Assembly: GCA_001899205.1 (NCBI GenBank)
Contig: MKVL01000024.1
Coordinates: 1 to 45,840 of the forward strand
Reading direction: 5' to 3'
Source: Mesorhizobium sp. 65-26
GTDB lineage: Bacteria > Pseudomonadota > Alphaproteobacteria > Rhizobiales > Rhizobiaceae
DNA length: 45,840 bases
Of this stretch, positions 1 through 45,840 are shown piece after piece; positions within the stretch are counted from its first letter, which is position 1, and the number at the start of each line of letters is the position of its first letter. The position numbers and the translations under genes were made by a program. The notes under the pieces are model-generated. The model did not search any database. It was not told where the DNA came from and saw nothing but the letters and a program-made list of their open reading frames with translations.

Positions 1-882
1 GCCAGCATCCCGCAGATCGCCGGCGACAGCGCGGACAATTCCGGGCCGCAGCAGGACAAGCCGGAAACGATCATCGCCGCGCTCTCGCCGAAAAAGATTC
101 CGCTGCCTGCTTTTGCGCCGCGGCGGACAGTTGGCGAGCCCCGGACGCATGACACTAATTCACCGGGCTTGGTGGATGCAACCTCCGTCATCGGGCAGAC
201 GGTGACAGCGGCCCGGGCTTCGGGAGTTGCAGACCCGTCGCAGTTAGCGTTCAACGATGTCCCGTTGCCGACCTGGCGTCTTGACGTTGCAACACCAGCT
301 GGTCCCGTGCTTCAAGACGAGGATGGTTCGCTGGCGCTGACGGGCACCGTTGGGCACGACCTTATGACCGCTGGTTCCATTCCAACGAAGCCGTCTGCTC
401 ATTCGAACGACGTGAAGACCGGGTCCGAACAAGTAAGTACGATGAGCGGCGACTATCAGGTCGCCTCGCTCTCTAAACCGAGGTCAGATTTCAACTATGC
501 GGTCAGCGCCGATGCGCCGTCGCCGCGCGATGCCGTCGCTGCTCGGCAGGCCGGTTCGGATCCGGCGCGTGCAATCGGTGCAAGCGTCAAGACCTCGGGC
601 AAAGAATCGCGGGCCACAGCGAACGACCCTCAGCATAGCCACAAGGCGTTGGTGCCCGCCGCCGCGCCACAAGCTGCCCGCTGGGCGCTGACCAGTGGGC
701 AGAACATCACTGCCGTTTCGACCGGCACGACCGCGCAGCGATACGCCTACAACATCGTGCTCACACCGCCGAGCGAGGTATACACGGCCGGCTTCCAGTT
801 GAATGGCGGAACGGTGGTCGCCAATCGGTTCATAGGCAACGCTGTCAGGTTTCTGTCCGTCGCCCGCTTCCAAGATAAGTAG
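1..882 (+). CDS. C-terminal part of a DUF882/YcbK-like envelope protein (partial)
   Basis: The frame is open from the first base of the window to a TAG at 880-882, so the gene starts upstream and only about 293 C-terminal residues are visible. They are low-complexity, rich in Ala, Pro, Ser and Thr, without a membrane segment. The last 30 residues (VYTAGFQLNGG, then NRFIGNAVRFLSVARF) resemble from memory the tails of long rhizobial DUF882 (M15/YcbK-like) proteins, in which the peptidase-like domain sits at the N-terminus, here missing. The assignment rests on the tail alone and is tentative. A small 7-bp hairpin (895-911, arms CCATCGA/TCGATGG) follows the stop but has no T-run. Confidence 0.4.
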   Translation, partial: ASIPQIAGDSADNSGPQQDKPETIIAALSPKKIPLPAFAPRRTVGEPRTHDTNSPGLVDATSVIGQTVTAARASGVADPSQLAFNDVPLPTWRLDVATPAGPVLQDEDGSLALTGTVGHDLMTAGSIPTKPSAHSNDVKTGSEQVSTMSGDYQVASLSKPRSDFNYAVSADAPSPRDAVAARQAGSDPARAIGASVKTSGKESRATANDPQHSHKALVPAAAPQAARWALTSGQNITAVSTGTTAQRYAYNIVLTPPSEVYTAGFQLNGGTVVANRFIGNAVRFLSVARFQDK

Positions 883-1158
883 CGGTGTGACCAACCATCG
901 AAACTCGATGGCATGGTCCTTTGGGATGCAATCGATGGGGACGTCAACAGCAAACGATAGGCTTTCCAGTTTCATATTCTGCTGGAGCCGTCGTCGTGGT
1001 GGGTCAAGGAAATCGATACCAATACTTGATCGGAACACGAAGTTCCGTTCGGCGTAGAGTCGAAGACCGGATCAGCATTGTGCACCCGCAGATGGCCTGC
1101 ACGCGAAGTGGCCCAGGGGATGCCGACTGCTCACCCCGGAGATCTGCGGGCCGTGTTC

Positions 1159-1776
1159 CTATTTCACCGCACCGACCAGCACCTGCTGCTCATCTCGGAT
1201 CGAAATCCAGCGGCCAGTATTGTCGATCGCCTGCCGCTTGATATAGCGGTAGCCGGTCTCGTCCCAGGATTTTACCTTGTCGGTCAGGTTGTCGAGGACA
1301 TAGTCGCCCTTGTTAGTGCGAACAGTCAGCACTGCGTGACCTTCGCCGTCCGGCTTGCGCACGACAGTGATCAGGAGATCGGCCAGTGATATGCCCGTCC
1401 GGTAAAGCTCGCGGCGCTTTTCCAGCACATAGTCTTCGCAGTCGCCGACGCCCTTGTCCGGGTAGGCCCAGACTTCATCTTTGCCGTAAACGTCATAGTC
1501 GCTCATCGGCTTGACGGCGGCGTTGACCTTGGCGGTGACATTGGTGAGCTTGCGCCAGAGCGCGTCGGTCATCCTGGCCGGCGCCAGGTCAGTTGGGCGG
1601 ATCGCGCATTCGCCCGGATTGGCCTTGCAGAAGTCGTAGTGTCCGATCGGCTGCGACGTAGGGCCGCCCGTCCCCATCACCCCCGCGGCCAATGCGGGCG
1701 CCGCCCAGAGTCCCGCAATCGCCAGCCCAGCGACCGCACACAAACGCCGCGTCCGTAGCATCGGTGAGGAAGCCAT
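1159..1776 (-). CDS. BTLCP-family (DUF920) transglutaminase-like cysteine peptidase, periplasmic
   Basis: This 205-residue protein begins with a Sec signal peptide (hydrophobic core about residues 12-30, ending APALAAG). It matches the bacterial transglutaminase-like cysteine peptidases (BTLCP, relatives of LapG, which cleaves surface adhesins). The expected Cys-His-Asp triad is visible: Cys113 in GDCEDY, His147 in GHAVLTV and Asp162 in VLDNL. A pair of extra cysteines (Cys50, Cys57) after the signal peptide could form a disulfide. A paralogue lies at 43532-44140 with the same motifs. No LapD-like receptor or large adhesin is visible, so the substrate is unknown. A candidate CtrA box lies 22-36 bases upstream of the ATG. 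The start is supported by GGGGAC just before it. Confidence 0.85.
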   Translation of the reverse strand: MASSPMLRTRRLCAVAGLAIAGLWAAPALAAGVMGTGGPTSQPIGHYDFCKANPGECAIRPTDLAPARMTDALWRKLTNVTAKVNAAVKPMSDYDVYGKDEVWAYPDKGVGDCEDYVLEKRRELYRTGISLADLLITVVRKPDGEGHAVLTVRTNKGDYVLDNLTDKVKSWDETGYRYIKRQAIDNTGRWISIRDEQQVLVGAVK

Positions 1777-1797
1777 TGTCCCCGTTCGCCCTTATTA

Positions 1798-1812
1798 TTA
1801 ACGAAACGTTAA
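1798..1812. promoter_or_regulatory. Candidate CtrA-binding site (TTAA-N7-TTAA)
   Basis: TTAACGAAACGTTAA is a perfect dyad and an exact TTAA-N7-TTAA, the consensus of the alphaproteobacterial cell-cycle regulator CtrA. It lies 22-36 bases upstream of the BTLCP gene on the minus strand. It sits inside a larger inverted repeat (TCGCCCTTA at 1786-1794, TAAGGGCGA at 1810-1818). The match is seen directly; binding is inferred. At this short distance it would more likely overlap or follow the core promoter than serve as its -35. Confidence 0.4.
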
Positions 1813-1844
1813 GGGCGATTTACAGTCAGAGTCAACTATGATGC

Positions 1845-1993
1845 CGATTAGATTGGCAGCATGGTTACTCGCATAACCATGCTGATTGCGCCTCACGTCC
1901 TCAGTGGAGACAGGCCTGATTGAGCCTGATGTGAGGCGGTGTCATGGCGATCCCCAAATTGGCGCGAGGAGAAGCGGCGGCCGCTTCTTTTTC
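1845..1993 (+). ncRNA. Candidate small RNA ending in an intrinsic terminator
   Basis: About 150 bases on the plus strand contain three strong secondary-structure elements in a row. The first is a perfect 11-bp hairpin (1857-1867 with 1874-1884, arms CAGCATGGTTA/TAACCATGCTG). The second is a long stem closed by CGCCTCAC (1889-1896) and GTGAGGCG (1931-1938), with an inner CAGGC/GCCTG pairing. The third is a terminator hairpin (1970-1988) followed by T5. Only the plus strand has the T-run. No plus-strand protein gene precedes it since position 882, so the terminator needs another transcript. A possible -10 (TATGAT, 1837-1842) lies just upstream, but no good -35 is seen. The family is not recognised; the 5' end is a guess. 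Confidence 0.45.
1970..1992 (+). terminator. Rho-independent terminator of the candidate small RNA
   Basis: Perfect 8-bp stem AGAAGCGG (1970-1977) and CCGCTTCT (1981-1988) with a CGG loop, followed by TTTTC. It overlaps the last base of the convergent nrsF gene. Confidence 0.7.
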
Positions 1994-2630
1994 ACCAACG
2001 AGCCAATGCGTTCGCGCTAACGGCGCCGATCACGGCCAAGCCTGCTATGGCGATCGAATACCAGGTGGCGACAAAGAGTGGAGAGTCGTCCGTGCATTGC
2101 GCCGCATAAAGGGTGGCGGCAATCGCTCCCGCAAATATTCCACATACCGCGCCAGCCAGTGTACGCCGAACGGGCGCCTCATAACGCAGGACAGCAAGGA
2201 AAATGGCCAGCGGACCGATGCCAATCAGTGGTATGTAGGTGAGGCAAACCATGCTGTTCTTGCCTATTGTCCGGGCCGTCCAAAGACCGGACGGAAGGAG
2301 GAACAGTTCGACCACGACCGCAATGGCAAGGAGTGTGGGAGCGACCGCCAGGAACGGTATGGCTTTTCGCCACTGACCGTCGGGCCGCGAAAGTGCTCGG
2401 GCAGGAACGAACGCCCCGACGGCCAGCGATATTGTCACGACGAATTTGAAGAGAAAGCGCGGCGTCTGGACCGCCGCTGCAAAATCCGGACGAAGGCCGA
2501 GCGTTGCGAAAAAGACGATCACGGCAACCGCAATCGCCAGCACTACCGCTCCCGCCCAAACATAGGCGAACTGCATCGCCGGTCGCCTCGTGTCTGCAAC
2601 CAGAGCGTTGATGAGGTAGTCTGTATTCAC
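1992..2630 (-). CDS. nrsF: NrsF/DUF1109 family anti-sigma membrane protein
   Basis: A 212-residue polytopic protein with about six hydrophobic helices. It matches the DUF1109/NrsF family, inner-membrane negative regulators of SigF-type ECF sigma factors that respond to oxidants or metals. It has the family's short N-terminal stretch (TDYLINALVADTRR), the segment that in known members binds the sigma factor, and several cysteines (for example in the SMVCLTY and AAQCTDD segments) that may sense redox state. It uses a GTG start overlapping the TGA of a preceding minus-strand frame (GTGA at 2627-2630), which suggests coupling. The usual upstream sigF gene is not recognisable in this window, so this is an orphan copy or one whose partner decayed. 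Confidence 0.75.
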   Translation of the reverse strand: MNTDYLINALVADTRRPAMQFAYVWAGAVVLAIAVAVIVFFATLGLRPDFAAAVQTPRFLFKFVVTISLAVGAFVPARALSRPDGQWRKAIPFLAVAPTLLAIAVVVELFLLPSGLWTARTIGKNSMVCLTYIPLIGIGPLAIFLAVLRYEAPVRRTLAGAVCGIFAGAIAATLYAAQCTDDSPLFVATWYSIAIAGLAVIGAVSANALARW

Positions 2631-2860
2631 TTCAACCTGGCCCCAAGCGTCGGAAACCTCTTCAGGACAGGCCCAAGGGACGACCTGGTTGCCATGTCCA
2701 ACAAGACCCTCCTTGCACCAAAGTTCGATCTAAGGCGCATTGTTGTTACATCAACCGCCGCAATTCCCGCTAGCCTTTTTGCTTGTTTATGCCCGCGCAT
2801 TGCAAAGCGATGCCGTTCCCCCGCTGCATTGCGGCGGTAGCCATTCTTCTTTGGCGTCAT
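2627..2860 (-). other. Possible small ORF or decayed remnant coupled to nrsF
   Basis: A 77-codon frame whose TGA overlaps the GTG of nrsF. An AAGGAGG-like site (about 2710-2716) precedes an internal TTG/ATG that would encode only 22-25 residues (MATRSSLGPVLKRFPTLG...). This is where a SigF-type sigma gene would be expected, and the end of the frame is basic like a sigma C-terminus, but I see no sigma region 2 or 4. The remaining bases to 3108 hold no gene I can support. Confidence 0.2.
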
Positions 2861-3107
2861 CGGCTAGGGCGCGCCGCCGGCGCCTCAACTACACGCGTAA
2901 CTTTCGGTGCGAAATCCTGAATCGCCACATTCGGAACTAACTCCTGCCGCATTGCGCGCCGATCGAACGACACAATGGTACGAAGGCCGCCTTGGCTCCG
3001 TTGGCCGGCCGCTTCGTTGACTTCACGGGCCGAGACAGGCAAATGTCCCTGCCACAAAAAACCACCAGAAGCCGTTTTCGTCTTGGGGAAGAAGCATCCT
3101 TTCCGAA

Positions 3108-5084
3108 ATGAGCGACCGGATCGACATTTTAACTGCGCTCGGCAATGAGCCCCCGCTGGTAACAGGTGGCCGCGCCCGCGCACCGGACCGACGGGAGGTC
3201 TCCGCGCGCTGGCTTTCCGGCACCTTCCTCACCGCCGTGACCTCGAGTGTGCTGATGGGCGTGGCGTTGTTTGCTGCCCTCGACGGGCGCCAGCAACTTG
3301 CAACGCCACCTGAGATCGCCGACTTGATCCATCTCGAAAACGGCGACGATTCGGGCGAGCAGGCAAAGACCATCAGACTGGTGGCGCCGCGTCAGATCGC
3401 CAAGGCCAAGGACCGCCGCCGCGTGGAGGTGTCGATGGTTACCAAGGTCGGCGACCGCGATGTTGTCCGCACCATGCCGTTCGTGCAGATCAAGATGGCG
3501 CTCGCGGGCCACACCACGGACCGTCCCTACCCGCCTTTCAACCCGATGCAGGTGTTTGGCGACGACAGCGACGACAATGCGCAGCCGGCCGCGGCGACCT
3601 CGGTCGCCGGCCAGATCTACGGCGCCAAGGTCGAAAGCGAGATGAGCTTGAAGACGGTCGATTTCCCGATCGAGGCGGCATCCTTCGAGGAGAAGAGCGA
3701 CCTTTCCGCCGATGAAGTGGAAAAGGTTGTACGCGAGGCCGCCAACGGCCTTAGTGACGGCGCTGTCCAGGTGGCGTCGCTGCACTATGTCGATCCGCAG
3801 CGATTCGGTGATGCCTCCGCCGAATCGCTGGCTGGTTCCTATAACGTCAAGATCACGCAGGAAAATGTGTCGGTGGCGCCACGCGCTACACTGGGCGACC
3901 AGGCGCCGGCCTTTGCCGAAGAGATCATTCCCTTCACCAGGGACACCGATATCGCCGAGGCCTATGCCGATTCGGGCTACACCGGCGATGACGCCACCGG
4001 CATGGCCGAGGCGATCGGCAAGCTGTTGAACGCCCCGGCGCTGAAGGCCGGAACGGTGCTGCGCGTCGGCCTCGAAGTGCGCGGCGATATCCCCAAGGTC
4101 GTGCGCACCAGCGTCTACGACAAGACCACGCACATCGTCACCATCGCGCTTGACGACCGCGGCCAATATGTGCCGGCGCAGGAGCCCGAACCCAATCCCG
4201 AATTGCTGACGGCGTTCGATGATTCGCCGCCGGTGGTGGTGCGCGGCAACCTGCCCAATCTCTATGACGGCATCTACCGCGCCGCCTATTCCTACGGCAT
4301 GTCGAAAACGATGACGCAGAAGCTGATCAAGCTTCTCGCCTCCGACGTCGATTTCCAGTCGCGGCTCAACCCGTCAGATCGCCTGGATGTTTTGTTCTCG
4401 CAGCCAGACGGCAATGACCAGACGTCGGACGGCTCGCAGCTTCTCTACGTCGCGTCGACTTTCGGCGGCCAGACGAAGAATTTCTACCGCTTCCAGATGC
4501 AGGACGGCACCACCGACTATTTCGACGAGAACGGCAGCAACGGCAAACAGTTCCTGCTTCGCAAGCCAGTTCCGAACGGTCGTTTTACCTCCGGCTTCGG
4601 TGGGCGGGTGCATCCTGTTCTGGGCTACTTCAAGATGCACACAGGCGTGGACTGGGCGGCGCCCTCGGGCACGCCAATCATCGCCGCCGGCAATGGCGTC
4701 GTCGAGAAAGCCGGCTGGGCCGGAGGGTATGGCAAGCAGACTGTCATCCAGCACGCCAACGGCTATCAGACAACCTACAATCACCAAAGCAGGTTTGCAG
4801 ACGGGATAGAGCCTGGTGCCAGGATTCGGCAGGGCCAAGTCATTGGCTATGTGGGATCAACTGGGCTCTCGTCAGGGAACCACTTGCATTTCGAAATCGC
4901 CGTCAATGGCGCCAAGGTCGATCCGATGCGCGTTCGCCTGCCGGTCGGCAAAGTGCTGAAGGGCGATGACCTCGTTGCTTTCGAGCGCGAGCGCCAACGC
5001 ATAGACGATCTGCTCAAGCAGGAAGACAGCAGTGCGGTCAATGTCGCGACCGCTAAAGTCGAGGGCTGCCCGACGATTTGCTAG
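3108..5084 (+). CDS. M23 family peptidoglycan metallopeptidase, membrane-anchored
   Basis: A 658-residue protein with a short cytoplasmic N-terminus, one membrane segment (about residues 38-58), a long middle region and a C-terminal LytM/M23 domain (about 485-610). Zinc-site residues are visible: His501 (GGRVHP), HxxxD at His511-Asp515 (HTGVD) and HLHFE at 592-596. It should cleave peptidoglycan cross-bridges in the periplasm, or act as an amidase activator if inactive, but the full motif set argues for an active enzyme. The size and architecture (TM, long linker, LytM) are typical of rhizobial members. It stands alone on the plus strand; the bases after the stop hold weak inverted repeats without a T-run. 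Confidence 0.9.
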   Translation: MSDRIDILTALGNEPPLVTGGRARAPDRREVSARWLSGTFLTAVTSSVLMGVALFAALDGRQQLATPPEIADLIHLENGDDSGEQAKTIRLVAPRQIAKAKDRRRVEVSMVTKVGDRDVVRTMPFVQIKMALAGHTTDRPYPPFNPMQVFGDDSDDNAQPAAATSVAGQIYGAKVESEMSLKTVDFPIEAASFEEKSDLSADEVEKVVREAANGLSDGAVQVASLHYVDPQRFGDASAESLAGSYNVKITQENVSVAPRATLGDQAPAFAEEIIPFTRDTDIAEAYADSGYTGDDATGMAEAIGKLLNAPALKAGTVLRVGLEVRGDIPKVVRTSVYDKTTHIVTIALDDRGQYVPAQEPEPNPELLTAFDDSPPVVVRGNLPNLYDGIYRAAYSYGMSKTMTQKLIKLLASDVDFQSRLNPSDRLDVLFSQPDGNDQTSDGSQLLYVASTFGGQTKNFYRFQMQDGTTDYFDENGSNGKQFLLRKPVPNGRFTSGFGGRVHPVLGYFKMHTGVDWAAPSGTPIIAAGNGVVEKAGWAGGYGKQTVIQHANGYQTTYNHQSRFADGIEPGARIRQGQVIGYVGSTGLSSGNHLHFEIAVNGAKVDPMRVRLPVGKVLKGDDLVAFERERQRIDDLLKQEDSSAVNVATAKVEGCPTIC

Positions 5085-5159
5085 GACGCTATCCTAAGAT
5101 CGTCAGTTCGGGAGCTTGCTCGGCAGCAAGGGCCGAATTCTGCCGTACTCAGCACGAAA

Positions 5160-5597
5160 CTAAGGATGGCTCGTCGTCAACGACATTGCGGGATTCGAGG
5201 ACCTGACAACCCGATAGTTATGCCATCGCACGAGCACGGCTATCAACGTCACAAGCGCTCCCCCTGCCGCCAGGTAGAGCCGCACCGGCTCCAGATAAGT
5301 CAACAGTGCATTTGCACCGAACACAAAGAGAAGGATCTTGTTGCAGATCGGGCAGGCAATGCCAATGTAGTTGGCGACGCCGCCGACGCTCGCAATTCTC
5401 AACGCACACGCCGGGACAGGAATCGCTGCATACACGCCAAGCAGGATCGCCTGGAGCGCGAGCAGTCCGATCTCAAAGCCGCTTGTCGGCGTCATTCGGA
5501 TGAAAAAGGGATTTGTCCACAAGGCAGCCACGGTGCCGAGCAGCGCAAAAGAGCCGGCGGCCACTAACACTCCCTTGGCCAATGAGCCAAACGTCAT
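5160..5597 (-). CDS. Small polytopic membrane protein with a CPIC motif
   Basis: I start this gene at ATG 5597, where AAAGGAG lies 7 bases upstream, giving 145 residues; an in-frame ATG at 5615 is the alternative. The protein is almost entirely hydrophobic, with four or five predicted helices. A CxxC pair, Cys82-Pro-Ile-Cys85 (ACPICNK), sits at the edge of a helix, suggesting a redox or metal role, loosely like VKOR- or DsbB-type membrane thiol proteins, but no family is recognised. It is the last gene of a minus-strand unit after the transglutaminase-like gene and the FtsI-like PBP; the PBP stop is 22 bases upstream. A role in disulfide or metal handling for that envelope module is inference. 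Confidence 0.65.
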   Translation of the reverse strand: MTFGSLAKGVLVAAGSFALLGTVAALWTNPFFIRMTPTSGFEIGLLALQAILLGVYAAIPVPACALRIASVGGVANYIGIACPICNKILLFVFGANALLTYLEPVRLYLAAGGALVTLIAVLVRWHNYRVVRSSNPAMSLTTSHP

Positions 5598-5619
5598 TTC
5601 TGTCTCCTTTTTCATAACC

Positions 5620-7386
5620 TCACTCGGCCGCCGTCTTTGCAGGGGCAGCAACGTTTTGAACGCCAGTCCGATCCGGTTCTGGGCTCACAGGGAGAAAACG
5701 CTCCGAGCCCCAAGCTCCAATCCGAACCATCTCCGGAAATGGATTGGACGGTCGTTCCTGGGAGGGAGTAATCGGCAACAGCGGCAGTGTTCGCTTCATG
5801 ATGTCTCCCGTGACTGGAACCGCATTCCAACCGGATGTCCTGAATCCGCTGGTCTCCGGCAACGCCTTGGGCTCGTCGAGGATTGTCAGGAAAAGGTAGC
5901 GCGGCTTGTCGGCAGGCACGATACCCATGAAGGCCGTCAGCACGCGTTCCCCGGAGTAGCGTCCGTTCACCACCTTCTCGGAGGTACCCGTCTTGCCTCC
6001 GACAAAATACCCGGCGACGTCCGCCTTCTTTGCCGAGCCGACCTCAGCGTTTAATCGCATCAGAAATCTCAGCGCTTCGCCCGTTTGCGGCGTTACCACA
6101 TTCGTGGCCAAGATCCGCGGCTCAAGGGGAGTCCCCTTGACGAAGGTGGGCCGGATGAGGTTACCTCCATTGACGATTGCGGCGACCGCCATGCTTGCCT
6201 GAAGCGGCGTGACCGCAATACCGTGGCCAAAAGCAACCGTAGCCGTGGTCAATTCACGCCAATTCCCGGGAATGAGCGGACGCGCATTTTCAGGCAGTTC
6301 GGTCGGCAATCGGTCGAACTGACCGAGGCGTCTGAGAAATGCCTTATGCCGCTCGACCCCCACCCCCATGGCCATTCGCGCCATCGCGATGTTCGACGAA
6401 TTGATGAAGGCTTCCGGGACATTCAGCGGCCTCTTCTGCCCACGATAGTCGTTGATCGAGAACCGGCCGAAGCGCAAAGGCTGACTGGCGTCAAGGACGG
6501 AATGTATGTTGAACAGACCTGAATCCAGCGCCATGGCGGTAGTCATCGCCTTGAACGTCGACCCCATTTCATAGGTTCCGACGCTGACACGATTGATGCG
6601 ATCCGGCTTGAGCGCGTCGGTGGGGACATTAGGGTCGAAGTCCGGCAACGAGGCGAGCGCTAGCACTTCGCCGTTGGTGACGTCCAGCACCAGACCGGCC
6701 CCTGCGATCGCGCCGAATCGACTTACTGCCTTCCTGAGCTCGTCACTCAGCGCAAATTGGACCCGCAGGTCCACACTAAGGACGATAGGTGCAAGCATGC
6801 TTTTGTCGATGATCATTCCCTCAGACCGGAGGTCGATGAGGCCCTGTTCATCGATCCATCGTTCGATACCGGCAATGCCAACGTTGTCCACATTGACGGC
6901 TCCCAAGATATGCGCGGCCTCGGAGCCGTTGGGGTAAAGTCGGCGCGTCTCCAGGCGGAAGCCGATGCCGGGAATTCCAAGTGCCCAAAGCCTATCCTTT
7001 TCTGCAATCGTTGCGGCGCGCTTGACCCACGTGAACCCGCTGCCACCTCTCAAACGTTTGGCAAGGTCCGGCACATCGAGATCGGGAAAGACCGTCGTTA
7101 GTCCCTCGATTGCCTCGCCCGCATCGAGAACCCGTCGAGGTTCAGCGTAGATCGACACGCTGGGCACATCCAGCGCAAGAGGAGCACCGTTGCGATCGAT
7201 GATATCCGGACGCGCAAATGACGGCGGTGCCACCGGCAATGATTTGTCGGGACGACTCTCGTTTCCGAGCATGATCAAGCGAACACCTATGGCCGAGAAG
7301 ATGAGTGTGAACAGCACCATGACAATTCGTATCCTGGCCTGCGCGTTGGATACCCGGCTGGATCCATTTTGCGTCGAACCGCTCAC
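5620..7386 (-). CDS. FtsI/PBP2-type penicillin-binding protein (D,D-transpeptidase)
   Basis: A 588-residue class B PBP: short cytoplasmic tail, one membrane anchor (about residues 20-40), a pedestal domain and a C-terminal transpeptidase domain. All three active-site motifs are present: SxxK at Ser276-Lys279 (STFK), SxN at 330-332 (SSN) and KTG at 465-467 (GGKTGTS). It would cross-link septal or side-wall peptidoglycan in the periplasm. It resembles FtsI but lies outside any division (dcw) cluster, so it is probably an accessory paralogue. It starts with GTG only 3 bases after the stop of the upstream transglutaminase-like gene, so the two are almost certainly co-translated. Confidence 0.92.
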   Translation of the reverse strand: MSGSTQNGSSRVSNAQARIRIVMVLFTLIFSAIGVRLIMLGNESRPDKSLPVAPPSFARPDIIDRNGAPLALDVPSVSIYAEPRRVLDAGEAIEGLTTVFPDLDVPDLAKRLRGGSGFTWVKRAATIAEKDRLWALGIPGIGFRLETRRLYPNGSEAAHILGAVNVDNVGIAGIERWIDEQGLIDLRSEGMIIDKSMLAPIVLSVDLRVQFALSDELRKAVSRFGAIAGAGLVLDVTNGEVLALASLPDFDPNVPTDALKPDRINRVSVGTYEMGSTFKAMTTAMALDSGLFNIHSVLDASQPLRFGRFSINDYRGQKRPLNVPEAFINSSNIAMARMAMGVGVERHKAFLRRLGQFDRLPTELPENARPLIPGNWRELTTATVAFGHGIAVTPLQASMAVAAIVNGGNLIRPTFVKGTPLEPRILATNVVTPQTGEALRFLMRLNAEVGSAKKADVAGYFVGGKTGTSEKVVNGRYSGERVLTAFMGIVPADKPRYLFLTILDEPKALPETSGFRTSGWNAVPVTGDIMKRTLPLLPITPSQERPSNPFPEMVRIGAWGSERFLPVSPEPDRTGVQNVAAPAKTAAE

Positions 7387-7389
7387 GGA

Positions 7390-8130
7390 CTAGCCCTTGT
7401 TGGAGTCCGGGCCTGCACGCAACCCATCTGTCCAGGCATTGAACGCGCGATTGAACGCGAGTGTGCGCTCGCGTTGCGGCCACCTGATTCCAAACTGGGC
7501 GTAAAGGTCGGTACCTGATTTGAAGTCTCCCTGCCTGATGACCACGTCGGCGCGTGGCGTTACCGCCGGTGTCGGTTCAACGCCGTCCCAACTTGCCAGG
7601 TACGGAAATCCGACTTTCGCGAGCACGGAATCCCATGTCGGATCCACCAAGATCATCCGACCGTTGATCCTAACCTCGACAGTGTCATGGAAGCCGCGCG
7701 TTTCCGCCAAGAGCTGAAGCACGGGCTTCGGTATCGGCAAATCCGCCCAGTCAAAAACGACTCGCACTGGCTGAGCATCGAACTTCCATGCTCGCATGAG
7801 GCGGAGCAAGGCCGCCGATTTATGGCGGCAGTCCCCCCGTTCGTTGATGAACAAACTATCCGGATCGCCGGTCCAAGCGGTAAGTCTGTAGGGAATGTTT
7901 CGGACAAGCGTAAACGCTGCAATTCGCCTGTCTTGCTCGGTAAGCCCTGTACCGAGCCTTTGAACGATCCAGGCCGCGGACACGGACTTTCCCCCAGTGC
8001 GCTGAGCGATCATTTCACGCTCGACCTCGGCGATGCGTCCGGCCAAACCTGACGCATGATTGTTCGCCATTGCGTTGGTTGGCGCCAAAGCGATGATACC
8101 GGCACCTAACAGGAACTTACGTCTGTTCAT
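7390..8130 (-). CDS. Exported transglutaminase-fold protein
   Basis: A 246-residue protein with a Tat-like leader (NRRKFLLGAG, then a hydrophobic stretch ending about residue 22). The papain-like transglutaminase core has a visible triad: Cys101 (GDCRHKS), His148 (GFHDTVEV) and Asp163 (LVDPTWDS). Such proteins act as cysteine proteases, amidases or transglutaminases; the substrate cannot be told. It is the first gene of a tight minus-strand unit with the FtsI-like PBP (3-base gap) and the CPIC membrane protein, which points to a job in wall or envelope maturation. It differs from the two BTLCP peptidases in this window and is not a copy of them. Confidence 0.8.
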   Translation of the reverse strand: MNRRKFLLGAGIIALAPTNAMANNHASGLAGRIAEVEREMIAQRTGGKSVSAAWIVQRLGTGLTEQDRRIAAFTLVRNIPYRLTAWTGDPDSLFINERGDCRHKSAALLRLMRAWKFDAQPVRVVFDWADLPIPKPVLQLLAETRGFHDTVEVRINGRMILVDPTWDSVLAKVGFPYLASWDGVEPTPAVTPRADVVIRQGDFKSGTDLYAQFGIRWPQRERTLAFNRAFNAWTDGLRAGPDSNKG

Positions 8131-8259
8131 CGATTTCCCTCCAGAAGAACGATTACCTCAGGCAGCCTGTGTTTTTGCCGTGTACGCAGCTCGGGAACTT
8201 CGAGCGGGGAAGCTGGTGGAAAGAATGCGAGCATCCGCGCACCGCCGAACCTTCCGGAG

Positions 8260-9165
8260 TTAGTTACTGGCATGGGGGCGGTTCTCTTCTAGCTGGAAGC
8301 TATTTGCCCTCACCGATACTTGGCTTGGCCACTCCACGGGTCGAGCCTTCGTCGACGAAGCCCTCTTCTCGAATGCAACGACGATGCCGTTCATTCCCCC
8401 GAGATCCCGCCATTTACCGAGCGTCAGACCACGCTTGCGTGCGCAGTTCATGATCGTGACAACCTGTCCCGGAGGGATGTTGAATATGAGCAGTCCGCCG
8501 GGCCGTAACAGGGCTGCGGCCGCAGACATAAACGAGGCTGTATCCGTTTCGAAATAGGCGGCTGCTTGCGAGTAGAGGATGCTGATCGATCCAGGTGTTA
8601 CCCCCTGCGCATCAACCACGGCCAGCCCCGCTGCCGTGACATAGGGGTGTTCGGTAATTCCGTTCGGCAGTTCGGTGTGCCAGCGCGTCAGGTTCGTGAA
8701 GTGGAGGAAGGCCGTTTGACCTAGGGCCTCCCCGAAATGCCTCGCCAGACCCGCAATGTCGCGAGCGTTGGGTGACGCGGACGTTTTCAGTCCTGCCCAG
8801 CCACCACCGACCTCGAGATATCGAAAGTCTCCATCCGCCTTCAAGCGGTCGGTTGCTTCCTGGACCAGATCGAAGCCGAGTTCTTCGGCCAGGCGGAATG
8901 AGCCGCCGCTGGAAGTCCATGCGCCGTCATGCAGAAAGGAACCAATGGCTCGAAAGATCGACCCGGTTTCGCGGAGCATCGCGCCCAGATATCTGAGCGG
9001 GTTACGGCGCGATGGTATTGGTGCGTTGGGGCGTAGTCTGCGAGCTTGCAGGTCCCGTTTTACCCCCATCCGTATCGAGAGCCATGCGGCCTCATCCGGT
9101 TCGTAGCCGATAAGTTGGAAGTTATATAGAATCAATTTGCGCGCGCGCGCAGCTGCGATGAACAT
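8260..9165 (-). CDS. Putative sugar O-methyltransferase (SAM-dependent)
   Basis: A 301-residue protein with a Rossmann-type methyltransferase core. The SAM-binding glycine motif is YLEVGGGWAG (about residues 116-125), followed by an acidic/aromatic strand (TAAGLAVVDA) and a ...LLRPGGLLIFNIPPG motif typical of class I methyltransferases. The pattern matches proteins annotated as putative sugar O-methyltransferase, which modify cell-surface polysaccharides in the cytoplasm. It lies 129 bases upstream of the transglutaminase-like gene on the same strand and may be co-transcribed. No clear ribosome binding site precedes the ATG at 9165, so a downstream start is possible. Confidence 0.7.
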   Translation of the reverse strand: MFIAAARARKLILYNFQLIGYEPDEAAWLSIRMGVKRDLQARRLRPNAPIPSRRNPLRYLGAMLRETGSIFRAIGSFLHDGAWTSSGGSFRLAEELGFDLVQEATDRLKADGDFRYLEVGGGWAGLKTSASPNARDIAGLARHFGEALGQTAFLHFTNLTRWHTELPNGITEHPYVTAAGLAVVDAQGVTPGSISILYSQAAAYFETDTASFMSAAAALLRPGGLLIFNIPPGQVVTIMNCARKRGLTLGKWRDLGGMNGIVVAFEKRASSTKARPVEWPSQVSVRANSFQLEENRPHASN

Positions 9166-9276
9166 TGTGAAAATTCCGCGATAGCCTGAAATGTCGCCCA
9201 GCTTCTGGGCGACCGGTGGGCACTGAGCGGAAAGGAACGGGCGCCAACGGCACCGGCAACAGATACACTCAGTGCA

Positions 9277-9612
9277 TCAGCACCAAGCGGCTCGTGGAGG
9301 ACGTTCAACAGCTATCTGGACGAAATGCGCGCCGTCTTGCTGGGCACGAGACATCGGGCGATTGCCCAATCCGGATATATTCCCTGCCAGTTGCACAGCC
9401 ATTTCACCGTGATGATCGTGATGCAATGACTGATGAAACAGACCGCCGTGATCGCTGGTCTGTTGACTGTGGGTATGAGTGATTTGCGCGACCGGAAGCT
9501 CAGCAGCCTCAAGTGCGGGCGGATGTGCAGCAAATGCCAACAGCAGCATCGCCAAGGCGATTGCCGCGCCTAGAAGGCGCCGAACTGGCAAATCTAAACG
9601 AAACGTCCGCAT
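9277..9612 (-). CDS. Small exported His-rich protein
   Basis: I start at ATG 9612 because GGAG lies 5 bases before it; the longer frame from 9630 lacks a site. The product is 111 residues: a signal peptide (LLGAAIALAMLLLAFAAHP, cleavage about residue 36), then a His-rich stretch (HTHSQQTSDHGG and HHDHHGEM) that could bind Zn, Ni or Cu. It resembles in style, not in clear sequence, the small metal-locus proteins at 10147, 33483 and 38474. A candidate CtrA box lies 23-37 bases upstream. Function unknown; a periplasmic metal buffer or sensor is inference. Confidence 0.55.
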   Translation of the reverse strand: MRTFRLDLPVRRLLGAAIALAMLLLAFAAHPPALEAAELPVAQITHTHSQQTSDHGGLFHQSLHHDHHGEMAVQLAGNISGLGNRPMSRAQQDGAHFVQIAVERPPRAAWC

Positions 9613-9634
9613 GGCTCCAATTTGCATCACAACA

Positions 9635-9649
9635 TTAAGACCTGGTTAA
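9635..9649. promoter_or_regulatory. Candidate CtrA-binding site (TTAA-N7-TTAA)
   Basis: TTAAGACCTGGTTAA fits TTAA-N7-TTAA exactly. It is 23-37 bases upstream of the His-rich protein start, almost the same distance as the site before the BTLCP gene at 1776. The match is seen; CtrA control is inferred. Confidence 0.35.
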
Positions 9650-9748
9650 GGCTCCGAAGTCGGCGAATCGCGAAACCTCAACAGACTGAGATTACCGCCA
9701 TGGCGGTTGTCAAACTAGACCGTCGTCGCGATTTTTGGCCCCCTCCAG

Positions 9749-9872
9749 CGTATCGGCCAGGATGGCGGGCCACAAGCCGATGACGCCCACTATGGTCTGT
9801 CACTAGGAATATTGCCTTCAGCCCGAGCGCGATGGTGATGTTCTGCTTGATGTTGAGCATGCGAGTGCCATG
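9749..9872 (-). pseudogene. C-terminal fragment of a P1B-type (Zn/Cd/Pb) metal ATPase, frameshifted
   Basis: Read on the minus strand, this stretch encodes MLNIKQNITIALGLKAIFLV, then after one extra base (near 9795) IVGVIGLWPAILADT. Together these match the last two membrane helices of ZntA/CadA-type ATPases (consensus ...IRQN.AIALGLKAVFLVTT..G.TGLWPAILADTG). The similarity stops at ADT: the expected final residues are replaced by unrelated sequence and a TGA. Upstream of the Met the similarity also ends within a few codons. This is a scar of a former Zn/Cd/Pb exporter and is distinct from the intact CopA at 16686-19226. Confidence 0.7.
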
Positions 9873-9900
9873 TCATCGAAGCGCTGGCGGACCACAGGGC

Positions 9901-9938
9901 AAAAAAGTTGGAGCGGCCGAGTGCCGTCGGCCGCTCCA
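9901..9938 (-). terminator. Rho-independent terminator (minus strand)
   Basis: 12-bp perfect stem with a 6-base loop, then T6 on the minus strand (A6 at 9901-9906). It is one of the strongest terminators in the window, yet it has no recognisable gene upstream. Confidence 0.75.
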
Positions 9939-9990
9939 TGTCGCCAAGGCCCCTGAAACGAGAGGACCACATGCGACGGCCCTATGACTG
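9901..9990 (-). ncRNA. Candidate small RNA or orphan transcript end with a strong terminator
   Basis: On the minus strand a perfect 12-bp stem (9938-9927 with 9920-9909, arms TGGAGCGGCCGA/TCGGCCGCTCCA) is followed by AAC and T6. Just before it are nested pairings: GTCGC with GCGAC, enclosing GGTCC with GGGCC. No minus-strand gene starts between here and the plus-strand gene at 10147, so the transcript ending here is either a short RNA of roughly 90 bases or the leftover of a lost gene. The 5' end is a guess; TATACA near 9990 is a possible -10. Confidence 0.35.
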
Positions 9991-10146
9991 TATATCCTCT
10001 AGCGCGAGCGCAGTAGGTCTGGCCGGCAGATCACAAAGATGTGTTGGCTAAGCTATTGATCGACTCCGATAGTACTGATGTTGCGTATTTCGCGGCTTGC
10101 AGCAATGAGACTTGCAAAAGGAGCGCTTTGCCGTCAGCCTAAGCGA

Positions 10147-10545
10147 ATGATGCCCCGGCCGTCGCTAAAACGTCTTTTCCTGATGCTGCTCGCGGTCTTT
10201 CTGACAACAGGGTTCAGCATGTCCGCGGCTGAGGCCAGCGTCGTTTCGGCAGCGATGAAAATGACAGCCGACGACAGGATGGCGATACCCACCAATGCCG
10301 GCATGGGCAAGATGGCCGATGTCGGTATGAAGGTCGACCGAAAGGTTTGCCTTAAGGGTACCGGTGAAAACGGCAATCCAATGCGTTGCCCGCCAACCTG
10401 CATCTCTCCGCTGCTCGCCTTGGTGCCGCAGGGCCTTGCCGTGGCGACGGCTCGGCGCTTGCGGCAGCTGTCGGCATTGCCAGCCGCGCTCCTGCGTGGG
10501 CGAGGTTCCCCGCCCGAGCCATTCCCTCCGAGATCCAGCACCTGA
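10147..10545 (+). CDS. CopL-like small exported protein of metal-resistance loci
   Basis: The frame is open from 10078, but I prefer the ATG at 10147, which starts directly before the signal peptide (RLFLMLLAVFLTTGFSMSA). About 132 residues. The mature part is Met-rich (MKMTADDRMA, MGKMADVGM), has a Cys cluster (Cys, then MRCPPTC), and ends in a Pro-rich tail (RGSPPEPFPPR). This layout matches small CopL/DUF2946-like proteins found in copper loci; the gene at 33483-33878 has the same plan. The role is probably periplasmic copper binding or regulation, not proven. It lies upstream of the leader ORF and the DsbA-like gene. Confidence 0.6.
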   Translation: MMPRPSLKRLFLMLLAVFLTTGFSMSAAEASVVSAAMKMTADDRMAIPTNAGMGKMADVGMKVDRKVCLKGTGENGNPMRCPPTCISPLLALVPQGLAVATARRLRQLSALPAALLRGRGSPPEPFPPRSST

Positions 10546-10677
10546 TGCCGTCTCAGCTGCACCGCAGCTGAATCCCCGGTGTCTGATCGCCTGTTCACGC
10601 ATCGCCCGCCGCGGTGTGTCCCACGATTCGCACATGCTGGAATGCTGACGGTCAACTTAAACTTGAGGAGAATTCAT

Positions 10678-10779
10678 ATGAATCGAGACCATCCGACATG
10701 TCGCCTGCCATTCTTCGACCTTGGGAGCACCGCCCAAGGGTGGGGCGACCCGACGATAGCCGAAGGAGCGCCGGCATGA
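10678..10779 (+). CDS. 33-residue leader ORF translationally coupled to the DsbA-like gene
   Basis: ATG at 10678 follows a strong site (GAGGAG, 6-7 bases upstream) and runs 33 codons to a TGA that overlaps the ATG of the DsbA-like gene (ATGA at 10776-10779). The peptide (MNRDHPTCRLPFFDLGSTAQ...) has one Cys, no signal peptide and no membrane helix. Its RNA holds a hairpin CTTGGG-agcaccg-CCCAAG (about 10720-10738). This could be a coupled leader that sets dsbA translation or a small functional peptide; the sequence is not recognised. Confidence 0.5.
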   Translation: MNRDHPTCRLPFFDLGSTAQGWGDPTIAEGAPA

Positions 10780-11573
10780 CCGATCAAGGCATAAGCAAGG
10801 AGCACGGCGCACTGGCAGTAAAGCTTTCGGCACGTGATTTGCTCAGTCCGCTCGCGATCATAATCGCAGGCCTGATGATTTCAGGGTCGATCATTTGGAG
10901 CAGCCGACCGCCACTGCCGCCGCAAGTCGCGGGCCAGGAATCAATCGCGCCCGTGCCACCGTCGGACGCGGTCGCGTCTCCGATGGAGCCTGCACAGCTG
11001 CCAGGCCCGCCCGCGGATATCGCGAAGGTCAATCTGAAGGGAGAGCCATTCATCGGCGATGCGAACGCGCCGGTCGTGATTGCCTACTGGTTCGACTACC
11101 AATGTCCGTTCTGCCGAGAGACAGAGGAAACCATTCTTCCCCAACTGATCAAGGACTACGTCGATACAGGTAAGGTTCGCATCGTGTTCAAGGACTTTCA
11201 GTTCCTCGGACCCGACTCCCAGACCGCCGCAGTCGCGGCGCGCGCGGTCTGGCAAACGGCGCCCGACAAGTTCCGCGCCTGGCATAAGGCGATGTTCGAC
11301 AAGCAGGACGACGAAAATGCCGGCTGGGGAACGAAGGACGACATCATCACCTTGACGAAGACGATCCCCGGCATCGACGTGGCGAAGATCGAGGAACTGA
11401 TGACCAGCCGGGCGGCTGAATACGACAGGGCAATGCAAGATGATGCGGCCGAAGGTAACGGCATGGGAGTCGGCGGCACGCCGTCTTTTCTAATCGGCAA
11501 GCAAATGATGGTTGGGATGCAGCCCTATCGAGTGCTGAAGGCGGCAATCGACGAGGTGCTCAGCACGATGTAA
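10776..11573 (+). CDS. DsbA-family thiol:disulfide oxidoreductase, membrane-anchored
   Basis: Starting at ATG 10776 (AAGGAG 8 bases upstream) the protein has 265 residues. One N-terminal membrane segment (about residues 22-42) anchors a periplasmic thioredoxin-fold domain. The active site is Cys110-Pro-Phe-Cys113 (QCPFCRE), and the cis-Pro loop is GVGGTPSFLIG near the C-terminus. It belongs to the DsbA/BdbD/Com1 group that makes or isomerises disulfides in exported proteins. Copper causes wrong disulfides, so its place between a CopL-like gene and a rhodanese in a copper island fits thiol repair (inference). Translation is probably coupled to the leader ORF. Confidence 0.88.
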   Translation: MTDQGISKEHGALAVKLSARDLLSPLAIIIAGLMISGSIIWSSRPPLPPQVAGQESIAPVPPSDAVASPMEPAQLPGPPADIAKVNLKGEPFIGDANAPVVIAYWFDYQCPFCRETEETILPQLIKDYVDTGKVRIVFKDFQFLGPDSQTAAVAARAVWQTAPDKFRAWHKAMFDKQDDENAGWGTKDDIITLTKTIPGIDVAKIEELMTSRAAEYDRAMQDDAAEGNGMGVGGTPSFLIGKQMMVGMQPYRVLKAAIDEVLSTM

Positions 11574-11786
11574 TCGAGTCCGCCGTCTCGCGACGACGAG
11601 CGCGTATCAACGCGAGCGAGGCAGACCAAATCGGAGGTGCCGATTGACTCTTGGCCGCAGCGCCCCAGTTGCGTTCGGTAGCCTAATTCTAGGAATGATA
11701 CAGCTGCGGAGGAACTGGTGGGAGGTCGGGACCATTCTGTTATCGCCGCCACGCATCGAAGGAAGCAGGAATATGGAGGCAGTGAA

Positions 11787-12203
11787 ATGGAACCGGAAAA
11801 ACGTGGAATCAATCGACGGACCGTCGTTCTGATCGCGACGGTAGCAGTTGCTACGATGTTTGGCGGCTCGATCCTGGCGGAGGAAGTAAAGTTCACGACA
11901 CTTACGAGTTCTCAGCTGGCCGCGATGCTGGAGAAAAAGGACTTCTTCTTTGTGAACGTCCACACGCCGTATGAGGGTGAGATCAAAAATACTGACACCT
12001 TTATTGTCTTCGACAAGATTGCAGATAATCTTGACAAGCTGCCAAAGGATAAAGACGCAAAGATCGTACTCTACTGCCGAAGTGGGCGTATGAGCGAGAT
12101 AGCAGCGCGGGAACTGACGCGACTCGGCTTCAGCCAGGTGTCACACTTAGCAGGCGGAATGATCGATTGGAAAAAGAGCGGCTACGAGATCATTGAAAAG
12201 TAG
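11787..12203 (+). CDS. Exported rhodanese-like domain protein
   Basis: Start at ATG 11787, with GGAGG 7 bases upstream, giving 138 residues. An N-terminal signal or anchor (RRTVVLIATVAVATMFGG) precedes a single rhodanese domain. The catalytic Cys97 lies in the loop CRSGRMS, the form typical of single-domain periplasmic sulfurtransferases. It would transfer sulfane sulfur or act as a thiol redox protein. It follows the DsbA-like gene by 213 bases on the same strand and probably belongs to the same thiol-stress group. A 6-bp hairpin (CTTGCG/CGCAAG, 12204-12223) follows the stop, without a T-run. Confidence 0.85.
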   Translation: MEPEKRGINRRTVVLIATVAVATMFGGSILAEEVKFTTLTSSQLAAMLEKKDFFFVNVHTPYEGEIKNTDTFIVFDKIADNLDKLPKDKDAKIVLYCRSGRMSEIAARELTRLGFSQVSHLAGGMIDWKKSGYEIIEK

Positions 12204-12405
12204 CTTGCGTCCAGAATCGCAAGGCCGGCCGGCTGAAGAGAAGGGAAGGCGCGCGAAGAAGAGCGCATGCAGATCGAATTGTCACGTAGGGGCACTGATT
12301 GCGAATACGAACCAGGCAAATAGTCGTAACCGGCGGCGCGCGTCCGCCGCGTTACGGCGTTCGCTTACCAAGACAGGGTCTTCAACCTTCTGAAGCATCG
12401 CATCC

Positions 12406-12609
12406 ATGGCTGAGGTGGCAAGGTGGCCGCGGTTTCTCCACTTGCCGTTCGGCCTGTAGTTGCTGGTGGCGCCATGGCTTCTGGCTAGCGCAAGGATGGG
12501 TGTAACCTCAAACGATATCGTTGCCGGGCTGGTTGTGATCGGTCTAAGCGTACCGAGAGAACGGAGAAGCAACGAGTGCTGCGGCGCGTGGGATCGATCC
12601 GCTGTTTGA
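12406..12609 (+). pseudogene. SPW-repeat type small membrane protein, broken by one in-frame TAG
   Basis: The frame from ATG 12406 reads ARWPRFLHLPFGL, then TAG at 12457-12459, then in the same frame LLVAPWLLASARMGV, NDIVAGLVVIGLSVPRERR and GAWDRSAV to TGA at 12609. This looks like an SPW-type membrane protein (pattern ...lGLWLivaPWlLG...ND.vaGllvi.lSlPRg...y.gWDr). The stop stands exactly where Trp is expected, so a single TGG to TAG change explains it. About 67 codons in all. The rest of the 12203-12708 interval shows nothing I can support. Confidence 0.5.
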
Positions 12610-12707
12610 TAGTTGAGGCGGTCGATGGCGAATTCGCAAGCTCGGATCATCACAGCTAGCCTTCACACAAGCCCAGCATCCTGATCGTATCTCAAAGCCC
12701 CGAGGGA

Positions 12708-13502
12708 TTAGCGTGCCGCAGGGAACAACTCTTTGGTCAGCCCGGCGATCCGGTACGTCAGCAGTCCAAGCCATTCATGAGTGGCGAGATCTGTTTCGGC
12801 GAGACCCGCAGCAATCGAACTGGTCGGGCGTTTGAGCTCTGCTTCGCCTCGCGTGCGAAAGTCGACTGGATAGGGCGTCACCTCAAAGCCCGCAGCGCGA
12901 AAACATGCTACCGCTCTGGGCATGTGGTAAGCGGATGTGACAAGAAGCCAAAAGTCGCCTGGCTGTGGTTGAATTGAGGCGGCGCTTTCCGTAGCGTTTT
13001 CGCACGTCGTTCGCGATCGCTCCTCCATCGCGATGCGCGACGGCGACACGCCCAGCGATACCAAGATATCGCGAGCAAGCTGGGATTCCGTGAATGTGCT
13101 CTTGCCGTGAGCCTGACCTAGCCCTCCCGAGAGAAAAATTCTTGCATCGGGATAACGCCTGCTGAGATCGACGGTCGCCGTAAGCCGTTCTCCCGCCTCA
13201 TTCATCGTCAAACTTGCGCGGGCACTGCTGATGTGCGGATCGACGGCCCCGCCAAGCACGATGACACCGACAACAGGCCTATTGATGATTGGCAGAGGAA
13301 AGCGGTTCTCGAGAACCATCAGCGCAGCCGGCCCGACAGGTGTCCAGCCGCAAATCACTAGCAACAAAACAGACGCCATGACAGATATCCGTCCGAGGCG
13401 TGGCCTGTTGGCGTGGATGGACAGCAGCCCAACCAGACCTATGAGGGCGATCAGGTTGGAGGGGATCAGGAAGAGCTCGATTAATTTTGAAATGAAGAAC
13501 AT
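12708..13502 (-). CDS. YdcF/ElyC-like DUF218 envelope protein
   Basis: About 264 residues from ATG 13502 (GAGGT upstream); an ATG at 13517 is also in frame. Two N-terminal membrane helices (SKLIELFLIPSNLIALIG..., then VLLLVICGW) are followed by a DUF218 domain: VIVLGGAVD, the FLSGG turn, the SRTTCENA motif and TSAYHMPRA. ElyC/SanA/YdcF relatives act in envelope biogenesis (ElyC affects lipid-carrier and peptidoglycan precursor metabolism in enterobacteria). It is divergent from the cytochrome b561 gene with almost overlapping starts. Confidence 0.85.
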   Translation of the reverse strand: MFFISKLIELFLIPSNLIALIGLVGLLSIHANRPRLGRISVMASVLLLVICGWTPVGPAALMVLENRFPLPIINRPVVGVIVLGGAVDPHISSARASLTMNEAGERLTATVDLSRRYPDARIFLSGGLGQAHGKSTFTESQLARDILVSLGVSPSRIAMEERSRTTCENATESAASIQPQPGDFWLLVTSAYHMPRAVACFRAAGFEVTPYPVDFRTRGEAELKRPTSSIAAGLAETDLATHEWLGLLTYRIAGLTKELFPAAR

Positions 13503-13541
13503 TAAGACCTCATGCACGCTAACAACCGGACCCTGTCAGAA

Positions 13542-14111
13542 ATGAGCAAGAATGTTCCTCACCCGCGCTGGGCCTTGGGCATTCGCCTGCTGCATTGGCT
13601 GACCGTGCTCGTCCTCGCGTTTCAGCTTGTCGTGGCCTTCGGACCCATGAAAGGACCAGGTATGGCCACGATGAATTGGCTGCCTGTCCACATGTCCGTT
13701 GGAATGATCGTCCTTGCCATAGTTGTCCTGAGGCTCGCCTGGCGAGCCTTCACAAAAGCCCCGGTTCAGCCCATCTCGCGATCTTCGCGACGCGCCAGAA
13801 CCGTCTTTCACATGTCTATCTACGCTTTGATTCTTGCCGTCCTGATAACGGGATGGCTGGGATATAAGCCGATGCCCTTCATGCCTCCTGCGAGGCTTTT
13901 CGGGGACTTGCCGATGCCGCTGGCACCTTTTGTGAGCCCGCTATCTGCAAGAACGTTCGCCTTCATCCATGCAAAGCTTGTGTGGATATTGCTGGGATTG
14001 GTTGGCATTCACATCATCGCAGCCCTGGTTCATCTGGTCCTCTTTCGCGACAACGTCATGCGTGGGATGTCCTTTGGACGAGCGGATGCAGGCAATGCCT
14101 CGACGCAATAG
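13542..14111 (+). CDS. Cytochrome b561-family membrane protein
   Basis: About 189 residues from ATG 13542; a start at 13512 would overlap the divergent gene, and neither has a clear ribosome site. Four membrane helices with heme-ligand histidines in the expected places: His in RLLHWLT (helix 1), VHMSVGM (helix 2) and HAKLVW plus GIHIIAALVH in the last two helices. CybB/YodB-type cytochromes b561 move electrons between the quinone pool and periplasmic partners. Met and Pro are frequent in the loops. It sits between envelope and copper genes. Confidence 0.85.
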   Translation: MSKNVPHPRWALGIRLLHWLTVLVLAFQLVVAFGPMKGPGMATMNWLPVHMSVGMIVLAIVVLRLAWRAFTKAPVQPISRSSRRARTVFHMSIYALILAVLITGWLGYKPMPFMPPARLFGDLPMPLAPFVSPLSARTFAFIHAKLVWILLGLVGIHIIAALVHLVLFRDNVMRGMSFGRADAGNASTQ

Positions 14112-14123
14112 AGCGAAAGCCGC

Positions 14124-14564
14124 TTAGGTCATCGCCCAAAGACCTCCCATGATCACTACAGCATACCTCGCAGCCTTCCCCAGTGCGACGAGCAGCACGA
14201 ACAAGCCGAGACGCACTCGCGCCGCGCCCGCCACCACGGTGAAGGCATCCCCAATGACCGGCAGCCAGGCGAGCGGCAGCGTCCACTTACCATAACGGCG
14301 AAACGAACGGGCCGCCCGCTCGTACTGACTGGGAGTAACCGGAAACCATCGACTGGACTGGAGCGTGTCGATGCCACGCCCGAGGATCCAGTTTACCACC
14401 GAGCCTAGCGTATTGCCGGCCGTGGCGGCTACAAAGAGCAACACCGGATCGCTACGTCCCGAGGTCAGCAGGCCAAGGAGCACCAGCTCGGATGAGACCG
14501 GAAGTAGGGTTGCTGCGAGGAACGCGCTGGCAAACAGGGAACCATAAATTGCGAGCACAGCCAC
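14124..14564 (-). CDS. YqaA/DedA-family membrane protein
   Basis: About 146 residues if translation begins at GTG 14564; a TTG at 14597, inside the end of the oxidase gene, is an alternative start. It is a DedA-like (SNARE-associated/VTT) membrane protein of the short YqaA type: an N-terminal helix with SELVLLGLL, a central FRRYGKWTLPLAWLPVIGD motif (R/G/P-rich reentrant region) and two C-terminal helices. DedA proteins are lipid-carrier flippases or membrane-integrity factors. It is the last gene of the copA-cueR-oxidase unit, overlapping or abutting the oxidase stop at 14578. Confidence 0.8.
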   Translation of the reverse strand: MAVLAIYGSLFASAFLAATLLPVSSELVLLGLLTSGRSDPVLLFVAATAGNTLGSVVNWILGRGIDTLQSSRWFPVTPSQYERAARSFRRYGKWTLPLAWLPVIGDAFTVVAGAARVRLGLFVLLVALGKAARYAVVIMGGLWAMT

Positions 14565-14577
14565 GCTGAACGACCGG

Positions 14578-16092
14578 CTACGCCTGCACGTCGACAATGC
14601 CCATCATGCCAAGCTGCTCGTGCTCGAGGATGTGGCAATGATACATCCTCGGACCCGGTCGTTCCTGGCGCAGCAGGAGCCGGACCGTCTCACCGCGCGC
14701 CACGTTGATGGTGTCTTTCCATGCGAGATAGGGCGGCTTCGCGACTTTACCGTTGCGCTCGTGCTCAATCACCTGGAACTGCGTGCCGTGAACATGGAAG
14801 GGATGGTCCATGTCGGCCTGGTTGACGATCTCCCAAAGCTCGGTCTCGCCAACTTTCGCGACAATGTCAACGCGCGCCATGTCGAAGGCCTTGCCGTTGA
14901 TCAGGAAGCCCATTTGCATATCGGTGGCGGTCATGGTCATGGTTTCAGTGAACACCAGGCGTCGGCTGACGGCAGGGGTGCCGAACGGAGCGATCGGCCG
15001 CAGCCGCCCCGGCAGCGGCGGCGCTGCTTCCGCTGGCGCCTCGGAGACATCGACCGTCAGCAGCGTCAGGCCCGCGTCGGCGGGACGGCCGGCGCCCATC
15101 CAGCCGCGGTCATAGTCAAGAGTGTACAGCGTGACGGGACCGGGCTTGTCGAAAGACACGACAAGTTCAAGACGCTCCGCCGGGCTGAGCAGAATGTCCT
15201 CTGCCGCCACCGGCGCCTCCAGCAGGCCGCCGTCACTGCCGATGATCGCCGTTGGCGCGCCATCGAAGGCGAGCTTCAGGAAGCGCGCATTGGTGGCGTT
15301 GTAGAGTCTCAGCCTCCGCTTCGCGCCCAATCCCACCGACAGTCTTGGATTCTTCTGGCCGTTGACCAGCACATGGTCGCCGACACGGCCGTTCATCAGG
15401 TCGGTCATTGTGTTGCCGGGCATGGTGCCGTCAGCGGCAAGCCGCAGGTCCGTGAATACCAGCACCGTGTCGCCGTATTCTGCCGGAATGGGATCGGCCT
15501 TCGCTTTGACCACGAAGGCGCCGGCGAGACCGCGATAGACCTGTTCGGCCGTCTTTCCGTGAGGATGGGGGTGGTACCAGTAGGAGCCGGCCGAGCCCTC
15601 CGGCAGTTCGAAGGCGTAGACGCGGTTCGAGCCCGCCGTTACCGGGTCCATCGGATTGCCGTCCTGGTCGGCTGGCACCGGCATGCCGTGCCAGTGGATG
15701 GTGCTCTCTTCCTCGCCGATCCGGTTGGCGAAGGTGATCTCGACACGGTCGCCCTCAAAGCACTGAATCAGCGGACCGGGGCTCGAGCCGTTATAGGCGA
15801 GGATCGGTGTATCCAACCCTTCCGCAAAACGCGCTGTGGCGGGTTGCGCGGCTAGGGTCGCCTTGAACCGGCCGGACGCGTTGGCCTCGTTGGCAAGCAG
15901 CGGGAGTTCGCGCAACGCCTCACCCTCGGGCAGCGTTACGGCGCCTTTCGACATGGCGCCCATGTCGTGGCCGCCCATATCCATGCCGGGCATGGAATCC
16001 ATGTTCGACATGTCGTCCATTTTCATCTGCGCCAGCGCCTTGGAGCTCACAAGAGCGGCCAGTCCTGCCGCCAGAAATTCGCGTCGATGCAT
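14578..16092 (-). CDS. Multicopper oxidase, CueO-like, Tat-exported
   Basis: I start at ATG 16092 (AGGAGA about 8 bases upstream), giving 504 residues. A Tat signal (HRREFLAAG) is followed by a Met/His-rich stretch (MDDMSNMDSMPGMDMGGHDM) likely to bind Cu(I). The four copper-ligand blocks are present: HWHG, YHPHPHG, HPFHVHG and HCHILEH with a following Met. It should oxidise Cu(I) to Cu(II) in the periplasm using O2. It follows cueR by 46 bases on the same strand and is the first of three multicopper oxidases in the window. Confidence 0.93.
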   Translation of the reverse strand: MHRREFLAAGLAALVSSKALAQMKMDDMSNMDSMPGMDMGGHDMGAMSKGAVTLPEGEALRELPLLANEANASGRFKATLAAQPATARFAEGLDTPILAYNGSSPGPLIQCFEGDRVEITFANRIGEEESTIHWHGMPVPADQDGNPMDPVTAGSNRVYAFELPEGSAGSYWYHPHPHGKTAEQVYRGLAGAFVVKAKADPIPAEYGDTVLVFTDLRLAADGTMPGNTMTDLMNGRVGDHVLVNGQKNPRLSVGLGAKRRLRLYNATNARFLKLAFDGAPTAIIGSDGGLLEAPVAAEDILLSPAERLELVVSFDKPGPVTLYTLDYDRGWMGAGRPADAGLTLLTVDVSEAPAEAAPPLPGRLRPIAPFGTPAVSRRLVFTETMTMTATDMQMGFLINGKAFDMARVDIVAKVGETELWEIVNQADMDHPFHVHGTQFQVIEHERNGKVAKPPYLAWKDTINVARGETVRLLLRQERPGPRMYHCHILEHEQLGMMGIVDVQA

Positions 16093-16138
16093 ATGTCGTC
16101 TCCTGGGTCGAAGGTTGGCGGTCTCGGCGTCGAATGTC

Positions 16139-16606
16139 TCAGAAGGCGTGGCGATGCCTGGGCGCGTCGCCAACGCCGCGTTGCCGGCGCTTCAAGGCCT
16201 TTGCTGGTCCGGCGTCGTGACCGTGCGAGAGGTCCTCGATGATTGGGCAATGCGGCCGATCGTCCCCCTGACAGTGCTCCGCCAGATGACGCAAAGTCTT
16301 CGACATGTCGCGGAGTTCGCGCATCTTCCGCTCGAGTTCCGCGACATGTTCCATGGCGATGCGCTTGACATCGGCACTGGCACGTGACCGGTCGCCCCAA
16401 AGCGCCAGCAGATTGGCCATCTGGTTCACTGAAAAGCCGAGATCCCGGGCACGCCGAATGAAGCGAAGGGCGTGAACGTCGCTTTCCGAATAAACCCGAT
16501 AGCCGGCGCCGGTTCGTGCAACGTTCGGGATCAGATCAATCGATTCATAGTAACGAATCATCTTCGCAGACACGCCCGACGCCGCTGCCGCTTCACCAAT
16601 GTTCAT
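16139..16606 (-). CDS. cueR: CueR/HmrR, copper-responsive MerR-family regulator
   Basis: A 155-residue MerR-type activator: N-terminal winged HTH (MNIGEAAAASGVSAKMIRYY), a dimerisation helix and a metal loop. The residues that define Cu(I)/Ag(I)/Au(I) sensors are in register with E. coli CueR: Ser77, Cys112 and Cys120 (CQGDDRPHC). It should bind the two dyads between copA and copZ and underwind their long spacers when copper is bound. It lies 79 bases downstream of copA. The C-terminus is about 20 residues longer than E. coli CueR, ending in a basic and His-rich tail (GHDAG..., RHRHAF). Confidence 0.95.
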   Translation of the reverse strand: MNIGEAAAASGVSAKMIRYYESIDLIPNVARTGAGYRVYSESDVHALRFIRRARDLGFSVNQMANLLALWGDRSRASADVKRIAMEHVAELERKMRELRDMSKTLRHLAEHCQGDDRPHCPIIEDLSHGHDAGPAKALKRRQRGVGDAPRHRHAF

Positions 16607-16685
16607 CAGCGAGTTCCTACCGGTTTGAAGGGTCCCCGCGACCCTAGAGCTGGAATTTGGGATAAATAGGACTGCACCAGCTCAA

Positions 16686-19226
16686 TCATATCACCAACGC
16701 CTCTTCGGGCACCTGCTTCGACTGTGATCTATCGTCGATCGGAGCGCGAAAGCGCCTCAGGCGCAACGCGTTGGTCAGCACAAAAACACTGGACAGCGCC
16801 ATGGCGCCGGCGGCGAGCATCGGGGAAAGGAGCGTCCCGTAGAATGGGTAGAGCGCGCCGGCGGCAATCGGTATGAGTGCGACGTTATAGGCAAAGGCCC
16901 AGAACAGATTCTGGCCGATGTTGCGGATCGTAGCCTTGGAGAGTGCAATCGCATTGGCCACGCCGCGAAGATCGCCCGACATCAGGACGACGTCGGCGCT
17001 TTCGATGGCAATGTCCGTGCCCGTTCCGATCGCGATGCCGACATCGGCGGCGGCCAGCGCCGGCGCATCGTTGATGCCATCGCCAACAAAGGCAACTCGG
17101 AAACCGTCTTGGCCAAGTCGCTTGACTGCCTCGACCTTGCCGTCGGGAAGCACCTCGGCGACGATTTCATCGATACCGATGCGCCGTCCGATCGCCTCGG
17201 CCGTGCGACGGTTGTCGCCGGTCACCATGGCGACTCGGAGACCAAGCGCGTGCAACGCCTCTATCGCCTTTGACGTTGAAGCCTTGATCGGATCGGCAAC
17301 TGCGACGATCGCGGCGAGCTTGCCATCTATGGCAGCATAGAGAGGGGTTTTGCCCTCGTCTGCAAGACGGCCGGCTGCCGAGGCAAACGCAGAGATGTCC
17401 AGACCAAGCCGGGTCATCAAACGATCGGCGCCGACTTCGACCTTGCGATCTTCAACGGTCGCACTTGCGCCGAAGCCGGGAACGGCATCGAAGTTCTTGA
17501 CATCGGCGAGCACAAGGCCGCGATGTTCAGCGGCCCGCACGATCGCCTCCGCCACCGGATGTTCGGAACGAGCCTCGACGGAGCCGACAAGCCTCAAGAC
17601 ATCGGCTTCGGCAAATCCGTCCGACACCACGAAGTCGGTGAGTTCGGGCCGGCCCTCGGTTAGCGTACCGGTCTTGTCGAGCGCGATAACCTTGGCGTCA
17701 CGCAGCGTCTGCAGTGCATCGCCTTTACGGAACAGCGCGCCCAGCTCGGCCGCGCGGCCGGTACCCACCATGATCGAGGTAGGCGTGGCGAGACCCATGG
17801 CGCAGGGGCAGGCAATGATCAGAACTGCAACCGCGTTGACCAGCGCGAAGGAAAGCGCTGGCTCAGGCCCAAGGAAAAGCCAGACCGCGAAGGTCAGCAA
17901 AGCAGCCGCGATAACGGCCGGCACGAACCATGCCGTCACTTTGTCCACAAGCGCCTGGATCGGCAGCTTCGCGCCCTGGGCAGCCTCGACCATGCGAATA
18001 ATCTGTGCAAGCAGCGTCGCCGAACCGACCTTGGTGGCACGAAAGGAAAAGCTGCCAGTCTTGTTGATGGTGCCGCCCACGACTTCCGCATCGATGCCTT
18101 TGGCGACCGGAAGCGGTTCGCCTGTCATCATGGATTCGTCAACGAAGGACGATCCTTCGACGATCTCGCCGTCAACCGCGATCTTCTCACCGGGGCGCAC
18201 CACAACCATATCGCCTACCCGAACCTCGGCGACTGGCACTTCGACGGTGACTCCATCCTTGACGACCCGCGCAGTCTTAGGCTGAAGGCCGACGAGTTTC
18301 TTGATCGCGTCGCTGGTCCGGCCTTTGGCCCTCGCTTCGAGGGTACGGCCGAGCAGGATGAGTGTGACGATGACGGCTGCCGCTTCGTAGTAGACGTTGG
18401 CAGTGCCCGCCGGGAGGGCATAGGGAAAGAAAGTCGCGATGACCGAATAAGCCCAGGCGGCGCCCGAGCCGAGCGCGACAAGCGCGTTCATATCCGGCGC
18501 GCGCTTGAGCAGCGCCGGCACTCCCTTCTGGAAGAAGCGAAGGCCGGGGCCGAACAGGACGATCGTGGTGAGAACGAATTGCGTGCGCCAGTTCCACTCG
18601 CCGAGCGTCATCATCACCCAATGGTGGAACGCAGGTACGAGATGGGAGCCCATTTCGAGAACAAGGACAGGCAAGGTCAGCAGCGCCGCCAGCGCGAGCG
18701 AACGGCCGAGCACGCGGATCTCGGCGGCGCGCCCGTCGCGCTCGCGGTCCTCTCGCGCATCCGGGAAGATCTGACGCGCCTCGTAGCCTGCTGAGCCCAC
18801 CGCGCTCACAACCGCTGCGGCCTCGACCGCACCCGCGACGATCTGGACGCTGGCTCGCTCCGTTGCCAGATTGACGCTGGCTTCGGTCACGCCGGGCACA
18901 TTCTTGAGCGCCTTCTCAAGGCGCGCGACGCAGGAGGCGCAGGTCATGCCCTCGATTGCAAATTCGATTGAGTCCGTACGCGTTTGGTAGCCGACAGCCG
19001 ATACCGCCGCCACAACGGGAGCAAGGTCCGGCTTGCCGGCAAAGATCACTTCAGCACGTTCGGCCGCCAGATTGACTGATGAAGAGACGACTTCAGGCAC
19101 AGCGGCGATCGCCTTTTCCACCCGTCGCACGCAGGATGCGCATGTCATGCCTTCGATGCCGAGCTGAACCGTGGAACTATAATTTGAAACGGATCCCGCT
19201 GCTTCGTTGCGAGTGATGGCGTTCAT
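16686..19226 (-). CDS. copA: CopA, Cu(I)-exporting P1B-1 ATPase
   Basis: 846 residues. Two N-terminal heavy-metal-associated domains carry GMTCASC (Cys29/Cys32 and Cys96/Cys99). Eight membrane helices follow, with the ion-pathway motif Cys473-Pro-Cys475 (ACPCAMG). Catalytic motifs: TGE at 368-370, the phosphorylated Asp517 in DKTGT, and [10 protein letters not shown] in the hinge. It pumps Cu(I) from cytosol to periplasm. It is first in the unit copA-cueR-oxidase-yqaA. A CueR-type promoter lies 34-64 bases before the ATG, divergent from the copZ promoter. Confidence 0.96.
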
Positions 19227-19259
19227 GTTTCCGCAACTCCATTTTAGTCGTTGCAGGAA

Positions 19260-19290
19260 CAGATAAAGGTTCCAGTGATGGGAAGGTCAA
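19260..19290 (-). promoter_or_regulatory. CueR-type promoter of copA
   Basis: On the minus strand: -35 TTGACC (19290-19285), a 19-base spacer and -10 TATCTG (19265-19260). The spacer holds an imperfect dyad (ACCTTCC ... GGAACC). A 19-base spacer is the mark of MerR-family promoters that need activation. Confidence 0.8.
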
Positions 19291-19341
19291 GAGGAAAATT
19301 TGTGTCACGGCTATCCGGTCGGCTGAACCCAAGAACAGCTC

Positions 19342-19372
19342 TTGACCTTCCCACGATGGGAGGCCCCATACC
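19342..19372 (+). promoter_or_regulatory. CueR-type promoter of copZ
   Basis: -35 TTGACC (19342-19347), a 19-base spacer and a weak -10 CATACC (19367-19372). The spacer contains the dyad CTTCCCA-cga-TGGGAGG, closely related to the copA operator. The two operators face away from each other about 57 bases apart. Confidence 0.75.
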
Positions 19373-19404
19373 GAGTGGGCCAGCACTGAAAAGGAGAAAC
19401 TGCA

Positions 19405-19608
19405 ATGCTGAAACTGAGGGTTCCGGATATGAGCTGCGGCCATTGCGCCAGCACGATCGAAAAGGCCGTTAAGAGCATTGACCCGACCGCGCGGGTCGCG
19501 ATTGACCTCGGGTCATCAACGGTGGCCATCGAAACCAAGGCGAATGAAGCGGCGATCTGCGATGTCATCAGATCCGCCGGCTACGACAACGAAGAATTGG
19601 CCGCTTGA
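19405..19608 (+). CDS. copZ: CopZ-like copper chaperone (HMA domain)
   Basis: A 67-residue soluble heavy-metal-associated domain with the metal site MSCGHC (Cys12 and Cys15) and the expected beta-alpha-beta pattern. It carries Cu(I) in the cytosol and delivers it to CopA. AAGGAG lies just upstream of the ATG. It is the first gene of the plus-strand arm, controlled by its own CueR-type promoter and followed by the DUF4396-oxidase fusion. Confidence 0.92.
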   Translation: MLKLRVPDMSCGHCASTIEKAVKSIDPTARVAIDLGSSTVAIETKANEAAICDVIRSAGYDNEELAA

Positions 19609-19722
19609 ACAATTCGAACGCGGTCGACGCGGATCATAAATGTGTCGGCCGCGTTTGTTACATCGGTTATATCGATAACTGTGCCGCCCGATCGCGTGAG
19701 GCGGGAGTTCGAGGGCGGACAC

Positions 19723-21690
19723 ATGCTCATTCAACCGATCGACTATTTTCTCGCATTCTGGTTCGCGATAGCTGCTGCCTCCACGCTATATGTCGGCTTC
19801 GACCAGTACCGAAACAATCCCGAGCCGGTGGTGATGAAGTGGGGTTTCATCCTGGTGACCCTCTATATGGGTCCGCTCGGTCTGCTGCTTTATGTGCTTG
19901 CCGACAAGGAGCCGCGTCCCGGCGAGCACGAAGCATTCACCAGGCCGCTCTGGAAGCAGGGCGTCGGCTCGACCATTCACTGCGTCGCCGGCGACGCCAC
20001 CGGCATCATCCTCGCCGCCGTCATCACCGCGACGCTCGGCCTGCCGATGTGGCTCGATCTCATCGTCGAATATCTGGCTGGCTTCGCGTTCGGCCTGTTC
20101 ATATTCCAGTCGTTGTTCATGAAATCGATGATGGGCGGCACCTATTGGGAGAATGTGAGGAAGAGCTTCCTGCCCGAATTCGTCTCGATGAACTTCATGA
20201 TGGCCGGCATGGCGCCGGTCATGAGTTTCCTGATGATGGGTCGCGACATGCGCGCGATGGAGCCGACGGAGCTTTTGTTCTGGGGCGTGATGTCGATCGG
20301 CGTCATCGCCGGGTTCACGCTTGCCTATCCCGCCAATGTCTGGCTGGTCGCGCGCAAGCTGAAGCATGGGCTGATGACGCAACGCCCGCAGGCCGTTAAA
20401 CCCGATCAGGAGACAAGGCACGCGCATGACGGTGCATCCGACATGGCGGAAGAAGGCCATGCCGGACATACCGGGAAGGCCGCGCCTGCGAAGGCACAGG
20501 CGAGGGCTTCTCATGCCGCCCACCCCGCGCAACAAGGAGGCCATTCATCTCACGCGGCCCATGGGAGCGGCGGCCACCGAATGGAGACGGACGCCACGAC
20601 GCCTCAGATTGCTTCGCTCAGTGTGGTTTCCCTGATTGCGTTGGCGATCGGCATGATGGCGCCGGCGAACTGGCTGAACCTGACGCTGTCGGCCCGCGAG
20701 GTCGGCGGCGCCATTATGCCCCCCGGCATGATCATGGACCGCGACACGCCCGCCGCAGCTATGCGCGACATGGCGGCGGTTGATCCTCGGCTGGTGAGTT
20801 TCAAGGCTGATCCCGCGGCACAGGGAGGCGCTGTCCTCGAACCGCGAATAGAGAACGGCGTCAAAGTTTTCGATCTCGAGGCTTCGGTTATCCGCTGGTC
20901 GATTCTGCCTGGGGTGGAGGTCGAGGCCTTTGCCTACAACAAACAGGTTCCCGGTCCGACGCTGCGCGTTACCCAAGGTGATCGCGTTCGCATCAACGTC
21001 ACCAATAGGCTGCCCGAAAGCACAACCGTGCACTGGCACGGCCTTGACGTGCCGAACGCGATGGATGGTCCAGCCTACGTCACACAGAAGCCGATCGAGC
21101 CCGGTGAGACTTTTTCCTACGAATACACCGTTGAACAGTCCGGTACATATTTCTACCACACCCATGACCACGTCGACCGTCAGCAGGCGCTCGGCCTCTA
21201 CGGCGCTCTGATCATCGACCCGAAAAATCCGGCCGACGCTATCACCGCCGACCTGGAATACACCGTTCAACTTCAGGAATGGCTCAAACGGGAAGGACTG
21301 ACTTTTCCGTCCATGCCGATGGACGGCGGCTTCCCTAATTTCTTCACCATCAACGGCAAGTCTTACCCGGCGACGGAGACGATCAACATGAAGGTGGGTC
21401 AGCTGCTCAAGATCCGTTTCGTGGGCTCCAACACCACCGCCATCCATCCGATGCATATTCACGGCGGGCCGTTCCAGGTCGTCGCCGTAGACGGCGCGAC
21501 GCTGCCCCAGACCGCACGGTATACGGCCGACACTGTCAATGTTGGCCCGGGGCAGAGGTTCGACGTCCTGTGGCGGGCGCTTCGGCCAGGCAAGTGGCTA
21601 TTGCATTGCCACATCCCGCATCACACGACGAACAACAATGTTGAGGAGAAGGGCGGCGGTGGGCTCACCATGGTCATAGATGTCAATTAG
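19723..21690 (+). CDS. Fusion of a DUF4396 membrane domain with a multicopper oxidase
   Basis: I start at ATG 19723 (a G-rich GAGGGCGG upstream), giving 655 residues. The first 230 residues form a DUF4396-like domain of about five helices, with an unusually Met-rich helix (MNFMMAGMAPVMSFLMMG). A roughly 60-residue linker is full of His and Ala (HAHDG, EEGHAGHTG, SHAAHPAQQGGHSSHAAHG). A sixth helix (SVVSLIALAIGMM) then leads into a complete two-ended multicopper oxidase domain with HWHG, YHTHDH, HPMHIHG and HCHIPHH. By topology the oxidase is probably periplasmic and the His linker cytoplasmic. It could tie copper uptake or binding to oxidation at one membrane protein. Confidence 0.88.
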   Translation: MLIQPIDYFLAFWFAIAAASTLYVGFDQYRNNPEPVVMKWGFILVTLYMGPLGLLLYVLADKEPRPGEHEAFTRPLWKQGVGSTIHCVAGDATGIILAAVITATLGLPMWLDLIVEYLAGFAFGLFIFQSLFMKSMMGGTYWENVRKSFLPEFVSMNFMMAGMAPVMSFLMMGRDMRAMEPTELLFWGVMSIGVIAGFTLAYPANVWLVARKLKHGLMTQRPQAVKPDQETRHAHDGASDMAEEGHAGHTGKAAPAKAQARASHAAHPAQQGGHSSHAAHGSGGHRMETDATTPQIASLSVVSLIALAIGMMAPANWLNLTLSAREVGGAIMPPGMIMDRDTPAAAMRDMAAVDPRLVSFKADPAAQGGAVLEPRIENGVKVFDLEASVIRWSILPGVEVEAFAYNKQVPGPTLRVTQGDRVRINVTNRLPESTTVHWHGLDVPNAMDGPAYVTQKPIEPGETFSYEYTVEQSGTYFYHTHDHVDRQQALGLYGALIIDPKNPADAITADLEYTVQLQEWLKREGLTFPSMPMDGGFPNFFTINGKSYPATETINMKVGQLLKIRFVGSNTTAIHPMHIHGGPFQVVAVDGATLPQTARYTADTVNVGPGQRFDVLWRALRPGKWLLHCHIPHHTTNNNVEEKGGGGLTMVIDVN

Positions 21691-21712
21691 CGGCGGCCAA
21701 GGTCTCTGATCG

Positions 21713-22657
21713 ATGCTTCCAATCTCCGATGTTCCCGCCGATGCGGCCGATCTGCTCGACTGTCTGATTGTTGGGGGAGGGCCAGCCGGTTTGGCGGCGG
21801 CCATATATCTTGCTCGCTTCCATCTCTCGGTCCTAGTGGCCGATAGCGGCGAGAGTCGGGCTGACCTGATTCCGCTCACCCGTAACCTAGCAGGTTTTCC
21901 CGATGGAATTGCAGGATCCGAACTTCTCGGGCGCATCCGGGAGCAAGGAAGGCGCTACGGGGTACGCCATTGGGCTGGCAATGTGGTCTCCTTGCAGGGA
22001 GGGTTTGGCAGGTTTGTGGCTCAAGCACGCGAAGGTATATTTCAAGCGCGCACCGTGCTGATGACAACGGGCGTCTTCAACCGGAGACCGAATATGCCTG
22101 CCAATGTCCACGCGGAGGCTCTGTCACGCGGGCTATTGCGCTATTGTCCGATTTGCGATGGCTATGAGGTGACCGATAGCGCGGTCGCGGTGATAGGAAC
22201 CAGCGAACACGGAACGAACGAAGCGGAGTTCTTGCGCAGTTACACCGCCGATGTGACGTTGATCGCACCGACTGGCGACCATGAACTTGACGCATCGCAA
22301 AGGTCGCGACTCGAGAACGGCGCTATTCAAGCGGTTAACGGTCCCTGTCTCGATTTTGAACTGATGCAGGACGGCATCGTGATCGCGACACCGACCGGCC
22401 GCCGCTTGTTCGCAACGATCTATGCAGCGTTAGGGTCCGATGTCCGATCTGAAATTGCAGCTGCGATGGACGCGGAAGTATCGAGCGATGGATGTCTTAT
22501 AGTCGATAAACACCAGAGAACCTCGGTAGCGGGTCTATATGCGGCGGGCGACGTGGTGCGTGGGCTTGATCAGCTTTCCTATGCAATGGGACAGGGCGCC
22601 GCCGCCGCCGTCGCAATCCGAAACGACCTAGCTCGCTCGACTCCGTTGCGGCGGTAG
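21713..22657 (+). CDS. Thioredoxin-reductase-like FAD/NAD(P)H oxidoreductase
   Basis: 314 residues of the TrxB fold: FAD-binding GGGPAG (21-26), a redox pair Cys145-Pro-Ile-Cys148 (CPICDGYE), an NAD(P)-binding segment (AVAVIGTSEHG, atypical, with T-S in place of the third Gly of GxGxxG), and the C-terminal FAD motif (GLYAAGDVVRGLDQ). It should reduce thioredoxin or a similar thiol partner in the cytosol. It lies 22 bases after the DUF4396-oxidase fusion, so it belongs to the copZ unit and is likely copper-induced. The altered dinucleotide motif leaves cofactor preference open. Confidence 0.88.
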   Translation: MLPISDVPADAADLLDCLIVGGGPAGLAAAIYLARFHLSVLVADSGESRADLIPLTRNLAGFPDGIAGSELLGRIREQGRRYGVRHWAGNVVSLQGGFGRFVAQAREGIFQARTVLMTTGVFNRRPNMPANVHAEALSRGLLRYCPICDGYEVTDSAVAVIGTSEHGTNEAEFLRSYTADVTLIAPTGDHELDASQRSRLENGAIQAVNGPCLDFELMQDGIVIATPTGRRLFATIYAALGSDVRSEIAAAMDAEVSSDGCLIVDKHQRTSVAGLYAAGDVVRGLDQLSYAMGQGAAAAVAIRNDLARSTPLRR

Positions 22658-22715
22658 CGATGGCACCATGGGGAGACAACTTCCGATGGGTGCGCGACTC
22701 CTATGTTGGAACAGG

Positions 22716-23822
22716 CTACAGAGTGTCGTCAGGGCCACCCCGCCGGTGTTTTGTATGGTCGGCGTGCCGACGAAAGGCGTTGCCAGTACGGTCCCTGCCG
22801 GCGAGATCGCGACCGACGAAATACCTGATCTTGAATAGCGCAACGGCGAGAACAATCCCGATCGCCACATACCAGATTGGTTTCGCCCCTGAGCTTTCAC
22901 CGAGGTCGTTGCGAATAATCGAGACCGCGGCGCCGACATGCAGAACCGCCAGCACAGTCAAAGCCAGCGCCGTTGTGGCAAGGGGGATGTATCGCTTCCA
23001 CCAGTGGTCGGCGACATGGCCAATCTCGTTGAGGTTGAAGCCGGTGAACTGCTCGGCCTGTATGCCGTCCTCGCCGACCCCTGATTCCACCAACATCTTT
23101 CTCATTGCGCTGACCATCTCCGGTAGCCCGGAAACATAATAGACGGGGTGTAGCGGTGCACCGACATGCTTCGTTAGCATGGAACGGGTTATGCGCCCGG
23201 TTTCGCCGTTCCATGGATACGCTGACTTTGCTGCTTCGGTCATCGTCGCAACCAGCGTGAAAGACGGGTTTTTCGCCGCGATTTCTTGCAATTCCCTGAG
23301 ATACGCAGCGTCCTCCGGTCGCCGGTTCGAGTAGAACAGAAATAGCCTGTGCGATAGCCTTCGCTCGATCGCGTCCTTGATCATCGAAAAGGCCGGAACG
23401 ATGCCGGTGCCGCCCGCGAGAAAGACTGCTGGCCGCGAAGTATCCTCATGCAGGGCAAATGCCCCATGCGGAACATCGAGCAGCATCTCAATCAGTACCT
23501 TGTCGCCGGCCTGCAGGCTGCCGAGAACCCGCTTGAATGCCGTGTCACGCACCCGCATTGCGATCACCAGTTCGGGGTCCTGGGGCGTGCTGGCGAGCGA
23601 GAAGAACCGGCTATTGCCCTCGCGGTCGGTTTCGTGGGGATTGATCAACGACATCCGCACATGCTGCCCAGCCTTGAAGCTAAAGCCCTCCGGCTTCTCG
23701 AACATGAAAGCCCAACTGCCTTCCGCGATCGGCTTCTTGTCCTTGAGAGCCACCTCAAACGAGGCCTTCTTTATCGACGCGCCCCGACGACTATGCATGC
23801 GACGATAGCGTTCGTGATCCAT
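22716..23822 (-). CDS. FNR-like FAD/NAD(P)H oxidoreductase with a C-terminal membrane pair
   Basis: I start at ATG 23822 (AGAGGA upstream); a longer frame to 24065 would overlap the operators and the TetR gene. 368 residues: an FAD domain (RFFSLAS), an NAD(P) domain (GGTGIVPAFSM, YVSGLPEMV, and EQFTGF) and two C-terminal membrane helices (about residues 275-300 and 312-335). It resembles ferredoxin-NADP reductase-type enzymes anchored in the membrane, without its own iron-sulfur domain. It is divergent from a TetR gene and probably repressed by it. The electron acceptor is unknown. Confidence 0.82.
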   Translation of the reverse strand: MDHERYRRMHSRRGASIKKASFEVALKDKKPIAEGSWAFMFEKPEGFSFKAGQHVRMSLINPHETDREGNSRFFSLASTPQDPELVIAMRVRDTAFKRVLGSLQAGDKVLIEMLLDVPHGAFALHEDTSRPAVFLAGGTGIVPAFSMIKDAIERRLSHRLFLFYSNRRPEDAAYLRELQEIAAKNPSFTLVATMTEAAKSAYPWNGETGRITRSMLTKHVGAPLHPVYYVSGLPEMVSAMRKMLVESGVGEDGIQAEQFTGFNLNEIGHVADHWWKRYIPLATTALALTVLAVLHVGAAVSIIRNDLGESSGAKPIWYVAIGIVLAVALFKIRYFVGRDLAGRDRTGNAFRRHADHTKHRRGGPDDTL

Positions 23823-23929
23823 CGGTGTCCTCTGCTGCTTAAAAATGGCTTCAAACCCAAGCCGGCAGGCGAGAGCTGCTGTCAAAGACAACTTGCCGAC
23901 GAAGCGAAAGGCCACCAGGGTGAACATCC

Positions 23930-23945
23930 TGTCCGATACTGGACA
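23930..23945. promoter_or_regulatory. Candidate TetR operator, copy 1
   Basis: TGTCC-gatact-GGACA, a perfect 5-bp dyad with a 6-base centre. It closely matches the second site 54 bases away. Between the two lies another small palindrome, TTCGTCAACGAA (23958-23969). All lie between the divergent oxidoreductase and TetR genes. Confidence 0.55.
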
Positions 23946-23983
23946 TGAAGTACGGAATTCGTCAACGAACAGAACGCCGTGAA

Positions 23984-23999
23984 TGTCCGGAAATAGACA
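23984..23999. promoter_or_regulatory. Candidate TetR operator, copy 2
   Basis: TGTCC-ggaaat-AGACA, nearly the same 16-base dyad as copy 1, ending 29 bases before the TetR start. The pair suggests autoregulation and joint control of the oxidoreductase. Confidence 0.5.
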
Positions 24000-24027
24000 C
24001 AGCAACTTGAAGTGGCTTTGAAAACAG

Positions 24028-24630
24028 ATGGCAGAACGGACGATAGACCGCCGCATTGCCCGCACAAGGGCAACGCTGCAACATGCCTTGATCTCGCTTA
24101 TCCCGAAGAAGGGCTATGAGGCGATTACCGTTGAAGACATTTGCGATGTCGCCAATGTCGGCCGATCGACCTTCTACGCCCACTGCACTGGCAAGGACGA
24201 CCTAAAACGGCGCGGCCTCGACGAGCACTTGCGAGCGCTGCTTTCCGCCCGGCAGAAGGAGGCGCTGGCGGCGCAGGGCGATGGCCGCGCCAGAAGCCTC
24301 GCCTTCAGCCTGCTACTGTTCGAGCACGCGCGGGATCATCTGGAACTCTATCGGGCCCTGGCTGGTGGCCGTGGCGGCGAAGTCAGTCTCGGCAGCATCC
24401 GCGAGATCCTTTCGGATCTGGTGCGCGCCGAACTGGCCGTGACCGCCGCCAAGAACCTCCCAGGGGCGGCCCCGCGCGAATTCGTTGTCCAATATGTTGT
24501 CGGTGCCTACATGGCGGTCTTGACTTGGTGGCTCGACCGCGGCGCAAAGCCGCCGCCCGCCGAGGTCGATCGGATGTTCCGCCGCCTAGCCACTGACGGA
24601 ATTCTGGCTCACCTTGTTGAAGGCAGCTGA
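24028..24630 (+). CDS. TetR/AcrR-family transcriptional regulator
   Basis: 200 residues. The N-terminal TetR DNA-binding domain is clear (ARTRATLQHALISLIPKKG, then ITVEDICDVANVGRSTFYAH), followed by an all-helical ligand domain of ordinary length. It is divergent from the FNR-like oxidoreductase, with two matching dyads in between, so it probably represses both genes. The ligand is unknown; an electrophile, quinone or nitroaromatic compound reduced by the enzyme is a reasonable guess. Confidence 0.9.
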   Translation: MAERTIDRRIARTRATLQHALISLIPKKGYEAITVEDICDVANVGRSTFYAHCTGKDDLKRRGLDEHLRALLSARQKEALAAQGDGRARSLAFSLLLFEHARDHLELYRALAGGRGGEVSLGSIREILSDLVRAELAVTAAKNLPGAAPREFVVQYVVGAYMAVLTWWLDRGAKPPPAEVDRMFRRLATDGILAHLVEGS

Positions 24631-24722
24631 CGCGGCGTTGCCAAAGCTTCTGTAGACCCCGGGAATACAGGAGACCTGCGTACAGCGGAGGCGCTATGCC
24701 TCCCCTGCCCCGGTCGCGGCAA

Positions 24723-24962
24723 TTATATGCCGAGCATCTTCTTGGCTTTGTTGAGCGCAGCCATTGATCCTGTATGATCGCCGGCGGCGTGCAATTTCTC
24801 GCCTTGGGCGCGCAGTTCCATGACTTTGGTCATGTCGGCCTTCGAGAGGGTCGCGGTCGGCAACGCCGCGTCGATCGCGGCCATGACGGTTGGGCATGAA
24901 TTCGCAAATGCGGTCGCTGGGACGATCGACAAGAAAAGTGCAAGCGAAATTGAGCGTAACAT
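24723..24962 (-). CDS. Small exported protein of unknown function
   Basis: Starting at ATG 24962 (GGGAGA upstream) the product is 79 residues: a signal peptide (RSISLALFLSIVPATAFA) and a mature, mostly helical part of about 60 residues with one Cys (SCPTVM) and a TPR-like or coiled end (LRAQGEKLHAAGDHTGSMAA). I do not recognise the family. It lies alone between the TetR gene and the iron-binding-like gene. It is too short for a confident function; a periplasmic adaptor is a guess. Confidence 0.55.
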   Translation of the reverse strand: MLRSISLALFLSIVPATAFANSCPTVMAAIDAALPTATLSKADMTKVMELRAQGEKLHAAGDHTGSMAALNKAKKMLGI

Positions 24963-25100
24963 GGACGTTTCTCCCTGCCGGCTCCGGAATGTCTGACATC
25001 GGCGAGCGGCATTCCATGGTACACGGCGGCGGCGGTTACGCAATCAGCATCGGAGTGGTACAAAAGATATTGGCGACTAGCACCGCCAAAGCTAACCTGC

Positions 25101-26114
25101 TTAAAGTAGCCCAGCAGCTGTCATGAGGTCGGTGACCTTCTTAGTGTCCAGATTCGACGGCTCAACTTTCGGTGCCTGCAGGTCCTTCAGCGGAACCAGC
25201 GCCGGATTGCTGTCTGCGCCGAGGCCTATGGCATATTCGAAAGACGTGCCAGTTTTCAGGACGTCCTGACCACCCTTGCCGGTGATCCATTTCAGAAATG
25301 CCTGCGCATCCTTGGGGTGCTTGCTCGAAGCGAGCACGCCGCCGCCGGAAATGCTGATGAATGCGCCGGGATCCTGATTTTTAAAATAGAGCAAGCGGAT
25401 GTTGTTGCTGTTTTCGCCAGTCTTTGCCTGATCTCCGTAGTAGTAATAGTGGAAGATCACGGCACCTTCGATCTCGCCGGCGTTGACTGCTTTCATGGCG
25501 GCGCTGTTGCCGCGGTAGGCAATGACGTTCGACTTCATCCCCTTCAGCCACTCTGCCGTATCAACTTCGCCTTTGATTTCGAGCAGGGCACCGACAATCG
25601 ATTGGAAATCCGGACCTGATGGAGATGCGCCCCAGCGGCCCTTCCAGCTCGGGTCGGCCAGATCCAGCAGCGACCTAGGCAGCTTGTCGGCGGTCAGCTT
25701 TGTTTTGTCGTAAGCAAAGACGGTGCTGCGCGCGGCGATGCCAACCCTATGACCACTGGCGGGTTGGAATTCTTTAGGCACACGCGCCAGAGTGTCCGAG
25801 TCGACCGGCGCAAACAGGCCGGCCTTGTTGACCAGCGCCATAGCGGGCGAATTCTCTGTTAGAAACACATCGGCTGGCGAGGCGGCGCCTTCACTGACAA
25901 TCTGATTGGCGAATTCTGGGTCTTCTCCGTTGCGTATGGTGACCTTGATACCGGTATCCTTCGTGAAACCTTCCGCCCATTCCTTCGCAAGGCTCTCGTG
26001 CTGGGCATTATAGACAATGATACCGTCGTTTGCGTTCTGAGCGGTCGCCGGCCCGACGGCAAAGACCGAGGGAAACGCCACGGCGCTCACGAAAATTGAA
26101 AGGGCGGATCTCAT
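25101..26114 (-). CDS. FbpA/AfuA-like Fe(III) ABC-transporter substrate-binding protein (orphan)
   Basis: I start at ATG 26114 (GGAG upstream), giving 337 residues with a signal peptide. It matches class II periplasmic iron-binding proteins (FbpA type): an N-terminal strand VYNAQHESLAKEW, the DVFLTENS segment, and a Tyr cluster HYYYYGDQ that in FbpA provides the Fe(III)-coordinating tyrosines. No permease or ATPase gene is next to it, so it is either an orphan that serves a transporter encoded elsewhere or a stand-alone buffer of Fe(III). Confidence 0.85.
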   Translation of the reverse strand: MRSALSIFVSAVAFPSVFAVGPATAQNANDGIIVYNAQHESLAKEWAEGFTKDTGIKVTIRNGEDPEFANQIVSEGAASPADVFLTENSPAMALVNKAGLFAPVDSDTLARVPKEFQPASGHRVGIAARSTVFAYDKTKLTADKLPRSLLDLADPSWKGRWGASPSGPDFQSIVGALLEIKGEVDTAEWLKGMKSNVIAYRGNSAAMKAVNAGEIEGAVIFHYYYYGDQAKTGENSNNIRLLYFKNQDPGAFISISGGGVLASSKHPKDAQAFLKWITGKGGQDVLKTGTSFEYAIGLGADSNPALVPLKDLQAPKVEPSNLDTKKVTDLMTAAGLL

Positions 26115-26285
26115 CGGATGCTCCAGGCTGGTGGCTGACATTAGCCAACCAGCTGTTAGTCATACTTGACCATCAGTGTCAACATATTAAAGCCTGCCAG
26201 CGGGCGCTGCTGGCGGCGGTCCTGCATCGGCATAGCGATACGCCGCAAGACTTCCGAGCCGGTGCCGAGTGCGACGGCGACACCT

Positions 26286-26849
26286 CTACCTCGCCCAAAT
26301 AGATCGCAACACCCACCGTCGGCCATCGCCACGGAAGTCGGTGATGCTCAAAGGCTCGACATCAAGTCGCCATGCGGCCTGGAGTGGCGCTTCGAGGATA
26401 AGCAGGATTGCCGCACGTACAAAGGCCGCATGGGTCACCACGACCATATGGCCGCGCTCGGTTAAAAGTTGCGTCATGAATGATGAGGCGCGGCTCGAGG
26501 CGTCCGCCAATGACTCGCCTCCGTGAGGAGACGAAGTCGGGTCAGACAGCCAGGCCGCCATCCCGTTAGGGTCCTCGCTTGAAACATCTGCAATCGGCTT
26601 TCCAGACCACTGCGCAAAATCGAGATCCTGCAGGATCGGCACCACCGCGGGTTCCAAAGCAAGCGCCGCGGCTGTCTGCTTGGCCCGCAATGCGGGGCTG
26701 GACCAAACCTGATCAGCTCTGCGGAGTCTCGGCCTGAGTTCCTTGGCGAGCGCGATCGCCCGCGCCTCCAAAGGTTCATCCAGTGGAAACCGAGCTTTGC
26801 GCGCCGATACAGTGGCGCCGGCGCAAATCATTGTGAGGCGCGTGGACAT
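26286..26849 (-). CDS. Histidine-phosphatase-fold protein lacking the catalytic His
   Basis: About 187 residues from ATG 26849; the longer frame to 26978 runs into the riboswitch region on the other strand. It has the phosphoglycerate-mutase-like fold: SSPALRAKQTAAAL, DLDFAQWSGK, PHGGES and VVVTHAAFVR. The usual N-terminal RHG motif, whose His is phosphorylated, reads ICAGATVS, with Ala (codon GCC) in the His place; the second His (VTHAA) is kept. Similar proteins lie beside cbtBA in rhizobia. Here it is divergent from the riboswitch and cbtBA. It is probably a non-catalytic or altered member; a regulatory or binding role is inference. Confidence 0.75.
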   Translation of the reverse strand: MSTRLTMICAGATVSARKARFPLDEPLEARAIALAKELRPRLRRADQVWSSPALRAKQTAAALALEPAVVPILQDLDFAQWSGKPIADVSSEDPNGMAAWLSDPTSSPHGGESLADASSRASSFMTQLLTERGHMVVVTHAAFVRAAILLILEAPLQAAWRLDVEPLSITDFRGDGRRWVLRSIWAR

Positions 26850-26899
26850 CAGATGCAATTTCGCAATTTGAGAGACGATTGCGATCCCGTTGCAATCGT

Positions 26900-27065
26900 A
26901 ATGCATTGACAGATGGTTCGTCGGCTGAATAGGGTCGCTGCCAAGATACGGGTTTGGAAGCTGGTGTAAATCCGGCACGGTCGCGCCACTGTGATCGGCT
27001 AGCGTTTAGATGCGCTTGCCGAAAGTCAGGTCTTCTCCCGTAGCTGATAGTTCGATCAACGGGAC
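26900..27065 (+). promoter_or_regulatory. Cobalamin (B12) riboswitch
   Basis: The conserved core is easy to see: GGTGTAAATCC (about 26963-26973; family GGTGAAAATCC), then CGCGCCACTGTGA (family CCCGCAACTGTAA), and AGTCAGG near 27025, followed by a likely regulatory stem before AGGAGAGG and the cbtB ATG at 27088. It should lower expression of the cobalt uptake genes when B12 is plentiful. Boundaries are approximate. Confidence 0.88.
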
Positions 27066-27087
27066 GCAGCATCCCAGGAGAGGTCAA

Positions 27088-27296
27088 ATGTCCGACACTA
27101 CCTTCGCGCCAGAAATCCGTCCTGTACCATTCAAATTGGAGAGCTTCTGCCATGGGCGATCTTTGGCGGACTGCTCCTCTTGCTGGCAATCTATTTCGTG
27201 GGCGCCGAAGAAGGCGCGACATCGATGATCTCCGGCATGTACGTTCATGAATTTGTCCATGATGGTCGCCACCTGCTCGGCTTCCCCTGCCACTAA
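27088..27296 (+). pseudogene. cbtB: cbtB, cobalt transporter subunit, with a one-base frameshift
   Basis: From ATG 27088 the frame reads MSDTTFAPEIRPVPFK, then changes. The rest is found one frame over: GELLPWAIFGGLLLLLAIYF, then VHEFVHDGRHLLGFPCH and TAA at 27294-27296. That C-terminus (HD.RH..GFPCH) is the signature of CbtB, a one-helix subunit with a C-terminal His/Cys metal site. The 209 bases are one short of 70 codons. The shift is at the A run 27133-27135 (AAA where AAAA restores RPVPFKIGELLPW). Either a true mutation or a sequencing slip. Confidence 0.8.
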
Positions 27297-27307
27297 GGAT
27301 CACGGAC

Positions 27308-28045
27308 ATGGTTGGAAATTTGCTCCTTCGCGGAATGCTCGTCGGCGTTTTCGCGGGACTACTCGCACTCGGCTTCGCCAAGGTTTTCGGTGAACCGCAG
27401 GTCGACCGCGCGATTGTGTTCGAAGAACAACAAAGCCAGGCCGCCGACGAAGCTCCGGAGCCTGAGTTCGTTAGTCGCGAGACCCAAGCCGGCTTCGGCC
27501 TACTGACCGGCCTGGTGGTCTATGGCGCTTCGATTGGCGGATTGTTCTCTCTGGTCTTTGCCTATGTATACGGTCGCGCCAGCAACTTTGGCCCGCGTGG
27601 AACGGCGGCGCTGCTTGCACTGGCAGGATTCGTCGCTATCGTGCTCGTTCCATATCTCAAATATCCGGCCAATCCTCCGGCGGTCAGCAACCCCGATACC
27701 CTCGGCGTTCGAACCGAACTCTTCTTCATTATGCTTGTGCTGTCGGTTACAGCGCTTGCAGGCGCGGTCGCATTGACGCGGCGTCTGTCGTCGCAGTACG
27801 GCGCATGGAATGCAACGGTCATTGCCGGTGTTGCTTTCATCATCGTCATTGCCATCGTGCAATATGCGATGCCGGCTATCAGCGAGATGCCGGAGCAGTT
27901 CTCCGCCGATCTCTTGTGGAGGTTTCGCATAGCGGCTTTAGGAATACAGGTTGTGCTGTGGACGACGATCGGTCTCGCTTTTGGCGCGTTGGTCGAGAAT
28001 GGCTTTCCGGACGTTGCAGCCGGCAAACTTATTCGCAGCCGCTAG
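27308..28045 (+). CDS. cbtA: CbtA-family cobalt transporter
   Basis: 245 residues with about six membrane helices. It matches the CbtA family: N-terminal LLLRGMLVGVFAGLLALGFA, an acidic periplasmic loop (FEEQQSQAADEAPEPE) and the VPYLKYPANPPAVSNPDT motif. CbtA with CbtB is predicted to take up cobalt for B12 synthesis, and the cobalamin riboswitch upstream supports that. The start is 12 bases after the cbtB stop. If the cbtB frameshift is real, transport may be impaired. Confidence 0.9.
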   Translation: MVGNLLLRGMLVGVFAGLLALGFAKVFGEPQVDRAIVFEEQQSQAADEAPEPEFVSRETQAGFGLLTGLVVYGASIGGLFSLVFAYVYGRASNFGPRGTAALLALAGFVAIVLVPYLKYPANPPAVSNPDTLGVRTELFFIMLVLSVTALAGAVALTRRLSSQYGAWNATVIAGVAFIIVIAIVQYAMPAISEMPEQFSADLLWRFRIAALGIQVVLWTTIGLAFGALVENGFPDVAAGKLIRSR

Positions 28046-28074
28046 CGCGGTAGGCGCTCAAGCTGGAACTATAG

Positions 28075-28110
28075 GCTCGCGACTTAGCTGGTCGCGGGCA
28101 TTTCTTTTTT
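28075..28110 (+). terminator. Rho-independent terminator after cbtA
   Basis: Stem GCTCGCGAC (28075-28083) with GTCGCGGGC (28091-28099), loop TTAGCTG, then ATTTCTTTTTT. It marks the end of the cbtBA transcript. The bases on to 28312 hold no gene I can support. Confidence 0.85.
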
Positions 28111-28311
28111 GCGTCGTCTCTTGATAGAAAATGACCGTGTTCACACAGTCCATTCTACGCTGGCGACGGGGTCCAGCGAGAGAGGTTTCAAGACGGAAAA
28201 TTGCCTGCAGTTTTCTATTGCCGGGAAACCACCTCTTTGAGGGTTCGGATTCTGGAAGCCAAACGTACCCTAAAAACATACTCATCTGGGACGGTCGGCA
28301 CAACAGAGCCA

Positions 28312-31300
28312 TCATTCGGCAGCAAGGTCGAACATCGCAGGCTCCGTGAGCGCAACCTCGCCGATCGTAGATGCGATGCTCTTCGGCAACCGCCAACCCT
28401 TGACCAACCCATAGATCGCGGGGATCACCACAAGGGTCAGCAGGGTGGACGAGATCATGCCACCGATCATCGGCACGGCGATGCGCTGCATCACTTCCGA
28501 CCCGGTGCCTGTGCTCCAGAGGATCGGGATCAGACCGGCCATGATGGCAACGACAGTCATCATCTTCGGCCGGACGCGCTCCACCGCGCCAAGCAAGATC
28601 GCCTCATGGAGATCTGCCCGGACGAACGGCTGTTTGTGTGCGTCCCGGTCAGCTTTCACTTCGGCCATGGCCTGCTCCAGATAGATCAGCATGACGACAC
28701 CGGTCTCCGCGGCGACGCCGGCGAGCGCGATGAAGCCAACCGCGACCGCCACCGACATGTTGAAGCCGAGCCACCACATCAGCCAGATTCCGCCGATAAG
28801 GGCAAACGGCAAGGACAGCATGACAATCAACGTCTCGGTGAGCGCGCGGAAGTTGAGATAGAGCAGCAGGAAGATGATGAGCAGCGTGACGGGCACGACG
28901 ATCTTCATCCGCGCCGCGGCCCGCTCCAGATACTCGAACTGCCCGCTCCAGGCGACCGAATAGCCGGGCGGCAGCTTCACCGTCGCCGCGACGGCCTTCT
29001 GGGCGTCGGCGACATAGCCACCCAGATCCCGACCGTTGATGTCGACGAAGATGTAGGTCGCGAGCTGGCCATTCTCAGTGCGGATCGAGGTCGCGCCGCG
29101 CGTCAACTGGACTTTCGCCACTTCGCCAAGCGGAATGGCGCCGCCACCGGGCAACGGCACTTCGACGTCGGTAGCGATCGACTGAGGATTCGAGCGCAGA
29201 TCGCGGGGATAGCGGATATTGACCCCATAGCGCTCACGTCCCTCGACGGTTGTCGTCACGGTCTCGCCACCGAGCGCGGTCGCGATGACGTCCTGGACGG
29301 CGCCGACGGCAAGGCCGTACCGGCCGAGCGCCTCGCGATCCGGGACGATGTCGAGATAGTAGCCGCCGATCACCCGCTCGGCATAGGCACTCGACGTGCC
29401 CGGAACCGTTTTGAGGGCCGCTTCGATCTGGCGCGCGACCTGTTCCATCTGCGTCAGGTCTGTGCCGAAGACCTTGACGCCAACCGGCGTCCGGATGCCA
29501 GTCGAAAGCATGTCGATACGAGCTCGGATCGGCATGGTCCAGGCGTTGGAGACGCCTGGGAACTGCAGAGCCTTGTCCATCTCGTTCTTCAGGCTGTCGA
29601 TGGTGACACCGGTCCGCCACTGGCCCTTTGGTTTCAGGTTGATGATGGTCTCGAACATCTCGGTAGGAGCCGGGTCGGTCGCGGTCATCGCCCTCCCCGC
29701 TTTGCCATAGACCGAATCTACCTCTGGAAAGGACTTGATGATCCGATCCTGCATTTGCAGGAGTTCCGCCGCCTTGGTGACGGAGATTCCCGGCAGGGTC
29801 GTCGGCATGTACATCAGCGTGCCTTCGTTCAGGCTCGGCATAAATTCCGAACCGATCTGGCTCACCGGCCAGACGGAGCCGCCAAGCACCACAAGCGCGA
29901 GCACGATAGTGAGCGTCTTCGCCTTCAGCACGCCGCGAATGACAGGGCGGTAGATCCAGATCAGGAACCGGTTGATCGGGTTCTTGTGCTCCGGGATGAT
30001 ACGGCCGCGAACGAAGACCACCATCAAGGCTGGCACAAGCGTGACCGACAGGATCGCCGCGGCCGCCATGGAGAAGGTCTTGGTGAAGGCGAGAGGACCG
30101 AACATCCGGCCTTCCTGCGACTCCAGCGTAAAGATCGGCAGGAACGATACCGTTATGACGAGAAGGCTGAAGAACAGCGCCGGACCAACTTCGCTCGCTG
30201 CATCGATCAGAATCTGAACCCGCGGCTTGCCAGGAGGAGCACGCTCCAGATGCTTGTGAGCATTCTCGATCATGACAATCGCGGCGTCGATCATCGCGCC
30301 GACGGCGATGGCGATGCCGCCGAGGCTCATGATGTTGGAGCCGAGCCCGATGGCCTTCATGGCGCCGAACGCCATCAGGATGCCGACCGGCAGCATCAAG
30401 ATGGCGACGAGTGCGCTGCGCAGGTGAAGGAGGAACACGACGCAGACCAGGGCGACGATGACACTTTCCTCGAAGAGCGTGCCCTTCAACGTCTCGATCG
30501 CCGCTTCGATGAGATGCGAGCGGTCGTAGACCGGCACAATCTCGGCACCCTTGGGAAGGCTCCCGGCGATGTCGCCCAAGCGTTGCTTAACGTGCTCGAT
30601 CACAGTCAGAGCATTGGCCCCGAACCTCTGCAGGACTATGCCACTCGCGACCTCGCCTTCGCCGTTGAGTTCGGTAATGCCGCGCCGTTCGTCGGGACCA
30701 ATCTCGATCCTGGCGACGTCCTTGAGGCGTAGAGGCACGCCCTGGTCCGTTTTCAGGACGATGTCTTCGATATCGACCGTCGACTTGATGTAGCCGCGGC
30801 CACGCACCATGAACTCGAATTCGGATAGCTCCAGCGTGCGCCCGCCGACATCGCGATTGCTGGCGCGCACGGCGTCACGAACCATCGATAGCGATATGCC
30901 CTGGGCGCGCAGGCGCAACGGATCAACGACGATATTGTACTGCTTGACGAAGCCGCCGACGCTTGCGACCTCGGCGACACCCTCCGCCTTGGAGGCGGCG
31001 TATCGCACCACCCAGTCCTGCAGAGACCGCAGCTCGGCCAGCGTCATGTCCTTGGCGACGACGGCGTACTGATAGACCCAGCCGACGCCGGTCGCATCGG
31101 GACCGAGGCCCGGCGTGACGCCGGCCGGCAGGCGCTGCGCGGCAGCGTTGAGGTATTCGAGCACGCGGCTGCGCGCCCAATAGGGGTCCGTGCCGTCCTC
31201 GAAGATGACATAGACGAAGGAAACGCCGAAGAAGGAGAACCCCCGCACCACCTTGGACTTCGGCACCGTCAGCATTGCCGTCGTCAGGGGATAGGTGACC

Positions 31301-31491
31301 TGGTCCTCGACCACCTGCGGCGCCTGGCCGGGATACTCGGTGTAGACGATGACCTGGACGTCCGAAAGGTCTGGAATGGCGTCCAGCGGAAGCGTCTTCA
31401 GCGCGTAGGCTCCGGCGGCCACAGCGAAGGCTGTGGCGACAAAGATCAGGACGAGATTGCGTGCGGACCACGCGATGAGCCGGGCAATCAT
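28312..31491 (-). CDS. cusA: CusA-type Cu(I)/Ag(I) RND efflux pump
   Basis: 1059 residues with the RND layout (helix 1, a large periplasmic domain, helices 2-7, a second periplasmic domain, helices 8-12). The three methionines that define CusA substrate binding (Met573, Met623, Met672 in E. coli) are kept with the same spacing: YMPTTLPG, then +50 TEMFET, then +49 IDMLSTG. This favours Cu/Ag over the Zn/Co/Cd CzcA branch. It takes metal from the periplasm or CusF and expels it with CusB and a TolC-like duct. Its ATG overlaps the cusB stop by 4 bases (31488-31491). Confidence 0.95.
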   Translation of the reverse strand: MIARLIAWSARNLVLIFVATAFAVAAGAYALKTLPLDAIPDLSDVQVIVYTEYPGQAPQVVEDQVTYPLTTAMLTVPKSKVVRGFSFFGVSFVYVIFEDGTDPYWARSRVLEYLNAAAQRLPAGVTPGLGPDATGVGWVYQYAVVAKDMTLAELRSLQDWVVRYAASKAEGVAEVASVGGFVKQYNIVVDPLRLRAQGISLSMVRDAVRASNRDVGGRTLELSEFEFMVRGRGYIKSTVDIEDIVLKTDQGVPLRLKDVARIEIGPDERRGITELNGEGEVASGIVLQRFGANALTVIEHVKQRLGDIAGSLPKGAEIVPVYDRSHLIEAAIETLKGTLFEESVIVALVCVVFLLHLRSALVAILMLPVGILMAFGAMKAIGLGSNIMSLGGIAIAVGAMIDAAIVMIENAHKHLERAPPGKPRVQILIDAASEVGPALFFSLLVITVSFLPIFTLESQEGRMFGPLAFTKTFSMAAAAILSVTLVPALMVVFVRGRIIPEHKNPINRFLIWIYRPVIRGVLKAKTLTIVLALVVLGGSVWPVSQIGSEFMPSLNEGTLMYMPTTLPGISVTKAAELLQMQDRIIKSFPEVDSVYGKAGRAMTATDPAPTEMFETIINLKPKGQWRTGVTIDSLKNEMDKALQFPGVSNAWTMPIRARIDMLSTGIRTPVGVKVFGTDLTQMEQVARQIEAALKTVPGTSSAYAERVIGGYYLDIVPDREALGRYGLAVGAVQDVIATALGGETVTTTVEGRERYGVNIRYPRDLRSNPQSIATDVEVPLPGGGAIPLGEVAKVQLTRGATSIRTENGQLATYIFVDINGRDLGGYVADAQKAVAATVKLPPGYSVAWSGQFEYLERAAARMKIVVPVTLLIIFLLLYLNFRALTETLIVMLSLPFALIGGIWLMWWLGFNMSVAVAVGFIALAGVAAETGVVMLIYLEQAMAEVKADRDAHKQPFVRADLHEAILLGAVERVRPKMMTVVAIMAGLIPILWSTGTGSEVMQRIAVPMIGGMISSTLLTLVVIPAIYGLVKGWRLPKSIASTIGEVALTEPAMFDLAAE

Positions 31492-32933
31492 GGCGCGGTC
31501 TCCGAATTCGTCATGCCGCTCAGCGCAGCCTTCAGATTGCTTTCGGCATCGATCAGGAAATTCGCCGCGACCACGACGCGATCGCCGGCCGCAACGCCGT
31601 TGCGGATTTCGGTAAAGCCACCGCCCTGAAGGCCGATCTTGACCTCTCGCGGCTCGAACCGGCCCTCGCCCTTGTCCAGGATCACGACCTGCCGCGTGCC
31701 GGTGTCGATCACAGCGCTATCGGGGACGGCGACGACCGGAGCATTGCTGCCGCTGCCGATCTCAACATTGGCATACATGTCCGGCAGCAACAGACCGTCC
31801 GGATTGGGGATCTCGATCCGCACCTTGGTCGTGCGCGTTTCGTTGCTGACTTGAGGATAGATCAGCGCGACACGGCCGCTGAAAGTCCGGCCGGGCAGAC
31901 TTCGCACCCGGATGGTGGCGACGGCGCCGACCTTCACGGCTCCCAGCTCATATTCGGGGACGTCGGCGACGATCCAGACGGTCGAGACGTCAGCGAGGCG
32001 GAAGAGCACGTCGCCAGGCGACGCTTTCATGCCCTCGACGGCATTGCGCTCGAGGATCAGGCCATCGCGCGGGGCGGTCCAGGTGATGGAGGTCAGAACC
32101 TGACGGGTGCGGTCGATTGCGGTGATCACATCGGGTGGGACCGCAAGATTCTCAAGGCGCTGGCGTGCCCCGGCCGAAGCGCGGCCGCCTTCGTTCAGAT
32201 CTGTAAGATATTGGGCGCTCGCCGCTGCGATCTCTGCCGAATAGAGCCGCATCAGCGGCTCACCCTTTTTGATCCGATCGCCGGTGGTGACGTCCGCTAC
32301 CTTGTCGATGAAGGCATCGGAGCGTGTCGCGACCACTGTGATGCGCCGTTCATCAAGCTGTACGGTGCCGGGCACTCGCACTGGACGAACTATCACCTGC
32401 TCGGTGGCAACCTCCGATCGGACGCCGGTCCGCTGCAGTTTGCCTGTCGCGACTTTGACAGTCGAACCGTCGTCATCCTCGCCCGCGTAGACAGGGATGT
32501 AATCCATCCCCATCGAATCTTTCTTCGGCACCGGCGAGGTGTCGGGAAGGCCCATCGGATTGCGGTAGTACAAGATCCGCTTCGGTTCGCCGTTCGCAGG
32601 CGCAGCGGCAACGGTCGCAGCGGCTACCGGCGGCTTGTCCTCGAAGCTCAGGTCCTGCCCCGCTAGAACGGGCAGGAAGTCCCGTCCATCGGCGGTCTTC
32701 TTCGGAGTTGCCGCATAGGCTGGAAGGCCGTCCGGATCTCGGTAGTAGATCACGGGTCCGGTGGGCGCAGGGTTGGCGTTAGCCGGGACCGTCGCAGTGC
32801 CTTCCAGCCAGGCGACAGCTTGTAGCCACGCAGTGGCAGGCAGCGTGAGATTGCGATTCCCCGCCCAATAGCCTCCAGCCCCCGCCGCCAAAATGGCGAC
32901 GAGGGTGAGGCCAGTACGGCCTGCGCGGCTCAT
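31488..32933 (-). CDS. cusB: CusB-type periplasmic adaptor with heavy-metal-binding domain
   Basis: 481 residues: N-terminal membrane anchor (GLTLVAILAAGAGGYWAG), then two copies of the heavy-metal-binding repeat, the first degenerate (YYRDPDGLPAYAATPKKT) and the second complete (YYRNPMGLPDTSPVPKKD plus SMGMDYIPVY). The membrane-fusion core follows (hairpin, lipoyl and beta-barrel parts). It joins the inner-membrane pump to the outer-membrane channel and passes Cu(I)/Ag(I) to CusA. It overlaps both neighbours by 4 bases (ATGA), so the three genes are one transcript. Confidence 0.93.
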   Translation of the reverse strand: MSRAGRTGLTLVAILAAGAGGYWAGNRNLTLPATAWLQAVAWLEGTATVPANANPAPTGPVIYYRDPDGLPAYAATPKKTADGRDFLPVLAGQDLSFEDKPPVAAATVAAAPANGEPKRILYYRNPMGLPDTSPVPKKDSMGMDYIPVYAGEDDDGSTVKVATGKLQRTGVRSEVATEQVIVRPVRVPGTVQLDERRITVVATRSDAFIDKVADVTTGDRIKKGEPLMRLYSAEIAAASAQYLTDLNEGGRASAGARQRLENLAVPPDVITAIDRTRQVLTSITWTAPRDGLILERNAVEGMKASPGDVLFRLADVSTVWIVADVPEYELGAVKVGAVATIRVRSLPGRTFSGRVALIYPQVSNETRTTKVRIEIPNPDGLLLPDMYANVEIGSGSNAPVVAVPDSAVIDTGTRQVVILDKGEGRFEPREVKIGLQGGGFTEIRNGVAAGDRVVVAANFLIDAESNLKAALSGMTNSETAP

Positions 32934-33337
32934 GGCGTGGCCTTGAATTCGAGCTTGTTTTCGAGAGAGCCGGTTTCGCCCTGCACCTTGGCGCCGATCG
33001 ACAGGCGGTAGCCACCCGGCATCATCAGATTGGCCTTGAAGCGATAGATGCCCGGCTCAGTCGAGGGCAACGGCTCAATCGGCGACGTCATCATCTCCAT
33101 ACCATCCGGCGCCATGTCGACGCGCTGAGCAAAGATCACCGCGTTGGGCACGACCTTGCCGGACCGCTTGTCGACGAGACGAACGGCGACAATCGCGCCA
33201 TCTCCTTTCTTGATCGCGCTTTGGACGAGCTGGAACTCGTAATCGTCGATCCCAGCCTGGGCCATCGAAATGCCCCCACCGAAAGCAAGACCGATCATCG
33301 CCGCGGCTACGACGTGCTTCGCATTAAAAAAGTTCAT
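32930..33337 (-). CDS. FixH/YtkA-like exported protein of the Cus operon
   Basis: I start at ATG 33337, just before the signal peptide (AAAMIGLAFGGGISMAQA), giving 135 residues. The mature part is a beta-sandwich resembling the YtkA-like/FixH family (VAVRLVDKRSGKVVPNAVIF, then PGIYRFKANLMMPGGYRL), with Met-rich segments (DMAPDGMEMM, LMMPGG) fit for Cu(I). Its stop overlaps the cusB start by 4 bases. A periplasmic copper carrier or assembly factor for CusB/CusA is a reasonable inference. Confidence 0.75.
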   Translation of the reverse strand: MNFFNAKHVVAAAMIGLAFGGGISMAQAGIDDYEFQLVQSAIKKGDGAIVAVRLVDKRSGKVVPNAVIFAQRVDMAPDGMEMMTSPIEPLPSTEPGIYRFKANLMMPGGYRLSIGAKVQGETGSLENKLEFKATP

Positions 33338-33482
33338 TGTCAGATTTTCCCAAATTTCATCATTTGGCCGCGCGGAATGCACGGCAGGTTCGTGGCCAGG
33401 CTGTTGCCAAACCCACGGGCTCTCGCCGCAAGGCCGTCAGCCGCGCGGCGACAAACGGCCCCCGATGGAGCCGTTGATGAAT

Positions 33483-33878
33483 CTAGGTTCGTGGAGGTCT
33501 GGGAGGCGGCGGATTGGGCAGCAGATCGTGTCCGACGTCATTGCTCGGCGTGATCACGTCAGCTGCAGACAACCGGGTCAGCGTGATCGCCGCGGTCGTT
33601 GACGCGTTCGGGAAGCACTTGGCGACACATACGATCGCGAGAGGACAGGATTTCTGACAATCAGGTACTGACTGCCGCTGGTCCGAAGGGCATGGCATGC
33701 CGTCCGGCATGGATGCCATATCCGCCATCGTTGCCTTAGGATCGACAGCCATCGTCACCGCAGCAGACGGTGTGACCATCGGCGCGGTTAGAAGGCTCAC
33801 GACTGCCAGAATCGAGAGCAGGCGGGGGAACAAGGTCCAGAACTTCACGCCGGCTACATGGCATATGGTGCGGTGCAA
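33483..33878 (-). CDS. CopL-like small exported protein
   Basis: Up to 131 residues. The first codon of the frame is TTG (33878), with a GTG at 33848 also possible; neither is certain. A signal peptide (LLSILAVVSLLTAPMVTPSA) leads into a Met-rich segment (MADMASMPDGMPCPSD), a Cys cluster (CQKSCPLAIVCVAKC) and a Pro-rich tail (NPPPPRPPR). The plan equals that of the gene at 10147. Such proteins occur in copper loci and may bind Cu or tune expression. It is probably the promoter-proximal gene of the cusBA unit. Confidence 0.55.
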   Translation of the reverse strand: MHRTICHVAGVKFWTLFPRLLSILAVVSLLTAPMVTPSAAVTMAVDPKATMADMASMPDGMPCPSDQRQSVPDCQKSCPLAIVCVAKCFPNASTTAAITLTRLSAADVITPSNDVGHDLLPNPPPPRPPRT

Positions 33879-34033
33879 GAAAAGGTCCCCCGCCTCACAT
33901 TTCCGTCAGGTCATGCTGGCCAACAGCCTGGGTCGTAACTGGGTATGCGGGCGGCCCAGTGCTGGATCAGAGATTCGATTCGAACATCGATGCGAGAGAT
34001 GATAGCCTGGCTTTCGGTCCTCAGGAGGAGGAG

Positions 34034-34399
34034 ATGCGCGCCATTGCATTAGTTGCCGGCGTGTTGGTGGCTACGCCCTCGATGGCGGGGCAACTGATCT
34101 TTTACACTGCCACCTTCCCGGATGCGACATCTGTCCAACTCAGCGTCCTGAACAATAGTGTCTCGCAAGACCGCGGCCATGACTTTGATGTCGCTATCGG
34201 TCTGGTCGAGACAGACGCAAGCGGCGCCATCAGGTATGAAGATTCCGGCAGGCATCGTGCACAAGTTCGCTGTAATTATCCGGCGTATGTGAGCGTCGGC
34301 AGTCGAACGTATCCTATCGAAATGCCTCTGAGCCGCTCCTCACATAACGATTGGAAAGAAAATCTCTGGATGACATTCTGCGCGGCCCCGTCATCCTGA
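34034..34399 (+). CDS. Small secreted protein of unknown function inside the Cus locus
   Basis: ATG 34034 follows a very strong site (AGGAGGAGG), giving 121 residues. Signal peptide (MRAIALVAGVLVATPSMAG), then a probable beta-rich domain with two cysteines (VRCNYPAY and TFCAAPSS) that may form a disulfide. I do not recognise the family. It is the only plus-strand gene between 28312 and 38887 and splits the copper genes into two minus-strand blocks, so it may be a later insertion. It converges on CusF, with a strong hairpin in between (34437-34461). Confidence 0.55.
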   Translation: MRAIALVAGVLVATPSMAGQLIFYTATFPDATSVQLSVLNNSVSQDRGHDFDVAIGLVETDASGAIRYEDSGRHRAQVRCNYPAYVSVGSRTYPIEMPLSRSSHNDWKENLWMTFCAAPSS

Positions 34400-34436
34400 C
34401 TTCCGCACCTCACGGCATTGCCCGCTTTGACAGCGG

Positions 34437-34461
34437 CCGCGGGTCGAATTTCGACCCGCGG
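34437..34461. terminator. Hairpin between convergent genes, possible bidirectional terminator
   Basis: Perfect 11-bp stem CCGCGGGTCGA / TCGACCCGCGG with a loop of ATT. It lies between two convergent stops, which fits a terminator, but neither side has a proper T-run. Confidence 0.4.
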
Positions 34462-34476
34462 TCGCCGGGTGCCGGG

Positions 34477-34761
34477 TCACTTGATACTGGTGACCGTGAT
34501 GCGTCCGTTGACGCGGTCGGCTGTGAACTCGATCGCCTGACCCGATTTGACTTTCTTGAGCATGCCGTCCTCAGCGAGGACGAACACCATCGTCATCGCT
34601 GGCATGTCGAGATTCGTCAGCGGCTCATGTTTGATCGTCAGCTTTTTCTGTTTGGCGTCGACCTTTATGACTTCGCCTTTGATGTATTCCTGTGCAAGCG
34701 CGCTTCCGCCGATGGCGAGCGCGAGCGCGAGTGTCGAGAGTGCTTTTACCAATAGTGTCAT
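34477..34761 (-). CDS. cusF: CusF-like periplasmic copper chaperone with Trp-to-Met change
   Basis: 94 residues: signal peptide (ALSTLALALAIGGSALA) and an OB-fold CusF domain. The metal ligands align with E. coli CusF: His36 (KHEP), Met47 and Met49 (PAMTMVF). The Trp44 that caps Cu(I) by a cation-pi contact is replaced by Met (LDMPAMTM), which would give a more sulfur-rich site. It hands Cu(I) to CusB. It is the last gene of the upstream copper block, 26 bases after the cupredoxin. Confidence 0.9.
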   Translation of the reverse strand: MTLLVKALSTLALALAIGGSALAQEYIKGEVIKVDAKQKKLTIKHEPLTNLDMPAMTMVFVLAEDGMLKKVKSGQAIEFTADRVNGRITVTSIK

Positions 34762-34787
34762 AATTGCTTCCTTTCCGCTTTTCGAAC

Positions 34788-35276
34788 TCAGTTGGCGACG
34801 CTGATATCGCCCTTCATGCCGGAATCGTAGTGACCCGGGACCAGGCAGGCGAAGCCGAATTCGCCGGCATTGGCGAAGGTCCAGATGATCTCGCCTCGGG
34901 CGCCGGGGGCGAGCCGGATCGCGTTGGGATCGGCGTGCTCCATTTCAGGGAACTTCTCCATCAGCGCCTTGTGTTCCATGATCCCCTCATGGACGTCCAT
35001 GACGAATTCGTGGTCAACCTTCCCCTTGTTGACGAACTTGAGGCGGACGGTCTCGCCCTTCTTCACCTTGAGGACTGTCGGTTGGAACAACATCGTCCCA
35101 TCGTCCTTCTCCGACATCGAAATGTTGACCGTCCTTTTTGCCTTGGCAGGCTCGCCAGGGTTGCCGATCGGTATCTTGTCCGATTTGTCTCCATGTCCTC
35201 CGGCGTGGGTTCCACTGGCAAGAGCTGCTCCGGAACTGACCGCCATCAAAATGGCCGCTGCGATTATTCGTTTCAT
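34788..35276 (-). CDS. Cupredoxin-domain periplasmic copper protein
   Basis: 162 residues from ATG 35276: signal peptide, a Gly/His-rich start (GTHAGGHGDKSDK), then a plastocyanin-like domain. Likely type 1 copper ligands are His in VDHEFV and the C-terminal Cys-His-Met set (FACLVPGHYDSGM). Proteins like this (CopI-type cupredoxins) protect the periplasm from copper, perhaps by carrying electrons or copper to an oxidase. It lies between a multicopper oxidase and CusF in one unit. Confidence 0.88.
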   Translation of the reverse strand: MKRIIAAAILMAVSSGAALASGTHAGGHGDKSDKIPIGNPGEPAKAKRTVNISMSEKDDGTMLFQPTVLKVKKGETVRLKFVNKGKVDHEFVMDVHEGIMEHKALMEKFPEMEHADPNAIRLAPGARGEIIWTFANAGEFGFACLVPGHYDSGMKGDISVAN

Positions 35277-35319
35277 GCTGCACATTCTCTCACTGTTGAG
35301 GTTGAGGGATTTCGGTTTC

Positions 35320-36678
35320 TCATCCCTGTTTGCCGTGACCGCCGTTCACTGCCGGGGCCATCGTTTTTGCGTCGCCTGACTTTGTCGGAGCGGGAATTTC
35401 CCCCTTCCACTCGTAGGCCACGGTTCCCTCCGGGTGTTGGTACCAGCCGGGATCGGCGTAGTCGTTCGAGGCAAGGCCCTCGCGAACCTTTACGACCGAG
35501 AACATGGAGCCCATCTCGATCGGGCCGAATTGCCCCCAGCCATCCATCATCTTGACGGTGTTGTCGGGCAGCGGCATTTCCATCTCGCCCATGTCGGCCA
35601 TGCCGCGATTGCCCATCGGCATGTATTCGGGCTGAACTTTTCGGATCTTCTCAGCAACCTTTGTCTTGTCGACGCCGATGAAGGTGGGCACGTCGTGACC
35701 CATGGCGTTCATGGTGTGATGCGATTTATGGCAGTGGATTGCCCAGTCGCCCTCGTATTTGGCGTGGAACTCGTAGGCCCGCATGGCGCCGACGGGGATG
35801 TCGATCGACACTTCCGGCCAACGGGCCTCCGGGCGGACCCAGCCGCCATCGGTGCAGGTCACCTCGAAGTCGTAACCGTGCATGTGGATCGGGTGATTGG
35901 TCATTGTCAGATTGCCGACCCTGACGCGCACCTTGTCGTTCTTGGAAACAACCAGGGGGCTTACGCCCGGAAAAATGCGGCTGTTCCAGCACCACAGGTT
36001 GAAATCTGTCATCTCCATGACCTTCGGAACGTAGGATCCGGGTTCGATGTCATAGGCGTTCAGCAGGAAGACGAAGTCTCGGTTGACCCGCATGTACTTC
36101 GGGTCCTTAGGATGGATGACGAAGAAACCCATCATGCCCATGGCCATCTGGACCATCTCGTCGGCATGCGGGTGGTACATGAACGTCCCGCTCTTCACGA
36201 GATCGAACTCATAGACAAAGGTCTTGCCAGGCTGGATGTGGGGTTGGGTGAGACCGCCAACGCCGTCCATGCCGCTCGGCAGGATCATGCCGTGCCAGTG
36301 GATGGTGGTGTGCTCCGGAAGCCTGTTGGTCACGAAGATGCGGACCCTGTCACCCTCGACCGCCTCAATAGTCGGCCCGGGCGACTGGCCGTTGTAGCCC
36401 CAGAGATAGGCAGTCATGCCAGGCGCCATCTCGCGCTCAACCGGCTCGGCGACCAGATGGAACTCCTTCACGCCGTTGTTCATACGATGCGGCAGCGTCC
36501 AGCCGTTGAGCGTAACCACCGGCTGGTAGTCCGGCCCACTGCTCGGGAAGACCGGGGGCTGCATGTCGGGGGACTCCATGCTCGCTGCATCTGGCAACCC
36601 CATCGCGGACGTTTTGCTCCACGCCGTGGCGCCGGCGAGCAGGGCTCCCGCGCCCAGTAACTGACGTCTTGAAAGCAT
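35320..36678 (-). CDS. Multicopper oxidase (third copy)
   Basis: 452 residues from ATG 36678 (AAGGAG upstream). N-terminal export signal with twin Arg (SRRQLLGAGALLAG). All four copper-ligand blocks: HWHGMI, YHPHADE, HPIHMHGYDFE and HCHKSHH followed by Met-rich sequence (TMNAMGHD, MGNRGMADMGEMEM). The Met-rich C-terminal part suggests Cu(I) as substrate. It starts 16 bases after the TolC-like gene and is followed by the cupredoxin and CusF, so oxidation and efflux are encoded together. Confidence 0.92.
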   Translation of the reverse strand: MLSRRQLLGAGALLAGATAWSKTSAMGLPDAASMESPDMQPPVFPSSGPDYQPVVTLNGWTLPHRMNNGVKEFHLVAEPVEREMAPGMTAYLWGYNGQSPGPTIEAVEGDRVRIFVTNRLPEHTTIHWHGMILPSGMDGVGGLTQPHIQPGKTFVYEFDLVKSGTFMYHPHADEMVQMAMGMMGFFVIHPKDPKYMRVNRDFVFLLNAYDIEPGSYVPKVMEMTDFNLWCWNSRIFPGVSPLVVSKNDKVRVRVGNLTMTNHPIHMHGYDFEVTCTDGGWVRPEARWPEVSIDIPVGAMRAYEFHAKYEGDWAIHCHKSHHTMNAMGHDVPTFIGVDKTKVAEKIRKVQPEYMPMGNRGMADMGEMEMPLPDNTVKMMDGWGQFGPIEMGSMFSVVKVREGLASNDYADPGWYQHPEGTVAYEWKGEIPAPTKSGDAKTMAPAVNGGHGKQG

Positions 36679-36694
36679 CTTTTTCTCCTTGCGT

Positions 36695-38152
36695 TCAGTG
36701 ACCTTCGGCGCCTGCTTCGGCAGCGGCCGGTACGTCGCCGCCTCCCGACGAGCTGCTCCCGCCACCGTGGATGGCGGTGCCGAGATTGACGTCGGCCAGC
36801 CAGAAATTGCGCTTGGCGTTGAGGGAAAGCATGATCGAGCTGATCTTCGCGCGCGTATCCGCCAGCAGCTCGAACGTGTTGGTAATCATGCCGTTGTAGG
36901 TGAGGACCGATTCCGCCTCGATCTTTGTTCGCAGCGGCACAACGCTGTTCCGATAGTGCCGAGCAATGTCATAGGTCGAACGGTAGGCGTCATAAGCCGA
37001 TCTGGCTTCCGACCGGACGTTGACAGCCTTTTCCGCCATCCGGTTTGCGGCTTGCATGTAGGCAAGCTCGGCCTTGCGCATGCGCGCCTTGCCGGTATCG
37101 AAAATCGGAATGACGAATTCGAGCTCCAGAGTGGGCGAGACACTCGTCTCCGTTCCGCCTTCCTCCGCCTCCTCGCGTTCCACCTCCACGCCGGACAGGA
37201 GTTCCAGGTCGCTGACGTAGCGCGTCGCCTCGGCCAGACCGTAGGATTTCGCCAGCGCTTCCAGCTCCAGCTTCGCGATCTCAAGGTCGACGCGATTTTT
37301 TAGCGCCTCCGCCTCGATTGCGCGTTTGGCCTTGGCGCCCTTCGGCAGAGCCGGAAGCTTATTGGGAACGGAATAGTCGATATCTGGTCCCCAAAGGCCC
37401 ATCAGCCGCGTGAGCTCTTCCTTGGCAGTCCGGGCCGCGAGACGAGCCTCCGCTGCCTGGCCCACGACCTCGGCGTAAAAGACATGCTCGCGGGCCTGGC
37501 CGGTCTTTGTGAAAGCGCCGGTCTCCCCCAGCTTTTGAGCGAGCTCGGACGCAGCGTCGGCGGCGGCTTGCGCCTGATTGAGATAGGAGACGCTTTCCCG
37601 GGCCGATACAGCATTGATCCACGCCCGCCGTGTGTCCGCAGCGAGCCGTAGCGTTTCTTCGGCGGCGCGGAGTTGGGCCTGGCGGAAACGTGCATCCGCG
37701 ACTGCGACGCGCCGCTGACGGGTTGTTAACGCAAGGATGTTGCCTACCACCGCTCCTTCAATCGTCCGCACGGGATCGACGCCGATCATGCCGACCGAGA
37801 TCGTCGGATTGACAAGCATCGTTTCCTGCCAGACATCAGCAGCCGACAGTCCGATTTCGGCATAGGCAGCCTGCAGGCCCTTGTTATTGAGCAGGGCGAC
37901 CTGCACCGCCGTGTCTGGATCGATCGTCTTCTTCTGAACAAGACTCTTCACGCGCTCGGACACCGTACGCGCTTCCTGGCTGGACTGCACCCAAACGGTT
38001 TTCTTTTCAGTCACAGATTCAGTCCGCGCGGCCATGCTGGTAAAGCCTGCCATTGAACTGGAAATGCCATCCACTGAGGCCGTGGTTGTGCATCCTGCAA
38101 CCACGAGCGGCAGCAAACCGAACGCAAGCAGCTTTCTAATACGGCCGATCAT
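36695..38152 (-). CDS. TolC/CusC-like outer-membrane efflux lipoprotein
   Basis: 485 residues with a lipoprotein signal (lipobox VVAGC at residues 17-21) and the long helical repeats of TolC-family channels (AVADARFRQAQLRAAEETL, and AEVVGQAAEARLAARTAKEE). It should form the outer-membrane duct of the CusBA pump. The C-terminus carries a Gly/Ser run (HGGGSSSSGGGD). It overlaps the upstream small lipoprotein by 4 bases (ATGA at 38149-38152). As a lipoprotein it depends on Lgt and LspA, both encoded at the right end of the window. Confidence 0.9.
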   Translation of the reverse strand: MIGRIRKLLAFGLLPLVVAGCTTTASVDGISSSMAGFTSMAARTESVTEKKTVWVQSSQEARTVSERVKSLVQKKTIDPDTAVQVALLNNKGLQAAYAEIGLSAADVWQETMLVNPTISVGMIGVDPVRTIEGAVVGNILALTTRQRRVAVADARFRQAQLRAAEETLRLAADTRRAWINAVSARESVSYLNQAQAAADAASELAQKLGETGAFTKTGQAREHVFYAEVVGQAAEARLAARTAKEELTRLMGLWGPDIDYSVPNKLPALPKGAKAKRAIEAEALKNRVDLEIAKLELEALAKSYGLAEATRYVSDLELLSGVEVEREEAEEGGTETSVSPTLELEFVIPIFDTGKARMRKAELAYMQAANRMAEKAVNVRSEARSAYDAYRSTYDIARHYRNSVVPLRTKIEAESVLTYNGMITNTFELLADTRAKISSIMLSLNAKRNFWLADVNLGTAIHGGGSSSSGGGDVPAAAEAGAEGH

Positions 38153-38382
38153 GATCCCGCTCCGTTGTTTGTCGGAGAAAGCTTGTCATTCAGACGCCGC
38201 CAATTCTCCGGGTCCACCGGCTCCCGGTGGCGATAGTCGGCGATGACCGGGTGGTAGTGCGTATCACGGACGCCCATTACGGGATCGGCCGGATTGAGGG
38301 CAGGAAGGACGTCCGGCGGCGTGGTTACCGCGCATCCGGCAACCAAAAGCGATGCGAGCATCGCGAGACTTGCGAATTTCAT
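38149..38382 (-). CDS. Small lipoprotein coupled to the TolC-like gene
   Basis: 77 residues from ATG 38382; the frame extends to 38403. Lipobox LVAGC at about residues 12-16, then a short Pro- and His-rich mature part (DTHYHPVIADYRHREPVDPENW). The stop overlaps the TolC-like start by 4 bases, so the two are co-translated. Small lipoproteins of this shape commonly precede CusC-type channels; the role is unknown. Confidence 0.7.
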   Translation of the reverse strand: MKFASLAMLASLLVAGCAVTTPPDVLPALNPADPVMGVRDTHYHPVIADYRHREPVDPENWRRLNDKLSPTNNGAGS

Positions 38383-38473
38383 TGTAGACCTGAAGCTTGA
38401 CATGTGCGTTTGGCCGCGCGGGAACGGATTCCCGACGTTGCGCGCGAACGCCCCCTGAAGAGGGCGCGTCAGT

Positions 38474-38887
38474 TCAGATGTGTTTGGGAGGTCTAATCAG
38501 GGTGGAATATGCACCGAGCGGCAGCACAGTCGCCACGCTCACTGCGAAGCAGCGGCCTGCCGCGCCGGCGATTTCTGGGCAATCCACGGGAACGGCATGT
38601 GCCGGCGCGCAATGGACTTCGCAGTCGTCACCCGCCGATTTTTCGCCATCCGGATGTTTCTCGTCGGCGTCGCTTTCGGCCGCGGAGCTGAGATCGCCAA
38701 CATGGCCGCCACTGTCGTGATGAGATTTCTCAACCTGAAGCTTCGACGCGGAGTCGCCGTGAAAACCTGTAGCGTTAGCGCTTGCGAAGAGGCCGGGCTG
38801 CAGAGAAGACATTACCAGAAACACGACCGCCAGCATCGCGCGGAGCGACGCTATTCGTACGATCGAGATTTGGCCAAGGCATTTCAT
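38474..38887 (-). CDS. Small exported Cys/His-rich protein, CopL-like
   Basis: 137 residues: signal peptide (MLAVVFLVMSSLQPGLFASA), an acidic, His-containing middle (KSHHDSGGHVGD, DADEKHPDGEK) and a Cys cluster (DDCEVHCAPAHAVPVDC). It is first in the minus-strand block running to CusF. It shares the plan but not the exact motifs of the proteins at 10147 and 33483. Likely a periplasmic copper binder or regulator (inference). AAGGG lies upstream of the ATG. Confidence 0.6.
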   Translation of the reverse strand: MKCLGQISIVRIASLRAMLAVVFLVMSSLQPGLFASANATGFHGDSASKLQVEKSHHDSGGHVGDLSSAAESDADEKHPDGEKSAGDDCEVHCAPAHAVPVDCPEIAGAAGRCFAVSVATVLPLGAYSTLIRPPKHI

Positions 38888-39029
38888 TGGAGCCCTTGGG
38901 ACAATTGTTCGCGCGGTTTGTCAAGACCAGTTGCCGTCAAATTGTTGCAGTGCACTCGGACGTAACCGCGAATAGCCCCCTCCCACGATTCTGATTTTTC
39001 GGAATCACGTCGGCCATATCGAATTCAGG

Positions 39030-39180
39030 CCAAGCGCATTGAAACACAGCAGCGCCCGTTTCAGAAAGCGATGAAAAGTCGCTCCAATGCGCCTGTGTTC
39101 TTCCGAATGAGGAGGCCAGCACTGGATGATCGATTGTGATTAAGAAAAGCCTCCCTTTGCGAGGTCTCGCGAATTTTTTG
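39030..39180 (+). ncRNA. Candidate small RNA with a three-way junction and terminator
   Basis: The plus strand folds on paper into a consistent structure. An outer stem GCGCATT/AATGCGC (39034-39040 with 39086-39092) closes two hairpins, TGAAAC/GTTTCA (39040-39045 with 39058-39063) and AGCGA/TCGCT (39067-39071 with 39079-39083). A second stem GGAGGC/GCCTCC (39111-39116 with 39149-39154) follows. The end is a terminator stem (TTTGCGA/TCGCGAA, 39156-39162 with 39167-39173) and T6. There is no plausible ORF. The 5' end is a guess (possible -10 TATCGA at 39017-39022). Family unknown. Confidence 0.5.
39156..39179 (+). terminator. Rho-independent terminator of the candidate small RNA
   Basis: Stem TTTGCGA/TCGCGAA with a GGTC loop and one G-U pair, followed by TTTTTT (39174-39179). 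Confidence 0.65.
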
Positions 39181-39340
39181 CAGCCTGCTTCCTGACCAGC
39201 ATCAAGGCTGCTTCGGCGACAGCCCCCTGAGCGGTCGGCGTTGGAGATTGCCATCATGGCGCGACTGGAGTTGCACATGCCTGACGCGAGAATACACGAA
39301 CGCGTCAACCAGCCGATGTGGTCGGCACTGGCTCGTATAC

Positions 39341-39374
39341 CAAAAAGAAAAGGCCGGACTCTTAAAGTCCGGCC
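39341..39374 (-). terminator. Rho-independent terminator (minus strand)
   Basis: Perfect 9-bp stem GGCCGGACT (39352-39360) with AGTCCGGCC (39366-39374), loop CTTAA; on the minus strand it is followed by TTTTCTTTTT. It should end the transcript of the DUF1624 gene, about 270 bases past its stop. I see no convincing gene between 39375 and 39646 on either strand. Confidence 0.8.
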
Positions 39375-39645
39375 AGGTATGAAGGTCGAAACCTCCAGAG
39401 GGGAACGCGCCGGACGAATGGGAGGAAACGTCCGACGCCCTCTTCATATGGGTCAGTATCGATGGCGTTTCAACGGCACATGGCGGACCACGAGCAGACA
39501 CCACGTTCTTACGAGGACGGAAAGCTCGTGGATCTGTGCTCGCCACCTTACCCGGCTGTTTCGCCCCTCGGATGTGATCTTATCCGCCTGATCGTACAAG
39601 GCAGCCGCGCGGACCGTCGTATGAGTCTGGGGCAGCTGCTGTCGG

Positions 39646-40641
39646 TCATTTGACCCCTTCCTCCATCTTGATGGTGGACGTGGCGGTGCACATGCCGACG
39701 AGATCGGACAGATGTGCCCGCCATTGCGGTGTCTGATCGTTGTTGTAGAGCCGATCAAGGGAGGTCTCGCCCTCCAGCGTACCGAGCATGCAGGCGCAGT
39801 AGCTTGTACAGAACCTGGCGTCACGCGATTGTTCGCAGGATAGTTGGCATGTTTTCAGGAAGGTAACCTGGGGGGTCTCAACCTTGGCCGGCATCACTTG
39901 CGAAAACAGCCAGACGCAGCCGAATAGTACTGGTTGGTGGACCAGGTAAAAGGCCAGGCTGTGGCGGCTGATGAAGACCAGGGGGTTGGCCCACCGGCTC
40001 GGTGCGAGGCGTGCAAGGCGCGCCCGTATACCGGAGGTGGAGGCAAACTTCGCCGTCGCGATCCCCGACAGCACTGCGCCGAACCACGGGAACAACGGCA
40101 CATAGTCGTTGGAGCGCGGATTGATGGCGGAAAGGCCTACCCACCATAGCCATGGATGATCCAGCGCCTCGAAGCGCAGGTAGACGGGCGTCGCGATGAC
40201 GAGCCCGGCAACGGTAAGCGTCAGCAGCGCCGGAAGGCGCAGGAAGGCGAGACCCAGTAGGCTGGCCAGTGCGATCTCATGTAGTATGCCAAAGAAGATG
40301 AACCCGTCCGGCATGGCGATGCGGGTGACGACCGAGATGGCGGTCGCGGCTCCGGCGACCATGGCAAAGCGCTTCCAGAAGCCGTTCCAGCGGATTTGCC
40401 GGCCATGGGCGAGGTACAGGCTGAAGCCGACCAGGAACAGGAAGGTCGAGGCGATGCAGCGTGCGTATATCTTCCACCAGCCGAAGGCGGTGAGACCGGG
40501 GTCGGTGTAGCCGAAGAATTCAAGATCCCAGGTGAAGTGGTAGCTCGCCATGGCGATGAACGCGATGCCGCGTAGGACGTCGATGGCGACGATGCGCTTT
40601 AATTGCCCTGGAACGGATCCGGTCGGCGTATGGATGCTCAT
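39646..40641 (-). CDS. DUF1624 (heparan-alpha-glucosaminide N-acetyltransferase-like) membrane protein
   Basis: 331 residues with about eight membrane helices. The N-terminal motif RIVAIDVLRGIAFIAMASYH and the LFPWFGAVLSGIATAK segment are typical of DUF1624/HGSNAT-like acyltransferases, which move acyl groups across the membrane onto glycans. The last 75 residues form a Cys-rich tail (CQLSCEQ, RFCTSYCACMLG) after the final helix, likely a small disulfide or metal-binding domain. Substrate unknown. The gene has its own terminator and no close partners. Confidence 0.82.
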   Translation of the reverse strand: MSIHTPTGSVPGQLKRIVAIDVLRGIAFIAMASYHFTWDLEFFGYTDPGLTAFGWWKIYARCIASTFLFLVGFSLYLAHGRQIRWNGFWKRFAMVAGAATAISVVTRIAMPDGFIFFGILHEIALASLLGLAFLRLPALLTLTVAGLVIATPVYLRFEALDHPWLWWVGLSAINPRSNDYVPLFPWFGAVLSGIATAKFASTSGIRARLARLAPSRWANPLVFISRHSLAFYLVHQPVLFGCVWLFSQVMPAKVETPQVTFLKTCQLSCEQSRDARFCTSYCACMLGTLEGETSLDRLYNNDQTPQWRAHLSDLVGMCTATSTIKMEEGVK

Positions 40642-41005
40642 GGTCTCGTGATCTGGTTCGCCCCGGCAAGACGACTATCACGATTGCGCCGGGCGAGAGA
40701 AGCTGGCCACACGGAGCATTGCGCCGTCGCATCCCGTATCCAGACCTTGCGTCCGTTAGCTTAAATCACATCGAGGGCCATTTCAGCGAGGCCGCCTCGC
40801 CAGTCAGCCGCTTCTCCTCGCGCTTGTAGCCAGAGGGGCAGCCGACTGCTTCGTCAATCCTGAGGCCGGATGGTCATCCGGCCCGAGGCTCAGTTCCATC
40901 GCACAAAATCATCTCGTGCAGATACCAAGGGTGTCTCGATGACTGCCAAGATGCCGCAGATATCTTTCCCTATCGGACGCCCCTCATTGAAAATCGAACG
41001 TTGAT
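40642..41005. other. Intergenic region with one strong hairpin
   Basis: No gene supported. It contains GGCCGGATG-GT-CATCCGGCC (40864-40883), a 9-bp perfect stem flanked by CTGAG/CTCAG. It lies past the stop of the DUF922 gene (minus strand), so it may be a weak terminator, but it has no T-run. Confidence 0.4.
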
Positions 41006-41593
41006 TTATTCAAGCGTATATAGTGGGAGGCTGGCCTCATGCTGATCCTGCGCCTTTTCTGAACTCTCGACAATCTGTTTAGCAGCGCGATTCAGTGATC
41101 GCTCCAGAGCTGTGCATGAGCCCGGTGCCGTTGCGCCATGGGTCAACTTATTAACCTGTTTAGCTGCCTCCAGCGCAATCGCTTTGTGGCCATCCTCATG
41201 GGCCTTCAACTCCTGAAAGTAGCGGTTCCAGGCCTTGCGCGTGGCTGGATCGGCGCGGGCATCGTCTACCCAGGTTGGAAGTAGAATTTTGAGCTTGAGT
41301 ACGATTTCATCCGAGGTGACCTGGCAGGAGTCTCCGATCGCCGCAAACTTGAAATTCCAATCCCAATGATCCGCGACCTCGCCTTCGATGATACCGTCTG
41401 CGTCCCTCTTGGCCACACGGTGCAGATCGTTATGTATCGCTTGCCGGCTAAGGCCTCGCAGCTGATAAGTGGAATAGGTCTCTTGAAGCTTCACGTCAGC
41501 TTGTGCCTCCACGGCGCCCAAAGCGACGAAGGCATTGAAAACAAATATGCACTTGCTCGACGTGGACAACCTGCGTGTCACGATTATTCCCAT
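41006..41593 (-). CDS. DUF922 putative secreted zinc protease
   Basis: 195 residues with an N-terminal export segment (KCIFVFNAFVALGAVEA). It matches the DUF922 family: YSTYQLRGLS near the start, WDWNFKF, the LPTWVDDARADPATRKAWN block, and the zinc motif HEDGH at 132-136 (HExxH). It should act in the periplasm as a metalloprotease or amidase; the substrate is unknown. It stands alone, flanked by large intergenic gaps. Confidence 0.85.
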   Translation of the reverse strand: MGIIVTRRLSTSSKCIFVFNAFVALGAVEAQADVKLQETYSTYQLRGLSRQAIHNDLHRVAKRDADGIIEGEVADHWDWNFKFAAIGDSCQVTSDEIVLKLKILLPTWVDDARADPATRKAWNRYFQELKAHEDGHKAIALEAAKQVNKLTHGATAPGSCTALERSLNRAAKQIVESSEKAQDQHEASLPLYTLE

Positions 41594-41867
41594 GCAAAAA
41601 TGACGTCCGCCAGTTTACCTCCGCATGCCTCGCCAGTCTCTATCCGGCCGGCGCGGCCAGAACCTGCGGACTTGCACCTGCCATTTGAAATGAGGCGACG
41701 CGAATTAAGTTCCAAGTGAGGATCAATTCAACGCATTCGCCGCCTTCAAGTTGAGAAACGTTCGAGGGTGGGTCTACTGCCGTTGGTCCCAGGCCCTATG
41801 AAAGGCGCGGATGCGCGGAATACAAGGTGGCGTTTCCGACACGTCAACCTGCGAGGAGGAACCGGTA

Positions 41868-43343
41868 TTGCCCCTGCGCCTGCCGATGGTTCGCCACCTG
41901 AAGTCCCCCGATCTGTTCGACGCGATCGACCGCGTGCCGGCACTTGGGACGCCAATCGGTCGGAGTACTTTTGAGGTCTCCAATCCATCGACGGGCGAAG
42001 TGCTGGCGGAACTTCCAGACATGGGCGTCGGGGAAACGCGCGCGGCGATCGACAAGGCCTATGTCGCACAGGCCGAATGGGCAGCGTTGACGGCCCGGGA
42101 GCGCAGCGAAATGCTATGGCGGTGGCATCAACTGATCGTCGACCACACCGACGATCTCGCTGCAATTCTCACCGCCGAAATGGGCAAGCCGCTTGCCGAA
42201 GCGAAATCGGAAGTGTCGCATGCGGCGGCGTACCTGCAATGGTATGCCGAGGAGGCCAATCGCATCTATGGCGAAACCATCTCCGCTCCGTCGACGGACC
42301 GCCGGATGCTGGTGATCAAGCAGCCCATCGGCGTGGTCGGCACGATCACGCCGTGGAATTTTCCCGCGTCCATGGTTGCGCGCAAGATCTCGCCGGCGCT
42401 GGCGGCGGGCTGCTCGATCGTGTTGAAGCCCGCCGAGCAAACGCCGCTGGTCGCCGGGGCCATGTTTGCGCTCGCCGCCGTGGCCGGTTTTCCCAACGGT
42501 GTCGTGAACCTAATCTACGCTTCCGAGGGTGCAGCGGTAGGGCGAGAGCTCTGCTACAATCCCAAAGTGCGCAAGATCAGCTTTACCGGATCGACCGAGG
42601 TCGGCCGGCTGCTCATGCGCCAGTGCTCCGACCAGATCAAGAAGGTGAGCCTCGAACTCGGCGGCAATGCGCCCTTCATCGTCTTCGACGACGCCAACAT
42701 CGACGCCTCGGTGGACGGGGCAGTCCAGGCGAAGTTCCGCAATGCCGGCCAGACCTGCGTTTCCGCCAACCGTCTCTACGTCCAGTCGGGCGTTCACGAT
42801 GCATTCGTCGACAAATTTGTGGAACGGGTTCGCCAACTTCGGGTCGGTGATGGTTTCGACCCCGGTGTCGCCGTCGGCCCGCTGATCGACAGCCAGGCGC
42901 TCGCCAAGATCGAATCCCACATCGCCGATGCCCTGCAAAAGGGCGGCACCATCCGCTGTGGCGGCGACCGGATCGGCAGGGAGGGCACATTCTTCCAGCC
43001 GACTGTCCTCACCGATATTTCCAGCGAAATGACGGTGGCGCGGGAAGAGACTTTCGGGCCCCTCGCTCCAGTCATCCGCTTCGAGGATGCGGATCAGGTC
43101 GTGCGCGAGGCCAACGACACCATCTACGGTCTCGCCGCCTATTTCTATGCCTCGAACCTGAAGCGTGTCTGGCGCGTGGCCGAAGCCCTCGAATATGGCA
43201 TGGTGGGCATCAACACCGGCCGCATGTCTTCGGAGGCCGCGCCTTTCGGCGGGGTGAAGCAGTCCGGCATCGGCCGGGAGGGTTCTCGTCATGGCCTCGA
43301 GGACTATCTCGAGATGAAGTATCTCTGCATGGGCGGCATCTGA
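41868..43343 (+). CDS. gabD: NAD(P)-dependent succinate-semialdehyde dehydrogenase
   Basis: 491 residues from a TTG at 41868, chosen because GAGGAGGA ends 7 bases upstream; an ATG at 41886 and a longer frame from 41811 are alternatives. Aldehyde dehydrogenase fold: ITPWNFPASM (cofactor and oxyanion Asn), FTGSTEVGR, catalytic Glu in LELGGNAPF, catalytic Cys in GQTCVSANR, and EETFGPLAPV. The ending FGGVKQSGIGREGSRHG is typical of the GabD/SSADH group, which makes succinate from GABA breakdown. No GABA transaminase is nearby, so the exact aldehyde is uncertain. Unrelated to the copper genes as far as I can see. Confidence 0.88.
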   Translation: MPLRLPMVRHLKSPDLFDAIDRVPALGTPIGRSTFEVSNPSTGEVLAELPDMGVGETRAAIDKAYVAQAEWAALTARERSEMLWRWHQLIVDHTDDLAAILTAEMGKPLAEAKSEVSHAAAYLQWYAEEANRIYGETISAPSTDRRMLVIKQPIGVVGTITPWNFPASMVARKISPALAAGCSIVLKPAEQTPLVAGAMFALAAVAGFPNGVVNLIYASEGAAVGRELCYNPKVRKISFTGSTEVGRLLMRQCSDQIKKVSLELGGNAPFIVFDDANIDASVDGAVQAKFRNAGQTCVSANRLYVQSGVHDAFVDKFVERVRQLRVGDGFDPGVAVGPLIDSQALAKIESHIADALQKGGTIRCGGDRIGREGTFFQPTVLTDISSEMTVAREETFGPLAPVIRFEDADQVVREANDTIYGLAAYFYASNLKRVWRVAEALEYGMVGINTGRMSSEAAPFGGVKQSGIGREGSRHGLEDYLEMKYLCMGGI

Positions 43344-43422
43344 CCGACAGAAATAGAGGGGCTCACCGTTCCCACAGGCTCAGGACGATCCACCCCGTCG
43401 CAGCGAGTGAACCACACTATTC

Positions 43423-43440
43423 AAATTTTAGATAAAATTT
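43423..43440. promoter_or_regulatory. AT-rich palindrome upstream of the second BTLCP gene
   Basis: AAATTTTA-GA-TAAAATTT is a perfect 8-bp dyad with a 2-base centre, about 92 bases before the ATG at 43532, in an unusually AT-rich stretch. It could be an operator or a UP-like promoter element; no regulator can be named. Confidence 0.4.
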
Positions 43441-43531
43441 CTTTGGCTTTTATTTGATATCTACTTTCCAATTTTGCGCCGAGTAAATGCGTGTGTGTCA
43501 CAGTGTTTCCTCAATGGGGAGACGCACAGTG

Positions 43532-44140
43532 ATGAAGAAGATTGCGAAAAATCTGGGGCTGTTGGCAATATCGGTGTGGCTTGGTGCTTGGGGAACAGCC
43601 AATGCGGCAGAACCTGCCTTCATGCACACCGGTGGCCGGACCACGCAGCCGGTCGGCCACTACGAGTTCTGCCAGCGTTTACCTGGCGAATGCCGTCAGA
43701 TCACACCGAAAGGGGTACCGATCGAACTGACGCGCAAGCTCTGGGCCAAGATCATAGAAGTCAATAACGGCGTCAATGTCCAGGTAAAGCCCAAGACGGA
43801 CATGGAGAACTATGGCATCGAGGACTATTGGACTTTCCCCGACAACGGCTTCGGCGACTGTGAGGACTATGCGTTGGAGAAGCGCCGGCGACTGATGAGC
43901 GCGGGAGTTCCGGCCGGTGACCTGCTGCTGACGGTGGCGCGCCTGCCGAATGGCGACGGTCACGCGGTTCTTACCGTTCGCACCAGCCTCGGCGAATTCA
44001 TACTGGACAATTTGGAATCGAGGGTGCTCTCATTCACTGAAACGGACTACACCTATTTGAAGCGTCAATCGTCCGAGAATTCGGGCGTTTGGGTCACGAT
44101 TAACGAGGGTGGCGAAGCGCCGGTGGCCAGCGTCCGCTAA
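43532..44140 (+). CDS. BTLCP-family (DUF920) transglutaminase-like cysteine peptidase, second copy
   Basis: 202 residues from ATG 43532 (GGGGAGA 9 bases upstream). Signal peptide ending TANA, then the BTLCP domain with Cys110 (GDCEDY), His144 (GHAVLTV) and Asp159 (ILDNL). It shares the plan and many motifs (QP.GHY.FC, PGEC, GDCEDY.LEKRR) with the copy at 1159-1776. The substrate is probably a surface or envelope protein. Its promoter region is AT-rich with a palindrome and differs from the CtrA-like site before the other copy, so the two are probably expressed under different conditions. Confidence 0.86.
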   Translation: MKKIAKNLGLLAISVWLGAWGTANAAEPAFMHTGGRTTQPVGHYEFCQRLPGECRQITPKGVPIELTRKLWAKIIEVNNGVNVQVKPKTDMENYGIEDYWTFPDNGFGDCEDYALEKRRRLMSAGVPAGDLLLTVARLPNGDGHAVLTVRTSLGEFILDNLESRVLSFTETDYTYLKRQSSENSGVWVTINEGGEAPVASVR

Positions 44141-44243
44141 AGGCACATAAGCGCGAGAGACTTCAGGTCGGGTCGTGGTTGCTGATTGCAGTAAGCAAAG
44201 CCATGGTCTCGCTACGCGCCGATCAGGCCGACAATGCGCTCCT

Positions 44244-45107
44244 TCAGCCGGCTCGTGCCGCCCGCGGCTGCGGCGCCGGCTTTGCCGTCGCCATGGCCCA
44301 GATGCCGGCGAGCACCATCGGCGTGGACAGGATCATGCCCATGGTCAACCAGCTGGTGCCGAGCAGGTAGCCGAGCTGCTGATCCGGCTCGCGGAAGAAC
44401 TCGACAAAGATGCGCGACAGGCCGTAGCCGCAGATGAAGGCACCGCCGACGAAGCGCGGCGCCTTCAGTTTCAGGCGCGAATGGGTGAGGACGCGTAGCA
44501 CCAGGAACAGCACGAGGCCTTCGAGCAAGGCCTCATAGAGTTGGCTGGGATGGCGCGTGAACGGTCCGCCATTGGGGAACTGGATCGCCCAGGGCACGTT
44601 CGAGGGCCGGCCCCAAAGCTCGGAATTGATGAAGTTGGCGACACGCACCAGGCCGAGCCCGACCGGCACGCCGGCCGACACCACGTCGAACAAGGTCCAG
44701 GTGGGGATGCGGCGCTTGAGCGAGAACAGCGTCATGGCGAGGATGACGCCGAGCAGGCCGCCATGGAAGGACATGCCGCCCTGCCAGACGGCGAAGATGT
44801 CGAGCGGATGCGCGATGTAGCGCGGCAGGTCGTAGAACAGCACGTAGCCTGTGCGCCCGCCCAGCACCACGCCGATCGCCGCCCAGACGATGAAATCGTC
44901 GAGGTCCTCGGGCTTCATCGGCAGATGGCCATCCGGCCACAGGCGAGGGGTGGTGACGAGACGTTTGGCGTACCACCAGGCGAACAGGATGCCCACGATA
45001 TAGCCGACGCCGTACCAGTGCACCGCCAGCGGTCCGATTTGGACGATGACCGGATCGATATTGGGGAAGGGCAGCGCGGCAAGCGGCAGGAGGAAATATT
45101 CGCTCAA
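44244..45107 (-). CDS. lgt: Prolipoprotein diacylglyceryl transferase
   Basis: 287 residues from a TTG at 45107 (GGGAGA 5 bases upstream); the frame is open to 45146. Seven membrane helices with Lgt motifs: [33 protein letters not shown], the Lgt signature [15 protein letters not shown] and the [10 protein letters not shown] block, with the conserved Arg, His and Glu residues in place. It attaches diacylglycerol to the lipobox Cys of prolipoproteins. It is divergent from lspA, the next enzyme in the same pathway. Whether it is the only lgt of the cell cannot be told. Confidence 0.95.
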
Positions 45108-45224
45108 CAGGGTCTCCCGGTTGCGGTCGCGTTTAGGCGCGGACACGATGTGCCATGATTGCGGCTGATTTTCATTCTAGACCATGTTCATTCTTCGGCG
45201 TCCGCTTGTCAGTGAGAGCAGAGA

Positions 45225-45737
45225 TTGAGAAACGAAGGCAAGCCTGATGTCGTGTCGGGGCGGATTTATCCAGTTAGGACGGCAGCGGCGACAATCTCCT
45301 TCGCAGCCCTAATTCTCGACTTGTGCACAAAAGGCTGGGTACGTGCCTCGCTTCCGTTTCCCGACGGGCTCGATCCTTTACCGTTTGTGGCGCTGCGCCC
45401 GAGGTACAACGAGGGCACTACATTTGGCCTGTTTTCAGGTGAAACCACGATGCAGTTGATGAGCCTGGTCGTGGTAACCGTGCTTGGTCTCGTTGTTCTC
45501 TGTTGGTGGTTTGCTCGTGCCCGAGAGCCATGGGTCATCATCGGTGCTAGCCTCATGGCGGCCGGAGCACTTGGTAATCTGGTGGACCGTATAGTCGTCG
45601 GGATGGTCACGGATTTCATAGGTCTGCACCTAGGGTCGTGGTATTCCCCCATCTTCAATCTGGCCGACATTTGGGTGGTTTCCGGTTCATTTCTGGTGCT
45701 CTTCGGGTTTCGTAGCGATAGGCCACAACCCGAATGA
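45225..45737 (+). CDS. lspA: Lipoprotein signal peptidase (signal peptidase II)
   Basis: 170 residues from a TTG at 45225; a GTG at 45252 is possible. Four membrane helices, with the catalytic Asp121 (GNLVDRI) and Asp147 (FNLADIW) and the first-helix region DLCTKGWV. It cleaves prolipoprotein signal peptides after Lgt has acted. It is an aspartyl protease of the inner membrane. LspA copies are often carried on heavy-metal resistance islands (for example the pbrC type). Here it stands head-to-head with lgt and may serve the lipoproteins of the Cus locus. Confidence 0.9.
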   Translation: MRNEGKPDVVSGRIYPVRTAAATISFAALILDLCTKGWVRASLPFPDGLDPLPFVALRPRYNEGTTFGLFSGETTMQLMSLVVVTVLGLVVLCWWFARAREPWVIIGASLMAAGALGNLVDRIVVGMVTDFIGLHLGSWYSPIFNLADIWVVSGSFLVLFGFRSDRPQPE

Positions 45738-45840
45738 GCCCGATGGACCAGGTAAGCGATGATTAACCATTAGAATGGATATTCGGATGTGAGAACCACG
45801 CATCCGTTTGGGCAAATCCGGGGACAAACGGCAGCCTGCA

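Follow-up and report, generated by a model that had tools for sequence, protein, structure and literature searches.

In the 45,840-nucleotide stretch of Mesorhizobium sp. 65-26 DNA analysed here (the window), one open reading frame (19723-21690, plus strand) joins a Met-rich membrane part with a DUF4396 domain, a His-rich linker and a seventh predicted membrane helix to a multicopper oxidase. That the product is a copper-induced, membrane-tethered cuprous oxidase with DUF4396 as Cu(I)-binding partner is a proposal that we regard as evenly balanced. It is supported by the complete oxidase motifs, the type B fold, the predicted topology, the CueR-type boxes and the copper genes in the neighbourhood.

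The fusion gene and its oxidase

The translated frame comprises 655 residues and contains no inner stop; an alternative in-frame GTG start at 19642 would give 682 residues. Pfam assigns DUF4396 (PF14342) to residues 77-214 (19951-20364; E-value 2.5e-40; 138.6 bits compared to a gathering cut-off of 27), Cu-oxidase_3 to residues 391-502 (8.7e-41) and Cu-oxidase_2 to residues 535-637 (9e-26), all above the curated cut-offs. A match to Cu-oxidase overlaps that to Cu-oxidase_2. Thus, the linkage of DUF4396 to a multicopper oxidase via a His-rich linker, which the first-pass annotation had read from the DNA, is borne out by an intact frame and by its domains. AlphaFold2 together with hydropathy gives helices over residues 5-210, which we read as six membrane helices. 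In the AlphaFold2 model, a single chain of moderate quality (pLDDT 74.4, pTM 0.63), these are followed by a low-confidence stretch (residues 228-284), a helix (293-316) and the beta-rich oxidase, with low-confidence loops in oxidase domain 2.

A sequencing or frame error joining two genes, the objection raised in the first-pass annotation, was rejected because the intact single frame recurs in other genomes. A profile search of genome contigs seeded with the DUF4396 alignment yielded at least 468 confirmed relatives, and in 70 of the best 80 loci DUF4396 and the oxidase share one intact frame; these 80 were chosen as nearest by similarity, and 70 of 80 is not a fraction of the whole family. 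According to the record titles, the loci with the fusion belong to Pseudomonadota, Acidobacteriota, Actinomycetota, Gemmatimonadota and Nitrospirota, so that the search for the same fusion elsewhere, suggested in the first-pass annotation, succeeded in several phyla. The other 10 loci are broken, partial, ended by a contig edge or atypical and were excluded from the linker, box and motif counts. Metagenome-assembled genomes (MAGs) make up many of the 80 loci, among them a Rokubacteria MAG (L092) with a broken copy.

Of the 61 genomes searched from the genus, at least 18, the source genome included, carry the fusion in one open frame, and it was not found in 40 other genomes of the same order. 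When 337 genomes were drawn evenly from the class, 16 had DUF4396 matches, namely three fusions (the source genome, L154 and L155), two near lone forms and 11 weak matches. Among 398 genomes of the phylum, 24 passed the DUF4396 family cut-off, three of them with fusions (L127-L129). In the plasmid collection, 28 records match 80% or more of the fusion query at a single place, a number that includes one-gene, adjacent two-gene and broken forms. Eighteen phage records match the query, none with coverage above 80%, and the five matches listed are confined to the oxidase part. Broken or interrupted copies were observed at L061, L068, L080, L092, L176 (S. meliloti pSymA), G033 and G058, and as a second fusion copy in G044.

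The oxidase consists exclusively of two cupredoxin domains. Domain 1 (Cu-oxidase_3, 20893-21228, plus strand) carries the copper ligands HWHG and HTH, and domain 2 (Cu-oxidase_2, 21325-21633, plus strand) carries HPMHIHG and HCHIPHH. In 71 fused sequences including the window, HWHG, the loose pattern [YF]HxH and HCHxxHH are each present 71 times and HxxHxHG 70 times. The matching His and Cys columns are invariant in an alignment of 40 fusions (39 of the 70 plus the window; L083 and near copies left out), with H575 retained in at least 90%. The best Foldseek matches are 2zwn_B (4e-26) and 3g5w_A, that is, a two-domain laccase fold. These two are also the closest solved structures by sequence, but they are soluble and carry HCH in domain 1 (type C arrangement). 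In the fusion, domain 1 has HTH without Cys, and the sole type-1 (T1) Cys is C629 in domain 2.

In the available part of PMC13151041, type B two-domain oxidases are described as trimers with T1 in the second domain and T1 sites facing a central tunnel. Judged from its sequence, the fusion oxidase is a type B two-domain multicopper oxidase, because its T1 Cys lies in domain 2 as that definition has it. By analogy to this class, a trimer with the trinuclear cluster at the interface would be expected. The type B enzymes SLAC and CjMCO share with the fusion the two cupredoxin domains, the T1 Cys in the second and the full ligand set, and CjMCO also has a His-rich region, which is N-terminal, as far as that part of the source describes them. 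In contrast to both, the fusion has six DUF4396 helices and a seventh as anchor, and its His-rich part is predicted to face the cytoplasm rather than the outside.

CueO and CopA (PcoA) are three-domain, soluble, periplasmic enzymes. They resemble the fusion in their copper setting and likely cuprous oxidase role, but the fusion scores far below both curated cut-offs (115.9 bits against 525 for the NCBIfam CueO equivalog, and 164 bits against 478.95 for the CopA copper-resistance oxidase TIGR01480).

Membrane part, linker and predicted topology

The six-helix membrane part (residues 1-221; 19723-20385, plus strand) contains 18 Met (8.1%). In 47 other ORFs from the fetched loci that have at least four hydrophobic segments, Met averages 2.5% and reaches 5.8% at most. 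Hence, the description of this domain as Met-rich in the first-pass annotation is justified. Helix 5 carries SMNFMMAGM (residues 155-163; 20185-20211, plus strand) with the spacing M156xxxM160xxM163, and helix 3 the conserved pair His86-Cys87 (19978-19983, plus strand). All 83 near relatives examined (70 fused, 8 near lone and 5 split proteins) carry the motif SMNxxMxxM, and none of 19 distant DUF4396 proteins does, a contrast that is partly expected since the near sets were gathered by similarity. The His-Cys pair is retained in 16 of the 19 distant proteins. Invariant in nine fused, split and lone relatives are H69, E70, H86, C87, D91, E116, M133, E152, M156, N157, M160, M163 and H215, the last also in at least 90% of 41 sequences.

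By eye, the distant protein L136:1492-2832 has an N-terminal extension with a CxxCH haem-binding motif, and in the distant members L123, L125, L133 and L137 a His-rich stretch lies before the HC motif, not at the C-terminal end. Together with the invariant H69, H86 and H215, the CxxCH of L136 could suggest that DUF4396 is a haem- or quinol-binding domain delivering electrons to the oxidase, which would make the fusion a small terminal oxidase. Haem and quinone families are absent from the Pfam matches, however, and the copper-type box and copper neighbours also argue against electron entry, which we consider highly improbable.

Foldseek gave 450 matches of DUF4396 to solved folds up to E 10, none with E <= 0.001, and query TM-scores are at most 0.35 among the 50 matches listed. 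A profile search of PDB sequences gave zero matches up to E 1. Consequently, a known transporter fold for DUF4396 was rejected.

Cu(I) may pass through the membrane to the oxidase. Three DUF4396 units could assemble into a pore for Cu(I) that contains a Met triad and through which CopZ-delivered Cu(I) would reach the oxidase tunnel, its oxidation pulling export; we regard this as unlikely. The invariance of SMNxxMxxM and HC within the helices of near relatives is in line with such a pore, but the missing transporter fold match is not. CTR1 is a homotrimer. CTR1/COPT proteins share with the fusion an MxxxM within a helix, and a Met of this MXXXM in TM2 is essential according to the available part of PMC4039008. 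Unlike the fusion, they have three helices, and a sequence or fold link to DUF4396 was not found: the CTR family is absent from the Pfam matches of the fusion, and no fold match reached E <= 0.001.

The genes flanking other DUF4396 members are mostly not copper genes, which speaks further against Cu(I) passage. For distant members, Pfam identified one copper gene (CopB beside L143) in 18 ORFs from 14 loci. For near lone members, no copper gene was found in 12 ORFs from 7 loci with flanks of about 1.5 kb; 20 of 40 flanking ORFs were Pfam-tested, 18 of distant members and two of the near lone L140, and the other near lone members contribute 10 ORFs from six loci. As an exception, the near lone L041 from a Sphingomonas plasmid sits within a copper cluster. 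A copper role for DUF4396 proteins in general is thus unsupported. Since these flanks give little copper link, a copper role of DUF4396 in the fusion is argued from its conservation and its oxidase partner.

The linker (residues 222-290; 20386-20592, plus strand), mostly of low confidence in the model, contains 10 His in 69 residues compared to 2.6% elsewhere in the fusion (binomial P 1e-5). Its His count ranges from 2 to 12 in 68 fusions and reaches 20 and 26 in two with a DUF2231 insert, and the five two-gene versions have two to five His (tail and head summed). Such variation argues against a relay for which the linker His would be needed. L023 also has a long linker.

Helix 7 (residues 293-316; 20599-20670, plus strand) is followed by a Met-rich segment (20716-20772, plus strand), in which M332, M336, M347 and M350 are invariant in the 40 aligned fusions and M338 is kept in at least 90%. 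Of 71 fused sequences, 59 show MxxGMxM at this position and 12 another spelling; a stricter Met pattern fits 35, and some Mesorhizobium sequences read MPQGMIM.

Averaged over the 40 sequences, loops 2-3, 4-5 and 6-7 together contain 15.6 Lys and Arg, compared to 2.9 for the N-terminus together with loops 1-2, 3-4 and 5-6. In two of 70 fusions (L083:6001-8478 and L106:6001-8565), DUF2231 is inserted within the linker. The insert has four hydrophobic segments, an even number, and therefore the linker ends stay on one side. Because of the charge bias, the AlphaFold2 helices and this parity, seven membrane crossings are predicted, with N-terminus and linker inside and the oxidase outside. The cytoplasmic linker and periplasmic oxidase of the first-pass annotation, which had named a location of both on the same side as the critical objection, are therefore retained by prediction on opposite sides of the membrane.

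Helix 7 is predicted to be the signal anchor of the oxidase. A twin-arginine motif is absent before this apparent Sec anchor, so that copper would be loaded outside. This would suit a protein in which DUF4396 and helix 7 anchor the oxidase and supply its copper cofactors, the substrate being Cu(I), Fe(II) or a phenol. The variable His content of the linker is compatible with this, as is Rhodobacter CutO, whose maturation requires cutF and the CopA pathway according to the available part of PMC8456105. In a plain anchor, however, so many polar residues and Met would hardly be expected to persist across phyla, and we consider this explanation rather unlikely.

Probable module exchange and split forms

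The DUF4396 part of the window fusion is 92-97% identical to those of five Mesorhizobium-type fusions (L048, L056, L054, L051 and L058), whereas the oxidases differ by 28-32% (68-72% identity); the oxidases of these five are mutually 87-93% identical. L044 is 96% identical to the window in both DUF4396 and oxidase, and a thioredoxin-reductase-like (TrxR-like) gene is common to both. On the DNA level, identity to L048, L054, L056 and L051 is 79-95% over 19705-20304, falls in the linker, and amounts to 78-82% in helix 7 (20605-20754) and 60-79% in the oxidase. A swap breakpoint would therefore lie between about 20300 and 20755. With groups named after the trees were seen, constraining the oxidases to the DUF4396 grouping cost 62.5 log units (p-AU 0.0001), and the reverse constraint of DUF4396 to the oxidase grouping was rejected more weakly (p 0.032).

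We infer that recombination joined the oxidase module and the TrxR-like gene (20300-22657) to a membrane part that was already in place. Rapid evolution within one oxidase lineage was considered less probable, since the TrxR-like gene accompanies the oxidase and the trees conflict. The divergence of the oxidase beside a nearly constant DUF4396 and the tree conflict also argue against a strictly co-adapted interface. A long path shared by DUF4396 and oxidase would not easily survive such a swap, unless the contact is the conserved helix 7 with the Met segment.

In five split systems (four from cyanobacteria, one from Deinococcus aetherius), the two modules are encoded by adjacent genes. The division falls inside the linker, and the oxidase protein begins with helix 7. 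Thus, these pairs resemble the fusion in the adjacent modules and the position of helix 7, but they consist of two polypeptides with few His in the loop. Lone DUF4396 proteins have, by eye, their own terminal helix following a His- or Met-rich loop. The split-pair oxidase of D. aetherius (L170:3764-5125) is an open frame of 454 residues missing from the gene table of the collection. In three of the four cyanobacterial pairs, on plasmids L171, L172 and L173, a gene annotated as glutathione reductase lies directly 5' of DUF4396.

In addition to the window and named extras, the trees included 28 of the 70 fusions. In the DUF4396 tree (45 rows), 32 fused proteins form a single clade (100/99), and the split and lone forms fall outside it, the lone rows on long branches of unsure placement. 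In the oxidase tree, the fused and split oxidases (37 rows) are separated from seven other two-domain oxidases with 100/100; the split oxidases nest within the fused ones, and a constraint of the fused ones to one clade was not rejected (p 0.227). Therefore, as judged from the trees, DUF4396 and the oxidase were paired no later than they were fused. Both the split versions and the swapped module speak against a tight shared path for Cu(I) through membrane part and oxidase.

Copper setting and proposed function

The fusion gene lies between a gene for a CopZ-like HMA copper chaperone with CGHC (19405-19608, plus strand) and one for the TrxR-like FAD enzyme with CPIC (21713-22657, plus strand). 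The gaps are 114 nt from the end of copZ and 22 nt to the TrxR-like start, and all three genes are on the same strand. Of the co-transcription stated in the first-pass annotation, the adjacency on one strand stands, and a single transcription unit is probable from this arrangement. Encoded on the minus strand are a CopA-type P1B ATPase with two CASC HMA domains and a CPC motif (16686-19226), a MerR-family regulator that is CueR-like by its setting (16139-16606) and a CueO-like multicopper oxidase (14578-16173; 278 bits to the CueO model, below the cut-off of 525). Further along, 28312-38152 (minus strand) encodes a Cus-like RND pump, a CusB-type membrane-fusion protein, an outer-membrane factor and a second multicopper oxidase (35320-36765, minus strand). 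Altogether, the window resembles a copper island.

Between copA and copZ (19227-19404) lie two putative CueR/HmrR-type boxes found by pattern matching. The one facing copA (19270-19290, minus strand) matches the search pattern fully, and the one facing copZ and the fusion (19342-19362, plus strand) has two mismatches. The published signals, with 19-bp spacers, are ACCTTCCC-(5)-TGGAAGGT for CueR and ACCTTCCAG-(3)-CTGGAAGG for HmrR, as given in the available part of PMC1526738. A loose box pattern matched four times in the whole window compared to a shuffle mean of 1.05, and 2 of 100 shuffles reached four. The exact pattern TTGACCTTCC-N7-GG occurs five times in the 6.84 Mb source genome compared to zero for the reversed control.

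Upstream of the fusions (either strand, up to 1500 nt, less in four of the 70 loci), a decamer with at most one mismatch was found in 20 of 70 compared to about 4.7 expected from shuffles; some of these matches serve a divergent gene or are no box, and the Mesorhizobium loci are not independent. The decamer is absent from the searched stretch of the other 50. In four of the 70 loci (L105, L106, L108 and L118), the fusion is preceded by the exact HmrR signal at a distance of 133-179 nt.

A copper setting was also evident beyond the window. BLAST against the window proteins alone detected window-like CopA, CopZ, CueR or the two other oxidases in flanks of up to 6 kb for 45 of the best 80 of at least 468 relatives. 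CopA was found at 18 of these 80 loci, CopZ at 12, CueR at nine, a CueO-like oxidase at 11, an oxidase like that at 35320-36765 at 23 and a TrxR-like gene at four. The searched copper genes are absent from 35 of the 80, some of which have short flanks.

This neighbourhood bears on the passage of Cu(I) through the membrane in two ways. CopZ, the proposed donor, is encoded next to the fusion, but the window already has CopA and a Cus-like RND set. The cytosol holds almost no free Cu(I), and a passive pore from there would need efficient handover. A specific form of this idea, in which a Met-lined pore of three DUF4396 units is aligned with the type B T1 tunnel and Cu(I) from CopZ is exported and oxidised without release, is in our view quite unlikely. 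Its structural basis is that type B T1 sites look onto the central tunnel, as described in the available part of PMC13151041. A precedent is provided by iron systems, in which yeast ferroxidase-permease pairs channel iron and ferroxidases aid export by ferroportin, as stated in the available part of PMC11817551. Fet3-Ftr1 and hephaestin-ferroportin are like the fusion in that a membrane-side oxidase is partnered with a permease, but they are separate proteins, handle iron and use different permease families.

For the preferred reading as a tethered cuprous oxidase, the box and the regulator gene suggest that CueR would sense Cu(I) and switch on copZ, the fusion and the TrxR-like gene. The protein would cross the membrane with six DUF4396 helices, expose the His-rich loop to the cytoplasm and carry the type B oxidase outside on helix 7. 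If the oxidase is a trimer with trinuclear copper sites between neighbouring chains, as its class suggests, three DUF4396 units would lie beneath it in each complex. Cu(I) would reach the outside face of the membrane via CopA and the Met-rich segment that follows helix 7. The oxidase would transfer electrons from Cu(I) to O2, yielding the less harmful Cu(II), a function suggested by CueO and the genetic setting. In view of its conservation, DUF4396 most likely holds or hands over Cu(I) via M156/M160/M163 and H86/C87. It may do something else, because near lone proteins with the same Met motif adjoin non-copper genes.

A published account of a DUF4396-oxidase fusion was not found in titles and abstract starts, a literature sample with few subscription papers and preprints, where DUF4396 itself receives passing mention in one paper. 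For this domain of unknown function, the fusion or adjacency to an oxidase and the copper-type boxes provide a testable lead in the near subfamily. Which parts can do without a covalent link or co-adaptation is suggested by the split versions and the apparent exchange of the oxidase. As far as its sequence and setting indicate, the fusion probably helps to disarm excess copper at the membrane. If the membrane part does move Cu(I), the fusion would be a one-chain bacterial counterpart of the iron ferroxidase-permease pairs.
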